Assembly: GCF_000317205.1 (NCBI RefSeq)
Contig: NZ_AJLK01000020.1
Coordinates: forward strand, 1 to 64,000
DNA: 64,000 nt
Origin: Fischerella muscicola PCC 7414
GTDB taxonomy: Bacteria > Cyanobacteriota > Cyanobacteriia > Cyanobacteriales > Nostocaceae
Direction: 5' to 3'
Positions 1 to 64,000 of this stretch are shown one piece after another. Position 1 is the first letter of the stretch; the number at the start of each line of letters is the position of its first letter. A model generated the notes under the pieces. That model saw only the letters and a program-made list of their open reading frames with translations, did no database searches and was not told the DNA's origin. Both the position numbers and the translations under genes were made by a program.

Positions 1-210
1 GGAACTGGTAGTAGTTGAGGTATTGCTATTTTGGTTGTTGTTACCACCTCCGTTATTACTGTTGGAGTTGCTGCTGTTAGAAGTAGTGGTAGTATTGTTT
101 TGATTTTTGCCATTACCTGCTAAAGCTGAAGGCATAAAGCTCAAACAATAAAGTCCCACTAATGATGCTGTAGATATTCCAAAAACTATTTTTCCCCAAA
201 GCTTGTACAT
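1..210 (-). CDS. Secreted Asn/Ser/Thr-rich protein, N-terminal part (runs off window)
   Basis: The first 70 codons of a minus-strand gene are present; its 3' part lies left of the window. The start ATG is at 208-210. The protein opens with Lys, then a hydrophobic stretch of about 20 residues ending near SFMPSALA, which reads as a Sec signal peptide with cleavage likely after ALA. The mature part begins GNGKNQNN and continues as a low-complexity tract of Asn, Thr, Ser and Gly. That is typical of the linker of an exported or surface protein, but no domain is visible so no function can be given. The reading frame and signal peptide are seen directly; export is inferred. Confidence 0.6.
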   Translation of the reverse strand, partial: MYKLWGKIVFGISTASLVGLYCLSFMPSALAGNGKNQNNTTTTSNSSNSNSNNGGGNNNQNSNTSTTTSS

Positions 211-822
211 CGTATATTTTCCTTACAAGTTTTTCAATTAATAATCTCTTTGCTCATATGCACCCTATTTTTATGGTGTAACCAATTATCTTGTTTATTC
301 ATTATTTTGGCTTCCGTTATTTCCACATTTTGTTGACAAATTCATATATTTAAAACTTGTTTAAATTTTATAAATATGGATGTAAATATAAACTTTTTAT
401 ATTTCAATTATTTCCTTCTCGTGAAAGTACTTAATTAATAAAGAAATAAAAATAGATATTAATAAAAATTCGAGATTAAAAATTATTAGATAATATTAAC
501 TCTGTTGTATCACTTTAACATGAATTTTAGTATAATAATATACAAATTTTGTAAAAATAATACAGAGCATGGTAGAGCCTCATCCACCGATATCAAACAT
601 CTTTCTTTGTGGACGAATATTTTCTGTGGTATAAAAAGTCGTTTCCTGTCTCACCCTGATTTCTATTTTTCTTCTGCCTAAAGTGACACAAGAGGGTTAG
701 TGTTGAGGATTTTAGTTACAGCAGCCAATGTTGGTGAGCCAGAAGGAGGAAAACAAGTGTTAAAACGGATAAAACAGTCCAATCAAATATTTATCTAGAA
801 TTAAGCAAAGAACGCTTCATAC
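211..822. other. AT-rich intergenic region without a recognisable gene
   Basis: This is the spacer upstream of the partial secreted-protein gene (minus strand) and downstream of the WD40 fragment. It is very AT-rich from about 240 to 560. I see no open frame with codon character, no tRNA-like fold and no convincing terminator. The promoter of the left gene should lie in about 215-350. Confidence 0.5.
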
Positions 823-1278
823 TTACCCTACTTCGGAATTAGCCCCTAATGCCTCTAAAGTTGCCCATTGTGCCTCGCTTAGCCCTTTCATACCCTTAAA
901 TTTCATGCCTGTGTAGGGGCAAGGTACTTTTAAAGTTTGCCAACACTTGTTCTGTTGTAGCTCCCAGAGTTTGATGCTTTCATCAAAACTACCACTGAAT
1001 GCCACAAGTTTGATTGGGGTTACATCTGTGAGGGGAGTATTATTAGTAACGAGCAAAGTGGAAATTAGATCAGAGTGTCCTGTCAACGTCTGTTGGCATT
1101 TTCCTGTAACAATATTCCAAACTTTTAAAGTGTGATCAGTACTGCCACTTACTATATACTGACTATCCGTACTAAACTTGGCAACTGTAACAGACACCTG
1201 ATAACCTGTAAATACCTGGAGACATTTTCCGGTCGAGATTGACCAGAGTTTAATAGTTTGGTCAAAGCTAGCACTCAA
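823..1278 (-). pseudogene. WD40-repeat C-terminal fragment detached from NB-ARC protein
   Basis: This frame encodes about three WD40 blades (motifs such as DQTIKLW, DHTLKVW and DESIKLW). It ends in the tail typical of cyanobacterial NB-ARC/WD40 proteins (GLSEAQWATLEALGA; compare [17 protein letters not shown] at the end of the other copy near 12.6 kb). The only start is a TTG at 1278, inside a blade, and the frame overlaps the end of the upstream NB-ARC frame by 11 nt. The plain reading is the 3' end of one NB-ARC/WD40 gene, cut off by a deletion with frameshift near 1268-1280 that removed the linker and most of the propeller. Independent expression by translational coupling is possible but unlikely. 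Confidence 0.7.
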
Positions 1279-2824
1279 TAAATGCTCTGAGATCAGTTTT
1301 AAGATGACAAAATAAATTCAATAAATTGCCCCCCGCATAACCAGTTTCGTTTGCTGTTTGATGCCGTAGGGACGCTAAAATATCGCACAGATGTTGTTCA
1401 AGTTGTGACTGTGTAACAAAGTAAGTTAATAGTCGCTCACTCAAGGGGTGTAAGATAAATTGAATTTGAGCATCGCGCAAATAGTCTTGGGTTTGGGCTT
1501 CAATTAAAGCATGGGTTCTAAATAAATTTAGATTGTTTGTTGTAATCTCTTGCTCAATAGTTTGAATCAGACGTTCCGTAACATATTCCATAATTACGGG
1601 TTGTTGCGTGATGCCGATGTCAGTAGTTTCTACCAGAGAGCGATTTTTAAGCGATTCTAAAACTTCTAGGAGTTTTATTAAAGGGGTTTGAGGCAAAATT
1701 TTTGCTTGTAAATCTGCTGGCATTATTTCTTCTCGGTGAATTGCCAGCCAGTACATAATCTGTTGTTGTAGAGGCGTTAAACGCTCAAATTGTTGTTCGA
1801 GTAAGTCCCACAAATCGCTAAAAATAATACTGCCTTGTTGCTCAAATGCTTGTATATTGCCGCTAAAGAGTTCTTGGATAGTGGTTGCGGCAATCTTGAG
1901 GGCAAGGGGGTTGCCTCCAAAATAGTTGACAATTGCTCTAAGTTGTGTATTCTTAGCATCTACGCCTTTAGCAATGAGGATTTGCTCACCATCTGCCCCT
2001 AAGAGTCCTGGAAGTGTGAGCGATCGCACCGGGAACTTTTTGCCTTCTCGCACCGTAAAACCACCAGGTTTTTCGCGTCCGGTGATTACAAGACAACTTT
2101 GATGGGGTTCATCGCCAATCCGCTCGAACAAAGAGCGATAATCTTCATAACCAGATTGGTACTTTCCGCTGCGATTTCCACCTGACAAGATTGATTCGAC
2201 GTTATCAAGAACTAACAAACAGCGTTTTGAGCGTAACTGTTCCATGAGACTGTTAATTGAAGCCTCTGGGGTTTGAGTTGTTTGTGTGAAAATCGGTAAA
2301 ATCTCATCAAGTAAAGCATTTAGGAGTGGTGCTTGCTGCAAAGAACGCCAAATCAGACATTCAAATTGCGATCGCACCTGTTGAGCAATTTTTACCGAGA
2401 GGGCAGTTTTACCGATTCCACCGAGTCCAAAAATTCCAATTAAGCGACAGCGATCCTCAATAATCCAACTCTCTAAAGTTTGCAGTTCTTCTTGGCGACC
2501 GTAAAATCGGGAAACGTCAATTGCTTCTCCCCAATCTTGCTTACCTTGTCTGATGGCTGACGATTGTTGGTAACGATGCAAAACTGCTTGAATATTTTGC
2601 TTCGAGACGGGTTCACCAAGGATTTGAGAAAGACTACGCCACAACTGTGAACCAACCTGTTTAATGTAGTCGTGTTGGTAATCTAACTGATCGGCAATCT
2701 CCGTATAAGTGCGTCCTGCCCAAGTTTCTAAAAATACAACAGATTGAACATAACTCAGTCTTTGTCCTTGGTTAGCAGCTTGTAAGAGCTTCTCGACTAA
2801 GTTAAGCGCCTCTTGTCCCTTCAT
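1268..2824 (-). CDS. NB-ARC (STAND-class) ATPase, truncated before its WD40 domain
   Basis: Residues 1-90 form a helical N-terminal domain of the kind found in cyanobacterial STAND proteins (YTEIADQLDY looks like helix-turn-helix). The conserved linker DWGEAIDVSRFYGRQEEL leads into the NB-ARC ATPase. The P-loop GLGGIGKT lies at about 133-140, Walker B is CLLVLDNVES, the sensor motif is TGREKPGGF, the GLPL-like motif is GNPLALKI, and VIMEYVT follows. Family members act as ligand-gated oligomerising switches, some in signalling and some in anti-phage defence. Here the protein stops soon after the ATPase, where relatives continue into WD40 repeats; those survive only as the out-of-frame piece at 823-1278. 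The partner protein and the signal sensed cannot be told. Confidence 0.8.
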   Translation of the reverse strand: MKGQEALNLVEKLLQAANQGQRLSYVQSVVFLETWAGRTYTEIADQLDYQHDYIKQVGSQLWRSLSQILGEPVSKQNIQAVLHRYQQSSAIRQGKQDWGEAIDVSRFYGRQEELQTLESWIIEDRCRLIGIFGLGGIGKTALSVKIAQQVRSQFECLIWRSLQQAPLLNALLDEILPIFTQTTQTPEASINSLMEQLRSKRCLLVLDNVESILSGGNRSGKYQSGYEDYRSLFERIGDEPHQSCLVITGREKPGGFTVREGKKFPVRSLTLPGLLGADGEQILIAKGVDAKNTQLRAIVNYFGGNPLALKIAATTIQELFSGNIQAFEQQGSIIFSDLWDLLEQQFERLTPLQQQIMYWLAIHREEIMPADLQAKILPQTPLIKLLEVLESLKNRSLVETTDIGITQQPVIMEYVTERLIQTIEQEITTNNLNLFRTHALIEAQTQDYLRDAQIQFILHPLSERLLTYFVTQSQLEQHLCDILASLRHQTANETGYAGGNLLNLFCHLKTDLRAFIEC

Positions 2825-2880
2825 GCCTAGTTCTTGTGAGTAGTATTGCTTTATTTGCGTGTTATGAACTGCTTATTCAG

Positions 2881-2945
2881 CGCGTTGTTAGTCATTTCAC
2901 GGAAAATTTACGTAAATTTACATAAGTAATTTACTTTTTCTCACG
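2881..2945. repeat. Direct repeat copy 1 with TTTACGTAAA palindrome
   Basis: This 65-bp stretch is repeated, with scattered differences, at 3081-3147. The best-conserved core runs from AAATTTACGTAAATTTACAT to ACTTTTTCTCAC. It contains the palindrome TTTACGTAAA and lies 57-121 bp upstream of the NB-ARC gene start (minus strand), a position compatible with an operator or promoter. A third, shorter match lies upstream of the second NB-ARC gene. Confidence 0.55.
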
Positions 2946-2953
2946 CAGAAGCC

Positions 2954-3021
2954 AGTCAGGCGATCGCACTTCAAAACCTGATCATCTCATCACCAAAAAT
3001 CAAGGTTGTAAATGCGATCGC
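2954..3021. repeat. HIP1-bounded dispersed repeat, copy 1
   Basis: This 68-bp unit opens with AGTCAGGCGATCGCACTT and closes with TGTAAATGCGATCGC, so each end carries a HIP1 octamer. A similar 69-bp unit sits at 5087-5155, with the same ends and the shared inner text TCTCATCACC and AATCAAG.TTGTAAATGC. The function is unknown. Confidence 0.6.
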
Positions 3022-3080
3022 TTCATGCTGAAGATTCTTCCAATTGCAAGGCTGTGTTTGTAATCTAACTAGTCTTCTTT

Positions 3081-3147
3081 CGTCGCTTGCTAGTGATATT
3101 ACAGAAATTTTACGTAAATTTACATAGATAACTCACTTTTTCTCACC
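3081..3147. repeat. Direct repeat copy 2 with TTTACGTAAA palindrome
   Basis: This is the second copy of the 2881-2945 unit, in the same orientation. It sits 82-148 bp upstream of the amidase fragment at 3229, so each of the two divergent genes has a copy in front of it. Confidence 0.55.
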
Positions 3148-3228
3148 GACAAAGCAATTAGAGATGGGTTATTCGTAATGTAATACAGGAAGAAAATTTT
3201 TCTTAAGAGGCAAAAAAGGAAACACAAA

Positions 3229-3456
3229 ATGAAATTTGGTATTGATATAGGACATAATTGCAAACCAGATACAGGTGCAGTCAGCATTAAAAAAGAAGAT
3301 GACTTAACTAAAGCAGTAGGAACCAAGCTGATGGAAAAGTTATCAGCCGCAGGTCATAGCGTCATTAATTGTACTCCTAATATTACTAGAAGTGTAGATG
3401 AATCTCTGCAAAAGAGAGTGAATAAAGCAAATGATAATAATGTCTGGGCAAGGTGA
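3229..3456 (+). pseudogene. N-acetylmuramoyl-L-alanine amidase (Amidase_3), N-terminal fragment
   Basis: A good ribosome binding site (AGGAAACACAAA before ATG) precedes a frame starting MKFGIDIGHNCKPDTGA. This is the opening of zinc amidases of the AmiC/CwlV class (Amidase_3). The first zinc-ligand His (DIGHN) and a Glu at the usual second position (IKKEDDL) are present. The frame stops after 75 codons, before the second zinc His and the catalytic Glu, so it cannot be an active amidase. Intact family domains need about 170-190 residues. The next two frames look like displaced parts of a cell-wall hydrolase, so this is treated as the 5' piece of a broken gene. Confidence 0.65.
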
Positions 3457-3584
3457 TGGGTTTACTTCCGGAAGCCCAGCAGTTATTTGCGAAAGTCAAA
3501 GGGGTTACGATTCCCTTATCACCTGTGAACTTGCAAGTTAGCCGTTTTCCTCAAGAAGTTGAAGTTCATCCTAGTGATCGCTAA
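3456..3584 (+). pseudogene. Small frame between two hydrolase fragments
   Basis: The ATG at 3456 overlaps the TGA of the amidase fragment. The frame runs 42 codons (starts MGLLPEAQQL, ends EVEVHPSDR) and overlaps the next fragment by 26 nt in another frame. It has coding character but no domain I recognise. It is best read as the middle part of the same broken hydrolase gene, linked to its neighbours by two frameshifts or deletions. Confidence 0.35.
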
Positions 3585-3936
3585 GGATTTTCAAGCCAGT
3601 TATCGCAGTTCTAATCTCAATGCTGCTCCATTTGCAATCAATGATGTCAGCATTCCTCATGGTGGTGATACTCCCGATCATGCCGGACATGAGACTGGCT
3701 TGATGTGTGATGTTCTTTTGCCAAGAAAAGATGGGAAATTTGGTGGTATTTATTTGTGGGATACAAGTTACGATCAAAGCGCTACGCGATCTCTCCTCAA
3801 ATCCATTCGCAAGCAGAAGCTAGTGCGGGCAGTTTTCTTCAATGACAAGAAGTTGATCGAAGAAAAGCTATGTACTTGGGCAAATGGTCACGATCATCAC
3901 ATTCACTTTGAAATCAACCCACCCGCGAAAATCTAA
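3559..3936 (+). pseudogene. MepA-like peptidoglycan endopeptidase, C-terminal fragment
   Basis: The frame carries signatures of LAS-type zinc peptidases that cut murein cross-links (penicillin-insensitive endopeptidase MepA and relatives): PDHAGHETGLMCDV (H-x2-H-x2-G-x3-D form) and, 85 residues on, the second zinc motif HDHHIHFEI. The only starts are weak (TTG at 3559), and the preceding piece runs into it out of frame, so the N-terminus is probably lost. The catalytic core itself looks complete, so residual activity cannot be excluded. It ends at TAA 3936, with a terminator-like hairpin 26 bp later. Confidence 0.6.
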
Positions 3937-3961
3937 TTCTGGGTTGATTATGAAAGGTTAT

Positions 3962-3994
3962 AGATCCCCGACTTTTTTAAAAAGTCAGGGATCT
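3962..3994 (+). terminator. Inverted repeat, possible terminator
   Basis: AGATCCC.GACTTTTT pairs with AAAAAGTC.GGGATCT across a very short loop, one internal mismatch breaking a long stem. It lies just after the hydrolase fragment. There is no separate U tract after the stem, so it may be a dispersed inverted repeat that also stops transcription. Confidence 0.45.
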
Positions 3995-4106
3995 GAAGAC
4001 CTGAGCGATCGCTCATTATTGACTCAGAGTGAGTCTCTATCCTGACTATTGCTAACTAAAAGGTGTATATACTCTAAGCCAAATGAAAAAGTAGGAAAAG
4101 ACTAAA

Positions 4107-4511
4107 GTGCAAGACATTCAAGACCAAGCAAAAAATTTGCAAAATAAAATTGAAAAACTCACTCAAGACATGACCAGGCTCAGGTGAATTAATGCTAGCT
4201 GGAATGCAGGTTTAACAATTAGCACTATTTTTCTCACTTTAATTATTACGATTTTGGCTTCTTTGAATCAAATAGATGAGCAAAATAAAAAAGTTGCTAC
4301 TAGCGTTTTAGGGGCAGTAATTGTAGCTATTCAAGCTATTGGCAATGCCTTTCCAGTCAAACAAAAAGCTGGAAGTTATCGTCTCCTCCAAGCTCAAGCT
4401 AGTAACTTATTAATTGATGTTCAATATGTAGAAAACACAGAAGAATTAAAAAATATTTCTTCTCAATTTCGACAACTGAGCATTGAAGCTGCAAAAGTTG
4501 AAACTCAATAA
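4107..4511 (+). pseudogene. SLATT-like two-TM protein interrupted by in-frame TGA
   Basis: From GTG 4107 the frame encodes a charged helical N-terminus (26 codons, ending MTRLR). It meets TGA at 4185-4187 and continues in the same frame to TAA 4511. The part after the stop has two membrane helices (about LTISTIFLTLIITILASL and VLGAVIVAIQAIGNAF), then KAGSYRLLQAQ and a long helix. Order and size (about 134 residues) fit SLATT/DUF4231-like effectors, which in other bacteria pair with nucleotide-signalling or STAND defence proteins. A CGA-to-TGA change would explain the stop. Restart at TTG 4254 would drop most of TM1. The family call rests on shape rather than a firm motif. Confidence 0.5.
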
Positions 4512-4533
4512 TCATATCTTCAAGTTAAATAAA

Positions 4534-4665
4534 TAAGTCGGCACAAATGTAGAGACGTGCCATGGCACGTCTCTACTAGTTGGGGTCGTCATTTGTTATT
4601 GGTAAGGGTTTAGTGCATGTTTACTTTTCGTAACTCGCGTTATGTTTATTCCCACCTGCTTACTT
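4534..4665. repeat. ~130-bp dispersed element, copy 1
   Basis: This stretch matches 52817-52950 closely: it starts AAGTCGGCAC, contains a long palindrome (4549-4576), then GTTGGGGTCGTCATT, GGTAAGGGTTT, TGTTTACTTTTCGT and TTATGTTTATTC. It overlaps the 5' end of an over-long reading frame that could start at 4642, so that start is repeat sequence and not gene. Confidence 0.65.
4549..4576. repeat. 28-bp palindrome with GACGTGCCATGGCACGTC core
   Basis: A perfect palindrome: GTAGA + GACGTGCCATGGCACGTC + TCTAC. The same 18-bp core, or a one-base variant, occurs at 36709-36736, 52832-52861 and 58346-58375 with different but matching flanks. Confidence 0.75.
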
Positions 4666-4692
4666 CATAAATTAGAATTTATAAAAAATAAC

Positions 4693-5073
4693 ATGGAAAT
4701 ATTTGTCAAACTACTCATAGGTATTGTTGCCTTGATTCACATTGTTTTTCTTGTCGTACAGATATTTTTCTGGAACACAAATTTTGTTCAAAAAAGAATA
4801 GTTGCAAATTTTACTTCAGAAGAGATTGCTGCTATTTTGGCTCACAATCAAGGGTTATACAACGGGTTTATCGCTGCGGGTTTAATTTGGGGATTATTTG
4901 TATCGCAAAATTTGCCACAGATTGAAGCTGCTTGGATTTGGGTTTTCTTTCTCATCTGTGTTGCGATCGCGGGTATTTATGGCAGTCTTAGCCTCAAACG
5001 TCCAACAGCGTTTTTAATCCAATCACTACCTGCAATATTAGCTTTATTACTTTTAGGACTTTATAAAAGTTGA
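4693..5073 (+). CDS. DUF1304 family small membrane protein
   Basis: A 126-residue protein with four likely membrane helices. The family signature is clear: LIHIVFLVVQIFFW near the start and LAHNQGLYNGFIAAGLIWG in the middle (NQG.YNG..A.GL pattern of DUF1304). The function of the family is unknown. I place the start at ATG 4693 (MEIFVKLL) because the 17 codons before it are encoded by the dispersed repeat element ending near 4665. No clear Shine-Dalgarno is visible. It stands alone on the plus strand. Confidence 0.75.
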   Translation: MEIFVKLLIGIVALIHIVFLVVQIFFWNTNFVQKRIVANFTSEEIAAILAHNQGLYNGFIAAGLIWGLFVSQNLPQIEAAWIWVFFLICVAIAGIYGSLSLKRPTAFLIQSLPAILALLLLGLYKS

Positions 5074-5086
5074 AAACTATTTAAAA

Positions 5087-5155
5087 AGTCAGGCGATCGC
5101 ACTTTGGAAATCTTGCCATCTCATCACCGGGAATCAAGATTGTAAATGCGATCGC
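5087..5155. repeat. HIP1-bounded dispersed repeat, copy 2
   Basis: The second copy of the unit at 2954-3021, same orientation, with a HIP1 octamer at each end. It lies in the convergent gap after the DUF1304 gene. Confidence 0.6.
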
Positions 5156-5216
5156 CTTTTCCCAAATACTCAACATTCAGAGCTTTTAACTTCAATAATT
5201 TTTTTTGAACTTGCTA

Positions 5217-5786
5217 CTATTCAGGAAAAAAGCAACTAATAGAACAACAAAATCCTGGTAAAAGTGGTGAGGATATTTCATCATCACCTAACAATGTCGC
5301 AACTAAAACTAATCGTGCTTTCTCTCGTCGATAAACTTCGACTTGTTTGGTAAAGCGATCAACGATCCAATATTCCTGTACACCTTGAACTGAATAAAGT
5401 TTAAGTTTTGCTTTCTTATCTCGAAGTTCGTGTTGTTTTCCAGCAGATAAAACTTCTACAACTAATTCTGGTGCGCCTGTCAAATGTCCCGCTTCATCTT
5501 CAATTTGAGCCAGTCGTTCTCGACTTACCCAAACCACATCCGGTATGACGCTATCCGCCTCAGAAAAAATTAAACCGGGAGCAAAAATTGTTTCTCCTAA
5601 ACCACTCGCATCTGACCAAACATCGAGTTGTCGGAATATTTTACCGCAAACTTGTTGATGGCGGCGGTGAGGAGAGCGAGTCATGAAAAGTTCTCCGTCA
5701 ATAATTTCATAGCGCGTCCACTCATTTTCAGGCAGAACTTCTAGATCATAAATTGTCCATCGTACTCCTTCAATAGCTTGTTTCAT
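5217..5786 (-). CDS. Uma2 family (DUF820) endonuclease-like protein
   Basis: About 189 residues with the Uma2/DUF820 layout: YEIIDGELFM near residue 30, then SPHRRHQ, IPDVVWVS, ELVVEVLSAGKQHELRDKKAKLKLY and VQEYWIVD. The acidic residues and Lys of VIPDVVW, LVVEVLS and KKAKLKLY form the PD-(D/E)XK-type nuclease core expected for the family. These proteins are abundant in cyanobacteria and commonly associated with mobile regions; their targets are not known. I prefer ATG 5784-5786 (MKQAIEGV), preceded by GGGGATAACC. A start nine codons earlier at 5813 is also open. The gene is single, between two membrane-protein genes. Confidence 0.85.
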   Translation of the reverse strand: MKQAIEGVRWTIYDLEVLPENEWTRYEIIDGELFMTRSPHRRHQQVCGKIFRQLDVWSDASGLGETIFAPGLIFSEADSVIPDVVWVSRERLAQIEDEAGHLTGAPELVVEVLSAGKQHELRDKKAKLKLYSVQGVQEYWIVDRFTKQVEVYRREKARLVLVATLLGDDEISSPLLPGFCCSISCFFPE

Positions 5787-5937
5787 GGTTATCCCCGTCT
5801 GGCTTATTGCCAAGATTTAGTTTGATTTTATCTAGTTGAAAAGTGTTTAAATAAAGCGATCGCAACTATTAGTTAATATCCCTATTATCAATTACCGACA
5901 TGGGCAGATAATATTAACTAGTCAAGCGAAAATGATA

Positions 5938-6375
5938 TTAAGGTAAATACTTTTGCACCACACTCCAACCAGTTATTGATACCCAAGCAAAAGCAAAGAA
6001 TATGGCAATATTAGCGCCGATGTGAATACGTCTAGCCCAAGGATGTCCAACACCAATTTGTGTAGCACTTCCAGCTGATAGTAAAACTAGCATCACAGTC
6101 GTTAATCCAGCCCAGAGATGCTGTGAGTGTCCTAAAGAACCAAAGTGACCGTAAGTACCAACAATTCCAATAAGTAGTAATAATAATACCAAAATGACCA
6201 GGCAGATACCGATTTTATAGTGGAGAGAGCGCAACCAGCCAGATTCTCTTTGCCACAAAGTTCTGGCACTAAACATCCGTATACCAATGAGCGCTAATAG
6301 CACATAGGCTACTAGCGACAAACCCATCGACCACGCTGCTATTCTCCACAACCACAAAAATGAAGGTAGATCCAT
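5938..6375 (-). CDS. DUF4079 family membrane protein
   Basis: 145 residues with four hydrophobic helices (about 10-33, 55-75, 88-105 and 118-138), matching the cyanobacterial DUF4079 family. Conserved-looking His residues sit by the helices (SLHYKIG, GHSQHLWAG, RRIHIGAN), as in cytochrome-like membrane proteins, but haem binding is only a guess. No function has been shown as far as I know. The gene is followed by a promoterless convergent stretch and preceded by a 7-nt repeat array. Confidence 0.75.
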   Translation of the reverse strand: MDLPSFLWLWRIAAWSMGLSLVAYVLLALIGIRMFSARTLWQRESGWLRSLHYKIGICLVILVLLLLLIGIVGTYGHFGSLGHSQHLWAGLTTVMLVLLSAGSATQIGVGHPWARRIHIGANIAIFFAFAWVSITGWSVVQKYLP

Positions 6376-6389
6376 AATTAATGATTGTA

Positions 6390-6500
6390 GATGGGGAGGT
6401 GGGGAGATGGGGAGGTGGGCAGTGGGGAGGTGGGGAGATGGGGTGATGGGGAGTAAGTATTAAACAAATAACCACTAACCACTAACCACTAACCACTAAC
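6390..6500. repeat. Heptanucleotide (STRR-type) repeat arrays
   Basis: From 6390 to about 6454 the unit is GGGGAGG/GGGGAGA with variants (GGGGTGAT). From 6471 to 6500 the unit is ACCACTA, repeated about four times. They match the short tandemly repeated repetitive sequences described for filamentous cyanobacteria. They separate the DUF4079 and DUF1830 genes. Confidence 0.8.
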
Positions 6501-6524
6501 CCCTAACAAATGACAAATAACTAG

Positions 6525-6556
6525 AAATAAAAAAGGGCTGCTAAATTGTGCAACCC
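6525..6556 (-). terminator. Intrinsic terminator of the DUF1830 gene
   Basis: Read on the minus strand, GGGTTGC and GCAGCCC pair (one G-U pair) around the loop ACAATTTA and are followed directly by TTTTTTATT. It starts 24 bp after the DUF1830 stop codon. Confidence 0.75.
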
Positions 6557-6579
6557 TGCTAGAAATTAAATGAATTTTT

Positions 6580-6972
6580 TTAATCAACGGATACGAAACC
6601 AGCTATTGTTAATGGTTTTGTAGTATCTTCGGTTCTTGTATTAATTGACTGTGCTATCGTTTTTTTATTGATAGAGTCACTTGCTTTTTCTGAGCCTTCC
6701 AACTCATAACTGCTAGGTTCGTTGAGTGCAAGGCGATCGCACGGAATTTTATCCGACAAAATTGCACTTGCCATCATACCCGTATGAATTTCAAGTTGAG
6801 CTTCAACGGGTGCTTCAAACACTAGCCTTTGTCCAGGGAAAACAACCCTTTCAAAGTACCAGTTAGGAATGTTAGAGATGCGAGCCACCTGGATTTTGCT
6901 CGTGGCATTTACGTAACAGCAGAGAATCTTTCCCGATTGCTCCGGTGGTAGAGGATCTAATATTTGAGCCAT
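6580..6972 (-). CDS. DUF1830 domain-containing protein
   Basis: 130 residues. Residues 13-80 give the DUF1830 signature: ILCCYVNATSKIQVARI, then NIPNWYFERVVFPGQRLVFEA. The remaining C-terminal part, rich in Ser, Thr and Lys, is not conserved in any way I recognise. The family is small, soluble and almost confined to cyanobacteria, with no known role. The gene has its own terminator (6525-6556), so it is probably a single transcription unit. Confidence 0.85.
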   Translation of the reverse strand: MAQILDPLPPEQSGKILCCYVNATSKIQVARISNIPNWYFERVVFPGQRLVFEAPVEAQLEIHTGMMASAILSDKIPCDRLALNEPSSYELEGSEKASDSINKKTIAQSINTRTEDTTKPLTIAGFVSVD

Positions 6973-7509
6973 AACTGCTGAGGAGCTTTACGCCACATTT
7001 TTATCTTACATATGCAACGCTAACACTGAGTGATCCCCAGTTGCTGTAACCCCGACTACCAACTGAAGTTTTCTAAATTATTTCTACCTAAAGAAATACA
7101 GACTGTAGTTATGAAATTTTCGTAAAAATCTATGCTTTTATCGCAATTATACATTATGCGTGAACAATTCATCAATAATTTAGAGGTAAATCAATCAGTT
7201 GTAACTCTTATGGACATTGGGATCAGGACAAAGCAAATAACTTACACTTTTTTCTCCTGTTGATTGTGTGATCCCATTCATTAAAAACTGTCTAGTTACT
7301 TTACATTAACCTTAAGACTTATTTTGTATTTTTCCTGCTCAGACGTATCAAGTGCAGCTTATCGCTTACAGAATGAACTCAATGTTATTGTAAAGCTATA
7401 GATATATTACTTTCATAAAACTTAACTTATGCTATGCATTTGTGATACCGGACAATATTAGCTATTTTGCTCATCATTTAAAAAATGTCTGTACCAATAA
7501 TCGTCATTA
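6973..7509. other. Divergent intergenic region, promoters expected
   Basis: 537 bp between two divergently transcribed genes, so it must hold both promoters. I see no open frame with coding character, no repeat and no RNA fold that I can defend. The last 40 bp before the radical SAM gene contain a second ATG (7485) in another frame, which is not followed by a sensible protein. Confidence 0.5.
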
Positions 7510-9180
7510 ATGTCAAGTACGATTGTAATAGAAGACAAAAATCAAAACAAACCGATTACAGAACCAAAATTTGCTCTTTTACCCCAGACAATCGGCAAGA
7601 TGGAAGCTAAAACATTCAACAGGATTCTCTATGTTCGCCTTCCTTGTAACCCCATCTTTCCTATTGGGGTTGTATATCTTAGCGATCATGTCCACAAACA
7701 GTTTCCTAACATTGAACAGCGGATCTTTGATTTAGGAACAGTGCCACCTCTAGATTATGCTAAAGCCCTAGATCGCTGTATCGATGAATTTCAGCCGACA
7801 CTGCTAGTATTCTCGTGGCGGGATATTCAAATTTATGCACCAGTAGGTGGACGTGGCGGTAATCCACTACAGTATACCTTTGAGTTTTTCTACTCCCGCA
7901 ATCCATTTCTCAAGCTACAGGGAGCAATGGGTTTGCTGCGGATTGCATCAGGATACTACGGCGAACTGTGGCGGAATCTAGGCTTACTAAAGCGGGGTAT
8001 CAAACGCGCTCAACGTTATAACCCTAATGCTCGTGTAATTGTCGGTGGTGGTGCAGTCAGCGTCTTTTATGAACAGGTGGGCAAAAGCTTGCCTAAAGGG
8101 ACTATTGTCTCTGTGGGTGAAGGCGAAACTTTGCTGACAAAACTACTGAGCGGACAAGAATTTCGGGATGAACGGTGTTATGTTGTTGGCGAAGAACAAC
8201 CACGCGATCGCCTCATTCATGAACAACCCACACCATTAGAGAAAACCGCTTGTAACTACGACTATATCGAAACAATCTGGCCAGAGTTTAAATATTACCT
8301 GCAAGACGGAGACTTTTACATTGGTGTCCAAACCAAACGCGGCTGTCCTCACAACTGCTGCTATTGTGTTTACACCGTTGTTGAAGGTAAGCAAGTACGC
8401 ATTAATCCCGCCGATGAAGTCGTTGCCGAAATGCGACAATTATATGATCGCGGTGTTCGCAATTTCTGGTTTACCGATGCCCAATTTATCCCCGCCCGCA
8501 AATTTATAGATGATGCCGTTGAACTCTTACAAAAAATCGTCGATTCGGGAATGACAGACATTCACTGGGCAGCATATATCCGGGCTGATAACCTCACACC
8601 CGAGTTATGTGAATTGATGGTAAAAACCGGGATGAACTACTTTGAAATCGGTATCACCAGCGGTTCCCAAGAATTGGTACGGAAAATGCGGATGGGCTAC
8701 AATCTCCGTACTGTTTTACAAAACTGTCGGGATTTAAAAGCCGCTGGGTTTAACGACTTAGTTTCGGTGAATTATTCTTTTAATGTGATTGACGAACGTC
8801 CAGAAACAATTCGTCAAACTATTGCCTACCACCGCGAACTGGAACGGATTTTTGGTGCAGATAAAGTCGAACCTGCCATCTTCTTTATCGGATTGCAACC
8901 CCACACCCACCTAGAAGAATATGCTTTCAAAGAAAATATTCTCAAACCAGGGTACGATCCGATGAACATCACACCTTGGACTGTCCAGAAGATGCTGTGG
9001 AACCCCGAACCCCTTGGTTCCTTCTTTGGCGAAGTCTGCTTGCAAGCTTGGCAACAAAACCCCAACGACTTTGGACGCGAAGTTATGAAAATATTAGAGG
9101 AAAGACTAGGGTGTGCTGAACTAGAAGAAGCACTTTCTGCACCCATTGAAACAAAACCAAAACAATTGGTGGGTGTTTGA
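7510..9180 (+). CDS. B12-binding-domain radical SAM protein (BchE-like architecture)
   Basis: 556 residues. Residues 35-210 form a Rossmann-type cobalamin-binding-like domain (RLPCNPIFPIGVVYLSDHV; later ARVIVGGGAVSVFYEQ), although no DxHxxG B12 ligand motif is obvious. The radical SAM domain follows with its 4Fe-4S motif RGCPHNCCYC at Cys279, Cys283 and Cys286, and downstream FWFTDAQFIPA, YFEIGITSGSQELV and SVNYSFNVI. Order and length resemble BchE, but cyanobacteria carry several such paralogues. One group is annotated, as I recall, as PSII high-light acclimation radical SAM protein, and this may be that one. The substrate is unknown. It stands alone, with an inverted repeat 31 bp after the stop. 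Confidence 0.75.
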   Translation: MSSTIVIEDKNQNKPITEPKFALLPQTIGKMEAKTFNRILYVRLPCNPIFPIGVVYLSDHVHKQFPNIEQRIFDLGTVPPLDYAKALDRCIDEFQPTLLVFSWRDIQIYAPVGGRGGNPLQYTFEFFYSRNPFLKLQGAMGLLRIASGYYGELWRNLGLLKRGIKRAQRYNPNARVIVGGGAVSVFYEQVGKSLPKGTIVSVGEGETLLTKLLSGQEFRDERCYVVGEEQPRDRLIHEQPTPLEKTACNYDYIETIWPEFKYYLQDGDFYIGVQTKRGCPHNCCYCVYTVVEGKQVRINPADEVVAEMRQLYDRGVRNFWFTDAQFIPARKFIDDAVELLQKIVDSGMTDIHWAAYIRADNLTPELCELMVKTGMNYFEIGITSGSQELVRKMRMGYNLRTVLQNCRDLKAAGFNDLVSVNYSFNVIDERPETIRQTIAYHRELERIFGADKVEPAIFFIGLQPHTHLEEYAFKENILKPGYDPMNITPWTVQKMLWNPEPLGSFFGEVCLQAWQQNPNDFGREVMKILEERLGCAELEEALSAPIETKPKQLVGV

Positions 9181-9210
9181 TAGCAAAAGTCTATTTTCAA
9201 AAAAAACTAA

Positions 9211-9263
9211 CACAGATGAACACCGATAAAATCAGTGTTCATCTGTGTGCATCTGTGTTCGTA
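9211..9263. repeat. Inverted repeat of the ATCTGTGTTC family
   Basis: CACAGATGAACAC pairs with GTGTTCATCTGTG (9211-9247), and a further ATCTGTGTTCG follows. Related word arrays are at 28005-28071 and 45646-45691. It may act as a bidirectional transcription stop between convergent genes, but no U tract is present. Confidence 0.65.
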
Positions 9264-9333
9264 ATTAACCTAATTCGATCCCATGTTTAAAAACCTGGGT
9301 TCCCTTTGAAAAAATCTTTTGCCCGTATTTACT

Positions 9334-10227
9334 CTACATCTTCTTATCCATCATAAAATCAAATTCATCGTAAGGTTTAGCATATCTAACTACTAGACGA
9401 AAGTCGCTAGGTTGGGATGTCTTCCATGCCCAGTGATACCACCTCCTTTCGTTTGCGGGAATTTCGTAGGAGGCTAATTTTCCATCTTTCTCTATCGATC
9501 TCCACTGATTTTCCGACTCATTATGTCCCTTTACTTGGAAACTAATAATAGGACCGTAGTATATCTGACAATAATTTTGTCCTCCAATTGGGCAAGATGA
9601 ATCAGATGAACTTTGATAAGAGACTACATGATTGTTGTAAGTATTTTGTACTGACTTAGCACAAATTTTCCCCCGCCATTCTTTAATATTGTTCCATCTA
9701 GCGTAGTAACGATAACGGGGTTGTCCCCAACACTGTTCACTAGCAGCAGGATTAAGACAGTCTGTTTTGAAAGCAGAATAATTATTAGGTGTTTTGTCTG
9801 TCCTGATAAATGGATTATTTGATAAAAATCCACCTGCTATTGAAGAAGTAAAGTTATCGTTATTACAAGCCAAATCTCCACTTTGTGCCTGGGTTGATGG
9901 TGGTTGAGTAATAGTTTGGTTTGTATTTGTTTTTTGTTCTACAGCGTTGCTGGGAAGGTTACGCAAAACACCGGGTTCAGGTGTAGGATTTTGAGTCTCT
10001 GGAACATCCTCTACAGCATCCCGTGCTTGTGCTATGGGAACATACACATTACTTACTGCTAAATTTGTGACTACAAAAATAGCAACAGTGACAATAAAAA
10101 TTGCCAAGATTCTAATTCTTCGCTTCACCTCCTTAACCCTCCCCGTAAGCGGGGAGAGGAGGGTGCGCGATAGTGCGGGTGGGGTATTCTGTACCTCACA
10201 AAGAGTTGAAATCTGCTGTAAATGCAT
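9334..10227 (-). CDS. Secreted or membrane-anchored cysteine-containing protein of unknown function
   Basis: Up to 297 residues. One hydrophobic helix (about 40-61, ILAIFIVTVAIFVVTNLA) is followed by a Pro/Thr/Gln-rich linker (about 70-115) and a C-terminal globular part with Cys in DLACNND, KTDCLNPAASEQCWGQ, GKICAKS, SSCPIGG and NYCQIYYG. This suggests an exported, disulfide-stabilised domain anchored by an uncleaved or cleaved signal. Aromatic-rich segments (RYRYYARWNN, RRWYHWAWKT) give a beta-rich look. I recognise no family. The first 35 or so codons overlap a GC-rich dispersed repeat near 10131-10190, so the true start may be further in; a strong AAGGAG on the minus strand near 10125-10132 hints at this. 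Confidence 0.6.
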   Translation of the reverse strand: MHLQQISTLCEVQNTPPALSRTLLSPLTGRVKEVKRRIRILAIFIVTVAIFVVTNLAVSNVYVPIAQARDAVEDVPETQNPTPEPGVLRNLPSNAVEQKTNTNQTITQPPSTQAQSGDLACNNDNFTSSIAGGFLSNNPFIRTDKTPNNYSAFKTDCLNPAASEQCWGQPRYRYYARWNNIKEWRGKICAKSVQNTYNNHVVSYQSSSDSSCPIGGQNYCQIYYGPIISFQVKGHNESENQWRSIEKDGKLASYEIPANERRWYHWAWKTSQPSDFRLVVRYAKPYDEFDFMMDKKM

Positions 10228-10367
10228 TTGTTAGTAAAGGTGAGAAAGCTCCTGTAGCTAATCGGCTTTGGCTACAGCAACTTGACTTTCTATATTTTTA
10301 AGGTGGCTTACTTTATCTAAATGTCACAAGATCGGTTTCGGATCAGCAGCAGTTATAAGAACTGATC

Positions 10368-10395
10368 TTGACAATTGAAATTTTACGTAAATAGC
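10368..10395 (+). promoter_or_regulatory. TTTACGTAAA element upstream of second NB-ARC gene
   Basis: GAAATTTTACGTAAAT (10377-10392) equals the core of the two direct repeats at 2881-2945 and 3081-3147. Here it lies about 65 bp before the NB-ARC start at 10456. A TTGACA at 10368-10373 could be a -35 box, but no good -10 sits at the right distance. Suggested role: binding site shared by the NB-ARC loci (inference). Confidence 0.4.
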
Positions 10396-10455
10396 AAATA
10401 AAAACTTGATTTCTAAATAGATATGCGATCGCAAAAGTATTCTTTTGCAAGAATA

Positions 10456-12525
10456 ATGTCTACTCTCAAAGCATCTGTGTATGGAAGAGCGAAAATTAAA
10501 CAAGCAAGAATTGAAAAAGGCTGGACAATCGACAACCCCAGATGGCTTCAGCAAGCAAGTAAAGTTTTAGGAACAGATTCGGAAGCAGAGGGTTTTCTTG
10601 CTGAGGGAATTTCTGAAGGAACTTGGAAACGTTTTTTAGCAGGAAAAGTGCCTATTAATGCTGGAGCTTTTAAAGCTTACTGTCAAGTTTTAGGATTGAA
10701 CTGGAACGAAATTGTTGAACGCAACGGACAGCAGGATTGGGGAGAAGCACCAGATGTATCGATTTTCTTTGGTCGTACAGAGGAATTGCATACCCTCAAA
10801 CAATGGATTGTTCAAGATAACTGCCGTTTGCTGTTATTGTTAGGCATGGGTGGAATCGGTAAAACTGCTCTTGCTGCCAAATTAGTACAGCAACTTCAAA
10901 ATGAATTTGATTTTATTATTTGGCGAAGTCTTCGTAACGCTCCCTTGGTAGAAGAGATTTTAGCAGAAGTAATTTATTTTTTCTCCAACCAACAAGAAAC
11001 ACAATTACCAAGCAGCTTGGATGGAAAAATCTTGCGGTTGATGAATTACCTACGTACTAGGCGCTGTTTGCTTGTTTTAGATAATATTGAGGCGGTACTC
11101 CAAAGTGGCGATCGCACTGGAGGTTATCGTCAAGGGTACTCCGGCTATGGTCAGATGCTGCAATGTATTGCAGACACACGCCACAACAGTTGCTTAATCC
11201 TGACCTCTCGTGAAAAACCGCGAGGATTTGCGACATCCGAAGGCGAAAATTTACCTGTCCACAGCTTACAACTAACTGGTTTACCTTTGACTGCTGTTCG
11301 CGAAATTTTCTCTACTAAAGGGTCTTTTACTGGTTTAGAAACAGAATGGCAAGTTTTGATTTCTCATTATGCAGGAAATCCCTTAGCATTAAAGATTGTA
11401 GCTTCCGCGATTCGGGATTGTTTTGATAGTAATATTTCCGAATTTTTAAAATTTTTAAATCAAGGTACATTCGTCTTTGACGATATTCGCGATTTATTAG
11501 ATAGACAATTTCAGCGTTTGAGTAAATTAGAACAAGATATTATGTACTGGCTTGCTATCAATAGAGAGCCAATTACATTGTTAGAACTAAAAGATAATTT
11601 TATTTCCAACATTCCCCAGAGTGAAATTATGCAAGCGATCGCTTGTTTGCAAAGGCGGTCATTAATTGAAAAAAATGCTGCTTATTTCACCCAGCAACCT
11701 GTTGTCATGGAGTACGTAACCGCTCAATTGCTCGAGAAAGTTTATACAGAAATCCTTTCTGGGCAACTGGAATTATTTACTACTCATGCTTTGATTATAT
11801 CTACTGCTAAAGATTATATTAAAGATAGTCAAATTTGCTTGATACTACTACCAGTAATTGAGAAATTGCTTACCAGTTTTGGCTCTGTCAAAAATATAGA
11901 AAATCACTGTCAAAAAATTCTCGCGACATTAAGGAGTGAATCTTTAAGAGAAACCGGATATATCAGTGGCAATCTCATCAATTTGCTACGTCAGTTAGAC
12001 ATAGATTTAAGTGGTTACAACTTTTCTCAGCTTCGGGTTTGGCAAGCTAATCTTCAAGGAATAAAATTGCATAATGTCAATTTTACTAATTCAGATTTAA
12101 CAAAATCTGTTTTTTCTGAGATTTTGGTTGCTGTGTTATCTTTAGCCTTAAGTCCAGATGGTAAATTGTTAGCGACAGGTGATGCCAATGGTAATGTTTA
12201 CTTGTGGCAAGTGCAAACAGGAAAGCATCTTCTTACCTTAAGAGGACATACCAATCAAGTCTTTTCCGTTGCTTTTAGTCCTCAAGGAAATATTCTTGCC
12301 AGTGGCAGTTTTGACTCTTTATTAAAAATTTGGGATGTTAGCAGCGGCAAAGAAATTAGAACTTACACGGGACATTATCATGGAATATCTTCTGTTACTT
12401 TTAGTCCAGATGGTAAAGTTGTCGCCAGTGCTGGACTAGATGGTCTAGTCAAACTCTGGAATGTGAAGTTGCCTTCAGTCCTCAAGGCAAGATACTCGCC
12501 ACTGGCTCCCAAGATGAGACAATAA
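10456..12525 (+). CDS. NB-ARC (STAND-class) ATPase with partial WD40 propeller, frameshifted at the 3' end
   Basis: Start chosen at ATG 10456 ([10 protein letters not shown]); an upstream in-frame ATG at 10423 adds 11 unlikely residues. Residues 1-95 form an N-terminal helical domain unlike that of the first copy ([13 protein letters not shown]). Then come [18 protein letters not shown] and the NB-ARC core: P-loop GMGGIGKT at 130-137, Walker [28 protein letters not shown] and VVMEYVT. A short pentapeptide-like linker ([18 protein letters not shown]) precedes three WD40 blades. After VKLWNVK the frame goes astray, adding a nonsense tail ([18 protein letters not shown]). The genuine last blade lies in the +1 frame at 12468-12665. 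Confidence 0.8.
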
Positions 12526-12665
12526 AAGTCTGGGATATCAAAACAGGTGAGTGTCTAAAAACTTTAAAAACTCCTAGATTATATGAAGGCATGAATATTA
12601 CAGGAGCTTATGGTTTAACTACAGCACAAAAATCTACCCTGATAGCTTTGGGTGCTTTGGCTTAA
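12468..12665 (+). pseudogene. Last WD40 blade and C-terminal tail, out of frame with NB-ARC gene
   Basis: Reading from GTT 12468 gives [20 protein letters not shown] and [12 protein letters not shown], then the family tail [17 protein letters not shown] and TAA at 12663-12665. It overlaps the preceding frame by 58 nt. A deletion joining two WD40 units out of register (from the WNVK segment of one blade to VAFSPQG of the next) explains both frames. The product without this tail has a propeller of three or four blades, which is too short to close. Confidence 0.75.
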
Positions 12666-12798
12666 GTTTTTTACAGAATATTAGCACTCTAATTTTGGAT
12701 AGCATAATTCAGTATCAAACTGTAAACTAAAGTGTCATAAGCCCTTATTTTTCCTCATTGCCCAGAGGCATCACTCGCGGTTCGTTTAATCAAACCTC

Positions 12799-14199
12799 AT
12801 GTTAGAAGGCTCCATACTCCAACAGCTGGAAATAGCTCATCGCCATAGCAAAAGACCGATTAGATTCGGGGTGTACTATAAAAATACCCTAGTCGCCCTC
12901 TGTCATGCTCTAGAAGACCATATATTGAATGATGTCACCTCACCCTTGGTAATTACCGCCTTTGAACGAGGAAAATGGTATCTCCAAGAGGCAGAACGAT
13001 ACGCAGACATCGCCAAAAAATCGCGTCAAATAGCCATCATGGCAGCCCCAGATACTGGCTGGGCAGAACATTCCACGAGTCAGTTACCTAATGTCAACTT
13101 AGTTGCTTTAGATCCGGCTGATCCGGTAGCCCAAGAATGGCACTTGATTATTTTATCACCTAAATACACAGCAATGGTAATTTGTCAAGAATTATCTGCT
13201 GCTGATTATGGTAGTTCTGGATTGCCTGGGTCAGATTTAGAAAGAAAATTTTACGGCTTGTGGACATTTGAACCAGAGTTAGTCAAAGAAACAGCCACAT
13301 TAGCGATCGCTCACATCCAACGCTACAATCCAGAATTAGCAGCAAAACTCACTGCTGAGCAACAAGCTATTCAACCCAGCTTAGCTACACCAGAAGAATT
13401 AAGTGCAGTAGTATCTCGTGTAGTTGATTACCTCCAAACCGAACAAGTAAACATATCCGTTCCCACCACCATCCGCCACCAAGCCCTAGATAATAACCTA
13501 GTTTCTAATGAAATCCAGGCATTTTTGCGGATGGCACAAATTATAGATGCTGCTGATATAACCAATCCCATGGCAGCAGCAGAAGTTGTAGCGTTGGCAG
13601 AAACAATGGGGCAACTTTTAGATTTACCCGCATGGCAAATCAAAAGATTGCGCTTAGCCGGATTACTACACCGTATTGAGCCACTACAAAGAGTAGAAAG
13701 TGTACTCACTTCTGGTATCACTACCTCTTACCAAGAAGATGCACCCAGTTGTCCCTTAACTTGTCCTCTTGTACCAGGCGTGCAGGTACTGCGAACCATG
13801 CCCAGGCTACGAGCAGCAGCACAAATTATAACTCACCAAAGTGAGTGGTGGGATGGAACTGGTGAACCTGCGGGACTAGCTGGCGATGAAATTCCTCTAG
13901 AATCGAGAATTTTGGCGCTCATAGTTGAATTTCAATGGCGAGTGCATCAAAAACAATCATCTCAGTTAAGCCGTGAAGAAATCATCAATCAAGCTTTAGA
14001 AGAATGCAGACAACAATCGCGACGGTTCGATCCAAAACTGATAGATACCTTGACACTATTAGTTATGGGCTTACAACAAGGACTAGAGTTACCCATAATT
14101 ACACCCAAAGTCAGTGCTGGTATGTGGTTATTAGATTCTCGACTAGAGAGTGAAACTAAAAGCAGTGTAGAAATAAATCAGAATTCACGTATACAATGA
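12799..14199 (+). CDS. DICT sensory domain protein with degenerate HD-GYP domain
   Basis: 466 residues. Residues 1-170 match the DICT domain, found with diguanylate cyclases and two-component systems (IRFGVYYKNTLVALCHALED, ITAFERGKWYL, YTAMVICQEL, FEPELVKETATLA). Residues 250-440 look like an HD-GYP-type phosphohydrolase: LRLAGLLHRIEPL, then HQSEWWDGTGEPAGLAGDEIPLESRILALI. The expected HD pair reads HR, GYP reads GEP, and the usual D after RI.A is missing, so c-di-GMP hydrolysis is doubtful and a sensor or scaffold role is more likely. DICT is proposed to sense light or blue-light-linked signals (literature inference). Single gene; its neighbours are signalling or stress proteins. Confidence 0.75.
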   Translation: MLEGSILQQLEIAHRHSKRPIRFGVYYKNTLVALCHALEDHILNDVTSPLVITAFERGKWYLQEAERYADIAKKSRQIAIMAAPDTGWAEHSTSQLPNVNLVALDPADPVAQEWHLIILSPKYTAMVICQELSAADYGSSGLPGSDLERKFYGLWTFEPELVKETATLAIAHIQRYNPELAAKLTAEQQAIQPSLATPEELSAVVSRVVDYLQTEQVNISVPTTIRHQALDNNLVSNEIQAFLRMAQIIDAADITNPMAAAEVVALAETMGQLLDLPAWQIKRLRLAGLLHRIEPLQRVESVLTSGITTSYQEDAPSCPLTCPLVPGVQVLRTMPRLRAAAQIITHQSEWWDGTGEPAGLAGDEIPLESRILALIVEFQWRVHQKQSSQLSREEIINQALEECRQQSRRFDPKLIDTLTLLVMGLQQGLELPIITPKVSAGMWLLDSRLESETKSSVEINQNSRIQ

Positions 14200-14379
14200 A
14201 CGCTTTTTTAACTTAGTAATTTGTTTCTATCGTAGTACAAATTTCCATTCATTCCTAGTGAATTCTACGTAGAGAAATTCTGCGTACCTCTGCGCCTACT
14301 CTGCGTCCCTCTGCGTTTCCAAAATTACGACTTCACCCAAACCTCCAATTAACTGTTAAATAAATTTTTTAACAACCAC

Positions 14380-15018
14380 ATGAACATCGAAGCTATTAAA
14401 TCAGGAAAAACCAAGCACTTAGCAGGAGCCAATTTAGAAGACGAAGATTTATCAAACTTGGATTTAAACCGCATCAATTTTGCTGGTGCTACTCTTGTAG
14501 GTACAAATTTTACTGCTTCTAAACTTGAAGGCGCCCATTTGGAAGGTGCAAATTTAATGGGGGCAAACCTACAAGCAACTGATTTGCGCGCTAATTTAAT
14601 GGGTGCAAATTTAATGCAAGCAGATTTGACAGGCGCTGACTTACGGGGTAGCAATTTACGTGGTGCTAATTTAATGGGGGCGAGACTGAGTGAAGTATCT
14701 TTTGCTGGTGCTTTTCTCAGTGGTGCAAATTTGATGAATGTCAACTTACAAGGGGTTGACTTGCGGGGTGCTGACTTGCGAGGTGCCAACCTTACAGGAG
14801 CTAATCTCAAAGGTGCAGACTTAAGTCGTACAGATTTACAAGGAGCATTGTTGAGTGAAGCAAATTTAGAAGAAGCAGATATGAGAGAGGCAAATCTAGC
14901 AGGGGCAAATTTGACGGGTGCAAATTTACTGTGTGCAGAGTTAGAAGGGACAAATTTAAGTGGAGTGAATTTAGATCGGGCTTGCTTAGTGGGGACAATG
15001 GCTGAGGTTACTTCTTAA
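14380..15018 (+). CDS. Pentapeptide repeat protein
   Basis: 212 residues, nearly all built from A(N/D)LxG pentapeptides starting at about residue 17 (for example ANLMGANL and ADLRGANLTGANL). It should fold as a right-handed quadrilateral beta helix, in the cytoplasm since no signal peptide is seen. One coil is irregular: DLRA is a four-residue unit at about residues 68-71 (LQATDLRANLMG), a one-residue slip that should distort the helix. Family roles are mostly unknown; a few members bind DNA gyrase, which cannot be assumed here. The kinase gene starts 100 bp downstream on the same strand, so co-transcription is possible. Confidence 0.85.
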   Translation: MNIEAIKSGKTKHLAGANLEDEDLSNLDLNRINFAGATLVGTNFTASKLEGAHLEGANLMGANLQATDLRANLMGANLMQADLTGADLRGSNLRGANLMGARLSEVSFAGAFLSGANLMNVNLQGVDLRGADLRGANLTGANLKGADLSRTDLQGALLSEANLEEADMREANLAGANLTGANLLCAELEGTNLSGVNLDRACLVGTMAEVTS

Positions 15019-15118
15019 ACAAAAGTAACTAAAATATTATTTTTTCAGTAATCAAATGGTTGAGCATTGATGTTGATTAATACAATCACATTAGCTTTAG
15101 CCCTACTGGTTCAACCTT

Positions 15119-17143
15119 ATGCTGGTCAATGGAACAATCCTGCGTAATCACTACCAGATAGTCCAACAACTGGGGAGTGGTGGATTTGCTGACACATATT
15201 TAGCAAAAGATATGGATTTACCCACTTATGCCCAATGTGTGGTCAAACACCTAAAACCAACTAGTCCCGATCCATCTGTTTTACCTATTGCTAGAAGATT
15301 GTTTGAAACAGAAGCACAAGTTTTGTACCAATTAGGGCAAAATGATCGAATACCAAGGCTGTTTGCTCACTTTGAAGAAAATGGCGAATTTTATTTAGTT
15401 CAGGAATTTGTTGATGGGCATGATTTGAGCAAAGAACTGACTCCTGGTAGGCGTTTTAGTGAAAATGAAGTTGTCAAACTGTTGCAGGAAATCTTAGAAG
15501 TATTGGCGATCGTCCATCAGCGCAATATCATCCACCGAGATATTAAACCCCAAAATTTAATGCGGCGTCGAAGTGATGGAAAGATTGTATTGATTGACTT
15601 TGGGGCAGTCAAAGAAATTGGCAGTTTAGCAATGAATACTCAAGGTCAGGTCAGATCTACCATTGCGATCGGTACTGCTGGCTATATGCCAAGTGAACAA
15701 GCTAATCGTGACCCCAAATTATGCAGCGATATCTATGCGGTGGGTATGATTGGTATCCAAGCTCTCACAGGCTTGATGCCGCAACAGTTACTGATGGATA
15801 ATACAACAGGTGAATTGATTTGGCGCAATTATGTACAGGTGAGCGATCAGCTAGCCAATATTTTAACCACAATGGTACGCTATCACTTTAGCCAACGCTA
15901 CCAGTCTGCATCTGAGGCATTACAAGCGCTAAATGCAATAACACCACATTCACAACCACATTCACAACCTTTTGTATCTTCTACACTAACTGCTATAATT
16001 TCACAAATTCCCAAACCATTACTATGGGGAAGTTTAATTGGACTAGGTGGATTGGGAATAGGAGTTATTTCTATTGTTGCTCTACTAAGTCGTTCTCCAT
16101 CTCCACCACCCGTACCAACTTCAACTCCGTCACTAATAGCTAGTTCTCCTACACCAGCAGATACATCAACTACAGCATCAACTTCCCCTACCTCTTCAGA
16201 AAATGTCAATTTTGCCATTCAAGCACAATTTGATAGTGTTGGTAGTTTTTCTGAAGGGCTTGCAGAGGTAAAGGTAGACGGTAAGTGGGGCTATATTGAC
16301 AAGAGTGGCAAAATAGTGATTCAACCGCAGTTTGACGACGTGAGTAAATTCTCTGAAGGACTAGCAAAAGCATGGATTGCGGGACAAAACTGGGGCTATA
16401 TCGATAAGACCGGAAATTTTGTCATCCCTCAGCAATTTACTAAAGACAATGCAAATAATTTTTCTGAGGGGTTAGCAAGGGCATGTGTTGTCAGTACTTG
16501 TGGTTTTATTGATAAAACAGGGAATTTTGTCATTGAGAGAAAATTCACTGGTGCTGGCGATTTTAAAGAAGGGCTAGCACCTGTCAAGAATCGTGGTAAA
16601 TGGGGTTTTATTGACAAAAGCGGTAACCTCATTACCCAGATACAGTTTGATGGTGTTGGGAACTTTTCTGAAGGACATGCGGAGGTCAAGATTGGTGACA
16701 AATGGGGTTACATCGACAAGACAGGTAAAATCGTAATTCAGCCACAATTTGATGATGGTTATCGCTTTGCCGAAGGACTGGCGAGAGTCAAGATTGGTGA
16801 CAAATGGGGTTACATCGACAAGACAGGTAAAATCATAATTCAACCGCAATTTGATCATGCTTATAATTTTTCTGAAGGCTTAGCAGGGATAAAGACGAAT
16901 AGTAAATGGGGCTACATTGACAAGCGTGGCACAGTCGTGATCCAACCACAATTTACTGAAGCTTACAACTTTTTTGAAGAACTAGCTCCGGTTAAAATTG
17001 ACAATAAGTGGGGCTATATTAACAAAAATGGTAACTTCGTAATTCAACCACAATTTAACAGTGCTGGAACCTTTTCTGAAGGGTTGGCATGGATTGATAG
17101 TGAAAAAGATGGCTATATTCGCAATCCCTTAACAGTTCAGTAA
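15119..17143 (+). CDS. Membrane-bound Ser/Thr protein kinase with WG repeats
   Basis: 674 residues. The kinase domain spans 10-270: glycine loop LGSGGFADTYLA (18-29), invariant Lys43 in VVKHLKP, catalytic HRDIKPQN (139-146), DFG at 160-162 and GTAGYMPSEQ in the activation segment, so it looks active. One membrane helix at about 303-325 (WGSLIGLGGLGIGVISIVALL) and a Pro/Ser/Thr linker follow. The extracytoplasmic part is eight WG repeats plus a half repeat (units such as KWGYIDKTGKIVIQPQF; the third reads TCGFIDKTG). Layout is the usual PknB-like cyanobacterial type, with the repeat domain as likely sensor. Two units are nearly identical DNA (see the repeat entry). Confidence 0.9.
   Translation: MLVNGTILRNHYQIVQQLGSGGFADTYLAKDMDLPTYAQCVVKHLKPTSPDPSVLPIARRLFETEAQVLYQLGQNDRIPRLFAHFEENGEFYLVQEFVDGHDLSKELTPGRRFSENEVVKLLQEILEVLAIVHQRNIIHRDIKPQNLMRRRSDGKIVLIDFGAVKEIGSLAMNTQGQVRSTIAIGTAGYMPSEQANRDPKLCSDIYAVGMIGIQALTGLMPQQLLMDNTTGELIWRNYVQVSDQLANILTTMVRYHFSQRYQSASEALQALNAITPHSQPHSQPFVSSTLTAIISQIPKPLLWGSLIGLGGLGIGVISIVALLSRSPSPPPVPTSTPSLIASSPTPADTSTTASTSPTSSENVNFAIQAQFDSVGSFSEGLAEVKVDGKWGYIDKSGKIVIQPQFDDVSKFSEGLAKAWIAGQNWGYIDKTGNFVIPQQFTKDNANNFSEGLARACVVSTCGFIDKTGNFVIERKFTGAGDFKEGLAPVKNRGKWGFIDKSGNLITQIQFDGVGNFSEGHAEVKIGDKWGYIDKTGKIVIQPQFDDGYRFAEGLARVKIGDKWGYIDKTGKIIIQPQFDHAYNFSEGLAGIKTNSKWGYIDKRGTVVIQPQFTEAYNFFEELAPVKIDNKWGYINKNGNFVIQPQFNSAGTFSEGLAWIDSEKDGYIRNPLTVQ
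16685..16834 (+). repeat. Recently duplicated WG-repeat unit inside the kinase gene
   Basis: A 48-bp stretch starting GTCAAGATTGGTGACAAATG is identical at 16685-16732 and 16787-16834, 102 bp (34 codons) apart, exactly one WG repeat. The other repeats in the gene are far more diverged at DNA level. This points to recent unequal recombination or gene conversion within the array. Confidence 0.8.
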
Positions 17144-17237
17144 TTACGTCAGAAAATTTTAGATTCACCCCACTGACAAATTTGGCGGCTTGTATCATCA
17201 AGAAATCATCGATCTATTCGCAATTTTATATGTTCAA

Positions 17238-18086
17238 TTATGCATTCTTAGATCCACTTATGGCCACTCTGGATGCTTGTCCCCTCATCCAAAACGCCAA
17301 AACGCCCATCAACACTAACCCCATCACCCCCATCAAAGGATTCTTATCTACCCCAGTCACCCAATCAGGAACCCGATTGGTGTATTCAATCAATCCCCCA
17401 ACATTAATGATGTAATAACCCCAAACTAAACCACCATGCAAACCAATAGGTAAACCCAAACGTCCCCTACGCCAGCGCTTTCCCCATACCTGAGTCAACC
17501 CCAGCAGCACCAAAGCAGGGAGTTGTGGCAATGTGTGAATAATTGCTTGGACTGGCTTAATAAAATGCGATACCCCAAAAATCATTGCATTTGCCCAAAG
17601 TGCTACACGAGGAGAATAATCTCGCTGTAACTCATCCAGCAACCAGCCTCGAAATAACAATTCTTCAGCAAACCCAACACTTAAACCTGTGAGGGAACCT
17701 TCTAATACTACTTTTAGTAAAAAAACTTTGGGTTGTTGCCATACCAATAAACCTAGCAAACCTTCTAAACCAAATAAAATCAAAATGCTAATAAATCCAA
17801 TAGCCAAACCCTTCAGTAAATCTACGCCGTTTAATCGCGTAAATTGTAAACCGTAGTGCTGAAAAATGTGAGGTTGTTTGTAAACTTGCTTACTCCATAT
17901 TCTTAGTAGAACAATAAATTCTATATACAGTAGTGCCATGGTAATAATATTTACCAAATTTTTGTCATTAACTAGTAAATATATTGGTATGGCAAAAGGC
18001 GACCACAGTACTAATAAAGCGAAAATAAAATAACCCAGCCTGATGAATACAGAACGCTGGGCTATAGAAGCAAGGTTTATTTTCAT
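17238..18086 (-). CDS. CPBP family intramembrane glutamic endopeptidase
   Basis: 282 residues with about eight membrane helices. The CPBP (Abi/CAAX protease) motifs are present: EELLFRGWLLDEL (EExxxR), then FGVSHFI (FxxxH) and LHGGLVWGYYIIN (HxxxN/B-type third motif). Relatives in bacteria process lipids or peptides, or give self-immunity to bacteriocins; in cyanobacteria most are uncharacterised. The protein should be active as all catalytic residues are present. The start ATG at 18086 has no close competitor. It converges with the kinase gene. Confidence 0.85.
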   Translation of the reverse strand: MKINLASIAQRSVFIRLGYFIFALLVLWSPFAIPIYLLVNDKNLVNIITMALLYIEFIVLLRIWSKQVYKQPHIFQHYGLQFTRLNGVDLLKGLAIGFISILILFGLEGLLGLLVWQQPKVFLLKVVLEGSLTGLSVGFAEELLFRGWLLDELQRDYSPRVALWANAMIFGVSHFIKPVQAIIHTLPQLPALVLLGLTQVWGKRWRRGRLGLPIGLHGGLVWGYYIINVGGLIEYTNRVPDWVTGVDKNPLMGVMGLVLMGVLAFWMRGQASRVAISGSKNA

Positions 18087-18204
18087 ACCAAGTTGGATAT
18101 AATTTTAGGAATTTAAGTTAGTTTATCTCACTGAGAAACCAACTTGGTTTTAAAATTTCTTAGTGATCAAACTGACCACTAATAACTATTAACTATTAAC
18201 TGAT

Positions 18205-18486
18205 TCATTCTTCTGGTTCAATTGTGCTGGTCAAACCATGATTTTTTAATGTCTCACAATAAAACTCAGCAGGTTCCTGAGCGCAGGTAATAACTAAAGC
18301 AAGACCGTTACTATGGGCTTCCATCATAATGCTAACAGCCTGAGGTTGAGTCAGGCTGGGCACCGTGGTTAATAGAACCTGTACCACATACTCCATAGTG
18401 TTGTAGTCGTCGTTATGGAGCAAAACGCGATACTGAGGCGCTAGTTTTCTGGATGTTGAACGCTTCTGTTGGGTTTCGACTGACAC
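18205..18486 (-). CDS. clpS: ATP-dependent Clp protease adaptor ClpS
   Basis: 93 residues, the usual ClpS size. The core YRVLLHNDDYNTMEYVVQVL contains the NDD.NT signature, and the later LALVITCAQEPAEFYCETL matches the family. ClpS binds N-degron substrates and the ClpC/ClpA N-domain and delivers substrates to the Clp protease in the cytoplasm. Cyanobacteria often carry two paralogues; I cannot tell which this is, though the Met/hydrophobic pocket segment (TMEYVVQVL) looks canonical. The start is GTG (18484-18486). It is on the same strand as the CPBP protease gene, which begins 118 bp downstream. Confidence 0.9.
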   Translation of the reverse strand: MSVETQQKRSTSRKLAPQYRVLLHNDDYNTMEYVVQVLLTTVPSLTQPQAVSIMMEAHSNGLALVITCAQEPAEFYCETLKNHGLTSTIEPEE

Positions 18487-18893
18487 GGTTGTTTGCTCTT
18501 TTGGTAATTTACTACAACAAATTTTTGTTTAAAGGTTGTTTACTAGAATTAGCTTCACAGTTACTTAAACTATTGTATAGCACTGAAAAGGCTGTTGGTA
18601 GTTATTGGTTGATGGTTGTTAGTGATTAGTGGGTACAGAAGCGAGGAACATCGCATCTATACATTAGTGGTTATTCTATACTCCCCACACTCCACCCTAC
18701 GGGAAGCCGATGGGCGCGTCTACACACTCCCTACACTCCCCACTCTCCCGTGTCCCCCTGGTCTTCCTTCCAATCCCCAATCCCCGACTCCGACCCTTGT
18801 CCTCCCCTTCCCCTATCCCCAAATTGCTATTGCCTATGCTAGCTTTTAAAATTAAAAGAGCAGCAGCACAATGATTGCCACTGCCGAAGCTAT
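18487..18893. other. Intergenic region with repeat fragments
   Basis: 407 bp. The left half must hold the clpS promoter. The right half is C-rich repeat-like text (CTCCCCACACTCC, CCCCAATCCCCGACTCCG) and a fragment with GGGAAGCCGATGGGCGCGTC seen elsewhere in Nostocales. No gene. A tiny frame ATG 18871 to TGA overlaps the start of the next gene and is ignored. Confidence 0.5.
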
Positions 18894-18899
18894 GTGAAT

Positions 18900-19259
18900 A
18901 TGGAGATTACACCTAATTTTCAACCAGGGCAAATAGTATCTTTAGAGCATGATGATAGCAAGCTATATGCGGAAGTGATTCAAGTTGTGATTTCCCGTCA
19001 GTTGTGCTGGGTACGTCCTTTGCTGTTATTGGTCAAATCTTCGGAACCACCAATCATTAATGATTTACGTGAAGCGTCTGACCTACTTTGGCCTATAAAT
19101 TTATTTCGACCAGCTTTAGATACAGAAGTCATTGATATATTGAGTCAGGTATTCGCAAAAGAACCAAAACCTGAATTAGACTCACCTGCAAAACAGCTAC
19201 TTCATCAGTTTATTCATAAAGTTTGGCAAGCCTATAAGAAAGGATGTACAGGCTATTAG
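18900..19259 (+). CDS. Conserved hypothetical protein
   Basis: 119 residues from ATG 18900 (a GTG at 18894 is also possible), soluble, no signal peptide. The start NFQPGQIVSLEHDDSKLYAEVIQ reads like a small beta-barrel fold, followed by CWVRPLLLLV and a helical C-terminus ending HQFIHKVWQAYKK. I recall similar short proteins in cyanobacterial genomes, without function. Single gene; the next gene is on the other strand 454 bp away. Confidence 0.65.
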   Translation: MEITPNFQPGQIVSLEHDDSKLYAEVIQVVISRQLCWVRPLLLLVKSSEPPIINDLREASDLLWPINLFRPALDTEVIDILSQVFAKEPKPELDSPAKQLLHQFIHKVWQAYKKGCTGY

Positions 19260-19712
19260 CGTTGTGTGGGATAAAAAATGATACTTACTCAAAGCTTTTT
19301 AGGTTATATCTAAATAAATACGCAAAATTTCCCATGTCTCTATGAAAATATAATGTCTTAGCTATATTAATTCACATTGGACATGATTTCTAAATAATCA
19401 AAGCTTTGATGAAGAGTTTATAATCTCCTTTGAGAAAAGTTTAAGCGATGCTAAAAAATAAATAGTTGTTAAGTTTATGTACACGCTTTTAAACTGCTCA
19501 CACCACAAAAGGAAATCCAAAGCCCTTTTTCCTTTTTCTGCAAACAAAGCGTGTCCTGTAATTAATTTTCAATATTGAAAAATTTTTTAAACAAAATATC
19601 AGCAAACGTTGCTGTTACTAAGACTTGTGTCACCAAATGCCTAAGTTTAATTATTTGCAGTTGATTTTTAGGTATATTTAGTAACATAAATTACTGTAGT
19701 AGCAAGTATTCT
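19260..19712. other. Intergenic region with one hairpin
   Basis: AT-rich, convergent gap. AAAAGGAAA (19507-19515) pairs with TTTCCTTTT (19528-19536) and could terminate transcription in either direction. No coding or RNA gene seen. Confidence 0.45.
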
Positions 19713-19907
19713 TTAGATATTTGGCACTAATTGGATATGACCAGCATCCATTTCTGCCATTAACAATTCCAATGCTTCATAATCAATGTCAGAGATGTAA
19801 CCCATTTCTGTTAGTTCTGAGTTAATTTCATTTTCTATTTCAGGAGTTAATTTTTTAATCAGAAGCGCTCTTTCTACTAGTTGACGAATAACATATCTAG
19901 TTTTCAT
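19713..19907 (-). CDS. Small conserved cyanobacterial protein
   Basis: 64 residues, acidic and mostly helical (TPEIENEINSELTEMGYISD, ALELLMAEMDAGHI). Length, clean start (ATG 19905-19907) and codon use support a real gene. I recall near-identical short proteins in other Nostocales, all of unknown function. No membrane segment or signal peptide. It lies between two long AT-rich spacers. Confidence 0.65.
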   Translation of the reverse strand: MKTRYVIRQLVERALLIKKLTPEIENEINSELTEMGYISDIDYEALELLMAEMDAGHIQLVPNI

Positions 19908-20344
19908 ACGTAATTAACCAACCAACTTTATATAGTTATTATCCCAGCCACTATTTTGTATAAAATGTGATCTGACACTTAGGTTAGCAGTGATCTGAAT
20001 CACTGGTTAGAAGTGATTTGATTAGCGATCGCTTCCTGTATCTATCACATGGTTGAGGTACAGGCAGAACCTTTAACATGACTTTAATGTTGACATCCAC
20101 CAACTTTAGTAATAACTGATTAAAAACTGAGGGACATGGCAAGCAATAATATTTAATCTTTATTTTAACAAAAGTATACTTAAATACATTTTGTCTGGGA
20201 TTTGACAATCTTTAAATAGAAATATTAGACCAATAAAGATTCAGCAAAGAGAAGTAATACGAATGGTCGATGTAACGAGAAAGAGTATATGGTCAAATAC
20301 ATATATCTTTAACTATTCAAAAAATTTACATTTAGGATGCCACT
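19908..20344. other. Divergent intergenic region
   Basis: 437 bp between the small protein gene and the STAS gene; both promoters must be here. It contains one HIP1 site near 20024-20031 and no other feature I can support. Confidence 0.45.
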
Positions 20345-20647
20345 ATGCAAGCGGTGCTTAAGAATCCAACAATTACGGTCATTCGTCCTCAGGGTAGTTT
20401 AAATGCTGCTAATGCTCTGGAATTTCAACAAGATTTAACAAAAGCACTGGCACAAAATACAAGCAGTAGATTGCTGGTAGATTTGGAGCAAGTAGAAGCA
20501 TTAGATAGTGCTGGCTTAATGGCGCTAGTATCTGCACTCAAGTTTGCTCAAGACTTAGGTAGACAATTTAGCCTTTGCTCGGTTTCCCCATCTATCAGAA
20601 TTGTATTTGAACTTACCCAACTCGATAAAGTTTTTGACATATTTTGA
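20345..20647 (+). CDS. STAS domain anti-sigma factor antagonist-like protein
   Basis: 100 residues, one STAS domain. The phosphorylation-loop region reads DLEQVEALDSAGLMALVSAL, with Ser in the D-S-A-G position used by SpoIIAA-type antagonists, so it can in principle be switched by a kinase anti-sigma factor. No partner gene (RsbW-like kinase or PP2C phosphatase) is adjacent, so the pathway is unknown. Cytoplasmic. The start ATG 20345 is preceded by a purine-rich stretch (AGGATGCCACT) that gives a plausible but poor ribosome site. Confidence 0.85.
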   Translation: MQAVLKNPTITVIRPQGSLNAANALEFQQDLTKALAQNTSSRLLVDLEQVEALDSAGLMALVSALKFAQDLGRQFSLCSVSPSIRIVFELTQLDKVFDIF

Positions 20648-21086
20648 AGCTAAAGTGGTATTTTAAGTTGCTTCTCACTGTCTTTTGAGTTTATTGCCAT
20701 GAAAAATTTTGTAAACACTAATTAACATTCTGAAACGACCTAATCAATGCTAAGGTTGGAGGTGAGTAATACCAATTTTGGATTTTAGATTTTGCGAAAA
20801 GTTTGTAGACACGTAGACGCGGAGCGTCTTCCTGTAAGAGTAGTGGCTTCCGGCATTAACGTAAGTACAAAAGCGATAGCGAGGCTGAAAGCTTTTCAAG
20901 ACGGATTTTGCGAAAAGTTTGTAGATGCTTTGCATCTGCGGGCAGCGTCCCGGAGGGAATCTCAAAGCTTTTTAAGACGGATTAAAATTCTTTAGCAGAA
21001 TGCTGTTCAGCAAATCTTAAATGATTTAATCTATATCCAAGTTGGTGTCAAAGAAATTTATTAAAAATAGCTAGAAGAATAGCACA
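20648..21086. repeat. Intergenic region with paired dispersed repeats
   Basis: A 22-bp sequence, GATTTTGCGAAAAGTTTGTA plus GA, is identical at 20788-20809 and 20904-20925. AAAGCTTTTCAAGACGGATT (20888) recurs with one change at 20964. Short hairpins (GACGCGGAGCGTC; AGATGCTTTGCATCT) follow each copy. This is decayed repeat material of the kind common in Nostocales, with no gene in it. Confidence 0.6.
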
Positions 21087-23801
21087 GTGGCTATTGCAGT
21101 TGAAAAATTAATCACCTCAGATATCGTCAAACCAGGTCGTTACCTGGGTAATGAGCGTCTGGCAATACACAAGCCGTGGGAAACGGCAGTGATACGTTGG
21201 GTATTAACTTATCCTGAAGTATACGAAGTAGGAGCCTCTAATTTAGGGCATATCATTCTCTATAACATCTTGAATGCCCAACCACGTCAATTATGCGATC
21301 GCGCTTACCTACCAAATTCAGACTTAGCTGCTAAATTGCGGGCAACCAAAACGCCATTATTTGCTGTGGAGTCAAAGCGATCGCTCACGGAATTTGACAT
21401 TTTGGGTTTTAGCCTCAGTTACGAACTCGGAGCCACCAACATTTTAGAAATGTTGGATTTGGCTGAGATTCCCTTGACCTGGAAAGAAAGAAATGAAGAG
21501 ACAAGGGGACATGGCAGTATTCCCCAATCCTCTTCTTATCCTTTGATTTTTGCTGGTGGACAGACGGCGACATCCAACCCCGAACCCTACACCGATTTCT
21601 TTGACTTTTTCGCCTTAGGGGACGGTGAAGAACTTTTGCCAGAAATTGGTTTAGTTTTAGAAGAAGGTAAACAAGCAGGGTTAAGTCGGCAAGAACTTTT
21701 GTTAGACTTGGCACAGATACCGGGTGTATACGTTCCCCAGTTTTACGATATGGCTGCGGATGGTTCTGTACATCCCAACCGCCCAGATGTACCCAAACGG
21801 ATTTTGCGACGAGTTGCTACGCCCATTCCTGCTTATTCGATTGGGTTGGTTCCTTACGTTGAAACAGTCCATGACCGCTTGACGATTGAAATTCGACGCG
21901 GTTGTACTCGTGGTTGTCGCTTCTGTCAACCAGGAATGCTCACCCGTCCAGCGCGGGATGTGGAACCAGAAAAGGTAGTGGCAGCAATTGAGAAGGGAAT
22001 GCGGGAAACTGGGTACAATGAATTTTCTTTACTTTCTTTGAGTTGTTCTGATTATTTGTCCCTGCCAGCAGTGGGCATGGAAATCAAAAATCGCCTCAAA
22101 AATGACAATATTTCTCTTTCTTTACCCAGCCAGAGGGTAGACAGATTTGATGAAAATATCGCTAATATCCTGGGTGGAATGCGACAAAGTGGTCTAACCT
22201 TTGCCCCAGAGGCTGGCACTCAAAGAATGCGAGATATTGTCAACAAAGGTTTGACGAATGAAGAGTTGTTACGGGGTGTAAAAACAGCTTGGGAACAAGG
22301 CTGGGACAAAATCAAGTTATATTTTATGATCGGTTTACCTGGTGAAACCGATGCAGATGTGTTGGGTATTGCGGAGACAGTCAGTTGGTTACAACGGGAA
22401 TGTCGAGCCAAAGGTAGAAAACCACTGGCGTTCAATTTAACAATTTCTAACTTTACACCCAAGCCCCATACACCATTTCAGTGGCACTCAGTTGCTACTG
22501 CTGAGTTTGAACGTAAGCAAAAATTGCTGCAACAAGAATTCCGCCGCATGAAAGGCGTGAAGGTAAACTTTACCGATGTGCGGCTGTCGGCAATGGAAGA
22601 CTTTATCGGTAGAGGCGATCGCTCTCTTGGTAAAGTTTTACATCGAGCCTGGGAATTAGGTGCAGGTATGGACTCCTGGTATGACAGCATCGAGCGTGCA
22701 TACAATGCTTGGGGAGTTGCGATCGCTGAAGCTGGTTTAACTTGGAAATATCGTCAAGTTGAGAATGGCGAGTGGAATTTGTTTGGAACAGAGGAGATCA
22801 GGGGACAGGGAGGACAGGGAGGACAGGGAGGACAAGGAAGAATTTCTCCCATGTCTCCCATGTCTCCCTTGTCTCCCCCCACTCCCCTCCGTCCCTCCCT
22901 CAACAACCCCCTACCTTGGGACCACATAGATACGGGTATCGACAAAAAGTGGCTACAAGAAGACTTAAAACGCGCCCTCGAAGCTGCGATCGTTCCTGAT
23001 TGCTCTTTTGATGGTTGTTCTCACTGTGGTGTCTGTGGCCCAGACTTTGGTCATAACATTGTCATTCCCCCACTACCAATTCCAGAATTTGCGGGACAGT
23101 TTGTACCTAATACTACAAGAGTTCAGAGACTACGGGTATGGTTTGGTAAACAGGGCGATATGGCTCTGATTAGCCACCTCGATATCATGCGCTTGTTTGA
23201 TCGAGCCATGCGGCGAGCCGGATTGCCAATTGCCTTTACTGGTGGGTATCATCCATCACCACGGATTTCTGTGGCTTCAGCTTTGCCTTTGGGGGCTACC
23301 AGTAGTGGTGAAATTGTGGATTTTGAGTTAACCCAGCGACTGGATGTGGCTACTTTTCGCCAGAGATTAGTAGAGGTACTACCGAGTGACATACCTATAT
23401 ATGATGTGGTGGAGTTGGATTTAAAAGCTCCTGCTGCTACCCAAGGGCTAGAAGCTGCGGAGTATGTACTTACGATCGCTGTCCCAGAATCATCAACAGC
23501 AACACAATGGCAAGAATGGCTGAATACAATTACACAAAAAAGTGAGCTTTGGTATGAGCAAACTACTAAGTCAGGCAAAACTCAGTTAGTAAATCTGCGC
23601 GATCACTTATTTGAGATGGAATTGCTGGAAATTACTAATGTCGATGCACAATCAGCAGTGAGTTTGCGTTATTTGGGTAGTTGTCGTCCAGATGGTACGC
23701 TGTTGCGTCCTGAACAAGTTCTGTTTATGCTAGAACAAGTGTCTGGTAAAGAATTACAACTACTACAAATCCATCGCCGTCGTTTGCTGTTGCAGGACTA
23801 G
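21087..23801 (+). CDS. B12-binding radical SAM protein fused to DUF2344 (TIGR03960/TIGR03936 type)
   Basis: 904 residues, GTG start. Residues 1-240 are an N-terminal domain that includes the cobalamin-binding-like part (YEVGASNLGHIILYNIL, FAGGQTATSNPEPYTDFFD). The radical SAM core has its cluster motif RGCTRGCRFC at Cys273, Cys277 and Cys280, followed by SLSCSDY and FAPEAGTQRMRDIVNKGLT. The C-terminal 220 residues match the radical-SAM-linked DUF2344 domain (RVWFGKQGDMALISHLDIMR, GGYHPSPRISVASALPLG). In many bacteria these genes sit next to RNase E/G, as here, so a role in RNA or ribosome maturation is suspected but unproven. Residues about 570-610 are low-complexity, encoded by 9-nt repeats. 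Confidence 0.85.
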   Translation: MAIAVEKLITSDIVKPGRYLGNERLAIHKPWETAVIRWVLTYPEVYEVGASNLGHIILYNILNAQPRQLCDRAYLPNSDLAAKLRATKTPLFAVESKRSLTEFDILGFSLSYELGATNILEMLDLAEIPLTWKERNEETRGHGSIPQSSSYPLIFAGGQTATSNPEPYTDFFDFFALGDGEELLPEIGLVLEEGKQAGLSRQELLLDLAQIPGVYVPQFYDMAADGSVHPNRPDVPKRILRRVATPIPAYSIGLVPYVETVHDRLTIEIRRGCTRGCRFCQPGMLTRPARDVEPEKVVAAIEKGMRETGYNEFSLLSLSCSDYLSLPAVGMEIKNRLKNDNISLSLPSQRVDRFDENIANILGGMRQSGLTFAPEAGTQRMRDIVNKGLTNEELLRGVKTAWEQGWDKIKLYFMIGLPGETDADVLGIAETVSWLQRECRAKGRKPLAFNLTISNFTPKPHTPFQWHSVATAEFERKQKLLQQEFRRMKGVKVNFTDVRLSAMEDFIGRGDRSLGKVLHRAWELGAGMDSWYDSIERAYNAWGVAIAEAGLTWKYRQVENGEWNLFGTEEIRGQGGQGGQGGQGRISPMSPMSPLSPPTPLRPSLNNPLPWDHIDTGIDKKWLQEDLKRALEAAIVPDCSFDGCSHCGVCGPDFGHNIVIPPLPIPEFAGQFVPNTTRVQRLRVWFGKQGDMALISHLDIMRLFDRAMRRAGLPIAFTGGYHPSPRISVASALPLGATSSGEIVDFELTQRLDVATFRQRLVEVLPSDIPIYDVVELDLKAPAATQGLEAAEYVLTIAVPESSTATQWQEWLNTITQKSELWYEQTTKSGKTQLVNLRDHLFEMELLEITNVDAQSAVSLRYLGSCRPDGTLLRPEQVLFMLEQVSGKELQLLQIHRRRLLLQD
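22799..22899 (+). repeat. In-frame 9-nt tandem repeats inside the radical SAM gene
   Basis: Four units of GGACAGGGA (last one GGACAAGGA), then four units of TCTCCCATG with variants, each 9 nt and so in frame (GGQ repeats, then SPM repeats). The two blocks are roughly complementary to each other. The same words occur in spacers near 27.1 and 37.7 kb. Confidence 0.8.
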
Positions 23802-23813
23802 TTAATAGTTTCA

Positions 23814-23841
23814 GGGGTAACTTGCTATTTAGTTGCCCCTC
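23814..23841 (+). terminator. Hairpin after the radical SAM gene
   Basis: AGGGGTAACT pairs with AGTTGCCCCT (one G-T pair) around a short loop, 12 bp after the stop codon. Only a weak T run follows (CAATTTTGG), so termination may be partial and read-through into rne is possible. Confidence 0.5.
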
Positions 23842-24364
23842 AATTTTGGATATAGGGAATTGATTTTTAACAAGGTTGCGTTAGAATGATATGAAGAGAA
23901 TTTTCTGGCGCTGCATTGAGTTATTTGGTTCACAATCCTGGTACTCAGGGTTTGAAAGCAAAGATTTAGAGAGCAACATCTAGGATTTTATCCCAGACCA
24001 CCACCAGGCAGATTCAAGAACACTCTCTCTTGATGGCTACCTTGTGAATCAGTGACTACATAAAAGGCTTCGTCGGCTTCTCTCAACTTTATGATTTTTA
24101 ACACACATGCTGAATGCCTAATTCTTAGAGAATGAGTGCATTGCATTAAAAATTAACCATGGACGGGTGATTAAATTGCTTAAATAATATGCAGCCGTTC
24201 TGGAAGAATCGGGCGTGTAAACGCATTTTCTCAGTTGATCGCTCTTTAAGTGTGGGCTTTGGTTCGCAGTTTTTACTAACAGCAGCGCCTGTTTGGGCTT
24301 GTAGGGGCAATAGGGACAACGTGCCTCCAAGTCTATTTTTGCTGCCAATTTTTGAGGAAATTGA
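23842..24364 (+). promoter_or_regulatory. Long spacer / probable 5' leader of rne
   Basis: 523 bp without a gene between the hairpin after the radical SAM gene and the rne start. Bacterial rne genes, including cyanobacterial ones, are known for long leaders through which RNase E controls its own mRNA. The last 150 bp have alternating purine- and pyrimidine-rich blocks (TTTTTACTAAC, TATTTTTGCTGCC) of the kind it cuts. GAGGAAATTGA precedes the ATG. The promoter position cannot be read. Confidence 0.45.
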
Positions 24365-26401
24365 ATGCCAAAACAAATTATTATCGCGGAGCAGCATCAA
24401 ATAGCTGCCGTCTTTTCTGAAGATCAAATACAAGAATTAGTTGTTGCTACAGGTCATCACCAAATTGGTGATATCTACTTAGGAGTAGTAGAAAATGTAT
24501 TACCTGGGATAGATGCTGCTTTCGTAAATATCGGCGACCCAGAACGCAACGGATTTATTCACGTTACAGACTTAGGCCCATTACGGCTAAAGCGTACAGC
24601 AGCAGCCATCACAGAATTACTAGCACCACAACAAAAAGTCTTGGTGCAAGTAATGAAGGAGCCAACAGGAACAAAGGGGCCAAGGCTGACAGGAAACATT
24701 ACCTTACCCGGACGTTACGTCGTACTCATGCCCTACGGACGGGGTGTAAATTTATCCCGGCGAATCAAAAATGAAAATGAGCGTAACCGCTTGCGGGCAT
24801 TAGCAATTTTAATTAAACCTGCGGGGATGGGTTTGTTGGTTCGCACGGAAGCAGAAGGCAAACCAGAAGAAGCAATCATTGAGGATTTAGAAAACCTACA
24901 AAAACAATGGGAAGCTATTCAGCAAGAAGCAGTTTCTACCCGCGCCCCTGCACTGCTCAACCGGGATGATGACTTTATCCAGCGTGTATTGCGCGATATG
25001 TACGGTGCGGATGTCAACCGTATAGTCGTAGACTCCAGTACTGGCTTAAAACGGGTGAAGCAGTACTTGCAAAACTGGAGTGGTGGACAAGTACCACAAG
25101 GATTGTTAATCGACCACCACCGCGATCGCACAGCAATTTTAGAATACTTCCGGATCAACGCAGCGATCAAAGAAGCCCTGAAACCCAGAGTAGACCTCCC
25201 TTCTGGTGGCTACATTATCATCCAGCCCACCGAAGCATTAACAGTGATCGATGTCAACTCTGGTTCATTTACGCGATCAGCAACAGCTAGGGAAACAGTG
25301 TTGTGGACAAACTGCGAAGCTGCTACAGAAATAGCCCGCCAGCTACGTTTACGCAATATTGCTGGTGTGATCGTCGTTGATTTCATTGATATGGAAACAC
25401 GACGTGACCAACAGCACGTCCTGGAACACTTTAACAAAGCCCTGAAAGCAGACAAAGCTCGTCCTCAGATTGCTCAACTCACAGAACTGGGTCTAGTAGA
25501 ACTCACCCGTAAGCGTCAAGGCCAAAATATTTACGAATTGTTTAGCGAACCTTGCCAAACCTGTGGTGGTTTAGGGCATGTTGTGCATTTACCCGGAGAA
25601 ACAGAAAGTCGTTCAATTGCATCACCAGTCGAGTTACCAGAACGCTTTGTGTCTTTGCCTCACAGAGAACCCCGTCTGCCATCTCCTCGCTTGAGTGAAC
25701 CACGGGAAAGTTACGAAGGATTCGGGGAAGGATACGAACACGATACCGATTTAGGTGGATTGAATCTTAGCAACCATCCCAGCTATCAAGAAATTAGTGA
25801 TAGCAAAAGACGTCGTCGTCGTCGCATTGGAATCAATGGCGGTAATGGTAAAGAAGAACCACGCATCAATGGCAACCCGTTATCACTGGTGAATGAGCCA
25901 GATATGGACATTGATGCAGACAGAGACTTAGTAGAGCCTTCTGATCTACCAATACCTAATATTAATAAATCAGGTTGGGTGGAAAGAGGAGAACGAGCTA
26001 AAATCTCAAGACCAGAGATAGTCAAACCAGTGGTAGAACCACCGGAGATTGTCACCGTAGAAATGACACCACCGGAACAAGATGTGTACGCTTTGATGGG
26101 AGTTTCACCATTAGTGAAGTTGAACCGGGAAGTGAGAAATCCCAAGTCTGTGATTATTAACGTCACTCTGCCTGGTCAAGCTGCTACTATGCCCCCAGAA
26201 ACAACCCCGGAAGTCGTTGCTCAAACAGCAACTAGCACTATAGAGGCTCCTGTCGAAACAGAACCATCCCCACCAGTAGCAACTGAGACATCTGACTTGC
26301 CTATGATGGCAGATGAAACAGAAGCTACTGCCACTACTGTTGTCCGTCGTCGTCGCCGTCGTTCTTCTGCTTTGGAGACAGATTCAACAGATGAAAGCTA
26401 A
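24365..26401 (+). CDS. rne: Ribonuclease E (RNase E/G family)
   Basis: 678 residues, typical of cyanobacterial RNase E. The N-terminal S1 domain (about 35-120; GDIYLGVVENVLPGIDAAFVNIG) and RNase H/DNase I-like parts lead to the catalytic Asp296 (VIDVNSGSF) and Asp339 (VVDFIDME), matching the pair known from E. coli. The Zn-link CQTCGG follows near residue 398. The C-terminal half is low-complexity and basic or acidic by turns, and ends in an Arg-rich segment RRRRRRSSALE, the conserved motif reported to bind polynucleotide phosphorylase in cyanobacteria. It cuts single-stranded AU-rich RNA in mRNA decay and rRNA processing. rnhB follows after 24 bp, so the two are probably one operon. Confidence 0.95.
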   Translation: MPKQIIIAEQHQIAAVFSEDQIQELVVATGHHQIGDIYLGVVENVLPGIDAAFVNIGDPERNGFIHVTDLGPLRLKRTAAAITELLAPQQKVLVQVMKEPTGTKGPRLTGNITLPGRYVVLMPYGRGVNLSRRIKNENERNRLRALAILIKPAGMGLLVRTEAEGKPEEAIIEDLENLQKQWEAIQQEAVSTRAPALLNRDDDFIQRVLRDMYGADVNRIVVDSSTGLKRVKQYLQNWSGGQVPQGLLIDHHRDRTAILEYFRINAAIKEALKPRVDLPSGGYIIIQPTEALTVIDVNSGSFTRSATARETVLWTNCEAATEIARQLRLRNIAGVIVVDFIDMETRRDQQHVLEHFNKALKADKARPQIAQLTELGLVELTRKRQGQNIYELFSEPCQTCGGLGHVVHLPGETESRSIASPVELPERFVSLPHREPRLPSPRLSEPRESYEGFGEGYEHDTDLGGLNLSNHPSYQEISDSKRRRRRRIGINGGNGKEEPRINGNPLSLVNEPDMDIDADRDLVEPSDLPIPNINKSGWVERGERAKISRPEIVKPVVEPPEIVTVEMTPPEQDVYALMGVSPLVKLNREVRNPKSVIINVTLPGQAATMPPETTPEVVAQTATSTIEAPVETEPSPPVATETSDLPMMADETEATATTVVRRRRRRSSALETDSTDES

Positions 26402-26425
26402 AGCTAAAAGTTCAAAACATTGAAT

Positions 26426-27088
26426 ATGGCCAAGCTCAAGCCAGATAAAGCTTCTGTTGATTTGCCAACACTTCAGCAGCAAGCTAGTTGGCTAGAATTC
26501 TCCGCGTTTTCAGACATCTGTGGGCCAGTTGCAGGTGTGGATGAAGTAGGGCGGGGCTGTTTGTTTGGGCCTGTAGTTGCAGCAGCAGTGATATTACCAA
26601 ATGATGCTCTGCCTGCACTGATGGCAGCAAAAATCAAGGATAGTAAAAAGCTGTCTAGCTCTCGCAGAAGTAAGCTAGCTCAGCATATCCGGTCTGCTGC
26701 TATTGACTGTAAAATAGGCTTTGCTTCAGTTGTTGAAATTGACCAAATAAATATTTTGCAAGCTACACTTTTAGCGATGAAGCGAGCAGTGCTGAAGCTA
26801 AAGGTGCAGCCTACACTCTGCTTAATTGATGGTAAGCAATCAATTAAAGATTTGCCACTCCTGCAACAAAATATTGTCAAGGGAGACGAGCGATCGCTGG
26901 CTATTGCTGCTGCTAGTATTATTGCTAAGGTGTGGCGAGACGAGTTAATCGTGCGGCTTGCCTCTAAATATCCCATGTACGACTTGGAGCAAAACAAAGG
27001 TTATGGAAGTCCAAAGCATTTGCTAGCGCTGCAAGAACATGGGCCTTCACCTTTACATCGCAGGTCTTTTCGTCCTTGTCGAATTTAA
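26426..27088 (+). CDS. rnhB: Ribonuclease HII
   Basis: 220 residues from ATG 26426 (TTG 26420 is an alternative). The RNase HII signature GVDEVGRGCLFGPVVAAAVIL supplies the first Asp-Glu pair, and later KDSKKLSS, CLIDGK and AAASIIAKVWRDELI carry the rest of the active site. It removes ribonucleotides and RNA primers from DNA-RNA hybrids in the cytoplasm, with metal ions. The very short spacing after rne indicates co-transcription. Complete and of normal length. Confidence 0.93.
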   Translation: MAKLKPDKASVDLPTLQQQASWLEFSAFSDICGPVAGVDEVGRGCLFGPVVAAAVILPNDALPALMAAKIKDSKKLSSSRRSKLAQHIRSAAIDCKIGFASVVEIDQINILQATLLAMKRAVLKLKVQPTLCLIDGKQSIKDLPLLQQNIVKGDERSLAIAAASIIAKVWRDELIVRLASKYPMYDLEQNKGYGSPKHLLALQEHGPSPLHRRSFRPCRI

Positions 27089-27206
27089 TGGACAAGGGAG
27101 AGGGAAGAAGACGCGGAGAATGTTTCTCTAACTTCCCCTTCCATGTCCCCCAAGTCGTCCTCCTTGTCCCCTGCGTTCCCCCTCCCCCTACCAGTCTCGA
27201 CGATGA
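27089..27206. repeat. Purine/pyrimidine repeat-like spacer
   Basis: GACAAGGGAGAGGGAAGAAG is followed by the pyrimidine-rich complement-like CCATGTCCCCCAAGTCGTCC and CCTTGTCCCCTGCG. The two halves can fold back on each other and may end both convergent transcripts. The vocabulary is the same as that of the in-frame repeats at 22.8 kb. Confidence 0.5.
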
Positions 27207-27800
27207 TTACTCAATATTGAGAATGGGTAACTCTGGATTTTGATCATCACTAATCAGCTTTCCTTCTTGGGTTTGCAACATTACCCAGCGACGATAATCA
27301 GCTATTAATTGATGTAGCAGTCTTTGCTTAATCGTTAAGAGTACACTTTTCAATAAACCGTTGCCTGTGGTTTCTAAAATGGGTTTGGGAGTAAAGGAAA
27401 ATGGTGGTGGTAACTCTACCTCGACTTCTAAATCCGCTCTGCCTCGTAAATAAGTGCCAGTGCTTAATTGATATGGTGATAAATACCCTTTTAAATTTAG
27501 ATTGAAGCGCTGGTTAATATACTCAATACCAAGGATTTCACAACCTTGCGATCGCAAATGAATTTTACCATTAGATTCTGCCCAAACTTTCATGTCTACG
27601 GTAGGCTGAATACTGAGTGACATAAAAGCAAGGGGACGCATTTTTAAACGAAAAATATCATCAGCTAAGGGCTGGATTCGATTCGTGTCTACTAATGCAT
27701 AAACCAGACGTCGGGGCTGACGCAAGTAGTGTTGAATGGGAATAGGCTGTTGTGGAACAGCAATTTCTACCGATTGGGAAGCGGTAAATTTGGTAGACAT
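27207..27800 (-). CDS. DUF1997 domain-containing protein
   Basis: 197 residues, soluble. The sequence fits the DUF1997 family of cyanobacteria and plastids: HYLRQPRRLVYALVDTNRIQ, FRLKMRPLAFMSLSIQPTVD, then a beta-rich centre and KQRLLHQLIADYRRWV near the end. The domain resembles lipid- or pigment-binding START/SRPBCC-like folds in its beta-then-helix order, but that is only an impression. No role is known. It has its own promoter region (590-bp spacer) and converges with rnhB. Confidence 0.8.
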   Translation of the reverse strand: MSTKFTASQSVEIAVPQQPIPIQHYLRQPRRLVYALVDTNRIQPLADDIFRLKMRPLAFMSLSIQPTVDMKVWAESNGKIHLRSQGCEILGIEYINQRFNLNLKGYLSPYQLSTGTYLRGRADLEVEVELPPPFSFTPKPILETTGNGLLKSVLLTIKQRLLHQLIADYRRWVMLQTQEGKLISDDQNPELPILNIE

Positions 27801-28393
27801 GCGTTCATGAAAATAATTGTTTTATAATTCTATTATTTTTTAATTTCTGGGGTTTTTGATAAAAAATCAGAGTAAGCGACTAAAAATTTTTTTCAATGAG
27901 TATTGACTGAGAGTCATATATTATAAATTAAAAATAACGCCTAATGTGAACTGAATAAGCAATATAAGGTTTTTGCGTAATTGACTAGAATTTGATTTGA
28001 TTAACGAACACAGATACACATAGATACACACCGATAATCTATCTGTATTCATCTGTGTTCATCTGTGTTCGATTATAAAAACATGATTGTTGTCATAGTT
28101 TTAATTTACATAAGGCGTAAATTTATATTTTAATTACTTTGTCTTTTATTTGCAGCTAGGTGACTATAGGTTATAAAGTCTATTCTATCAAGTATTAGGT
28201 GCAAATTTTCCCATTCAAGTTTTTATTCTCAACAGAGATTGAAAAAGTATCTACCAAATCTGAAGTGCAGACTTCGTGCAGAGAAATTTTAGCAGTTTGG
28301 ATTTAGGATAGAAGTCTCTATTCCCTAACTAACTTTCTTTAGCATCACTACCTTTTGCCACCCTAAACAAACTTACATTTTCAATAAAACCTC
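27801..28393. other. Divergent intergenic region containing an inverted repeat
   Basis: 593 bp with the promoters of the DUF1997 gene and pheA. Apart from the ATCTGTGTTC-family inverted repeat at 28005-28071 I see nothing but AT-rich DNA. Confidence 0.5.
28005..28071. repeat. Inverted repeat of the ATCTGTGTTC family
   Basis: CGAACACAGAT at the left pairs exactly with ATCTGTGTTCG at the right. Inside are further ATCTGT words (ATAGAT...ATCTAT), giving a long stem. Related elements are at 9211-9263 and 45646-45691. Confidence 0.7.
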
Positions 28394-29260
28394 ATGACTC
28401 TATCGATCGCACATTTAGGCCCCCCTGGCACTTACGCAGAACAAGCAGCACTTTTGTATGTCAGCTGGTTGAGCAAAAATCAAGGACTTAAGGCTATTTT
28501 ATGTCCTTATCCTAGTATTGCCCAAACACTGCGAGCTGTCGCCCAATCTCAGGTACACCTGGCTGTTGTACCTGTAGAAAATTCGATTGAAGGCAGTGTG
28601 ACTATGACTATGGACACCCTATGGCAACTGGACAATTTACAAATTCAGTTGGCTTTAGTGATACCAATTGTTCACACTTTGATTTCCTGCGCTCATAGCC
28701 TAGAAAGCATTAAAACAGTTTATTCTCACCCGCAAGCTTTAGCACAATGCCAAAAATGGTTGGAGGAATTTCTGCCAAGGGTGCAGATAATTCCTGCTAA
28801 TTCTACAACCGAGGCATTGCAAACACTCAAGCAAGATTTGACAGCAGCAGCTATCTCCTCTGAGCGAGCAGCACAACTTTATAATTTACCTGTACTAGTC
28901 AATGGCATCAACGATTACCCAGAAAACTGTACTCGCTTTTGGGTAGTAAGTCAGGGTGATATGCCTAATAGTTATGAAAAATCTTCTCTCAAAATTAGCC
29001 ACACTTCCCTAGGTTTTAGCGTTGGTGCTAATGTACCGGGAGCCTTAGTTAAGCCACTACAAGTATTTGCCGAATTAGGTATTAACCTGAGTCGAATTGA
29101 GTCTCGTCCGACAAAGCGATCGTTAGGGGAATACTTATTTTTTATCGACGCAGAAGCAGACACATCTCAAGCCCAAATGCAATCTGCTTTACAAGAATTA
29201 ACTAAATACACAGAAATACTAAAAATCTTTGGCAGTTATGGTGTTTTGCCTATGGGTTAG
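28394..29260 (+). CDS. pheA: Prephenate dehydratase
   Basis: 288 residues with a catalytic domain (1-185) and a C-terminal ACT domain (200-285). GPPGTYAEQAAL, VPVENSIEGSV and the catalytic NCTRFWV (Thr-Arg-Phe) mark the dehydratase. GALVKPLQVFAELGINLSRI followed by ESRP is the Phe-binding ACT signature, so feedback inhibition by phenylalanine is expected. It converts prephenate to phenylpyruvate in phenylalanine synthesis, in the cytoplasm. No chorismate mutase domain is fused. Start ATG 28394. Confidence 0.93.
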   Translation: MTLSIAHLGPPGTYAEQAALLYVSWLSKNQGLKAILCPYPSIAQTLRAVAQSQVHLAVVPVENSIEGSVTMTMDTLWQLDNLQIQLALVIPIVHTLISCAHSLESIKTVYSHPQALAQCQKWLEEFLPRVQIIPANSTTEALQTLKQDLTAAAISSERAAQLYNLPVLVNGINDYPENCTRFWVVSQGDMPNSYEKSSLKISHTSLGFSVGANVPGALVKPLQVFAELGINLSRIESRPTKRSLGEYLFFIDAEADTSQAQMQSALQELTKYTEILKIFGSYGVLPMG

Positions 29261-29284
29261 TTATTAGTTGATAGTGGTTAGTGG

Positions 29285-29318
29285 TAACTACTAACTACTA
29301 ACTACTAACTACTAACCA
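29285..29318. repeat. TAACTAC heptanucleotide array
   Basis: Four to five units of TAACTAC between the convergent pheA and Lon-domain genes. Heptameric, like the STRR families. Confidence 0.75.
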
Positions 29319-29319
29319 C

Positions 29320-29970
29320 TCACAACTTCTGATTAAAAGTGTCTTTGAGAACAGTACGAGCTGCTAAGTGATTACGAGTAGAAGTCAAAATTTCTGTTTC
29401 CCGTTCTAAACGAGCAACAGTGTCTTGCATTTCTAGTAACGCTTGCTGCTCTAAAGGTACACCCAAGAGATTACTTGCTACCCAATAGGATAGTTCTAGA
29501 GGTAAATCAGGTAAATCTTCTGGTAGTTCGATCTGTTGTTCAGTTAACTTGGCTGACAGACGAACAACATCTCGTAACAACTGACTTAGTTCGCTAGCCA
29601 AAGGACGCAAATCTTTTGTTGGCGGGTGATCTTCAATCCATTCGACTAAACCAACGGGGTAAGGCTTCTCACGCACATACTCTAAAACGCGAAACCTTTG
29701 TTGCCCCAAAGTGATCATTTTCATCCGATCATCTTGTAGTCGCTGAAAATGAACAATTTCAGCACAACAACCGACATTTGCGATCATGCCTTTAACCGGA
29801 TCGACCATTAATACACCAAACCTGCGATCACTTTCCAGAATTGTGTTCATCATAATTCTGTAGCGAAATTCAAAGATGTGCAGGGGTAACTGCTTTGTGG
29901 GGAACAAAACTACTTCTGACAAAGGGAACAGAGGTAGCTCACGAACGGCAATTTTAGAAGAGGATGTCAT
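29320..29970 (-). CDS. Lon N-terminal (substrate-binding) domain protein
   Basis: 216 residues consisting of the LON substrate-binding domain alone: LPLFPLSEVVLFPTKQLPLHIFEFRYRIM, then VGCCAEIV, MKMITLGQQRFRVLEYV and a helical C-terminus (LEMQDTVARLERETEIL). There is no AAA+ or Ser/Lys protease domain, so it is not Lon itself. Stand-alone proteins of this type are common in cyanobacteria and may act as adaptors or chaperones. Cytoplasmic. It lies between pheA and the ribosomal cluster. Confidence 0.88.
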   Translation of the reverse strand: MTSSSKIAVRELPLFPLSEVVLFPTKQLPLHIFEFRYRIMMNTILESDRRFGVLMVDPVKGMIANVGCCAEIVHFQRLQDDRMKMITLGQQRFRVLEYVREKPYPVGLVEWIEDHPPTKDLRPLASELSQLLRDVVRLSAKLTEQQIELPEDLPDLPLELSYWVASNLLGVPLEQQALLEMQDTVARLERETEILTSTRNHLAARTVLKDTFNQKL

Positions 29971-30092
29971 TTTTACCTTGTTACGACTTTGGTATAAGTT
30001 TTATCTGATGATTCTCTTTAAAATATTCTTTTATTTTTTGCTTTTGCCGCACTATGTCTACATTCTATCATCTGTTTCCCAGCTAATAAAAA

Positions 30093-30117
30093 GCCCTGAA
30101 GATATATCTTTCAGGGC
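30093..30117 (-). terminator. Intrinsic terminator of the ribosomal protein cluster
   Basis: Read on the minus strand, GCCCTGAAAGATATATCTTCAGGGC-type hairpin arms (GCCCTGAA / TTCAGGGC) are followed by TTTTTATT. It lies 313 bp beyond the rpsJ stop, after repeat insertions, and would end the rpsL-rpsJ transcript. Confidence 0.7.
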
Positions 30118-30182
30118 AAGGTAAATATTCACACATTTATTTGTTGATTGTTGGTTGTTGGTTGTTGTTTGGATGAAAACAA

Positions 30183-30302
30183 TAGACTTCTTGCAAAAAT
30201 AAAAATAACCTCTCCCCAACCTTAAGCGAAACGGGGAGGGAGTAAGATTTCCCCGTTTCGGGGGGATTAAGGGGGGTTAATTCGATTTTGACAAGAAGTC
30301 TA
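30183..30302. mobile_element. MITE-like element with 11-bp terminal inverted repeats
   Basis: A 120-bp unit bounded by TAGACTTCTTG and CAAGAAGTCTA. Inside are G/C-rich inverted segments (CTCCCCAACCTTAAGCG, GGGGGGATTAAGGGGGGTT), with no coding capacity. The ends and size fit a non-autonomous element or a long hairpin repeat; the outer TA could be part of a duplicated TA target. It sits inside the transcribed 3' region of the ribosomal cluster. Confidence 0.5.
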
Positions 30303-30303
30303 A

Positions 30304-30413
30304 TCAACAATCGACTCATTGAGCTTGCTGTTTGGCACATCCAACCAACAAACAACTATCAACAATCGACTCATTGAGCTTGCTGTTTGGCACATCCAAC
30401 CAACAAACAACTA
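30304..30413. repeat. Perfect 55-bp tandem duplication
   Basis: Two identical adjacent 55-bp copies (30304-30358, 30359-30413), starting TCAACAATCGACTCATTGAG and ending CAACAAACAACTA, with the first bases of a third copy after them. No mismatch is visible, so the duplication is recent. It lies just after the rpsJ stop codon. Confidence 0.85.
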
Positions 30414-30429
30414 TCAACTACCAACTAAT

Positions 30430-30747
30430 TTAGAGTTTTACTTCAATATCCACACCTGAGGGCAAATCTAGTTTCATCAAAGCATCAATAGTTTTAGAAG
30501 AAGGCTGATAAATATCAATAATGCGGCGATGGGTGCGGGTTTCAAAGTGTTCTCGTGAATCTTTATCCACGTGTGGCGATCGCAGCACACAGTAGATCCG
30601 GCGTTTTGTAGGTAAGGGAATCGGGCCAATCGCTGTAGCATTGGTACGGTTTGCAGTATCTACAATCTTCTCGCAAGATGTATCTAGTAAGCGACGGTCA
30701 AATGCCTGTAAGCGAATTCTAATCTTTTGCTGCTGCAAAGTAGCCAT
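30430..30747 (-). CDS. rpsJ: 30S ribosomal protein S10
   Basis: 105 residues, normal length. [22 protein letters not shown] and [35 protein letters not shown] are characteristic. Part of the 30S head (and of NusB/S10 antitermination in other bacteria). It is the last gene of the str-type cluster, as usual in cyanobacteria, where rpsJ is next to tuf rather than in the S10 operon. 201 bp with a hairpin separate it from tuf. Confidence 0.96.
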
Positions 30748-30778
30748 TTTCGGTTGTCCTGGTTCTGATGAATTGTAA

Positions 30779-30926
30779 TTGGGGGTATAGGGGTATGAGA
30801 GTGTGGGGGTGTAGATGAGTAGGGTAATTATTTTCCCCTAAACCCTTAAACTCTTACCCCCTTACACCCTTAAATATTTGGGGGAATATAAAGGAGCAGA
30901 GAGGAATTATACCACCTCTGCTCCTT
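30779..30926. repeat. tuf-rpsJ spacer: repeat-like tract and 11-bp stem hairpin
   Basis: AAGGAGCAGAG (30891-30901) pairs perfectly with CTCTGCTCCTT (30916-30926) 23 bp after the tuf stop codon. Only TATATT follows on the minus strand, so it is a weak terminator or an mRNA-processing or attenuation site between tuf and rpsJ. From 30779 to 30870 there are G-rich, then C-rich heptamer-like tracts (GGGGGTATAGGGG; CCTTAAACTCTTACCCC). Confidence 0.55.
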
Positions 30927-30948
30927 GTTTAATCAAGATAAACAGATG

Positions 30949-32178
30949 CTATTTGACAATCTTGGAAACAACGCCAGCACCGATGGTACGACCACCTTCA
31001 CGGATAGCGAAGCGCATTCCTTGTTCGATAGCGATCGGGTTGATCAGTTCTACTGTCATCTTAATCCGGTCTCCGGGCATAACCATTTCTGCGGCACTGC
31101 CGTCATCGGAGGTAAAGGTCTTGATAGTGCCAGTTACGTCGGTTGTCCGTACATAGAACTGGGGACGATAACCTGCGAAGAAAGGAGTTTTACGACCGCC
31201 TTCTTTCTCGGTGAGAACGTACACTTCCCCTTCAAACTCAGTATGAGGAGTGATAGAACCAGGCTTAGCGATTACCATGCCCCGTTCAATATCGGTTTTT
31301 TGGACACCGCGCAACAGTATACCGGCGTTATCTCCAGCCATACCTTCTTCGAGACTCTTCTTGAACATCTCGATACCAGTGACGGTGGTAGCACGAGTTG
31401 GTTTAATACCAACCAGTTCCACGTTATCGCCGATTTTGACTTTACCCCGTTCAATACGTCCGGTTGCTACTGTACCACGACCTGTAATTGAGAACACGTC
31501 TTCTACAGCCATCAAGAAGGGCTTGTCAACATCACGCTCTGGTGTGGGGATGTAAGAATCTACAGCATCCATCAGTTCGTAGATTTTATCTACCCACTTG
31601 TTTTCACCCCGTTGTGTTTTGGGGTTAGCTGTCATTTGTTCTAGAGCTTGTAGACCAGAACCTTTGATCACAGGGATGTCGTCACCAGGAAAATCATAGC
31701 TGGAAAGTAGTTCACGAACTTCCAACTCTACCAGTTCCAACAATTCTTCGTCATCCACCATGTCTTCTTTGTTTAGGAAGACTACTAGGTTGGGTACACC
31801 CACCTGGCGTGCTAGTAGAATGTGTTCGCGGGTTTGGGGCATTGGGCCATCCGCTGCGGAAACCACGAGGATTGCACCATCCATCTGCGCCGCACCAGTG
31901 ATCATGTTCTTCACATAGTCAGCATGTCCGGGACAGTCAACGTGAGCATAGTGACGATTGTCGGTTTCATACTCAACGTGAGCGGTATTAATAGTAATAC
32001 CCCGCGCTTTTTCTTCGGGTGCGTTATCGATTTGGTCGTAACCTTTACCGGTAGCCTTACCGATCGCAGCCAAAGTCATGGTGATAGCTGCTGTTAATGT
32101 GGTTTTACCGTGGTCAACGTGGCCAATAGTGCCGATATTAACGTGGGGTTTAGTCCTTTCAAACTTTGCGCGTGCCAT
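30949..32178 (-). CDS. tuf: Elongation factor Tu
   Basis: 409 residues. All GTPase motifs are present: [43 protein letters not shown] and the following GSGLQAL. Domains 2 and 3 contain [13 protein letters not shown] and the AA-tRNA/EF-Ts-contacting C-terminus ([18 protein letters not shown]). It carries aminoacyl-tRNA to the ribosome. The gene starts 22 bp after fusA, so they are co-transcribed. A complete, normal copy; the cyanobacterial insert (about residues 182-191, [10 protein letters not shown]) is present. Confidence 0.97.
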
Positions 32179-32200
32179 GAATGCTCGTTTCCTTTTTTAA

Positions 32201-34279
32201 TTAAGCGTTCCCTTTGCTTTTAGCTATGATTGCCTCAGCCACGTTGCGAGGCACTTCATCGTAGTGGCTAAATTCCATCGAGAATATGCCTCGACCTTGG
32301 GTCTTCGACCGGATGTCAGTGGCGTAGCCAAACATTTCTGCCAATGGGACTTTAGCAGTCACTTTGGCGATACCCTGCTCGGAACCCATCCCCTCAATTT
32401 GTCCACGACGGGAATTGAGGTCGCCCATCACATCCCCAAGGAAGTTTTCGGGAACTTCAACCTCAACTTTCATCATAGGCTCTAAAAGGACAGGTGAAGC
32501 TTTCATTACAGCTTCTTTCATTGCCATTGAGCCAGCGATTTTGAAGGCCATTTCCGAGGAGTCCACTTCGTGGTAAGACCCATCAACCAGGGTAGCTTTG
32601 ACGTCAATTAGCGGATATCCAGCTAGAATACCCGATTCACAGGTTTCTTTCATACCTGCTTCTACTGGCGAGATGTACTCTTTCGGTACAGCACCACCAA
32701 CAATCTTGGAGACGAATTCAAAGCCGCTTCCTGGTTCTCCTGGTTCTAGGTCAATTACTACATGACCATACTGACCTTTACCACCGCTTTGACGGATGAA
32801 TTTACCTTCAATTCTGCTGACGTGTTTGCGAATGGTTTCACGGTAAGCTACTTGTGGCGCACCGACATTAGCTTCTACCTTGAATTCCCGCAACATCCGG
32901 TCTACCAGAATTTCTAGGTGCAACTCTCCCATTCCAGCAATCACGGTTTGGTTGGTTTCCGGATCGACGTTGACGCGGAAGGTCGGATCTTCTTCGGAGA
33001 GAGCTTGTAGAGCTTTGGACAGTTTGTCCATGTCGTTTTTGGTTTTAGGCTCTACCGCTACCGAGATTACAGGCTCTGGAATGAATAGAGATTCCAGAAT
33101 TACTGGTGAACTTTCATCAGTGAGGGTGTCACCTGTTAAAGTCTCTTTCAAACCTAGTGCGGCTCCCAAATCCCCTGCTCTGAGTTCATCTACGTCAATC
33201 CGGTCATCTGCCTTTAAAACCACCAAACGAGAAATTCTTTCTTTCTTGTTCTTGGTGGCGTTAAGGACGTAGCTACCCTTTTTCAAAACGCCGGAATAAA
33301 CACGAACGAAAGTCAGACGACCGTAAGGGTCTGCCATAATCTTGAACGCCAGCGCTGCCAAGGGTTCGTTGTCATCGGCATGGCGTTCCACTGTTTCGCC
33401 ATTGGGCAGTGTACCTTGAATTGGAGGTACGTCAGGGGGGGCAGGCAGGTAATCTACTACTGCATCAAGGAGTAATTGTACACCTTTGTTTTTGAAGGCA
33501 GAACCACAAAGCATGGGCACAATCGTACCAGCAATCGTGCCTTTACGTAGAGCAGTACGGATTTCTTCCTCTGTGAGTTCCTCACCTTCAAAGTACTTGG
33601 TCATCAAGTCGTCATCAGTTTCAGCTACCGCTTCAATTAGCTTGGTACGGTACTCTTCGACCAGTTCCTGCATGTCTGCGGGAATATCCTCTTCCTTGAT
33701 GTCTGTTCCTTGGTCATTGGTGTAGATATAAGCCCGCATCTTCACAAGATCAACTAGACCCAGGAAATCGCTTTCGCTACCAATAGGCAGTTGAACAGGA
33801 ATAGCGTTAGCCCGCAAGCGATCGCGCACTTGTTCGTAAACTTTGTAGAAGTTTGCGCCTGTGCGATCCATCTTGTTAACAAAGACGATACGGGGAACCC
33901 TGTAGCGATCCGCTTGACGCCATACTGTTTCTGTTTGCGGTTGCACACCACCCACAGAACATAAAACTGTGATTACACCATCCAAAACGCGCATGGAACG
34001 TTCCACTTCAATTGTGAAGTCTACGTGTCCTGGAGTGTCGATAATGTTAATTTGATGATCTCTCCAACTGCTACTAATGGCAGCAGCTGTAATAGTAATT
34101 CCCCGCTCTCGCTCCTGATCCATCCAGTCTGTGACAGCGGTTCCCTCATGGACTTCACCAATTTTATGAATTATGCCAGAGTAAAATAAAATTCTCTCTG
34201 TTGTTGTTGTCTTGCCCGCATCTATATGCGCCGCAATACCGATATTGCGTACTTTCTCTAGCGGGTTCGTACGTGCCAC
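32201..34279 (-). CDS. fusA: Elongation factor G
   Basis: 692 residues. Domain I has [37 protein letters not shown] and [10 protein letters not shown]. Domains III-V follow, with [14 protein letters not shown] and [28 protein letters not shown] typical of translocating EF-G. It drives ribosome translocation with GTP. 22 bp before tuf and 150 bp after rpsG. It appears complete and canonical. Confidence 0.97.
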
Positions 34280-34398
34280 AGCTGCCTCCTATACTTTTCG
34301 CCTCATGATATCTTGTATATTACACTTTGTTAAGATTCTATCTTTTCGGTAAACCGTCTTTTTCTTTTAGTAAATACCACGATATATTTTTGCCCTTT

Positions 34399-34427
34399 GT
34401 AGAAACGCGCAAGAGGCGCGTCCCTAC
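34399..34427. repeat. Imperfect palindrome between rpsG and fusA
   Basis: GTAGAAACGCGC and GCGCGTCCCTAC flank a short AAGAG centre. It resembles the palindrome family at 54504-54533 (GTAGAGACGCG...CGCGTCTCTAC). It touches the rpsG stop codon, so it is transcribed. Confidence 0.6.
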
Positions 34428-34429
34428 AC

Positions 34430-34900
34430 TTAGTAGCGATAATGTGCAAAGGCTTTATTTGCTTCTGCCATCCGATGCGTTTCTTCACGCTTACGAATTG
34501 AACTACCAGTTTCGTTGGCAGCATCCATCAATTCTTGAGCGAGTCTGCCAGCCATTGTCCGACCAGGTCTAGATCTAGAAAACTGTACTAGCCAACGCAA
34601 TGCCAAACTTGTGCCACGTTCTGCACGTACTTCCATTGGGACTTGATAGGTCGCACCGCCTACTCGTCGAGCTTTTACTTCTACCAATGGCGTTGCATTC
34701 CGCACTGCTCTTTCAAACGTTTCCAATGGATCGCTTCCGGTTCTTTCCTCGATATTTTTCATCGCATCATAAACAATCCGTGCGGCAAGTGATTTTTTGC
34801 CACTACGCATCACCCGACGGATCATCATGCTCACTAAGCGACTGTTATAAACAGAGTCAGGTGGAACTGGGCGCTTTTGAGTAACACCACGACGAGACAT
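34430..34900 (-). CDS. rpsG: 30S ribosomal protein S7
   Basis: 156 residues, normal length. [20 protein letters not shown], the [20 protein letters not shown] core and [29 protein letters not shown] are characteristic. It binds 16S rRNA in the 30S head and organises its assembly. An 803-bp gap separates it from rpsL, unusually long for this operon; a separate promoter may exist there. Confidence 0.96.
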
Positions 34901-35463
34901 ACTTAAACCTTAGATTTTTGAATTTAGCTACTAGATGGTTTGTGTTTAGGCAGTTTTTATTGCTGAAATCGCAATCACACTGACCTATATAACTTGCTGC
35001 CCTCAACTGACATACAAGGCGACAATAATTATATACCTTAATAGCTAATTTAATAGCTAATAAAACCCTATTTAAAATGCTGTTGTCGCTGATAGCATTC
35101 TAAAAAATTCCTACACTCACAGCAAACAGGTGTAGGACACCTAACAAATTTAACTTAGAGTTCTAGTGATACTCACACTTGATTCATAGAAGCTAGCTGC
35201 TTGAACTTCAAACCGCCTGTGAGTAATTACTTTCATTCAGGTCTTACGTTCTGATGTACATAACTTTTATCCCTCAGGAAACTTCGGGACTGCAACTAGC
35301 TTCCGTGAAAATTATTTTCGTGTGTTTGCACGGAACCAATTCAAATTCTATCACCGAGTTTATTAGAACAGCAGTACTACAAGCATCGCAAAAACAAAAA
35401 GTAAACTTTTATTTTTGCTGATGTAGACAGACGCTTCAGTTAGTTAGTGGCATATCCCGGTTT
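34901..35463. other. Left part of the long rpsG-rpsL gap
   Basis: No reading frame of coding character. Two hairpins can be drawn: CCTACAC...GTGTAGG (about 35110-35136) and TTCCGTG...CACGGAA (about 35301-35336). A promoter for rpsG-fusA-tuf could lie here but I cannot point to it. Confidence 0.45.
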
Positions 35464-35593
35464 CTCCTCTACCCGACGCTGATGCTATGCATACTGCGCG
35501 GGTTCGGAGTCCTGGGCTACTCGATTTAACGGCATGAGCTTCTCGCCTACACGAGTATTGTTTTACTTCCACGTGATGCCCTTCCGCAGAAGG
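35464..35593 (-). ncRNA. Structured segment in the rpsL-rpsG gap, possible RNA or IS200/IS605 relic
   Basis: Three adjacent strong hairpins can be drawn (plus-strand positions). One has CTCC/GGAG, ACCCG/CGGGT and CGC/GCG nested arms (35464-35509). The second has GGCAT/ATGCC (35530-35579) enclosing CTCG/CGAG. The third has CCTTC/GAAGG around CGCA (35580-35593). It is markedly more GC-rich than its surroundings. A minus-strand frame across it (35444-35668; segments such as KQYSCRREAHAVKSSSPG) vaguely recalls the divergent tail of cyanobacterial TnpB. A relic of an IS200/IS605 right end with its guide-RNA-like 3' part, or a cis-acting leader for rpsG, would both fit. Not identified. Confidence 0.3.
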
Positions 35594-35703
35594 ATTTAAA
35601 CTAAAGGCTAGTCTGTATGACTTACCGCTCCATACATTAATGTAAAGGCGCATTAGCGACAAACGCAATTAATCGCGTGAATACTCGATTAATCGCGCCT
35701 TCT

Positions 35704-36078
35704 CTATTGTTTTGGACGTTTGGTTCCATATTTGGAACGACCTTGCTTGCGGTCTTTGACTCCGGCTGTATCTAAAGTGCCACGAATGATGTGGTATCTC
35801 ACGCCTGGTAAGTCCTTAACCCGACCGCCACGAATCATCACAACAGAGTGTTCTTGCAAGTTATGACCAATTCCTGGAATGTAGGCTGTGACTTCAAATC
35901 CAGATGTCAGTCTTACCCTTGCGACTTTACGCAGAGCCGAGTTAGGTTTTTTCGGTGTGGTCGTGTATACTCTGGTACAAACGCCCCGACGTTGTGGGCA
36001 TTGTTTCAGAGCTGGGGACTTGGTTTTCTGACGCGCTTTTTCGCGTTCGTTACGTATTAGCTGCTGTATTGTGGGCAT
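35704..36078 (-). CDS. rpsL: 30S ribosomal protein S12
   Basis: 124 residues. [40 protein letters not shown], the decoding-site loop with [12 protein letters not shown] and [16 protein letters not shown] are diagnostic. Lys at the classic streptomycin positions (KKPNSA; VKDLPG) is unchanged, so there is no sign of resistance. It is the first gene of the str cluster; the promoter should be at 36079-36160. Confidence 0.96.
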
Positions 36079-36168
36079 GAGTTACAGCGCGTGAAGCTGC
36101 TTATAGTTTAACTTTTGACAACAAATTCTGATTATATCTTTTTTGGGTGTCAAGAGTCAAGGGAAATT

Positions 36169-36255
36169 TGTTGGTTGTTGATTGTTGGTTGTTGGTTGTT
36201 GGTTGTTGATTGTTGATTGTTGGTTGTTGATTGTTGGTTGTTGGTTGTTGATGCC
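36169..36255. repeat. TTGGTTG heptanucleotide array
   Basis: About twelve units of TTGTTGG/TTGATTG between the promoter region of rpsL and the IscA-like gene. It belongs to the same STRR family as the arrays at 54.4 and 58.4 kb (there in both orientations). Confidence 0.85.
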
Positions 36256-36278
36256 AAACAACAAACAACCACCAACCA

Positions 36279-36605
36279 CTAACCAATAGCAAATGAATTA
36301 CCACAGCCACAACTAGCATTTGCTTGAGGGTTGTGGAAGCGAAAAGCTCCACCCATGAGGTCTTCAGAATAATCGATGGTTAAGCCATCAACGTAATTAA
36401 AGCTTTCAGCATCTATGACTACTTGAATGCCCTCACATTCAAAGGTGCGATCGCCTGATGAAGCAATTTCATCAAAAGAAGTATCATAATACCAACCAGA
36501 ACAACCACCGAGTTTAACTGCCAACCGAAACAACGGATTTGGTTGCTGCTGTCTAGATTTTAATCTTTTAATCTCACTTACGGCTGCTGGACTCAGATGA
36601 ATCAT
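36279..36605 (-). CDS. Iron-sulfur cluster assembly accessory protein (IscA/SufA/HesB-like)
   Basis: 108 residues with the A-type carrier fold. The three ligand cysteines are Cys35 (LGGCSGWYY) and Cys99 and Cys101 (ASCGCGNSF); MIHLSPAAVSEIKRL opens the protein as in SufA. It should accept and hand on Fe-S clusters, or store iron, in the cytoplasm. No suf or nif genes are adjacent; the ribosomal cluster lies downstream on the same strand. Which of the several cyanobacterial A-type proteins it is cannot be decided here. Confidence 0.9.
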   Translation of the reverse strand: MIHLSPAAVSEIKRLKSRQQQPNPLFRLAVKLGGCSGWYYDTSFDEIASSGDRTFECEGIQVVIDAESFNYVDGLTIDYSEDLMGGAFRFHNPQANASCGCGNSFAIG

Positions 36606-37028
36606 AGAATGGGTCTGGGAATTGAAAGCTTGATCTTAAAAATATTACATGTATCAGTGAATTGTTGGTGGTTGTTTGTTGGTTGTTGATTGTTAATTGT
36701 TGGTTGTTGTACAGACGTGCCATGGCACGTCTGTACATTGGTTAGTGGTAATTCTCGACTCTTCACACTCCTCATACTCCCCCCATCACCCCATCACCCC
36801 ATTGCCCCCCAACCCCACAAAGTGGGGACCCCTAGCCCCCCATCACCCCACCTCCTCTCATTATTAACGCGCGGCATACCAAACCTGACAACAACAGGAG
36901 CATACCGCGCGCAATAGTTAAAGAAAAATCTTTATGCAATGAAATATTGTTCTATTTCTAGTTCTAGATTAAAACCAACAAATTCAAAATTTGTGAGTAA
37001 TTGAATCTAGTACGTGACTGTTATGGCT
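36606..37028. repeat. Repeat-filled spacer with 28-bp palindrome and GC-rich hairpin
   Basis: TTGGTTG-type units (36663-36708) are followed by the perfect palindrome GTACA + GACGTGCCATGGCACGTC + TGTAC (36709-36736). CCCCATCACC heptamers and CCCCACAAAGTGGGG come next. At 36868-36911 there is a nested hairpin (CGCGCGG/CCGCGCG enclosing CCTG/CAGG), which lies about 120 bp after the cupin gene on its strand. No gene. Confidence 0.7.
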
Positions 37029-37448
37029 TTAATCTTCTGTACGAGCATAATCGTCTTGGAAACGGATAATATCATCTTCGCCTAAGTATTCTCCGTTTTG
37101 TACCTCAATTAAAACTAAAGGAATTACACCAGGATTCTCCAAACGATGGGCTGTACATTGGGGTACATATGTAGACTGATTATTGCCCAGCAACACTTCT
37201 TGATCACCACAAACCACCTTTGCTGTACCTGAAACAACTATCCAGTGTTCGCTGCGGTGATGGTGCATTTGTAGGCTTAGCCGATGTCCAGGCTTAACTT
37301 CGATACGCTTAATTTTATAACCGCGCCCTTCTTCCAAAACTGTAAAAGAACCCCAAGGACGCAGTTCTGTTGCTGCAACACCCCTGGCAGTAATAGCTGA
37401 AGGCAAAGGCAGCGCATTAGTTTGTGTTGTTTCTTGGTATTGAGCCAT
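37029..37448 (-). CDS. Mannose-6-phosphate isomerase type II cupin-domain protein
   Basis: About 139 residues from MAQYQETT. The start at 37448 is chosen because GAGG lies six bases before this ATG; longer starts (to 37496) lack a site. The cupin core is that of the isomerase domain of bifunctional mannose-1-phosphate guanylyltransferase/mannose-6-phosphate isomerases: RPWGSFTVLEEGRGYKIKRI, PGHRLSLQMHHHRSEHWIVVSGTA and STYVPQCTAHRLENPG, with the His metal ligands. It could interconvert fructose-6-P and mannose-6-P for GDP-mannose supply. The guanylyltransferase half is absent. Cytoplasmic; single gene. Confidence 0.85.
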   Translation of the reverse strand: MAQYQETTQTNALPLPSAITARGVAATELRPWGSFTVLEEGRGYKIKRIEVKPGHRLSLQMHHHRSEHWIVVSGTAKVVCGDQEVLLGNNQSTYVPQCTAHRLENPGVIPLVLIEVQNGEYLGEDDIIRFQDDYARTED

Positions 37449-37664
37449 AGTTACCTCGTTTGGAGACATAACAAAACCGTTAGTACTCTTAACCATTGAT
37501 GTAAAAATATGGCGCTATGTTGCAACCGTATAAATCAGCAATCTAGCCCACACCTGCCAAACATAGCAAAATCACTGTCTAGGGTGTAATCAATAACTGC
37601 GATCGCTAACGTATCTATATCAAGTCTTCATCAAATTAGCTGTCAACTTTTAGTTAGCTTTAAA

Positions 37665-37834
37665 TTAAGGGATAGGGGATAGGGGATAGGGGATCAGGGA
37701 CAAGGGGGACGACTTGGGGGATAAACCAGACAAGGGAGACAAAGGAGAAATAACTAATCTTCAATGCCTACTTCTCACACTCCCCCCATCTCCCCATCTC
37801 CCCATCACCCCATTGCCCCATCTCCCCATCTTCT
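37665..37834. repeat. GGGGATA array and C-rich heptamers
   Basis: Four units of GGGGATA (37669-37695) are followed by GACAAGGGGGACGACTTGG, then CCCCATC-type heptamers (37781-37825). They lie between the cupin promoter region and the 3' end of the glycosidase gene. No gene is seen in 37497-37834. Confidence 0.75.
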
Positions 37835-39943
37835 TCAACGTGGTTGCAAGAAAATTCCTATGCCATTATGAACACGAGCTGCGGTATTGGGGAAACGGTC
37901 TAGAAGTTGCCCTCCTAAGTAAAGACTGGTAGAACTACCACCGTCCAGATTTAACGCATCTACGCATCCCATTTGCTGCATTAGTTGAGCGTGTTCTGCC
38001 AAGGTAGGGCCAGCACCACCAACACGACTATGAACAGCAGCGATCATGAGGTTGCCTGTTGTAGTTTTACAAATGGCACTACGGACTGCTTTTTGGACAA
38101 TAAAGGCATTACTGAATTGTTCGCTTTTGGCATCAAGGACAATTTGACGATTTTGTACTAGCAGGGGCCCTGCTCCTAAAATATTGGGGTAATTGCTAAA
38201 TTCAGCAGGAGTGGTGGAACTTTCGATGCGAACTGAAGAACCAACAGGTAACAGCGAAGCAATATTTGTACCATTACCGCGTAAGGTGAGCAAATATCCA
38301 TCTACAGGAATCGGAAAAGTACTTTGACCAACTTTGCCTGCTGGTAACTGATTAATAATTTGATTTTTCTGGACAGTAAGGATAATTTCGTTGTCGGTTA
38401 AGGGAGAATAGTTCGCTCCCCATGCAGGAGTATAACGAGCTATGCCACTTTGGACATAACCACTATTGAGGGTTAAGATCGGCAATTTTTGGTTGTTAGG
38501 AGTGATTAAATTTTCCAACAGAGCCAGACGACCCATGTAAAATTGTCCAGAATCATTCCAAGCGATCGCACCTCGATTCAAAATTGGACTTGACAGCCAT
38601 TGACCATCCCGACGAATTGCCCCCAAAGGTAAGCGATTATTGCGGTTAAAATAACCACCATTAATGGCTGCGACTGCTAATTGCTGTTGCGCTGTCTGCA
38701 ATAGGGGAGCAGTTCCTTCCAGAGTATTGGAGTTGGTTAAAATGGGTTTGATTTTTAAGCCGACGGTACGCGGATTGATTTCTAACCACACGAGTGGAAA
38801 GCGTTCTTGACCTAAATTGATATACTGCTGACGCCAGTTTAATCCCGGAGCCCAAGTAATTGCTCGTGGTAGTAGTGTATCAGGGCGAATATCGATGAGC
38901 AGGCGGTTAGGATTGGGTACAGTGCTAACTAAGGGAGCTAACCCAATCGGAACTTGGAGACGAATAATTGTTTGGTTGTTAACTACCTGCACTTGCTTGA
39001 TTAATGGCGGGGGAGGTGGAGGAGTGTTTTGTTGATTCTCATTTGGTGGCAATAACTGTTTGAGTAGGTTTTCTGGAAATGGTGCAGGAGTAGGAATTTT
39101 TTCTACCGGGGGTGGTGGTGGAGGGGTGTAACGTTGGATTAAAACTGGATCGGCGATGCCATTTAAGGTTATTGTCCAGTCTCTTGTAGTGGGAGCAGCT
39201 GGTTTGGGAACTGGGTTATTTGGATCGTCGCTTAAAGGTTGATTTTGTTTAACTAGTGGTTCTTGGTTAATTTGCCAAGGAGTAGGACGATCTAAATTGA
39301 CGGTGATGCGTTCTATTAAAGATTGTTTTGTCTGAGTAATATCTGTGATTTTGGTGTTGGGTGTGGATATGACTAAGGTATTACCCTGCACTTGCATTTG
39401 CCATCCAGATGTTTTGGCAAAATTGGTCATATCCAAGTAGCGATACCCTCCTGCCAATGTGCTAACTAAAATCGGTGGTTTAGTCGCAGATGAATACCAC
39501 TGGATTGGTTGTTTAGTAGAAATATTGCTGTTTAATAAATCTACGCCGATGAATTGCCTAATTGCTGCATCGCTGATGTGAGTTGTCAATTGACCAGCTT
39601 TCAGACGTCTTTGTAACCATGCCCCTGGCACGATTCGACCATTGAGAGAAATTTGATTACCATAGTATATTACCCCTTGCAAAGGAGGTGCAGGTGGTTT
39701 GGGAATCAGTGTTGGTTTTGATTGAGTTACATTTGGGGATTGGGTAATTTTTGTCTTGGTTTGTTTTTCCGAAGTGATTAACTTTTGAGAAACACTACTA
39801 TAAGCGATCGCACTATCTCCAAGTGCTGTTAAGCACAGTACAGATAAAACCATTGGTGATGCCAAAAACTTGACAAGCTTGCTGATGTTAACAACTACAA
39901 CATAACTGCGATTGTATCGGCTAAAATTCGATGTTTTTACCAT
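37835..39943 (-). CDS. Exported phosphodiester glycosidase family (NAGPA-like) protein
   Basis: 702 residues. A signal peptide or N-terminal anchor (about 22-48, ending GDSAIAYSS) is followed by a Pro-rich region with a possible beta domain (85-340) and two PPPPP linkers. The C-terminal 270 residues form the NAGPA/DUF2233 domain: AINGGYFNRNNRLPLGAI, LRGNGTNIASLLPVGS, LGAGPLLVQNRQIVL, HSRVGGAGPTLAEHAQLMQQMGCVDALNLDGGSSTSLYLG. The NGGYF and LDGGSS motifs are the family active site. It probably hydrolyses sugar-phosphodiester bonds in the periplasm, perhaps in envelope polysaccharide turnover. The central Pro-rich segments (IPTPAPFP, PPPPPP) resemble wall-spanning linkers. Confidence 0.85.
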   Translation of the reverse strand: MVKTSNFSRYNRSYVVVVNISKLVKFLASPMVLSVLCLTALGDSAIAYSSVSQKLITSEKQTKTKITQSPNVTQSKPTLIPKPPAPPLQGVIYYGNQISLNGRIVPGAWLQRRLKAGQLTTHISDAAIRQFIGVDLLNSNISTKQPIQWYSSATKPPILVSTLAGGYRYLDMTNFAKTSGWQMQVQGNTLVISTPNTKITDITQTKQSLIERITVNLDRPTPWQINQEPLVKQNQPLSDDPNNPVPKPAAPTTRDWTITLNGIADPVLIQRYTPPPPPPVEKIPTPAPFPENLLKQLLPPNENQQNTPPPPPPLIKQVQVVNNQTIIRLQVPIGLAPLVSTVPNPNRLLIDIRPDTLLPRAITWAPGLNWRQQYINLGQERFPLVWLEINPRTVGLKIKPILTNSNTLEGTAPLLQTAQQQLAVAAINGGYFNRNNRLPLGAIRRDGQWLSSPILNRGAIAWNDSGQFYMGRLALLENLITPNNQKLPILTLNSGYVQSGIARYTPAWGANYSPLTDNEIILTVQKNQIINQLPAGKVGQSTFPIPVDGYLLTLRGNGTNIASLLPVGSSVRIESSTTPAEFSNYPNILGAGPLLVQNRQIVLDAKSEQFSNAFIVQKAVRSAICKTTTGNLMIAAVHSRVGGAGPTLAEHAQLMQQMGCVDALNLDGGSSTSLYLGGQLLDRFPNTAARVHNGIGIFLQPR

Positions 39944-40711
39944 ATATGATCAGGTATTTTTGAAAACAATCAACTCACACACAAACTAACCAAACTTTTT
40001 CAAATATCAAAAAATCATGACGTGAGTTTGGAACACGAACGTGATAATGTATATATGGGCTTTTTGTCTCTTGTTAAAGCAACAAGCAATTCTGCCACTA
40101 TGAAGACTGCGATTTTAAGAGCGCTAAATCACAACTAGCGCTAAACAAATACATGACAGCAGTCAAAAGCTTTTAAGCTGGATCTAGGTGGGCCATCCTC
40201 ACTAATTACTTGCTACTTAAGTGAGGTTTAGCTAGCAGCAACACAGGTGACAAAGGGTGGTCAGTAAAAATCTAGAGAGTTACTCCAGAGATATTTAGGA
40301 ATTGCCAAATGGGTATATAGTGTAATACGCTGATTTTGTTTTTGAATCAGGATCATTTTTGTCTCAAAAGATAGACAACTCAAGAATTTGATTTTTTTAG
40401 TTAAGCCGAAAAAGGCTACACAAAAGTAGTGAATTTTATTGGAAAATAAAGGGCATTGAGGAGTACATAGCTTCACGAAATAAATAAAATACTGGGTGAG
40501 CAAACCTCGTTTGCTTTACTCAGCAAAAACCCATAAGAAACGACGCATAGATTTTAACACGGGCCTAGCAAATATCAGCCCGAAGTTAAAATTTTTTTTC
40601 CTTAAATTTCGGTGGTTGTGAATTTCTTCATCTGTCAATTTAGATAATTTTTCTCACTAGCAAAGACCCAATTGTGAATTCATATCGGCATTAGGATGAC
40701 AGGGATAGTCT
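39944..40711. other. Divergent 768-bp region upstream of glutamate synthase
   Basis: It holds both promoters. Hairpins: AGCGCTA/TAGCGCT (40120-40142) and CGGGC/GCCCG (40560-40582), the latter followed eight bases on by a run of T (40592-40600), a possible attenuator about 110 bp before the glutamate synthase start. I found no clear NtcA site (GTA-N8-TAC) and no glutamine-riboswitch consensus. An 80-codon minus-strand frame (40261-40503) looks non-coding. Confidence 0.45.
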
Positions 40712-43700
40712 ATGAATAAAAAATCGGTGAATCAAGACCAGGACATGAGATTTGTGGATAACTCACAGCAGTGTACCTACCAAGGACAAAGGTGGCTAGT
40801 TGAAGAAAGAGATGCTTGTGGTGTGGGTTTTATTGCCCATCGTTTAAATCATGCTAGTCACGAAATTGTCTCAAAAGCTTTAGCAGCTTTGACTTGTCTA
40901 GAACACCGAGGTGGTTGCAGTGCTGATCAAGACTCTGGTGACGGTGCAGGGATTTTGACCGCTATTCCCTGGGAGTTGTTCCAACAAGATTTTGCCACAC
41001 GGGGAATAGAATTTCCTAGTAATAATAATGTTGCTGTGGGGATGATATTTTTACCACAAAATCCCCAAGCCGCACAAAAGGCTAAAGCGGTAGTTGAGCA
41101 AGTAGCAGCAGAAGAAAAATTGACTGTACTGGGTTGGAGAGTAGTACCAGTACAACCAGAGTTATTGGGTATACAAGCAAAAGAAAATCAACCCCAAATC
41201 GAACAAGTTTTTTTAGTCTCTGCTGAGAAAAGTGGTGACGAACTGGAACGGCAATTGTATATTACCCGTCGCCTGATCGCTAAAGCTATCCGCAATCACA
41301 ATCACAACTGGTCAGAAGAATTTTATATTTGTTCCCTGTCTACTCGCACAATCGTCTACAAAGGCATGGTGCGTTCAGCTGTTTTGGGAGATTTTTATCT
41401 CGATTTAAAAAACTCAGCTTATCAAAGTGCTTTTGCTGTATATCACCGTCGCTTTAGCACCAACACCATGCCTAAGTGGCCATTGGCACAACCGATGCGG
41501 CTTTTGGGTCATAACGGCGAAATCAACACCTTATTGGGTAATATCAACTGGATGACAGCTAGACAAGCAAGTTTAGAGCATCCAGTGTGGGGCGATCGCA
41601 TTGAGGAACTCAAGCCCTTTGTCAATATTAATAACAGTGACTCGGCAACTTTAGATAATGTCTTTGAGTTACTGGTTCGTTCCGGTCGTAGCCCCCTGGA
41701 AGCCTTGATGATCATGGTTCCAGAAGCCTATCAAAATCAACCATCTCTGCGTGATTACCCGGAGATTATCGATTTCTATGAATACTATAGTGGTCTCCAG
41801 GAAGCATGGGACGGGCCAGCACTTTTAGTATTTAGCGATGGTCGCAAAGTAGGCGCAACCCTGGATCGGAATGGTTTAAGACCTGCGCGTTATTGCATCA
41901 CCAAAGATGACTACATCATCGTTGCTTCCGAAGCTGGAGTTGTGTCATTAGATGAAGCCAACATCATCGAAAAAGGCAGACTCGGGCCAGGACAAATGAT
42001 TGCTGTAGATTTAGAAAGCAATGAAGTCCTGAAAAACTGGGACATCAAGCAGCGCATTGCGAAAAAACAACCCTATGGAGAATGGTTGCGGCAACATCGG
42101 CAAGAACTTAAAACTTTGGTTAATGGTCATTGGTCATCAGTTAATGGTAATGGAATCCACGCCAACGGAAATGGCAATGGACTCCGAACAACCACCAACG
42201 ATCAACCAACACCCCATATAGATAGACAAACCCTGCTACGGCATCAAATTGCCTTTGGCTATACCACAGAAGATGTGGAAATGGTAATTCAGCCAATGGC
42301 AATAGATGGCAAAGAACCAACTTTCTGCATGGGTGATGATATTCCTTTAGCAGTTCTCTCAGAAAAACCCCACCTGCTGTACGACTACTTCAAGCAACGT
42401 TTTGCCCAGGTGACAAACCCCGCTATTGACCCATTGCGGGAAAAATTGGTGATGTCGTTAAAAGTAGAACTAGGCGAACGGGGTAATTTGTTAGACCCCA
42501 AACCCGAATATGCGCGACGGTTGAAACTAGAGTCACCAGTATTGACAGAAGCGGAACTGGAAGCCATTAAAAATTCCGAGTTTACGACAGCTGAGTTATC
42601 CACACTATTTACAATCGCCAAAGGCCCAGAAGAGTTAAAAGCCGCAGTCAAGGCTTTGCAAATCAAAGCAACAGAGGCAGTGCGTGCTGGCGCCAAGATT
42701 TTAGTCCTCAGCGATCGCGCTGGTGAAGGCATCAGTTCAGAATACTCTTACATTCCTCCCTTGTTGGCGGTGGGTGCAGTACACCATCACCTCATTGAGG
42801 AGGGATTGCGGATGAAAGCATCCCTGGTGGTTGATACAGCGCAATGCTGGAGTACTCATCATTTTGCTTGTTTAATTGGCTACGGTGCAGGTGCGGTTTG
42901 CCCGTACATGGCTTTAGAAACAGTGCGTGATTGGTGGGCAGATCCGAAAACACAGCAATTCATGGAGCGCGGTAAAATTGCTACCCTCACCCTAGACCAA
43001 GCGATCGGTAACTATCGTCAAGCTGTAGAAGGTGGTTTGCTGAAAATTCTCTCAAAGATGGGAATTTCCTTACTCGCTAGCTACCAAGCAGCCCAAATAT
43101 TTGAAGCGATTGGTATTGGTGGCGACCTGCTGCAACTGGGTTTCAAGGGTACAACTTCCCGCATCGGCGGTTTGAGTGTCAGCGACCTAGCCCAAGAGGT
43201 GTTATCTTTCCACAGCAAGGCTTTCCCGGAACTGACAACCAAGAAGCTAGAAAACCTTGGTTTTGTCAATTATCGTCCCGGTGGCGAGTACCACATGAAC
43301 AGCCCGGAACTGGCGAAAGCACTGCACAAAGCTGTTGATGGCAAAAACTACGACCACTACGAAGTTTATAAGAAGTATCTGCAACAAAGACCGTTAACTG
43401 CACTGCGGGACTTGCTAGATTTCCAAAGCGATCGCGCGCCCATTCCGATAGAAGAAGTAGAACCAGTCAGCGAAATTGTCAAGCGCTTCTGTACAGGCGG
43501 TATGTCCTTAGGGGCGTTGTCACGGGAAGCTCATGAAACTTTGGCGATCGCCATGAATCGTATCGGTGGTAAATCTAATTCTGGAGAAGGCGGTGAAGAT
43601 CCAGTCCGGTTCACAGTCTTGGATGATGTAGACACTTCTGGTCATTCACCGACCCTCGCTCACCTCAAAGGATTACGCAACGGTGATACCGCTTCCAGCG

Positions 43701-45430
43701 CCATCAAGCAAGTAGCATCGGGACGCTTTGGTGTCACACCAGAGTACCTGATGAGCGCTAAACAAATTGAAATCAAAATCGCCCAAGGTGCAAAACCAGG
43801 GGAAGGCGGACAACTACCAGGGAAAAAAGTCAGCCCCTACATTGCCATGCTGCGGCGCTCGAAGCCTGGTGTCACCCTGATTTCACCACCACCACACCAT
43901 GATATTTACTCGATTGAAGACCTAGCGCAGCTAATTTTTGATTTGCACCAAATTAACCCCAAAGCCCAAGTATCGGTGAAACTAGTTGCAGAAATCGGGA
44001 TCGGCACGATCGCAGCTGGTGTAGCGAAAGCCAACGCTGATATTATTCAGGTTTCCGGTCACGATGGTGGTACAGGCGCATCACCACTGAGTTCGATTAA
44101 GCACGCTGGTTCGCCGTGGGAACTCGGTTTAACAGAAGTGCATCGCGTCCTGATGGAGAATAGCTTGCGGGCTCGCGTGATTCTGCGTGTAGACGGTGGG
44201 ATCAAGAGCGGCTGGGATATAATTATGGGTGCGTTGATGGGAGCAGAAGAATTCGGCTTCGGTTCCATCGCCATGATTGCCGAAGGTTGTATCATGGCCC
44301 GCATCTGTCATACCAATAATTGCCCTGTGGGCGTTGCTTCCCAGAGAGAAGAACTACGCAGGCGGTTTACGGGTATGCCAGAACACGTAGTCAACTTCTT
44401 CTACTTTATCGCCGAAGAAGTGCGGAGCTTGCTAGCAAGACTTGGTTATCGTTCATTGCTAGATATAGTTGGACGCGCTGATTTGTTGAAAGCACGGCAA
44501 GATGTGCATCTGAACAAAACCCAAGCATTGAACCTCGACTGCTTATTACAGCTACCAAACACTAAAACAGACCGTAGCTGGTTAGTGCATGAAGAAGTCC
44601 ACAGCAATGGTGTGGTTTTGGATGATCAATTGCTTGCTGATCCTGATATCCAAGCTGCGATTAGTAATCATACTGTTGTCACGAAGACTGTACCTGTTGT
44701 CAACACTGACAGAACCGTCGGCGCGCGCTTAGCAGGAGCGATCGCTTCTCAATACGGCGACGATGGCTTTGGTGGACAGATTCACCTCAACTTCCAAGGT
44801 AGTGTGGGACAAAGCTTTGGTGCTTTTAACCTACCCGGAATGATTCTTACCTTGGAAGGCGAAGCCAACGACTACGTAGGCAAGGGGATGAATGGCGGTG
44901 AAATTATCATTAAACCGCCTGCGATTGCCAACTACGACTCATCACAAAACGTAATTATTGGTAATACCTGTCTCTACGGTGCTACTGGTGGAATATTATT
45001 TGCCAACGGTTTGGCTGGAGAACGCTTTGCTGTCCGCAACTCGAAAGGTACAGCCGTGATTGAAGGAGCAGGTGATCACTGCTGCGAGTATATGACTGGT
45101 GGGGTAGTTGTTGTCCTTGGTAAAGTCGGACGTAACGTAGGTGCTGGTATGACTGGCGGACTAGCTTACTTTTTGGATGAAGATGGTAACTTCCCAGAAT
45201 TAGTCAACCGGGAAATTGTGACAATTCAGCGAGTTATGACAGCAGCTGGTGAAAAGCAACTCAAAGAGTTAATCACAGCTCATCTGTATCGCACCGAATC
45301 ACCAAAGGCGAAGATGATCCTAGAAAATTGGCAAGAATTCTTGCCTAAATTCTGGCAGTTAGTTCCACCTTCTGAAGCCGATGGTCCAGAAGCTAATCCT
45401 CAACAAGAAAAGCAGTTGAGTCCAGTTTAA
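40712..45430 (+). CDS. glsF: Glutamate synthase large subunit, probably ferredoxin-dependent
   Basis: 1572 residues. The first 35 are a propeptide and Cys36 ([11 protein letters not shown]) is the amidotransferase nucleophile. Glutaminase domain 36-430, central domain, then the FMN/synthase domain ([50 protein letters not shown]). The 3Fe-4S ligands are Cys1193, Cys1199 and Cys1204 ([16 protein letters not shown]). The C-terminal GXGXG helix domain is present ([24 protein letters not shown]). It makes two glutamates from glutamine and 2-oxoglutarate, with GS the main nitrogen entry route. No small NADPH subunit gene is adjacent, and the size favours the ferredoxin type. An Asn/Gly-rich insert at about 470-505 derives from repeats. 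Confidence 0.9.
42116..42215 (+). repeat. In-frame repeat-derived insert in glutamate synthase
   Basis: TTAATGGTCATTGGTCATCA (TCATTGG heptamers as in the spacer at 56.0 kb) and AACGGAAATGGCAATGG encode a low-complexity segment ([14 protein letters not shown]). It lies between the glutaminase and central domains, where a flexible insert is tolerated. Confidence 0.65.
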
Positions 45431-45491
45431 TTCAAAAGGCAGAAGGCACTTATCGTTGTGATTTTGCCTTGATTTTTTCAGATTGATAGAG

Positions 45492-45517
45492 AAAAGGCGC
45501 AAAAATCTGCGCCTTTT
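45492..45517 (+). terminator. Intrinsic terminator of glutamate synthase gene
   Basis: AAAAGGCGCA pairs perfectly with TGCGCCTTTT around AAAATC, followed by CTATTTTTAG. It lies 62 bp after the stop codon and is the clearest terminator in the window. Confidence 0.85.
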
Positions 45518-45645
45518 CTATTTTTAGTTAAGGAACTAACCACACCAGACGCAGAGGACGCAGAGAAAGAGATACAAGAGAATTTAACAACTAATTTAGG
45601 ACTGCTATAGCGATTATTGTTAATAAATAATAACCACTAACGCAA

Positions 45646-45691
45646 AATCTATCTGCATTCATCGGTGTTTATCTGTGTGCATCTGTGTTCG
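45646..45691. repeat. ATCTGTGTTC-family repeat
   Basis: Four words in a row: ATCTGCATTC, ATCGGTGTTT, ATCTGTGTGC and ATCTGTGTTCG, a 10-nt unit. It is the right half of the inverted repeats at 9.2 and 28.0 kb, here without the left arm. GACGCAGAGGACGCAGAG just before it (45548-45565) is another dispersed word, seen in variant form at 14.3 and 49.6 kb. Confidence 0.65.
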
Positions 45692-45784
45692 ACTTAAAAA
45701 AGATAATTGCCCAAGCGTAAAACCAGACCACCCTATCAATTAACAATAACTAACTACAAGTAATACTTATTTTAATCAAGCAAA

Positions 45785-46699
45785 CTATTTCTTTGTATTT
45801 GCAATCAACTTATAGTTCTTATCTTGTAATTCTAATAATTCTGGGATCGTGACAAAACGATAGCCTTGTTGCCTTAATTTACTAATAATTTGCGGTAAAG
45901 CTGCTACTGTATGAGAACGATTGCCGCCACCATCATGCATTAACACAATACTACCAGGTTTAGAAGATTTTAGAACTCGACTCGTTAAAATAGGGGCACT
46001 TGGACGACTGTAATCTACTGAATCAACCGACCACATTACTACTGTATATTTATTGCTTTTCGCATAACTAGCTAAACCATTGTGCAGCATCCCACCAGGA
46101 GGGCGAAACAAAGTTGTTTTTGCACCTGTAATTTGAGAGATTAATTCTGATGTATTGTCAATTTCAAAAGCTGCTGCTTGTGGATTAAAAAAGTGATACC
46201 AGTGATGCCAAGTGTGATTGCCAATGACGTGACCTTCTGCCACAATTTGTTTGCCTAAATTGGGATAATTCTTAAGATTTTGTCCAACAACAAAGAATGT
46301 AGCCTTAATATTATTTTCTCTTAATATATTTAGGACTTGTGCAGTGTGGTCAGGCCAAGGGCCATCATCAAAGGTAAGAGCTATGACTTTATCCTTAGGA
46401 GGAAGTTTTGCCTGATTAATTACTGCTCCTTGAAAACGCGATGGTATGATATAAGAAATACCCTTTAATTTTGCCTGTTGTTGCCAACTTGCTAGCATTG
46501 CAACTTTGAATTGTTTGAGTCGTTTTTGAGTCCCTGTTTTGACTTCTTTGTCATTTGTATTTTCTATATTATGTTTAGTGTTAATCTCAGAGGTACTCTG
46601 ATTAATAGGCATAATCAAACCAAGACTCAAGCTGCCGCACAGTGCAATTAGTGAAATTAGTATTCCTTGCGGCCAGACAACAGACTTATTGTTTTCCAC
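45785..46699 (-). CDS. Polysaccharide deacetylase family protein (NodB-like)
   Basis: 304 residues. An N-terminal membrane anchor or signal (about 9-31, PQGILISLIALCGSLSLGLI) is followed by a linker and the NodB domain (100-290). Catalytic motifs are complete: TFDDGPWPDH (Asp-Asp, first motif), HTWHH (HxxxH-type zinc ligands), FRPPGGMLHN, and later IVLMHDGGGNRSHT. It should remove N-acetyl groups from peptidoglycan or an exported polysaccharide outside the inner membrane. It is on the same strand as the GT-C cluster upstream, but 1.2 kb away. No other glycan gene is directly next to it. Confidence 0.9.
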   Translation of the reverse strand: MENNKSVVWPQGILISLIALCGSLSLGLIMPINQSTSEINTKHNIENTNDKEVKTGTQKRLKQFKVAMLASWQQQAKLKGISYIIPSRFQGAVINQAKLPPKDKVIALTFDDGPWPDHTAQVLNILRENNIKATFFVVGQNLKNYPNLGKQIVAEGHVIGNHTWHHWYHFFNPQAAAFEIDNTSELISQITGAKTTLFRPPGGMLHNGLASYAKSNKYTVVMWSVDSVDYSRPSAPILTSRVLKSSKPGSIVLMHDGGGNRSHTVAALPQIISKLRQQGYRFVTIPELLELQDKNYKLIANTKK

Positions 46700-47931
46700 T
46701 TCATAACTCCTTCACAGAATTAACCATCAGTCACCTTGCTGACGGTAATTTATAACACAGTTTTTCAGATATTTTTGAAATAGCCTGCTGTTTTCTGTTA
46801 ATCCTAAAAAATTCACACAGATTAACAGAAAATTAGATATTGGACAGAGATATTACAGAAGTCTAACTGAATCCTATATGATTTAGCTTTGGAAGGCCAA
46901 TGCTTGTAATTTACTATATTTATTAATATTTCTTGATTTTTAAGATTTTAAAGTATTGATTTCATAATCTATTCAATTATATTCTACGGCTAGATAATAT
47001 TTTGAGCTTGAAAAAAATCTTAAATTTCGAGTCTAGTTTCGCAATTAAATCTACGTAAACTAGCTAGACGTGTATCGGTCAAAATAGTTTCTTGTCTATT
47101 TTAAACATTTAAAATTTAAGCTATACCATCATCATCTTGCACAGATTTTATTTAGCCAATAAATTTGTTGGCTAATATCTTCAATCTACTTTAGTAGACA
47201 GATTAATCTTATTCATTCTTAGATGAGTTTTGCTAGAAGCCTAGAACTTTAGTGATAGGCTTTATGAAAGCAATGTGCAATATATATGTACAGCTACTCT
47301 TAAGCGAGTCAACAAGTGCTATTTTAGCAATAGCTGAATTTGTGGACAGTTAACTCAAGTACTATTTTTGATGCCGATACTTTAGTAATCTAGTCACTAA
47401 AATAATAATTTGTTGATCCCAAAAACTTAGTCAGCATCCCAATTTTTGAAAAATCTCTGGCGATTAGAAATCACAGCTACACAAAGAAAGCTTGCCTACG
47501 CAGGCTGCGATTAGTCCGTAAAGGCGGACTTGGTTTGTATAGCTACAGACTTCGAGCTTATGGGGCTTTTAAACATTTAGGATGCTCCTTTGGATTAGAA
47601 GCAACAAAAATTGAGCTTTGTTTAGGTGTAGTAAACAAACTCAGTTTCTTGATCTCAAGTTATGATGCTAACTCCTGTTCTAAAGATGAGTAAGAATTGA
47701 ATCTTACTATCTACTAATTTAAAGTAAACCATATTGTTTACATCATCAAGATTACAATTAAACACATACCTATACAGTATAAATACTAAAGCCCTCTAAT
47801 TATCTGATGATTGATGCGCTTTCTAGGTATGTAAATACTTCTGTAACAAATTTTAATAATATTGATTTTGAAACTAGTCAGAGTTGGGTATGAGGCAATA
47901 CCTAATAACCGTCTCTGACCATGTATTTTAT
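46700..47931. other. 1.2-kb intergenic region with one structured repeat
   Basis: AT-rich, with stop codons in all frames. The only feature is the folded repeat at 47475-47544. The promoter of the deacetylase gene should be in 46700-46900. A minus-strand frame reaching 47786 is a shadow of the next gene's 3' end. Confidence 0.5.
47475..47544. repeat. 70-bp cloverleaf-like dispersed repeat
   Basis: Outer arms AGCTACACAAA and TTTGTATAGCT (one mismatch) enclose two hairpins: AGCTTGCCTACGCAGGCT and AGTCCGTAAAGGCGGACT. The resulting three-way junction looks like a short cloverleaf, but it lacks tRNA loop and stem consensus. Confidence 0.6.
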
Positions 47932-49224
47932 TTAACCTACCCACCGATCCTGAGCAAAGCCGATGGCAATCCTGGCTAGCAAAACAGAAAACCAGCCTAT
48001 AATCAGGTATCCTTGACGAGGATAACGCTCCAAAAAAACACCCAGAGCTATACTCAAGGGTACAATACCGTAGGCGAGACGGCTCAGGGATATCGTACCA
48101 CCAGATGCTAGTAACAAAGCAATACCGCAAAAACCGTAAAAAACAGTAACCGAGGTCAATTCTTTACGTAAGCGCCATAAAAGGTAAGCACCTCCTAGCA
48201 CCATGACTGCGTTGAGTAGATTAGTAATATATCGATCGCTAGCCAGTATGAGAGAAATTGTTACTACAGCGTAAAAGACGTAAATCTTAATGACAGAACT
48301 TAACTTTTGTTGTTCGCGCCACAACAGATAACCACTGCTAACTATAATGCTACACAACAGTGGATGTAATAATCTCTGAATCCAGCTGTGCTGTCCGTCT
48401 GATTTACCTAGTGCGATCTCTAACAGCATATTCCACCAACCTTGCCCATCAAATCCTAAAGAAGGACGCCATCCTTTTTGGGCATTGATAAAAGCGATCG
48501 CATCACCAAAATCAATTGCACAATATAGACTGAACAGAAGCAGACCTATCGTCGTAGCAGCAGCAGCTAGGTAGGCGATCCTGGGACGACGTTCTCTCCA
48601 AGCTGCAAGTAACAGGGCTGGAATTAATGCCATACCTGTAGGGCGTGTTGCTGTCGCCATTGCACCCCAAAAGGCAGTCCAGCGATATTGCTGACGATCA
48701 AAGGCACGCAAAGCTGCTGCACTTAAAAACAGATATAGCCCTTCGGTATAAATTACTGTTCCAAATAACGAAAGAGGACACCAAGCTAACACAGTAGTTG
48801 TCCATCTAGCCCCGTTTGTTCCATGATGTTCTGCAACCCAAAAGTATACACAATAAAGGGCTGCTAAAAAGGTGATGTTATTCACTAGTAACCCTGCCAC
48901 TTCAAACGGCAGGCCTAGATTCATGACACCACGAACCATGAGGGGAAACAATGGGAAAAAAGCAATATTGTGTTGACGCCCGTCATTAATAAATTCATAT
49001 CCAGAAGTGGCAATGCTACGATAATGTACGCTATCCCAAGCATCAAATACTCCCAAACCAAAACTGGGTAATACTCCCTCCACAGGTTTGGGTAGGTTTG
49101 GTGCAATAAGCAACATGGCAATCCAAATAAATAATCGGCTGATTAACCAAATTGCTCCTGGAAAAAGGAAATCACTTTCCCATATACTTTTTTTGATAAA
49201 TATCTGAACTTGAGCCATAAGCAT
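47932..49224 (-). CDS. PIG-V/GT-C type mannosyltransferase-like membrane protein (copy A)
   Basis: 430 residues, about ten membrane helices. FDAWDSVHYRSIATSGYEF is the first-loop motif of the PIG-V (GT76) family, with the acidic W-D-S.H pair expected to bind the polyprenyl-phosphate sugar donor. FFPLFPLMVRG, YTEGLYLFLSAAALRA and ATATRPTGMALIPALLL are conserved with copy B at 54753-56012. Family members add mannose to lipid anchors or glycans using dolichol/polyprenyl-phosphomannose. The acceptor in cyanobacteria is unknown. It is the last gene of a five-gene GT-C cluster on this strand. Confidence 0.85.
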   Translation of the reverse strand: MLMAQVQIFIKKSIWESDFLFPGAIWLISRLFIWIAMLLIAPNLPKPVEGVLPSFGLGVFDAWDSVHYRSIATSGYEFINDGRQHNIAFFPLFPLMVRGVMNLGLPFEVAGLLVNNITFLAALYCVYFWVAEHHGTNGARWTTTVLAWCPLSLFGTVIYTEGLYLFLSAAALRAFDRQQYRWTAFWGAMATATRPTGMALIPALLLAAWRERRPRIAYLAAAATTIGLLLFSLYCAIDFGDAIAFINAQKGWRPSLGFDGQGWWNMLLEIALGKSDGQHSWIQRLLHPLLCSIIVSSGYLLWREQQKLSSVIKIYVFYAVVTISLILASDRYITNLLNAVMVLGGAYLLWRLRKELTSVTVFYGFCGIALLLASGGTISLSRLAYGIVPLSIALGVFLERYPRQGYLIIGWFSVLLARIAIGFAQDRWVG

Positions 49225-49629
49225 TTATCTTTAAACTCCTTAGTAAATGTTTTTGCTTATGACTGCAAACGAAATGTCTCTTGGCAATATTTTGTACATT
49301 TCACTCCTCCACCAAATTCAATCATCTACTGAAAAGCAATTCAAGCAACTAATATTTTTGAAGTTTATATTCAGTAGTTAATGCTGAAATATTATTGATA
49401 ATATCCTAATAATTTATATGCACAATTATGGTATTGATATTAACAATTTTTAAGGATAAAAACTTCATCTTACTTTGCCATAATAATCCTCAATCTTGAT
49501 GATATACAGCTACAAATAGAGGTGCGATCGCTATTTTAGTTCTATCCGATTTGTGAAAATTAAATTGGAGTAAAAAACCGCACCAGACACAGAGTAAGCA
49601 GAGGAAGAGAGGGCAAAGAACAAATAATT
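49225..49629. other. AT-rich spacer in the GT-C cluster
   Basis: 405 bp without coding character. CACCAGACACAGAG and similar words near 49580 are dispersed-repeat fragments. It may hold the promoter of PIG-V copy A. Confidence 0.45.
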
Positions 49630-50104
49630 TTACAAATGGTTTAGGATTGTTGAGAGATTTTTCAAAACATAGTGTTCTTCAGTTTTGGTTGAGTTTGTGT
49701 AAGTTATGGAATAATTAGCATTGATATAATCCATAAGATTTTTATCACTTTTCATCTGAGTAGTCCATCTGGTCAAGATAATTTGTTCTGGGTGATATTT
49801 GTTTAATATGGCAAGCATTTCTGCAAACGTCAAATCTCCAGAGTTTATTCTTTTATAGGAGATAACAGCAATTTCAGGCGGCACAATTAAATCATTGTAA
49901 AAAGCGTACATAGGATTATCAGTAAATACCCAATTTGTCAAACTTTTGTATTTTAGAATCATTTGCATTAACTCTAAATTTTTGGGTACACTACCACGAG
50001 GATTTGGGGGAGTGATAATTATTAAGCCAATGAGTATTACAACTAAAGAAGCAGGTAAAATTAATTTTTTATATTGATCAGCTGAAATTTTTTCTGTATT
50101 TTTT
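49630..50104 (-). pseudogene. C-terminal part of the GT39-like gene, shifted out of frame
   Basis: Continuing the upstream gene in the other frame from about 50104 gives NTEKISADQYKKLILPASLV, a membrane helix VVILIGLIIITP, then NPRGSVPKNLELMQMILKY and a soluble C-terminal domain ending LKNLSTILNHL (stop at 49630). The domain (NWVFTDNPMYAFYNDLIVPP, HPEQIILTRW) has the look of the periplasmic end of ArnT/GT39-like transferases. A start at Met 49968 is possible, but a domain without its membrane part makes little sense. Confidence 0.7.
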
Positions 50105-51116
50105 GAGAAAATAAATTATATAATAAGCACACTCCATAAGCAGCAAGCCAACATATAGGAATAGCAAGTAAGGGATAATAGTGATACCAAAGCGGTTGAT
50201 GTTTCAGTAAAATTAATGTGGCGGTAACTAGCCAAGTCAACGGTAATACTCCTTTCTTTTGTTTTTGAGAAATAATTGCCCAGATACCGATGGCAGCGAG
50301 AAATATATAATCATAATCTTGATGGCTCATGTAATTGAGATATTGCAGGTTATTAAAATTTTCTACTCTGGAATCTGGGGGTTGTTGGAGATGGGTAAGA
50401 AGTAATTGTTCTTTATTCCAGAATTGCTGATAGAAAACTCCAAGCAGGCTATAAATTAATCCTAAAGAAATTAGCCATAAAGATATAGATTTGAAAAAGA
50501 ATAACCGATTGTTTTTAATTTTCTTGATTTTGCTACAAAAATCTAATATCTGCAACAATATTAAAGGAATTAAAAATACAGTGAATAATTTCGTTTGTAA
50601 AGATAATGCCAAGCATCCACCAGATAAAATTAGATAAATTTTATAGTAATTTTGTTTATATCTATATAAAAAATAAATAGCTAGCATTGCTAAAGCCAAT
50701 GAGGGAATGCCTATCATTACAGAAATACTTAGACGAATATATAACCAAGAGGTAAATAATAAAAATGTTGCTACTATAGCTGGAAAATGACCTAATTCAA
50801 AAAAGACTATTTGATAAAAACACCAGATTAATATCGCTGAAAATAAAAGCGTTAGTAAGCGGGCAGCAAAGATAGAATGACCAAATAAATTTAGCCATTT
50901 TGATAAAATCACTGTAAAAAGAGGTGGTTGATCATTCCAAATTTGGCTATAAAGCGAAAAACCTTTGGAGTAAAGAACGGCTTTCATTAAATTAAAGCCT
51001 TCATCATAGTCAAATTGAAAAGTTTCTGTCATCGGCGCAAATCTAATGGCAATGACCAAACTTATAAAAAGTAATATGAGAGATAGCTGCAATAAAATAT
51101 TCTTTAGTTTGGACAT
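50061..51116 (-). CDS. GT39/ArnT-like glycosyltransferase, N-terminal part (frameshifted)
   Basis: 351 residues, about nine membrane helices. FQFDYDEGFNLMKAVLYSKG carries the Asp-Glu pair of GT-C fold transferases (first periplasmic loop), followed by QIWNDQPPLFTVIL, as in the dolichyl-phosphate-mannose/ArnT families. The reading frame ends soon after YNLFSQKIQKKFQ. Inserting one A in the A6 run (50099-50104 as T6 on the plus strand) would restore a protein of about 495 residues with the fragment at 49630-50104. So this is a slippage mutation, a phase-variable switch or a sequencing error. The substrate is unknown. Confidence 0.75.
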   Translation of the reverse strand: MSKLKNILLQLSLILLFISLVIAIRFAPMTETFQFDYDEGFNLMKAVLYSKGFSLYSQIWNDQPPLFTVILSKWLNLFGHSIFAARLLTLLFSAILIWCFYQIVFFELGHFPAIVATFLLFTSWLYIRLSISVMIGIPSLALAMLAIYFLYRYKQNYYKIYLILSGGCLALSLQTKLFTVFLIPLILLQILDFCSKIKKIKNNRLFFFKSISLWLISLGLIYSLLGVFYQQFWNKEQLLLTHLQQPPDSRVENFNNLQYLNYMSHQDYDYIFLAAIGIWAIISQKQKKGVLPLTWLVTATLILLKHQPLWYHYYPLLAIPICWLAAYGVCLLYNLFSQKIQKKFQLINIKN

Positions 51117-51340
51117 ACTCTTGCCAATTGTAGGTTGGAGATAGTTGCTAGGGTCGAGTATTGATAAATATTTTAGTTAATAAAGTCTGTCAATAATTTT
51201 AATTCTTGGCTTAGAGTTAAAGTTGTGTAAAGACGACTAAAAAATCTTTTAGTCCACAAAGATTGTACTTTGGCTATTAGCCAAAAATGAAGTAGCCCTG
51301 CCTATAAAACTTAGTGATTACCATCAATTTCTAACTAATT

Positions 51341-52738
51341 TTATTGAGACTGCTTCACAAATAAATAAACGTCGTCGCGTTGGTAAACCAGTTGAAATAA
51401 TTGATTATTTTTCAGTTGATTTACTAAGTTGGCGGCAAACTCTGGGTTGCGAGTACCGTCTGGGTGACGCACGTTTAGCAATATATAATCAAATGGAGTG
51501 AAGCTTACGGGCTGGCCACTAATATCATCCACAAATTGAATCATCGGACGGTGACTTAAATGTGGGGCAATGCTGTGGGTAGTTAAAACAGGGCCTTTTG
51601 TCTGCACTTGAGCGATCGCTTCGGTCGTTGCTTGCCAATTGTCAACTGTTCTGAGATATCGTGACCAAAAATAGCCGTATTTTCCTAACACCATAAAAGC
51701 CAATAATGCCCACAAAATTATTGCCCTTCTGGTACGCAGCCATCCTTTATCAGCAGCAAGACTAGCAATTACAGCCACTATTAAGAAAGGCAGTATAGGT
51801 AAAGAATATTGATGAATTAAGTCACGTTGGGCTGGCTTGTCAGAAAGAATATTCAAAACTAATGCTGGAATTGCACTTACCAAAGGAGTTAAATGTTTAG
51901 GTGTGAGTCCCCAAATTAAGGGTGCAACTAATAATGCTAAATATTCCAGCGTCTTGAGTGAAAATACCCTCTCTAAAACAATATTTGGCTTCAGCACAAG
52001 ATTGCTAGCAATTGCGATTACAGAATCGCCTAAATAGCTGTAACGTGAAACTGCTGCTACCTCACTATTACTAAAAAAGGGAATGATCACTTGGCTAGCT
52101 ATTAAAAACCAACTGATGCCAGCAATCAGGGCGAATGTACCGTAAAAACGCCGTCGTTCAAATACCAGCAACCAAAAACCCATTGCCGTTACCGTCAGCG
52201 ATAACACGGCTTTACAACCCAAAATAAAAATAGTGCCAAGGCAAAACCACACTATCTTACCTAACCGTGCTGCCAAAACAACCCCTAAAAATACAGGAAT
52301 TGCCATCACTTCTGGGTGGAATTCAAAGAGATTGACATTAAAAATCAATGGATACAGCAGATAAACTGCTGCCATTGCCACTGCTTGGCTTTCCTTCAGT
52401 CCTGCTTGTAGGGCAAGATAATAAGTTGGTACAGCACCCAAAGCCAAAGAAACAGCTTGTACAGCTAACAACCAGTAGGCGCTGGGATAAATTTTGTAGA
52501 GTAAAGCCAATGGATAGACTGCCCAAGCTGCATGGTTCCCCATGTGATGAAAGCCCAAAAAAGAGGAAATAGGCGGCTGTCCTTGGCTGATTAAGTAAAC
52601 AACCTGATCGTAAATTCCCAGATCGAGAACTCCTGACTGATACAGTGTATGCCTGATGCTGCTGCACGCAAATAACACTAAGGCACTAATGCCAGTCATC
52701 CAACCTATAATGCCAAGCTGAAAAAGTTGTTTTTTCAC
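51341..52738 (-). CDS. DUF2079 membrane protein (copy A)
   Basis: 465 residues, about eleven membrane helices. The DUF2079 signature is seen near the N-terminus: VLDLGIYDQVVYLISQGQPP followed by SSFLGFHHMGNHAAW; the DLG.YDQ acidic pair resembles the donor-binding site of GT-C enzymes. FNVNLFEFHPEVMAIPVFLG and NILSDKPAQRDLIHQYSLPI are further conserved blocks. The C-terminal 80 residues form a soluble domain (YILLNVRHPDG, YQRDDVYLFVKQ). Function unproven; a lipid-linked sugar transferase is likely. Copy B at 52976 is a close paralogue in tandem. Confidence 0.85.
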   Translation of the reverse strand: MKKQLFQLGIIGWMTGISALVLFACSSIRHTLYQSGVLDLGIYDQVVYLISQGQPPISSFLGFHHMGNHAAWAVYPLALLYKIYPSAYWLLAVQAVSLALGAVPTYYLALQAGLKESQAVAMAAVYLLYPLIFNVNLFEFHPEVMAIPVFLGVVLAARLGKIVWFCLGTIFILGCKAVLSLTVTAMGFWLLVFERRRFYGTFALIAGISWFLIASQVIIPFFSNSEVAAVSRYSYLGDSVIAIASNLVLKPNIVLERVFSLKTLEYLALLVAPLIWGLTPKHLTPLVSAIPALVLNILSDKPAQRDLIHQYSLPILPFLIVAVIASLAADKGWLRTRRAIILWALLAFMVLGKYGYFWSRYLRTVDNWQATTEAIAQVQTKGPVLTTHSIAPHLSHRPMIQFVDDISGQPVSFTPFDYILLNVRHPDGTRNPEFAANLVNQLKNNQLFQLVYQRDDVYLFVKQSQ

Positions 52739-52816
52739 TCCTCGTAAACAGTAAAAAAGATTGTTAATGTTTTCTTAACCTAATTATTTTACGGTTTTCT
52801 GGAAAAAAGACAGAAG

Positions 52817-52962
52817 TAAGTCGGCACGAATGTACCAGACGTGGCATGGCACGTCTGGTACAAGTTGGGGTCGTCATTCGTCATTTGTCATTGGTAAGGG
52901 TTTTAAGTATGTTTACTTTTCGTGACATAGTTATGTTTATTCTCATCGACTTATTTAGAGAT
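52817..52962. repeat. ~130-bp dispersed element, copy 2, with palindrome
   Basis: Matches 4534-4665 over AAGTCGGCAC, the palindrome (52832-52861, GTACCA flanks, one arm mismatch), AGTTGGGGTCGTCATT, GGTAAGGGTTTT, TGTTTACTTTTCGTGA and TTATGTTTATTC. It lies in the 237-bp spacer between the two DUF2079 genes. Confidence 0.65.
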
Positions 52963-52975
52963 TTTTAAGTTTAAA

Positions 52976-54397
52976 TTAACTCGTTTTATCTCTAACAGAA
53001 GAGTTTTTCACAAATAAATAAACGTCGTCTTGCTGATAGCTGAGTTGAAACTGTTTAGTATTTTTGAGTTGATTGATCAAATTGATCGCAAAATCGCGAT
53101 TACTTAGCCAACCAGGATGACGGGCATTTAAGAGTATATATTCAAATTTCGTCAGATCTGCTTGCGGCGAGTTTGCATCTGTAAACTCGATCTGTGGGCG
53201 ATGGGCTAAATGAGTGGCAATTTCGGCAGTAGTATAAACACCTCCTTGAGTTTGAACTTGGGCGATCGCTTGCCGTGTCGCTTGCCAAGTATCCAACGAA
53301 TCCAGATAAATTGTCCAGAAATAACCGTATTTACCTAATGCAAAAAAAGCTACTAAAGACCAGAGGATAATTTTTCTTGGTTTTTGTATCCATCCTTGGC
53401 CAGCAGCTAGGGTTTGGATGACGACCACTAACAAAAAAGGTAATATTGGGAGAGAATACTGATGCACTAAGTTTCTTTGCTGGCTAGCATCAGCAAGAAT
53501 ATTCAACATGAGTGTGGGAATTGCACCAATCAGGGGTAGCAGATATCGAGGTGCAATTCCCCAAATAACTGGTGCAAACAGTAAAGCTAAATATTCTAGA
53601 GTATCGAGGGAGAAAATTTTTCCCAGAACTAAGTTTGGATTGAACAGCAGATTCTGGACTATTTCAGCAAAGGAATTCCCCAGGTAGCTATAGCGTGAGA
53701 TGTGACGAGTGACTGAGGCTGCTTCTCCACCAAAAAAAGGGATGATTACTTTGGTCGCGATCGCAAACCAAACAATACCACTAAGTACAGCGATCGCACC
53801 ACATAGCCGCCTTTTTTCAAATACCAGTAGCCAGACTCCCATTGCTGCAACTGTGAGAGACAATACTACCTTACATCCCAACACTAAGAAGATAGTGAAA
53901 CAAAACCAGCCAAATTTTGCTAAACGAGCAGCTAAAATTGCTCCTAAGAGTGCAGGTAGGGCGATGACTTCTGGGTGAAAGTCATACAGATTAACGTTAA
54001 ATACCAATGGATATAACAGATAAACTACTGCGATCGCTATGGCTTGCCGCGTCGTGAGTCCAGTTTGACGCGCGATCAAATTGGTAAACAGCGCACCTGA
54101 TGCTAAGGCAATTGCCTGCACAAGCAACAACCAGTAAACAGTAGGATAGATTTTATAAAGTAAAGCTAATGGATAGAAAATTATAGCGGCATGATCCCCA
54201 AGAATGTGAAACCCCAAGAATGAGGAAATAGGGGACTGTCCTTGGCTAATCAAGTAGACGGCTTGATCAAAAATTCCCAAATCCCAAGCGGCTGAGTGAA
54301 ACAGTACATGTCGTAAACTGCTACACCCAAATAACACTAAGGCACTAGCGCCAGTTATGAAACCAACAGTGCCAAGCCGAAAAGGTAATGTTTTCAC
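52976..54397 (-). CDS. DUF2079 membrane protein (copy B)
   Basis: 473 residues, same layout as copy A. AAWDLGIFDQAVYLISQGQS, SSFLGFHILGDHAA, NVNLYDFHPEVIALPALLG, NILADASQQRNLVHQYSLPI and the C-terminal YILLNARHPGW and YQQDDVYLFVKN align throughout; my rough impression is well over half identical. The pair arose by tandem duplication, and a dispersed repeat lies between them. GT-C-type transfer of a lipid-linked sugar outside the membrane is inferred. Complete and apparently intact. Confidence 0.85.
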   Translation of the reverse strand: MKTLPFRLGTVGFITGASALVLFGCSSLRHVLFHSAAWDLGIFDQAVYLISQGQSPISSFLGFHILGDHAAIIFYPLALLYKIYPTVYWLLLVQAIALASGALFTNLIARQTGLTTRQAIAIAVVYLLYPLVFNVNLYDFHPEVIALPALLGAILAARLAKFGWFCFTIFLVLGCKVVLSLTVAAMGVWLLVFEKRRLCGAIAVLSGIVWFAIATKVIIPFFGGEAASVTRHISRYSYLGNSFAEIVQNLLFNPNLVLGKIFSLDTLEYLALLFAPVIWGIAPRYLLPLIGAIPTLMLNILADASQQRNLVHQYSLPILPFLLVVVIQTLAAGQGWIQKPRKIILWSLVAFFALGKYGYFWTIYLDSLDTWQATRQAIAQVQTQGGVYTTAEIATHLAHRPQIEFTDANSPQADLTKFEYILLNARHPGWLSNRDFAINLINQLKNTKQFQLSYQQDDVYLFVKNSSVRDKTS

Positions 54398-54752
54398 TGG
54401 TTATTGGTTAGTTGTTGGTGGTTGTTTGTTGGTTGTTGGTTGTTGATTGTTGGTTGTTGTTGGTTGTTGTTGGTTGTTGGTGGTTGTTTGTTGGTTGTTG
54501 GTTGTAGAGACGCGATGTTCCTCGCGTCTCTACATTAGTGGTTAGTGTTTAGTTCTTTACTCCTCACACTCCTCACACTCCTCATACTCCTCACACTCCT
54601 CATACTCCTCACACTCCTCACACCTCCCCACCTCCCCATCTCCCCACCTCCCCACTGCCCCTAATCCCCACTCCCTGTCGGTCGCGGGGGCCGGTGAGTT
54701 CCCCACCTCCCCATCTCCCCACCTCCCCACAGCCCCACCTCCCACCTCCCCA
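54398..54752. repeat. Repeat block: TTGGTTG array, palindrome, 9-nt and 7-nt arrays
   Basis: TTGGTTG/TTGTTGG units (54403-54500) lead to a palindrome (54504-54533: GTAGAGACGCG...CGCGTCTCTAC), CTCCTCACA 9-mers (54560-54626) and CCCCACC/CCCCATC 7-mers on both sides of GGGGCCGGTGAGTTCCCC (about 54687-54704). The last word recurs near 58.1, 58.2 and 62.5 kb. No gene. Confidence 0.8.
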
Positions 54753-56012
54753 TCACCCCACCCAAAGTTCCTGGGCAAACCGCATAGAGAAACTGGCGAG
54801 TAAAATTGTGAAGAAGCATAAGGTTAAATATCCGTAACGAGGATAGCGAGACAATAACACACCAAGGGCGATACTGAATGACACAATGCCGTAAGCAATG
54901 CGACTAAGTGACCAAGTACCGCCAGAGGCAAAAATTAATCCCAAACCACAAAAACCATAGATTACTGTGATCAGGGTTAATTTTGTGCGCAAATGCCATA
55001 ACAAGTAAGCACTACCTAAAACCGAAATAGTGTTCAGCAGAGGATCACCTGCCAGTATCCATAAAAGTAAAAATAAAGCTGCAAATCCATAATCTGCCTT
55101 GGCTGCACCCAGGCGTTGGCGATCGCGCCAAATCAAAAAACCAATAATCACGATCGCAGCAAATAATAGCGGATGCAGGGGATCTTTAATCCAGCCATGT
55201 TTCCAATTAGCTGTGCCTACTGTAATTTGCATTAGCATTTTCCACCAACCTTGCCAATCAAATCCCACAGTTGAACGCCAGCCTTTTTGGGCATGAATAA
55301 ATGCCAGAGGATCGTCAAACTGGATTTGACAATACAGGCTGAACAGCAGTATGCCACCAGAAGTGGCTAAACCAGCAAGATAAGCAATAGGCGATCGCTT
55401 TTGTTTCCAAGCAGTAATTAAAAAAGCTGGGATCAATGCTAATCCTGTGGGACGTGTCGCTGTTGCCATTGCCCCACAAACAGCAGTCCAAGTGTACCGA
55501 TGTTGATCAAAAGCCCGTAAAGCTGCTGTACTCAAAAATAAATACAGTCCTTCAGTATAAATTACTGCTGTAAACATTGACAGCGGACACCATGCCAGTA
55601 CAGCTGTTGCCCATCTTGCTCCCTGGAGATTGTGAAATTCCTTTACCCAAAAGTACACACAGTAAAGTGCGGCTAAAAAAGCAACATTGTTTACTATTAC
55701 CCCTGCGACTTCAAATGGCAAGCCAAAATTCATCATCCCCCGCACAATCAGAGGAAATAAGGGAAAAAAGGCTACATTGTGACCCTTGCCATCATTGAGG
55801 TATTCATATCCTAAGGTGGCGATATTGCGGTAATGAACACTATCCCAAGCATCAAAAACCCCCCAGCCAAAAATCGCGTCTTTACCTCCTGGCGGTGCAT
55901 CCAAAAAAGGAGCAAGCAATAACATGACACTCCAAATCACCAGCCTACTGGTTAGCCATATTGTTGCTGGAAAGAATAAATCGTTTTTGAATAAGCTTTT
56001 GTTATTGGTCAT
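54753..56012 (-). CDS. PIG-V/GT-C type mannosyltransferase-like membrane protein (copy B)
   Basis: 419 residues, about ten membrane helices, closely similar to copy A all along: FDAWDSVHYRNIATLGYEYL, FFPLFPLIVRGMMNFGLPFE, YTEGLYLFLSTAALRAFDQ, ATATRPTGLALIPAFL and a final SRIAYGIVSFSIALGVLLSRYP. The WDS.HY loop keeps the donor-site residues. It is the first gene of the minus-strand GT-C cluster. The stop codon is next to CCCCATC repeat text. Mannose is only the family default; the sugar could differ. Confidence 0.85.
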   Translation of the reverse strand: MTNNKSLFKNDLFFPATIWLTSRLVIWSVMLLLAPFLDAPPGGKDAIFGWGVFDAWDSVHYRNIATLGYEYLNDGKGHNVAFFPLFPLIVRGMMNFGLPFEVAGVIVNNVAFLAALYCVYFWVKEFHNLQGARWATAVLAWCPLSMFTAVIYTEGLYLFLSTAALRAFDQHRYTWTAVCGAMATATRPTGLALIPAFLITAWKQKRSPIAYLAGLATSGGILLFSLYCQIQFDDPLAFIHAQKGWRSTVGFDWQGWWKMLMQITVGTANWKHGWIKDPLHPLLFAAIVIIGFLIWRDRQRLGAAKADYGFAALFLLLWILAGDPLLNTISVLGSAYLLWHLRTKLTLITVIYGFCGLGLIFASGGTWSLSRIAYGIVSFSIALGVLLSRYPRYGYLTLCFFTILLASFSMRFAQELWVG

Positions 56013-56274
56013 TAGTCATCGGTCATTGGTCATTGGTTATTGGGGAAGAGCAAATGTATTTTCAGTAAGCTTTAGCTTAGTTGAGCTGTGAGCCTTTGAA
56101 ATTTATTTATTGGCGGCATGAAAAGCTGCTGCAAAATCTCAGAAGAGGTGATTAGGGAAAAATCATTTGTCATTGGTCAAATGACAAATATTAACGAAAA
56201 ATGTAATTTATTTGTTGTTATTTGAGAGTCCTAAGCAATTTAAGATTGAGTTGTCTGTCGATCCCTAAATAATT
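56013..56274. repeat. Divergent spacer with TCATTGG heptamers
   Basis: TCATTGG units (56015-56042: GGTCATTGGTCATTGG) and a second group near 56168. The rest carries the promoters of the PIG-V gene and dxr. No gene. Confidence 0.6.
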
Positions 56275-57471
56275 GTGAAAGCAATAACTCTTCTTGGTTC
56301 TACTGGCTCTATTGGTACTCAAACCTTAGATATTGTCGCTAATAACCCCGATAAGTTTCGGATTGTTGGCTTAGCGGCTGGGAATAATGTGGAATTGTTA
56401 GCTGCTCAAATTCGGCAGTTTCGACCGAGTATAGCAGCGATTTGTGCAGAGGAAAAATTACCAGCACTCAAGGAAGCGATCGCTGATCTTGATCCCCAAC
56501 CAATTCTCATGGCTGGTGATGCGGGAATTGTAGAAGTCGCCCGTTACGGTGATGCCCAAACTGTGGTAACGGGTATTGTTGGCTGTGCAGGATTATTACC
56601 GACGATCGCCGCCATTGAAGCTGGTAAGGATATCGCTTTAGCTAACAAAGAAACTCTTATTGCTGGCGGGCCTATTGTTCTACCTCTGATTGAGAAACAT
56701 GGGATAAAATTATTACCAGCAGATTCAGAACATTCGGCAATATTTCAGTGTTTACAAGGCGTACCACAAGGTGGTTTGCGAAAAATTTTACTTACAGCTT
56801 CTGGTGGCGCTTTCCGCGATTGGCCTACAGAAAAATTAGCAGAAGTGACTGTTGCTGATGCCCTGAAACATCCCAATTGGTCGATGGGGCGGAAAATTAC
56901 TGTAGACTCAGCCACTTTGATGAATAAGGGATTGGAAGTAATTGAAGCTCATTTTTTGTTTGGCTTGGATTATGAGGACATTGAAATTGTCATCCATCCC
57001 CAAAGTATTATTCACTCTTTAATAGAACTTCAGGATACCTCGGTGTTAGCTCAACTCGGCTGGCCTGATATGCGCTTACCTTTGCTTTATGCTTTATCTT
57101 GGCCGGAACGCATTTACACCGACTGGGAACGATTAAATTTGGTAAAAGCTGGCAATTTGACCTTCCGGGAACCAGACCACGAGAAGTATCCTTGTATGCA
57201 GTTGGCCTATGCTGCTGGTAAAGCTGGTGGTTCTATGCCCGCTGTTTTGAATGCGGCAAATGAACAAGCCGTAGCATTATTTTTGGAAGAAAAAATTAGT
57301 TATTTAGATATTGCCCGGTGTATTGAATCGGTGTGCGATCGCTTCTCACCCAATAACCGTTCAAATCCCACTTTAGATGACATTTTGCTTGCCGATCAAT
57401 GGGCTAGGCAAGAAGTTTTGACTGCCACTAAAAATTTAGAATCTCGCCCACATATAATTTCCTTGCGATAA
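56275..57471 (+). CDS. dxr: 1-deoxy-D-xylulose 5-phosphate reductoisomerase
   Basis: 398 residues, GTG start at 56275. [15 protein letters not shown] is the NADPH site. [35 protein letters not shown] and [28 protein letters not shown] supply the metal- and substrate-binding residues. It makes methylerythritol 4-phosphate, the committed step of the MEP isoprenoid pathway. It lies alone, with a strong hairpin after the stop. The only link to its neighbours is that the adjacent GT-C enzymes use polyprenyl carriers made from this pathway. Confidence 0.95.
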
Positions 57472-57491
57472 CCAATAACGATCTTTAATTA

Positions 57492-57522
57492 ATCAGCGTT
57501 TAGTTTCAAACTAAACGCTGAT
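57492..57522 (+). terminator. Strong hairpin after dxr
   Basis: ATCAGCGTTTAGTTT and AAACTAAACGCTGAT are perfectly complementary, separated by one base (57492-57522), 20 bp after the stop. ATTATTTTTTC follows nine bases later. Probably a terminator. Confidence 0.75.
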
Positions 57523-57850
57523 GTTTACAATTATTTTTTCATAAACTATTTTTAAATTTAGGCAAAAAATATTTTATATTTCTTTATAAAAATAACTGCT
57601 AAAAATATGGTGCATTGTATTTTTGTCCAGTATATTAATATTAGGAAAAATAAATACAAATTCTCAGTCAATAATATATCAAAACTCTTTGTGCCCTTTA
57701 TGATCTTTGTGGTTCTTTAAATAAAATTATCCTCATAACCACACGAGTAATCTCTGTAGCTATTCTTCAGAGAGCTTTCATCATTGCAATTTATATTCAA
57801 AATTCAATCGCCTTTTCTAATCTCAACTCATTAACAGTAAAGGCGATATT
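57523..57850. other. AT-rich spacer
   Basis: 328 bp with no gene seen. It should contain the promoter of the small membrane protein gene. Confidence 0.4.
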
Positions 57851-57859
57851 TTGGGATTT

Positions 57860-58057
57860 ATGATTATGCTTATAGCCCTAATTGTCGCTTGGTTAATATT
57901 TACAATCTTAGTTAAAGTAGTCAAAACAACTGTGAAAACAGCTTTCTTAATTGCTGCAATCATCGTTTTGCTACAGGTTGGTTATGGTATTGGGCCTCAA
58001 GAGATGTGGAATTATATAGTGCAATTACCCCAGAAGTTACCACAGTTGGGTAGGTAG
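57860..58057 (+). CDS. Small membrane protein, conserved in cyanobacteria
   Basis: About 65 residues from ATG 57860 (TTG 57851 and ATG 57866 are alternatives). One long or two short membrane helices (MLIALIVAWLIFTILVKVV and TAFLIAAIIVLLQVGYGI) are followed by a short tail, PQEMWNYIVQLPQKLPQ. I recall similar short proteins in other cyanobacteria but no function. The codon pattern is good right up to the stop, after which repeat sequence begins at once. Confidence 0.65.
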   Translation: MIMLIALIVAWLIFTILVKVVKTTVKTAFLIAAIIVLLQVGYGIGPQEMWNYIVQLPQKLPQLGR

Positions 58058-58345
58058 ATGGGGAACTCACCGGCCCCTGGTGGGGATTAGGGGCAGTGGG
58101 GGGAGTGTGTAGACGAGGCAGTGCGGTGGTAAGGCAGCGCGCAGAAGGGGGTTCCCTCCCCCAACCCCAAAGGGGGCCCCTAGCCCCCAATCCCCACGAG
58201 CGACAGGGAGTGGGGGCCGGTGAGTCCCCCATGAGCGAAAGCGCGAACCCGTAGACGCGCTCATAGGCTTCAAGGTAGAGTAGGGCTTAAGGTAAGGGTG
58301 GGGTGTGAGGAGTAAGTATTAAACAACTACTAACCACTAACTAAT
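58058..58345. repeat. Repeat block with GCCGGTGAGT words
   Basis: GGGGAACTCACCGGCCCC (about 58060-58077) and, inverted, GGGGGCCGGTGAGTCCCC (58212-58229) flank GC-rich text (GGGGTTCCCTCCCCC, AGGGGGCCCCTAGCCCCC). These arms can pair over about 150 bp. GAGCGAAAGCGCGAACCCG and CGTAGACGCGCTC follow. No gene. Confidence 0.7.
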
Positions 58346-58375
58346 GTACCAGACGTGCCATGGCACGTCTGGTAC
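58346..58375. repeat. 30-bp perfect palindrome
   Basis: GTACCA + GACGTGCCATGGCACGTC + TGGTAC. Fourth member of the family with matching changes on both arms. Confidence 0.8.
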
Positions 58376-58511
58376 AACAACCAACAACCAACAACCAACA
58401 ACCAACAACCAACAATCAACAACCAACAACCAACAACCAACAATCAACAATCAACAATCAACAATCAACAACCAACAACCAACAACCAACAATCAACAAC
58501 CAACAATCAAC
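58376..58511. repeat. CCAACAA heptanucleotide array
   Basis: About nineteen units of CCAACAA/TCAACAA in a row, the complement of the TTGTTGG arrays at 36.2 and 54.4 kb. It runs up to the stop codon of the thioesterase gene. Confidence 0.9.
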
Positions 58512-58513
58512 CA

Positions 58514-59011
58514 CTATTTATTCAATGAAGCTGAGATTTTCGCTAACATATCTTGAACATTTGCAGGTAGCTGACGCATGATCTTACCTCTTTCTCGGTC
58601 TACAGCTACTAATGTAACTTTGCCTGTAACATATAATTCTTGCCTATCTGGAGATTCAATTACATAATCCCAATTGATGCGGACGTTGGTAACTTCATTC
58701 ATGCGTGTTTTTACCACCGCTACCCTACCCAATTGAATCGAACGGTGGTAACGTAGCGAAAGTTCTACAACTGGTAAGTCGCAACCTAAAGCAACTAAAT
58801 CCGCATATTCTACTCCTATGGAACGCAAGCATTCTACTCGTGCTTCTTCCATCCAGGCGAGGTAAGTTCCATGCCAAACCACGCCTAAATAGTCGGTGTG
58901 ATGGGGTTGTACTCTGACTGGGTACTCAAACCAATACTCGAGTGTCTGACTAGTAGGACTGTCTATGGCAGTTGTAGGTAGTTCGGGTAAGTTTGTTTTT
59001 TCTTCAGACAT
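58514..59011 (-). CDS. Acyl-CoA thioesterase of the 4HBT (YbgC-like) family
   Basis: 165 residues, one hot-dog domain. PHHTDYLGVVWHGTYLAWMEEARVECLR contains the catalytic Asp (HTDYLG) and the usual helix. VVELSLRYHRSIQLGRVAVVKT and the following beta strands complete the fold. It should hydrolyse an acyl- or aroyl-CoA in the cytoplasm; which one cannot be told. The N-terminal 25 residues (SEEKTNLPELPTTAIDSPT) are a disordered extension. Start ATG 59009-59011. It is divergent from the CHAT gene and has no pathway neighbours. Confidence 0.87.
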   Translation of the reverse strand: MSEEKTNLPELPTTAIDSPTSQTLEYWFEYPVRVQPHHTDYLGVVWHGTYLAWMEEARVECLRSIGVEYADLVALGCDLPVVELSLRYHRSIQLGRVAVVKTRMNEVTNVRINWDYVIESPDRQELYVTGKVTLVAVDRERGKIMRQLPANVQDMLAKISASLNK

Positions 59012-59131
59012 CTTAAATTTTCTTAGGAATTCTCAGAAATTTTCCAAATTTTGAAATAGCATAAACAATAGTTGTTTCATACAACTATTTTCTTTTAGCA
59101 AACAGCAAAACAAAATAGGTAGGGTTTTTAT

Positions 59132-61246
59132 ATGCACCCTCCGCAACTATATTCAAAAATTGTTACTGCCACTGTGGTATTTTCTCTGGGATCAGGGATG
59201 GTTTTTTCTCAAAACACCTTGGTAACAGCAAATACAAGTATACAAAATAATTATACTGAAATAAGCCAAAATTCTATCAAAAATACTAGTCGTTCTGAGC
59301 AGATTAAGCAACTTAATCGAGAGGCAATACGGCTATCGAGACAAAATCGTTTTCAAGATGCTTTGCAAAAACTAGAAACAGCTTTAGCGATCAGCAGAAA
59401 TATTCAAGAACGTCCGTTAGAAGCTGCAACTTTTAATAATATTGGCAGAGTTTACCAACAACAAGGTAAACTTTCTCAAGCATTCAATGTTTATCTGCAA
59501 GCTTTAGCCATCAATAAAGAACTTAGTATCAATGAAAAAAATCCTGGACAGGCTCACATAGCCTTAGGAAAAACTTATAGTAATTTAGGATACTTATCAG
59601 AGATTCAGAATCAACCAGAACTGGCTATTTTCTTTTATAAGCATTGTGTCAATAATCGCGAAAAAGTCCGTCTTAATCCAGCAGCTTTTACTGGTGAGCA
59701 ACTAGACGCTTATAATCTCACTGTGGCTCAAACATACTATGCTTTGGGTGAAGAGTTACTAAAAAGCGATCGCACCACAGAAGGACAGCGGATTCTGGAT
59801 TTAATCAAAGTCGAAGAACTAGAGGAATATCTTAAAAACGTCAAAGGAAATCAACTCACTGCCAAGGGGATTGAGATTACACCAACAGAAAAACCAATTA
59901 AACAAAAATTAGATCAAAACCTAGATAGTGCAGTTGTACTAGGTAAAGAACTGACGAAATTACGACAGATTCCTCCAGAGAAGCGATCGCTACAGCAAAA
60001 ACAACGTATCCAACAAATTGTAGAAAATCAGCAGAAAATTCTGGATGAATTCAAGAATTTTATCAATAGTCCAGATGTCAAAGCACAATTAGAACAAATT
60101 AGCCGCACAGCGAGGCGGCAAAATTTAGATTTGGAAAGTCTTAATGCAATTCGTGATAACTTAGCGCGACTACCTGGAAAATCTGTAATTTTATATCCTC
60201 TGGTTTTAGAAAATAGTTTGGAATTGGTATTAGTAACTCCTGATTCTCCACCCATTCATCGTACAGTTCCTGTTAAAAAAGAAAACCTCCACCAAACAAC
60301 TCTCAGCTTTCGTAAAGCCTTAGAAAACCCTAGTTTAGATGTAAAAAAACCTGCACGCCAGTTGTATGACTGGCTGATCAAACCAATAGAAAAAGACCTT
60401 ACCCAAGCAGCTACCCAAACTATAGTTTATGCACCAGATGGGCAGTTACGTTACATTCCTTTAGCCGCTTTATTTGATGGCAAACAATGGTTAGTGCAGC
60501 GCTACAGTATCAACCATATCACCGCAGCAAGTTTGACAAACTTTAACACTCCACCTTCATCAGACTTACGCATTTTGGCAGCAGCCTTTACTAAAGGCAG
60601 TTATACAGTGGAAGTGGCTAATCGGAAAGAAATTTTTTCTGGATTACCTTTTGCAGCCAAAGAAGTGGAAGATTTAGCCACCATCGTTCCAGGCACAAAG
60701 AAAATCTTAGATAATGCCTTTAACCCAGAAATGACTGTGCCACAAATGGATGATTTTACAATTGTCCATATGGCAACCCATGCAGCATTTGTTGTCGGCA
60801 AACCAGAAGATTCTTTTATTTTATTTGGCAACGGTGAGCGAGTTACCCTCAAAGATATTGCCACTTGGTCACTGCCTCGAGTAGATTTAGTAGTGCTGAG
60901 TGCTTGCGAGACAGGATTAGGAGGCAAATTAGGTAACGGTGAAGAAATTTTAGGTTTTGGCTATCAAATGCAAAAAACTGGTGCGAGATCAGCCATTGCT
61001 TCGCTGTGGGCTGTGGATGATGGCGGTACGCAGGCGTTGATGAATGCTTTTTATGCCCTACTGCCTTCAGGAAAATTAACAAAAGCTGAAGTCTTACGAA
61101 AAGCACAAATAGCTTTGATTACTGGAAGTTCGCCTCAGTTAAGTCAGCAGCAAGGCCGGAGTGACAATATACCAAAATCAACTATGGTCAGTCTTAGTCA
61201 TCCCTACTATTGGGCGCCTTTCATTTTGATTGGGAACGGATTGTAA
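59132..61246 (+). CDS. TPR-CHAT domain protein (caspase-like), exported or membrane-linked
   Basis: 704 residues. Residues 1-35 form a signal-peptide-like segment (ATVVFSLGSGMVFS). TPR repeats at about 55-200 (ALQKLETALAISRN, AATFNNIGRVYQQQGKLSQAFNVYLQALAIN) are followed by a helical middle and the CHAT domain from about 355 to the end. The catalytic dyad is intact: His550 (VHMATHAAF) and Cys592 (VLSACETGLGG). GARSAIASLWAVDDGGT and HPYYWAPFILIGNG are typical CHAT blocks. CHAT proteins are caspase/separase-like proteases, used in some bacteria in defence (TPR-CHAT with gRAMP) and often of unknown role in cyanobacteria. No CRISPR or gRAMP gene is near, and the signal segment argues for a periplasmic role. 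Confidence 0.88.
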   Translation: MHPPQLYSKIVTATVVFSLGSGMVFSQNTLVTANTSIQNNYTEISQNSIKNTSRSEQIKQLNREAIRLSRQNRFQDALQKLETALAISRNIQERPLEAATFNNIGRVYQQQGKLSQAFNVYLQALAINKELSINEKNPGQAHIALGKTYSNLGYLSEIQNQPELAIFFYKHCVNNREKVRLNPAAFTGEQLDAYNLTVAQTYYALGEELLKSDRTTEGQRILDLIKVEELEEYLKNVKGNQLTAKGIEITPTEKPIKQKLDQNLDSAVVLGKELTKLRQIPPEKRSLQQKQRIQQIVENQQKILDEFKNFINSPDVKAQLEQISRTARRQNLDLESLNAIRDNLARLPGKSVILYPLVLENSLELVLVTPDSPPIHRTVPVKKENLHQTTLSFRKALENPSLDVKKPARQLYDWLIKPIEKDLTQAATQTIVYAPDGQLRYIPLAALFDGKQWLVQRYSINHITAASLTNFNTPPSSDLRILAAAFTKGSYTVEVANRKEIFSGLPFAAKEVEDLATIVPGTKKILDNAFNPEMTVPQMDDFTIVHMATHAAFVVGKPEDSFILFGNGERVTLKDIATWSLPRVDLVVLSACETGLGGKLGNGEEILGFGYQMQKTGARSAIASLWAVDDGGTQALMNAFYALLPSGKLTKAEVLRKAQIALITGSSPQLSQQQGRSDNIPKSTMVSLSHPYYWAPFILIGNGL

Positions 61247-61394
61247 TAGTTGGGATTAGGTCAATAGCCAATCATCAATAGTTTGTAGACTATTGACTTG
61301 GGCTATAGACTTTAAACTAACTCCCACTTCCCAATGTGTCATCTTTGTTGGTCGCGCCTTTGTTCCGTACTACCTGAGCAGTTACAGTCTGAAA

Positions 61395-61739
61395 TTAGTA
61401 ACGTTTAGCCAGGGTTTTAGTTGTTACAGAAGGTTGGATAGGAAGTTTGACGATGTTGGCAAGTTCCTGTAGTTGGTTGACTGCTTCAGCACCTTCTAAC
61501 TTCATCAATTCGCGATCATCTCGCATTTCTGTCCAAGTAATTCCGTAATCAGATACCAAAAATCGAATAAGGTGGTTTTCTCCCAAGCTAACCATAAATG
61601 AAGCACTATTCATCTGGTCGCCGCATGTATAACAAGACGCTGGGTATCCGCGTCGCTCTAGAACAATCGCCAAAGCTTGCAGATTCATTACTAGGTCTTG
61701 AACGAATTGCCGATGTTGTTGCGCTAGTCTTAGAAACAC
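61395..61739 (-). CDS. DUF1815 family protein
   Basis: 114 residues. GTG start at 61739, fixed by a strong AGGAGG eight bases upstream. The sequence (FLRLAQQHRQFVQDLVMNLQ, RRGYPASCYTCGDQMNSASF, HLIRFLVSDYGITWTEMRDD) matches, from memory, the cyanobacteria-specific DUF1815 family. Two Cys (SCYTCGD) could bind metal or form a disulfide. Soluble, cytoplasmic, function unknown. Single gene, divergent from nothing nearby. Confidence 0.75.
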   Translation of the reverse strand: MFLRLAQQHRQFVQDLVMNLQALAIVLERRGYPASCYTCGDQMNSASFMVSLGENHLIRFLVSDYGITWTEMRDDRELMKLEGAEAVNQLQELANIVKLPIQPSVTTKTLAKRY

Positions 61740-62506
61740 TAATTTCCTCCTAACACCACAGTCATGTGATCCCTTTTATATTTTCTTTAGATTTTCCCAT
61801 CCACTGGTATTGTAAACTATTCATTACAATTCCCAGACAAAGAACTTTTAAGTCGTTACATACCTACCTAGCTTAAGGTAGTTCATTGCGGCTGGTATTG
61901 CCGTATCAAAATATTCAATTTACAAACATCCAAAATCGGACAGAAGTGTCAAATTAAATATATCTTTATACATTTCTGTCAGGGTAGATGGTCGCTTAAA
62001 ACGATCCGCTATAAGATTAACCCATATTTAGCACAAGTCAACCACAGAAAAAGCACATATCGCATTTAAATTAGCGATTTGTAGTCAAATATTCGCTTAT
62101 CAATGGCTTTAACACCATTTCGCTTTGATTTATGTTGATTTGTGTTGTGCAATGAGCTTGTGTCCTATCCAACAGCGTCAGTTGGCATGATCCAACTATT
62201 GATTTATTTATTACTTTCTCCTGGAAACATAGAATTTAGTAGATGACCGTGGTGATTTGAGATTGGTGATCTACCAGCAATATTTTTTACTGAATACTAC
62301 TTGCACTCTTGCTTTACTTATCCACAATCCCAAATAAAACTCAATTCGTTTGACTTACTTCCTGACGATAACTAAACGTTATCAGGTGATGTTGCCATTT
62401 CGGCAGTATTTAAGATTAAACCATTATTAAATTGTGATAAATCATACTTTTCTTAGATAGGGATCGGGGAGTGGGAGCCGGTGAGTTCCCCGATCCCCGA
62501 TCCCTT
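61740..62506. other. 767-bp spacer without gene
   Basis: Promoter of the DUF1815 gene at the left. No coding frame. At 62459-62498 the repeat GGGATCGGGGA...TCCCCGATCCC (with GCCGGTGAGT in the loop) forms a large hairpin just after the succinate dehydrogenase gene on its strand and may help end it. Confidence 0.5.
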
Positions 62507-64000
62507 TTAATACTTCCTCTCCTGTGGTTGAAACATTGTAATTGTCACTGGACGGTACTGAATATCAATTCCTTCTGGTGAATAATAAGCCATTGTGTGT
62601 TTGAGAAATTTCTCATCATCTCGCTGGGTATAATCCTCACGGAAATGGGCGCCACGGCTTTCTTGGCGATTCAGGGCAGAGGCCAGAATCATTTGTCCGA
62701 CAACCATCAAGCTTCGTAGTTCTAAAGCTTCAATAATTTCTGTATTCCAACAACTTCCTTTGTCATCTAAGTATATCTGCGAATATTGTTGTTGCAGATG
62801 TTGTAATTTTTGCAGTCCCTCACTCATTAAATTTGCGGTGCGGAAAACACCGCAAAACTCAGTCATAGTGTCCTGAAATGCTTGACGGATTTGGTTAATC
62901 CGGTACTGTCCTGGCTGATCTAGCAAAGCTTGAATTTGTTGTTTAGCTTCGCTTAGGTAGCGTTGTTCGTTAATCTCTGGTAACTTACGATTTTGTACAT
63001 ATTCTGCGATCGCTGCCCCAGTTCTGCGTCCATAGACTACGCATTCTAGTAAAGAATTGCTACCAAGGCGGTTAGCACCATGCACAGAAACACAAGCAGT
63101 CTCACCAGCAGCAAAGAAACCTTCGACAAGATGATCCCCGCTACTGCGGACTCGACCATCGGTGTTAACAGGGATACCACCCATACAATAGTGAATGGTA
63201 GGACGGACGGGCATCGGTTGAGTTACCGCATCTACACCCACTAAACGATGGGCTTCTTCCCAACAGAAGGGAATGCGGCTCATAATTTTTTCCTTACCCA
63301 TATGACGGAGATCAAGATAAACAAAGGGGCCGCCAGCACTGCCATCAGGATGAATACCACGCCCAGCACGAATTTCGTAAGCGATCGCCCGTGAGGTAAT
63401 ATCACGGGGAGCAAGTTCCATGCGACTGGGAGCATATCTAGCCATAAACCGTTCTCCCTCGCTGTTGATCAAATACGCCCCCTCACCACGCACCGCCTCC
63501 GAAATTAACACCCCGACTGGATACAACCCCGTAGGATGAAACTGTACAAATTCCATATCTTCTAAGGGCAAACCAGCAAGTGCCGTCATTGCTAAACCAT
63601 CACCTGTGGAAGCGTAATCATTAGAAGTAGTGTTATATACCCGTCCATAACCACCTGTGGCAAACATAACTGCCTTGGCGCGGATCACCTCGACATGCCC
63701 ATCTAAGATGTGATACATCACCACACCCTTTGCCTGATTTTCTTCCAAAATCAGGCGCATCACATACCACTCTTGATAAACTTGCACACCGTAGCGCCGC
63801 AAATTATTTACCAATTCGTGTAGAATCGCATGACCAGTCTTATCAGCAGCGTAGCAAGTACGATTGTGGGAATGTCCACCAAAAGCGCGTTGGGCAATGC
63901 GTCCATCACTCAAGCGAGAAAACAAGACACCCATGTGTTCTAAATCAATCACCACATCCGGTGCTTCCCGAGTCAGAATTTCGACTGCATCTTGATCTGC
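62507..64000 (-). CDS. sdhA: Succinate dehydrogenase/fumarate reductase flavoprotein subunit (5' end beyond window)
   Basis: 498 codons are in the window and the frame stays open at 64000 ([20 protein letters not shown]), so about 70-80 N-terminal residues with the first FAD motif are missing. [20 protein letters not shown], the active-site region [24 protein letters not shown], the catalytic Arg region, [15 protein letters not shown] and [22 protein letters not shown] are diagnostic. It oxidises succinate (or reduces fumarate) with FAD and passes electrons to an iron-sulfur subunit; in cyanobacteria it feeds the thylakoid quinone pool. The usual partner genes are not adjacent downstream. An apparent start at 63955 is internal. 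Confidence 0.9.

Follow-up and report, generated by a model that had tools for sequence, protein, structure and literature searches.

The window, by which we mean the whole 64,000-nucleotide stretch of DNA analysed here, carries a minus-strand run of five membrane-protein genes between a presumed dxr homologue and a polysaccharide deacetylase gene, an interval that we call the island. Its features are:

40712..45430, plus strand: open reading frame, outer flank, which we take from its sequence to be a glutamate synthase of gltB/glsF type; position kept in many relatives
45785..46699, minus strand: polysaccharide deacetylase (PF01522, 4.8e-35), far island flank, in relatives too
47932..49224, minus strand: PIG-V type GT-C transferase B, 430 aa (PF04188, 1e-9)
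49630..51116, minus strand: GT39/PMT_2-type gene, frameshifted, N-terminal part 50061-51116 and C-terminal part in another frame to 49630 (PMT_2, 2.9e-13)
51341..52738, minus strand: DUF2079 protein B (465 aa; PF09852, 5.4e-86), an old paralogue whose clade is separate from that of A
52976..54397, minus strand: DUF2079 protein A, predicted GT-C transferase, 473 aa (PF09852, 2.1e-86)
54753..56012, minus strand: PIG-V type GT-C transferase A, 419 aa, adjoining dxr (PF04188, 1.6e-8)
56275..57471, plus strand: open reading frame, near island flank, presumably dxr (named on its sequence, not by a family call); 59 of 60 family genomes have a match (E 1e-50 or better)

The five reading frames were called and all Pfam matches exceed the curated cut-offs, bearing out the minus-strand run and the family order (PIG-V, DUF2079, DUF2079, GT39/PMT_2, PIG-V) described in an earlier sequence-only reading, whose quoted motifs are likewise present (AWDSVHY twice, DLGIYDQ/DLGIFDQ, and DYDEG). 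The intergenic gaps, computed from the ORF coordinates, are wide (224-405 nt) and give no sign of an operon in the window; we suppose that the genes may be co-expressed. Within the window neither promoter-like sites (26, against 27.8 in shuffles) nor terminator-like sites (7, against 8.0) were in excess, and no RNA family matched at its gathering score. Pairwise dN/dS of six genes against F. thermalis is 0.08-0.25, indicating purifying selection.

The two PIG-V proteins are 63% identical and the two DUF2079 proteins 62%, and in that sense they are paralogous pairs as had been proposed, but they are not recent duplicates. In quick trees (SH-aLRT support only, midpoint root) each copy groups with counterparts from other genera and families, and recent tandem duplication was rejected for either pair; the clade of PIG-V B comprises 34 rows with an SH-aLRT of 100.

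The GT39-like gene belongs to the family assigned to it, with a PMT_2 domain (PF13231) scoring 50.8 bits against a gathering score of 26.1, but it is not intact. Three-frame translation, and tblastn with an intact relative, showed that a 351-aa reading frame stops at 50061 and that the remainder, near the 3' end, continues in another frame to 49630, so that the window as sequenced holds no unbroken frame for a working enzyme at this position. Intact proteins in relatives measure 481-496 aa, with the DYDEG motif invariant in 9 of 9, and broken or remnant copies occur in relatives' loci L090, L092, L094 and L156. The frameshift in the window, seen in a single copy, may be a sequencing error or a real mutation. 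A PDB sequence search with an intact GT39 relative returned no match.

For DUF2079, a check had been set beforehand on whether structural models would lack a GT-C fold; the confident predicted model of DUF2079 A (pLDDT 90.6, pTM 0.90) is of GT-C type. Its best PDB match by VIA-align was ArnT (5f15, Z 18.0, rmsd 5.2, 408 residues aligned), in a tie with Pmt4 (Z 17.6), and all 50 matches listed are GT-C proteins or complexes containing one, the identity of the GT-C chain within complexes being taken from entry titles. Known GT-C enzymes possess an acidic motif after TM1, and the catalytic acids of PglB lie in EL1 and EL2, as described in an excerpt of PMC6801728. Across an alignment of 80 of the 95 short DUF2079 sequences (2 from the window and 78 of 93 relatives), the first outer loop after TM1 (EL1) has such an acidic motif, with D39 in 80/80 and D44 in 79/80; H69 is conserved in 80/80, and in the second outer loop (EL2) positions 139 and 143 are D or E in 80/80 and H141 is present in 79/80. 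The acidic loops are predicted to lie on one face of the membrane, lysine plus arginine amounting to 21 per 100 residues in the predicted inside loops versus 8 outside. By eye, at least one row of the wider DUF2079 set A1 has E at position 39.

Profile comparison by hhalign, with shallow alignments (Neff 2.0-3.1), gave DUF2079 a probability of 7.4 (E 0.0048) against ArnT-like proteins and of 0.1 against PIG-V, and its profile found no match among solved PDB chains at E 10; no significant sequence-profile link to any of the three emerged. Because the comparison with ArnT-like proteins is not significant, the kinship of DUF2079 with GT-C enzymes rests on fold. Given this predicted fold and the conserved residues, the proposal that DUF2079 is a new transferase family stands as a prediction, and we regard these proteins as one putative GT-C transferase type that is probably catalytic. 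The literature searched (5.39 million papers) did not contain the name DUF2079, mentioned PF09852 once, in a single paper, and yielded no statement on Pfam clan membership. This family, which occurs in 102 of 292 sampled phylum genomes (100 above the Pfam cut-off), gains a testable function from its confident model of GT-C type and the conserved acids of its loops.

The two PIG-V type proteins score 38.7 and 34.8 bits on PF04188 (Mannosyl_trans2/PIG-V; gathering score 22.4), and the match covers positions 58-206 of the 443 in the profile, corresponding to about 140 residues of each protein (61-201 and 53-192). Among 50 aligned rows (2 from the window and 48 of 81 relatives) W56, D57 and E154 are invariant in 50/50; a PDB sequence search with this alignment gave no match. 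The predicted model of PIG-V A (pLDDT 91.2) has a GT-C fold, with Pmt4 as best PDB match (9i5l, Z 22.8, 299 residues aligned at rmsd 3.7) and AglB within 1 Z unit. Relatives hold in the same slot a divergent PIG-V sister of about 450 aa without a Pfam match (prob 88.9, E 2.4e-6).

That DUF2079 and PIG-V genes occur together, as the sequence-only reading expected, proved true of part of the sample. Of the close genomes that contain both, 20 of 25 have them within 10 kb of each other; phylum-wide the figure is 15 of 25 (25 of the 30 with both families had places located; the Fisher test on this phylum linkage ignores relatedness), but 72 of the 102 genomes in the phylum sample that carry DUF2079 lack a PIG-V match. 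Frequent adjacency could also mean that DUF2079, despite a GT-C fold, is not an enzyme and serves PIG-V as a scaffold or binding partner. Non-catalytic GT-C relatives such as PIG-U do exist, according to an excerpt of PMC7801869, and PIG-U chains (identified from GPI-T titles) are among the DUF2079 fold matches. Against such a role stand the acidic positions of EL1 and EL2, kept in 80/80, and the many DUF2079 genomes lacking PIG-V, and we judge it very unlikely.

We examined the island in relatives in two sets. The first consists of 77 named loci, kept from 365 stretches encoding a relative; its 32 complete islands were picked by DUF2079, which is therefore present in 32/32 by construction, while PIG-V is present in 31/32. 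They show 19 arrangements, a count that scores GT39 fragments as GT39 and leaves aside one long DUF2079 gene (L125) as well as ORFs of less than 300 aa that had no class. The second set, not chosen by DUF2079, consists of 59 dxr-anchored intervals including that of the window (dxr was matched in all but one of 60 family genomes). Far flank was reached by 41 of these 59, and 39 of the 41 contain GT-C genes: PIG-V is found in 32, DUF2079 in 28 and ArnT-like proteins in 22, so that 13 are without DUF2079, 9 without a PIG-V profile match and 2 without any GT-C gene. An approximately 400-aa protein of relatives, unk400, without Pfam or NCBIfam match, was counted here among the GT-C types, and no interval rests on it alone. 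In the other 18 the interval ran for 16 kb or met the end of its contig without coming to the far flank; 7 of these show short-type DUF2079 or PIG-V, and 11, several on short contigs, have neither beside dxr. Among the 41, the L193 interval reached gltB only, through ordinary genes, and in L208 dxr adjoins the deacetylase with nothing classified between.

Classified interior genes of the islands are transferases, GT2 and methyltransferase, with some unassigned proteins besides; of the recurrent unassigned proteins one representative each was scanned, which added matches to GT22, GT87 and a further PMT_2 type. Forty of 145 same-strand neighbour pairs lie at most 20 nt apart, 18 overlapping (the few large overlaps stem from start-codon choice or gene fragments). 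A mobile-element origin was rejected, searches of a plasmid collection with DUF2079 A and of a phage collection with PIG-V A, one protein each, both being empty. Searching by locus names that may be wrong, we found no literature on the Anabaena counterparts.

With 19 arrangements among 32 islands, a GT39 gene broken here and donor-type GT2 genes in relatives, the fixed "dedicated system" of the sequence-only reading was not borne out. The same variety, with repeated GT39 decay and unassigned proteins, might suggest a merely tolerant insertion site for unrelated membrane genes that share no pathway. We consider this very unlikely, given the GT-C genes in 39 of 41 intervals and the DUF2079/PIG-V neighbours in the phylum sample too. 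The ArnT-like proteins raise another alternative, that the target of the enzymes is a membrane lipid or a lipid A-like molecule, as it is for ArnT, which also heads the DUF2079 fold matches; one ArnT-like protein scores 111.7 bits against the NCBIfam model of ArnT, whose cut-off is 567. On the other side, likeness to ArnT is common to the whole GT-C class, as the tie with Pmt4 illustrates, and no ArnT-like gene is present in the window's island. Lipid modification thus appears quite unlikely.

That a soluble transferase and a flippase are missing is true of the window cluster, which encodes neither a polyprenyl-phosphate-sugar synthase nor a GtrA-type flippase, but relatives' islands do carry GT2. 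A GT2 homologue of polyprenyl-phosphate-sugar synthases lies in the island in 16 of the 77 named loci and in 16 of the 41 anchored intervals. These are PgfS/ArnC-like, and for two proteins the nearest model was PgfS (294-297 bits, cut-off 500). The host genome has no ortholog of them (best match 28%), but it encodes two synthase homologues outside the cluster, one ArnC-like and one DPM-synthase-like, and a GtrA-type domain (PF04138) at C180 (over cut-off, fused to the DPMS-like enzyme), at C29 (below cut-off) and nowhere else.

The PgfS scores, and the place of Pmt4 at the head of the PIG-V fold matches in a tie with AglB, make it conceivable that the enzymes O-glycosylate secreted or outer-membrane proteins, in PMT or streptococcal Pgf style, and do not act on polysaccharide; in S. 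mutans, PgfS and the PMT_2-type PgfM1 modify surface proteins, as reported in an excerpt of PMC5856776. In the island, however, we recognised no gene for a candidate acceptor protein, and its flank is a polysaccharide deacetylase; we hold such protein glycosylation to be unlikely.

The reading that we favour, and consider fairly probable, is that exchangeable transferases decorate a surface glycan with sugars drawn from polyprenyl-phosphate carriers. The cluster would encode inner-membrane GT-C glycosyltransferases with active sites toward the periplasm. A cytoplasmic GT2, here perhaps the ArnC-like or DPM-synthase-like protein encoded elsewhere in the genome and in some relatives the island-encoded one, would load a sugar onto polyprenyl phosphate, the putative lipid-phosphate donor would cross the membrane, and each GT-C enzyme would move its sugar to a growing or finished exported glycan, presumably a surface polysaccharide, the outcome being strain-specific side decorations. 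In favour we count the predicted folds, the loop acids, GT2 in the intervals, the GT-C content, the spacing, the selection and the deacetylase flank; against it, the profile comparison, the intervals with missing genes, the absent GT2 ortholog, DUF2079 without PIG-V and the wide gaps. Overall the earlier observation is confirmed in part and its interpretation supported in part.

More tentatively, the dxr-deacetylase interval could serve heterocystous cyanobacteria as a "glycotype" locus, one chromosomal slot, fixed in place, in which at least five Pfam GT-C families (DUF2079, PIG-V, PMT_2, GT22 and GT87), the divergent PIG-V sister and an optional GT2 and methyltransferase are gained, lost or broken to give strain-specific surface sugars, perhaps under cyanophage or grazer selection, with DUF2079 as a new catalytic GT-C family; we regard this broader idea as possible, though falling short of probable. 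Late sugar decoration in cyanobacteria is, to our knowledge, little mapped, and the island offers a concrete place to seek strain-specific surface glycans.

Among known systems, the GT-C enzymes of the ArnT, PMT and OST types resemble DUF2079 in whole-model fold and acidic outer loops, the ArnT alignment covering also the C-terminal alpha/beta domain of DUF2079; DUF2079 differs in matching no solved chain by profile at E 10 and in having a predicted activity only. The window PIG-V proteins share with the PF04188 family the Pfam match, the conserved WD after TM1 and the GT-C fold, but only about 140 residues match the profile, and we know of no reason to expect a GPI pathway in bacteria. In the S. 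mutans PgfS-PgfM1-PgfE-PgfM2 system a GT2 and a PMT_2-type membrane protein are encoded together (excerpt of PMC5856776), and PgfS is nearest to the relatives' island GT2; the window cluster, by contrast, is without GT2, epimerase or acceptor gene and has additional GT-C genes, including DUF2079 and PIG-V. In gtrA/gtrB/gtr cassettes, GtrB makes a polyprenyl-phosphate sugar that is later used on a surface glycan, as described in an excerpt of PMC4728340. Unlike these serotype-converting cassettes, the island occupies a fixed chromosomal site, holds several GT-C genes and has no plasmid (DUF2079 A) or phage (PIG-V A) match; what they have in common is the scheme proposed here, in which a polyprenyl-phosphate sugar would serve to modify a surface glycan.

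The five GT-C-like membrane genes, all on the minus strand, are flanked by a dxr homologue and a polysaccharide deacetylase; from the dxr side they run PIG-V A, DUF2079 A, DUF2079 B, the gene of GT39/PMT_2 type and PIG-V B, with intergenic gaps of 224-405 nt.

56275-57471, plus strand, dxr homologue, one flank of the cluster
54753-56012, minus strand, PIG-V A
52976-54397, minus strand, DUF2079 A
51341-52738, minus strand, DUF2079 B
49630-51116, minus strand, GT39/PMT_2-type gene, interrupted by a frameshift
47932-49224, minus strand, PIG-V B
45785-46699, minus strand, polysaccharide deacetylase, other flank of the cluster

All five exceed the curated Pfam cut-offs, and the motifs quoted for them in the sequence-only reading are present in the window. 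PIG-V A is 92% identical to its counterpart in F. thermalis PCC 7521, Fischerella being nearest by cluster genes among the relatives compared. Short tandem repeats of 7-9 bases occur between PIG-V A and DUF2079 A (54407-54762) and again upstream of a thioesterase-like gene (58375-58511). Elsewhere the window encodes an NB-ARC protein (1268-2824), a protein with NB-ARC plus WD40 (10423-12525) and a protein kinase bearing nine matches to the WG repeat (15119-17143).

DUF2079 had been proposed from sequence as a new transferase family, and structure prediction gave a model of the GT-C type. The AlphaFold2 model of DUF2079 A, built with 80 sequences, had a mean pLDDT of 90.6 and a pTM of 0.90. In a Foldseek search of the PDB, ranks 1-21 were all GT-C-fold entries (ALG9, ArnT, DPY19, ALG12, OST and others), of which 13 had E-values of 0.001 or lower, with the first unrelated row at rank 22; TM-scores were 0.34-0.59 for the GT-C rows versus about 0.1 for transporters. 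With VIA-align, by which helical models may reach Z 13 through common arrangement alone, the best 50 entries (Z 9.4 to 18.0) were all GT-C proteins or complexes containing one, led by ArnT (5f15; Z 18.0, rmsd 5.2 over 408 residues) in a tie with Pmt4 (17.6), and the ArnT alignment covered residues 6-467 of 473. The PIG-V A model (pLDDT 91.2) likewise had GT-C entries in its best 50 rows, where Pmt4 (9i5l; Z 22.8, rmsd 3.7 over 299 residues) and AglB (Z 22.4) tie for first place. A sequence-profile search against solved chains gave no match for DUF2079 or for PIG-V, and a comparison of the DUF2079 profile with that of ArnT-like proteins was not significant.

In DUF2079, D39 and H69 are kept in 80/80 sequences and D44 in 79/80, and acids at 139 and 143 are kept in 80/80 and H141 in 79/80. 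On our reading of helix order in the model, these residues would all lie on the same side of the membrane, in that side's first two loops; K+R per 100 residues is 21 in loops placed inside versus 8 outside. PMC6801728 describes an acidic motif after TM1 in known GT-C enzymes and places the catalytic residues of PglB in the first (D56) and second (D154, D156) outer loops. PIG-V keeps W56, D57 and E154 in 50/50.

DUF2079 and PIG-V lie close together in many other genomes. Among 40 close genomes, the window's own included, 33 have DUF2079 and 29 PIG-V, and the two lie within 10 kb in 20 of the 25 having both. In a phylum sample of 292 genomes, DUF2079 was found in 102, PIG-V in 45 and both in 30 (Fisher p 2.6e-6, in a test that ignores relatedness), within 10 kb in 15 of the 25 genomes with located places. 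The link is frequent, yet not obligatory, because 72 of the 102 genomes with DUF2079 lack a PIG-V match. Many phylum matches are of a longer type of about 550 aa (frames of at least 540 aa among the matches listed). The genome holds a third DUF2079 gene of this long type (556 aa; contig C42, locus L001, 1354-3024), adjoining a GT4 glycosyltransferase gene, and another three-gene PMT_2 group (contig C201, about 11969-18162). DUF2079 is also present on a contig filed as Tatlockia (L121, a Legionellaceae MAG), with a PIG-V whose closest relative is the Chlorogloea one; this is probably a misbinned cyanobacterial contig.

PIG-V A and B are 63% identical and DUF2079 A and B 62%, and both pairs look old on trees. 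A 91-row tree places PIG-V B in a 34-row clade (SH-aLRT 100) that includes copies from Nostoc, Scytonema and Brasilonema; PIG-V A sits outside it, together with Chlorogloeopsis and strain PCC 7702 (9 rows, support 99); in a 110-row tree, DUF2079 A (9 rows, 100) and B (12 rows, 99) occupy distinct clades. All 12 rows of the B clade come from loci with a whole or partial GT39 gene; L090 and L094 have GT39 remnants and no B-type DUF2079.

The GT39-type gene is broken in the window: its 351-aa frame ends at a stop at 50061, the rest is legible in another frame as far as 49630, and an intact relative aligns in two pieces (residues 1-350 and 329-486). Intact copies of 481-496 aa occur at L041, L042, L047, L055, L087, L088, L089, L102, L111, L114 and L115, at least three of these entries being, to judge from their lengths, one contig present in two collections, and DYDEG is kept in 9/9 relatives. 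A sequencing error might explain the frameshift in the window itself; loss of the gene has nonetheless recurred among relatives, since L090, L092, L094 and L156 hold broken or remnant copies (L116 lies too near its contig end to be classed).

Using dxr as the anchor, so that loci were not picked by DUF2079, we found dxr in 59 of 60 family genomes and reached the deacetylase, or the glutamate synthase gene gltB beyond it, in 41. These 41 intervals contain PIG-V (32), DUF2079 (28), ArnT-like (22), GT2 (16), divergent PIG-V (8), GT39 (7), methyltransferase (7) and an unassigned 400-aa type (5), with at least one GT-C gene in 39. The 18 intervals short of the far flank comprise 7 with short-type DUF2079 or PIG-V beside dxr and 11 without (several on short contigs). 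Among 32 complete islands from named genomes, at loci chosen by DUF2079, there are 19 arrangements of 2 to 6 GT-C genes each. Other interior genes, scanned as single representatives, match GT22, GT87 or another PMT_2 type, the rest having no Pfam match. A protein of about 810 aa recurs in six intervals (L181, 6742-9180; L184, L198, L200, L204, L221), with 9-11 hydrophobic segments, a weakly TPR-like C-terminus and no Pfam match over cut-off. A family of about 450 aa (L106 4463-5818, the same as L050 4463-5818, and homologues) has no Pfam or NCBIfam match, and profile comparison (probability 88.9, E 2.4e-6) places it as divergent PIG-V. Since 40 of 145 same-strand neighbour pairs lie within 20 nt and 18 overlap (a few large overlaps being start-codon or fragment effects), the spacing would fit joint expression in these relatives. 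Near the outer flank of the window's island, 37835-39943 encodes a large protein whose C-terminal part is a NAGPA phosphodiester glycosidase domain.

The GT2 of relatives' islands matches Glycos_transf_2, and the PgfS and ArnC models below cut-off. A search of the window's genome for its ortholog found none, the best match, on contig C12, being 28% identical. The C12 protein matches solved ArnC at 7e-66 and Synechocystis GtrB (sll0501) at 9e-39, and a C180 protein, which also bears a GtrA-type domain, matches solved DPM synthase 5mlz at 1.7e-84; with these two, polyprenyl-phosphate sugars would plausibly be available.

Given the predicted folds, residues, linkage and island, all computed, DUF2079 is a strong candidate GT-C transferase family. 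We infer the donor, acceptor and catalysis of the cluster enzymes; on the best reading, these are GT-C transferases that face the periplasm, draw on polyprenyl-phosphate sugars and decorate a surface glycan, encoded in a chromosomal island whose position is fixed but whose content varies. The sequence-only reading was right that the window cluster contains neither a soluble transferase (GT2) nor a flippase. The cluster may be likened to known GT2/GT-C cassettes in its mode of working, yet as present in the window it is not a member of them, because GT2 and flippase are absent from it.
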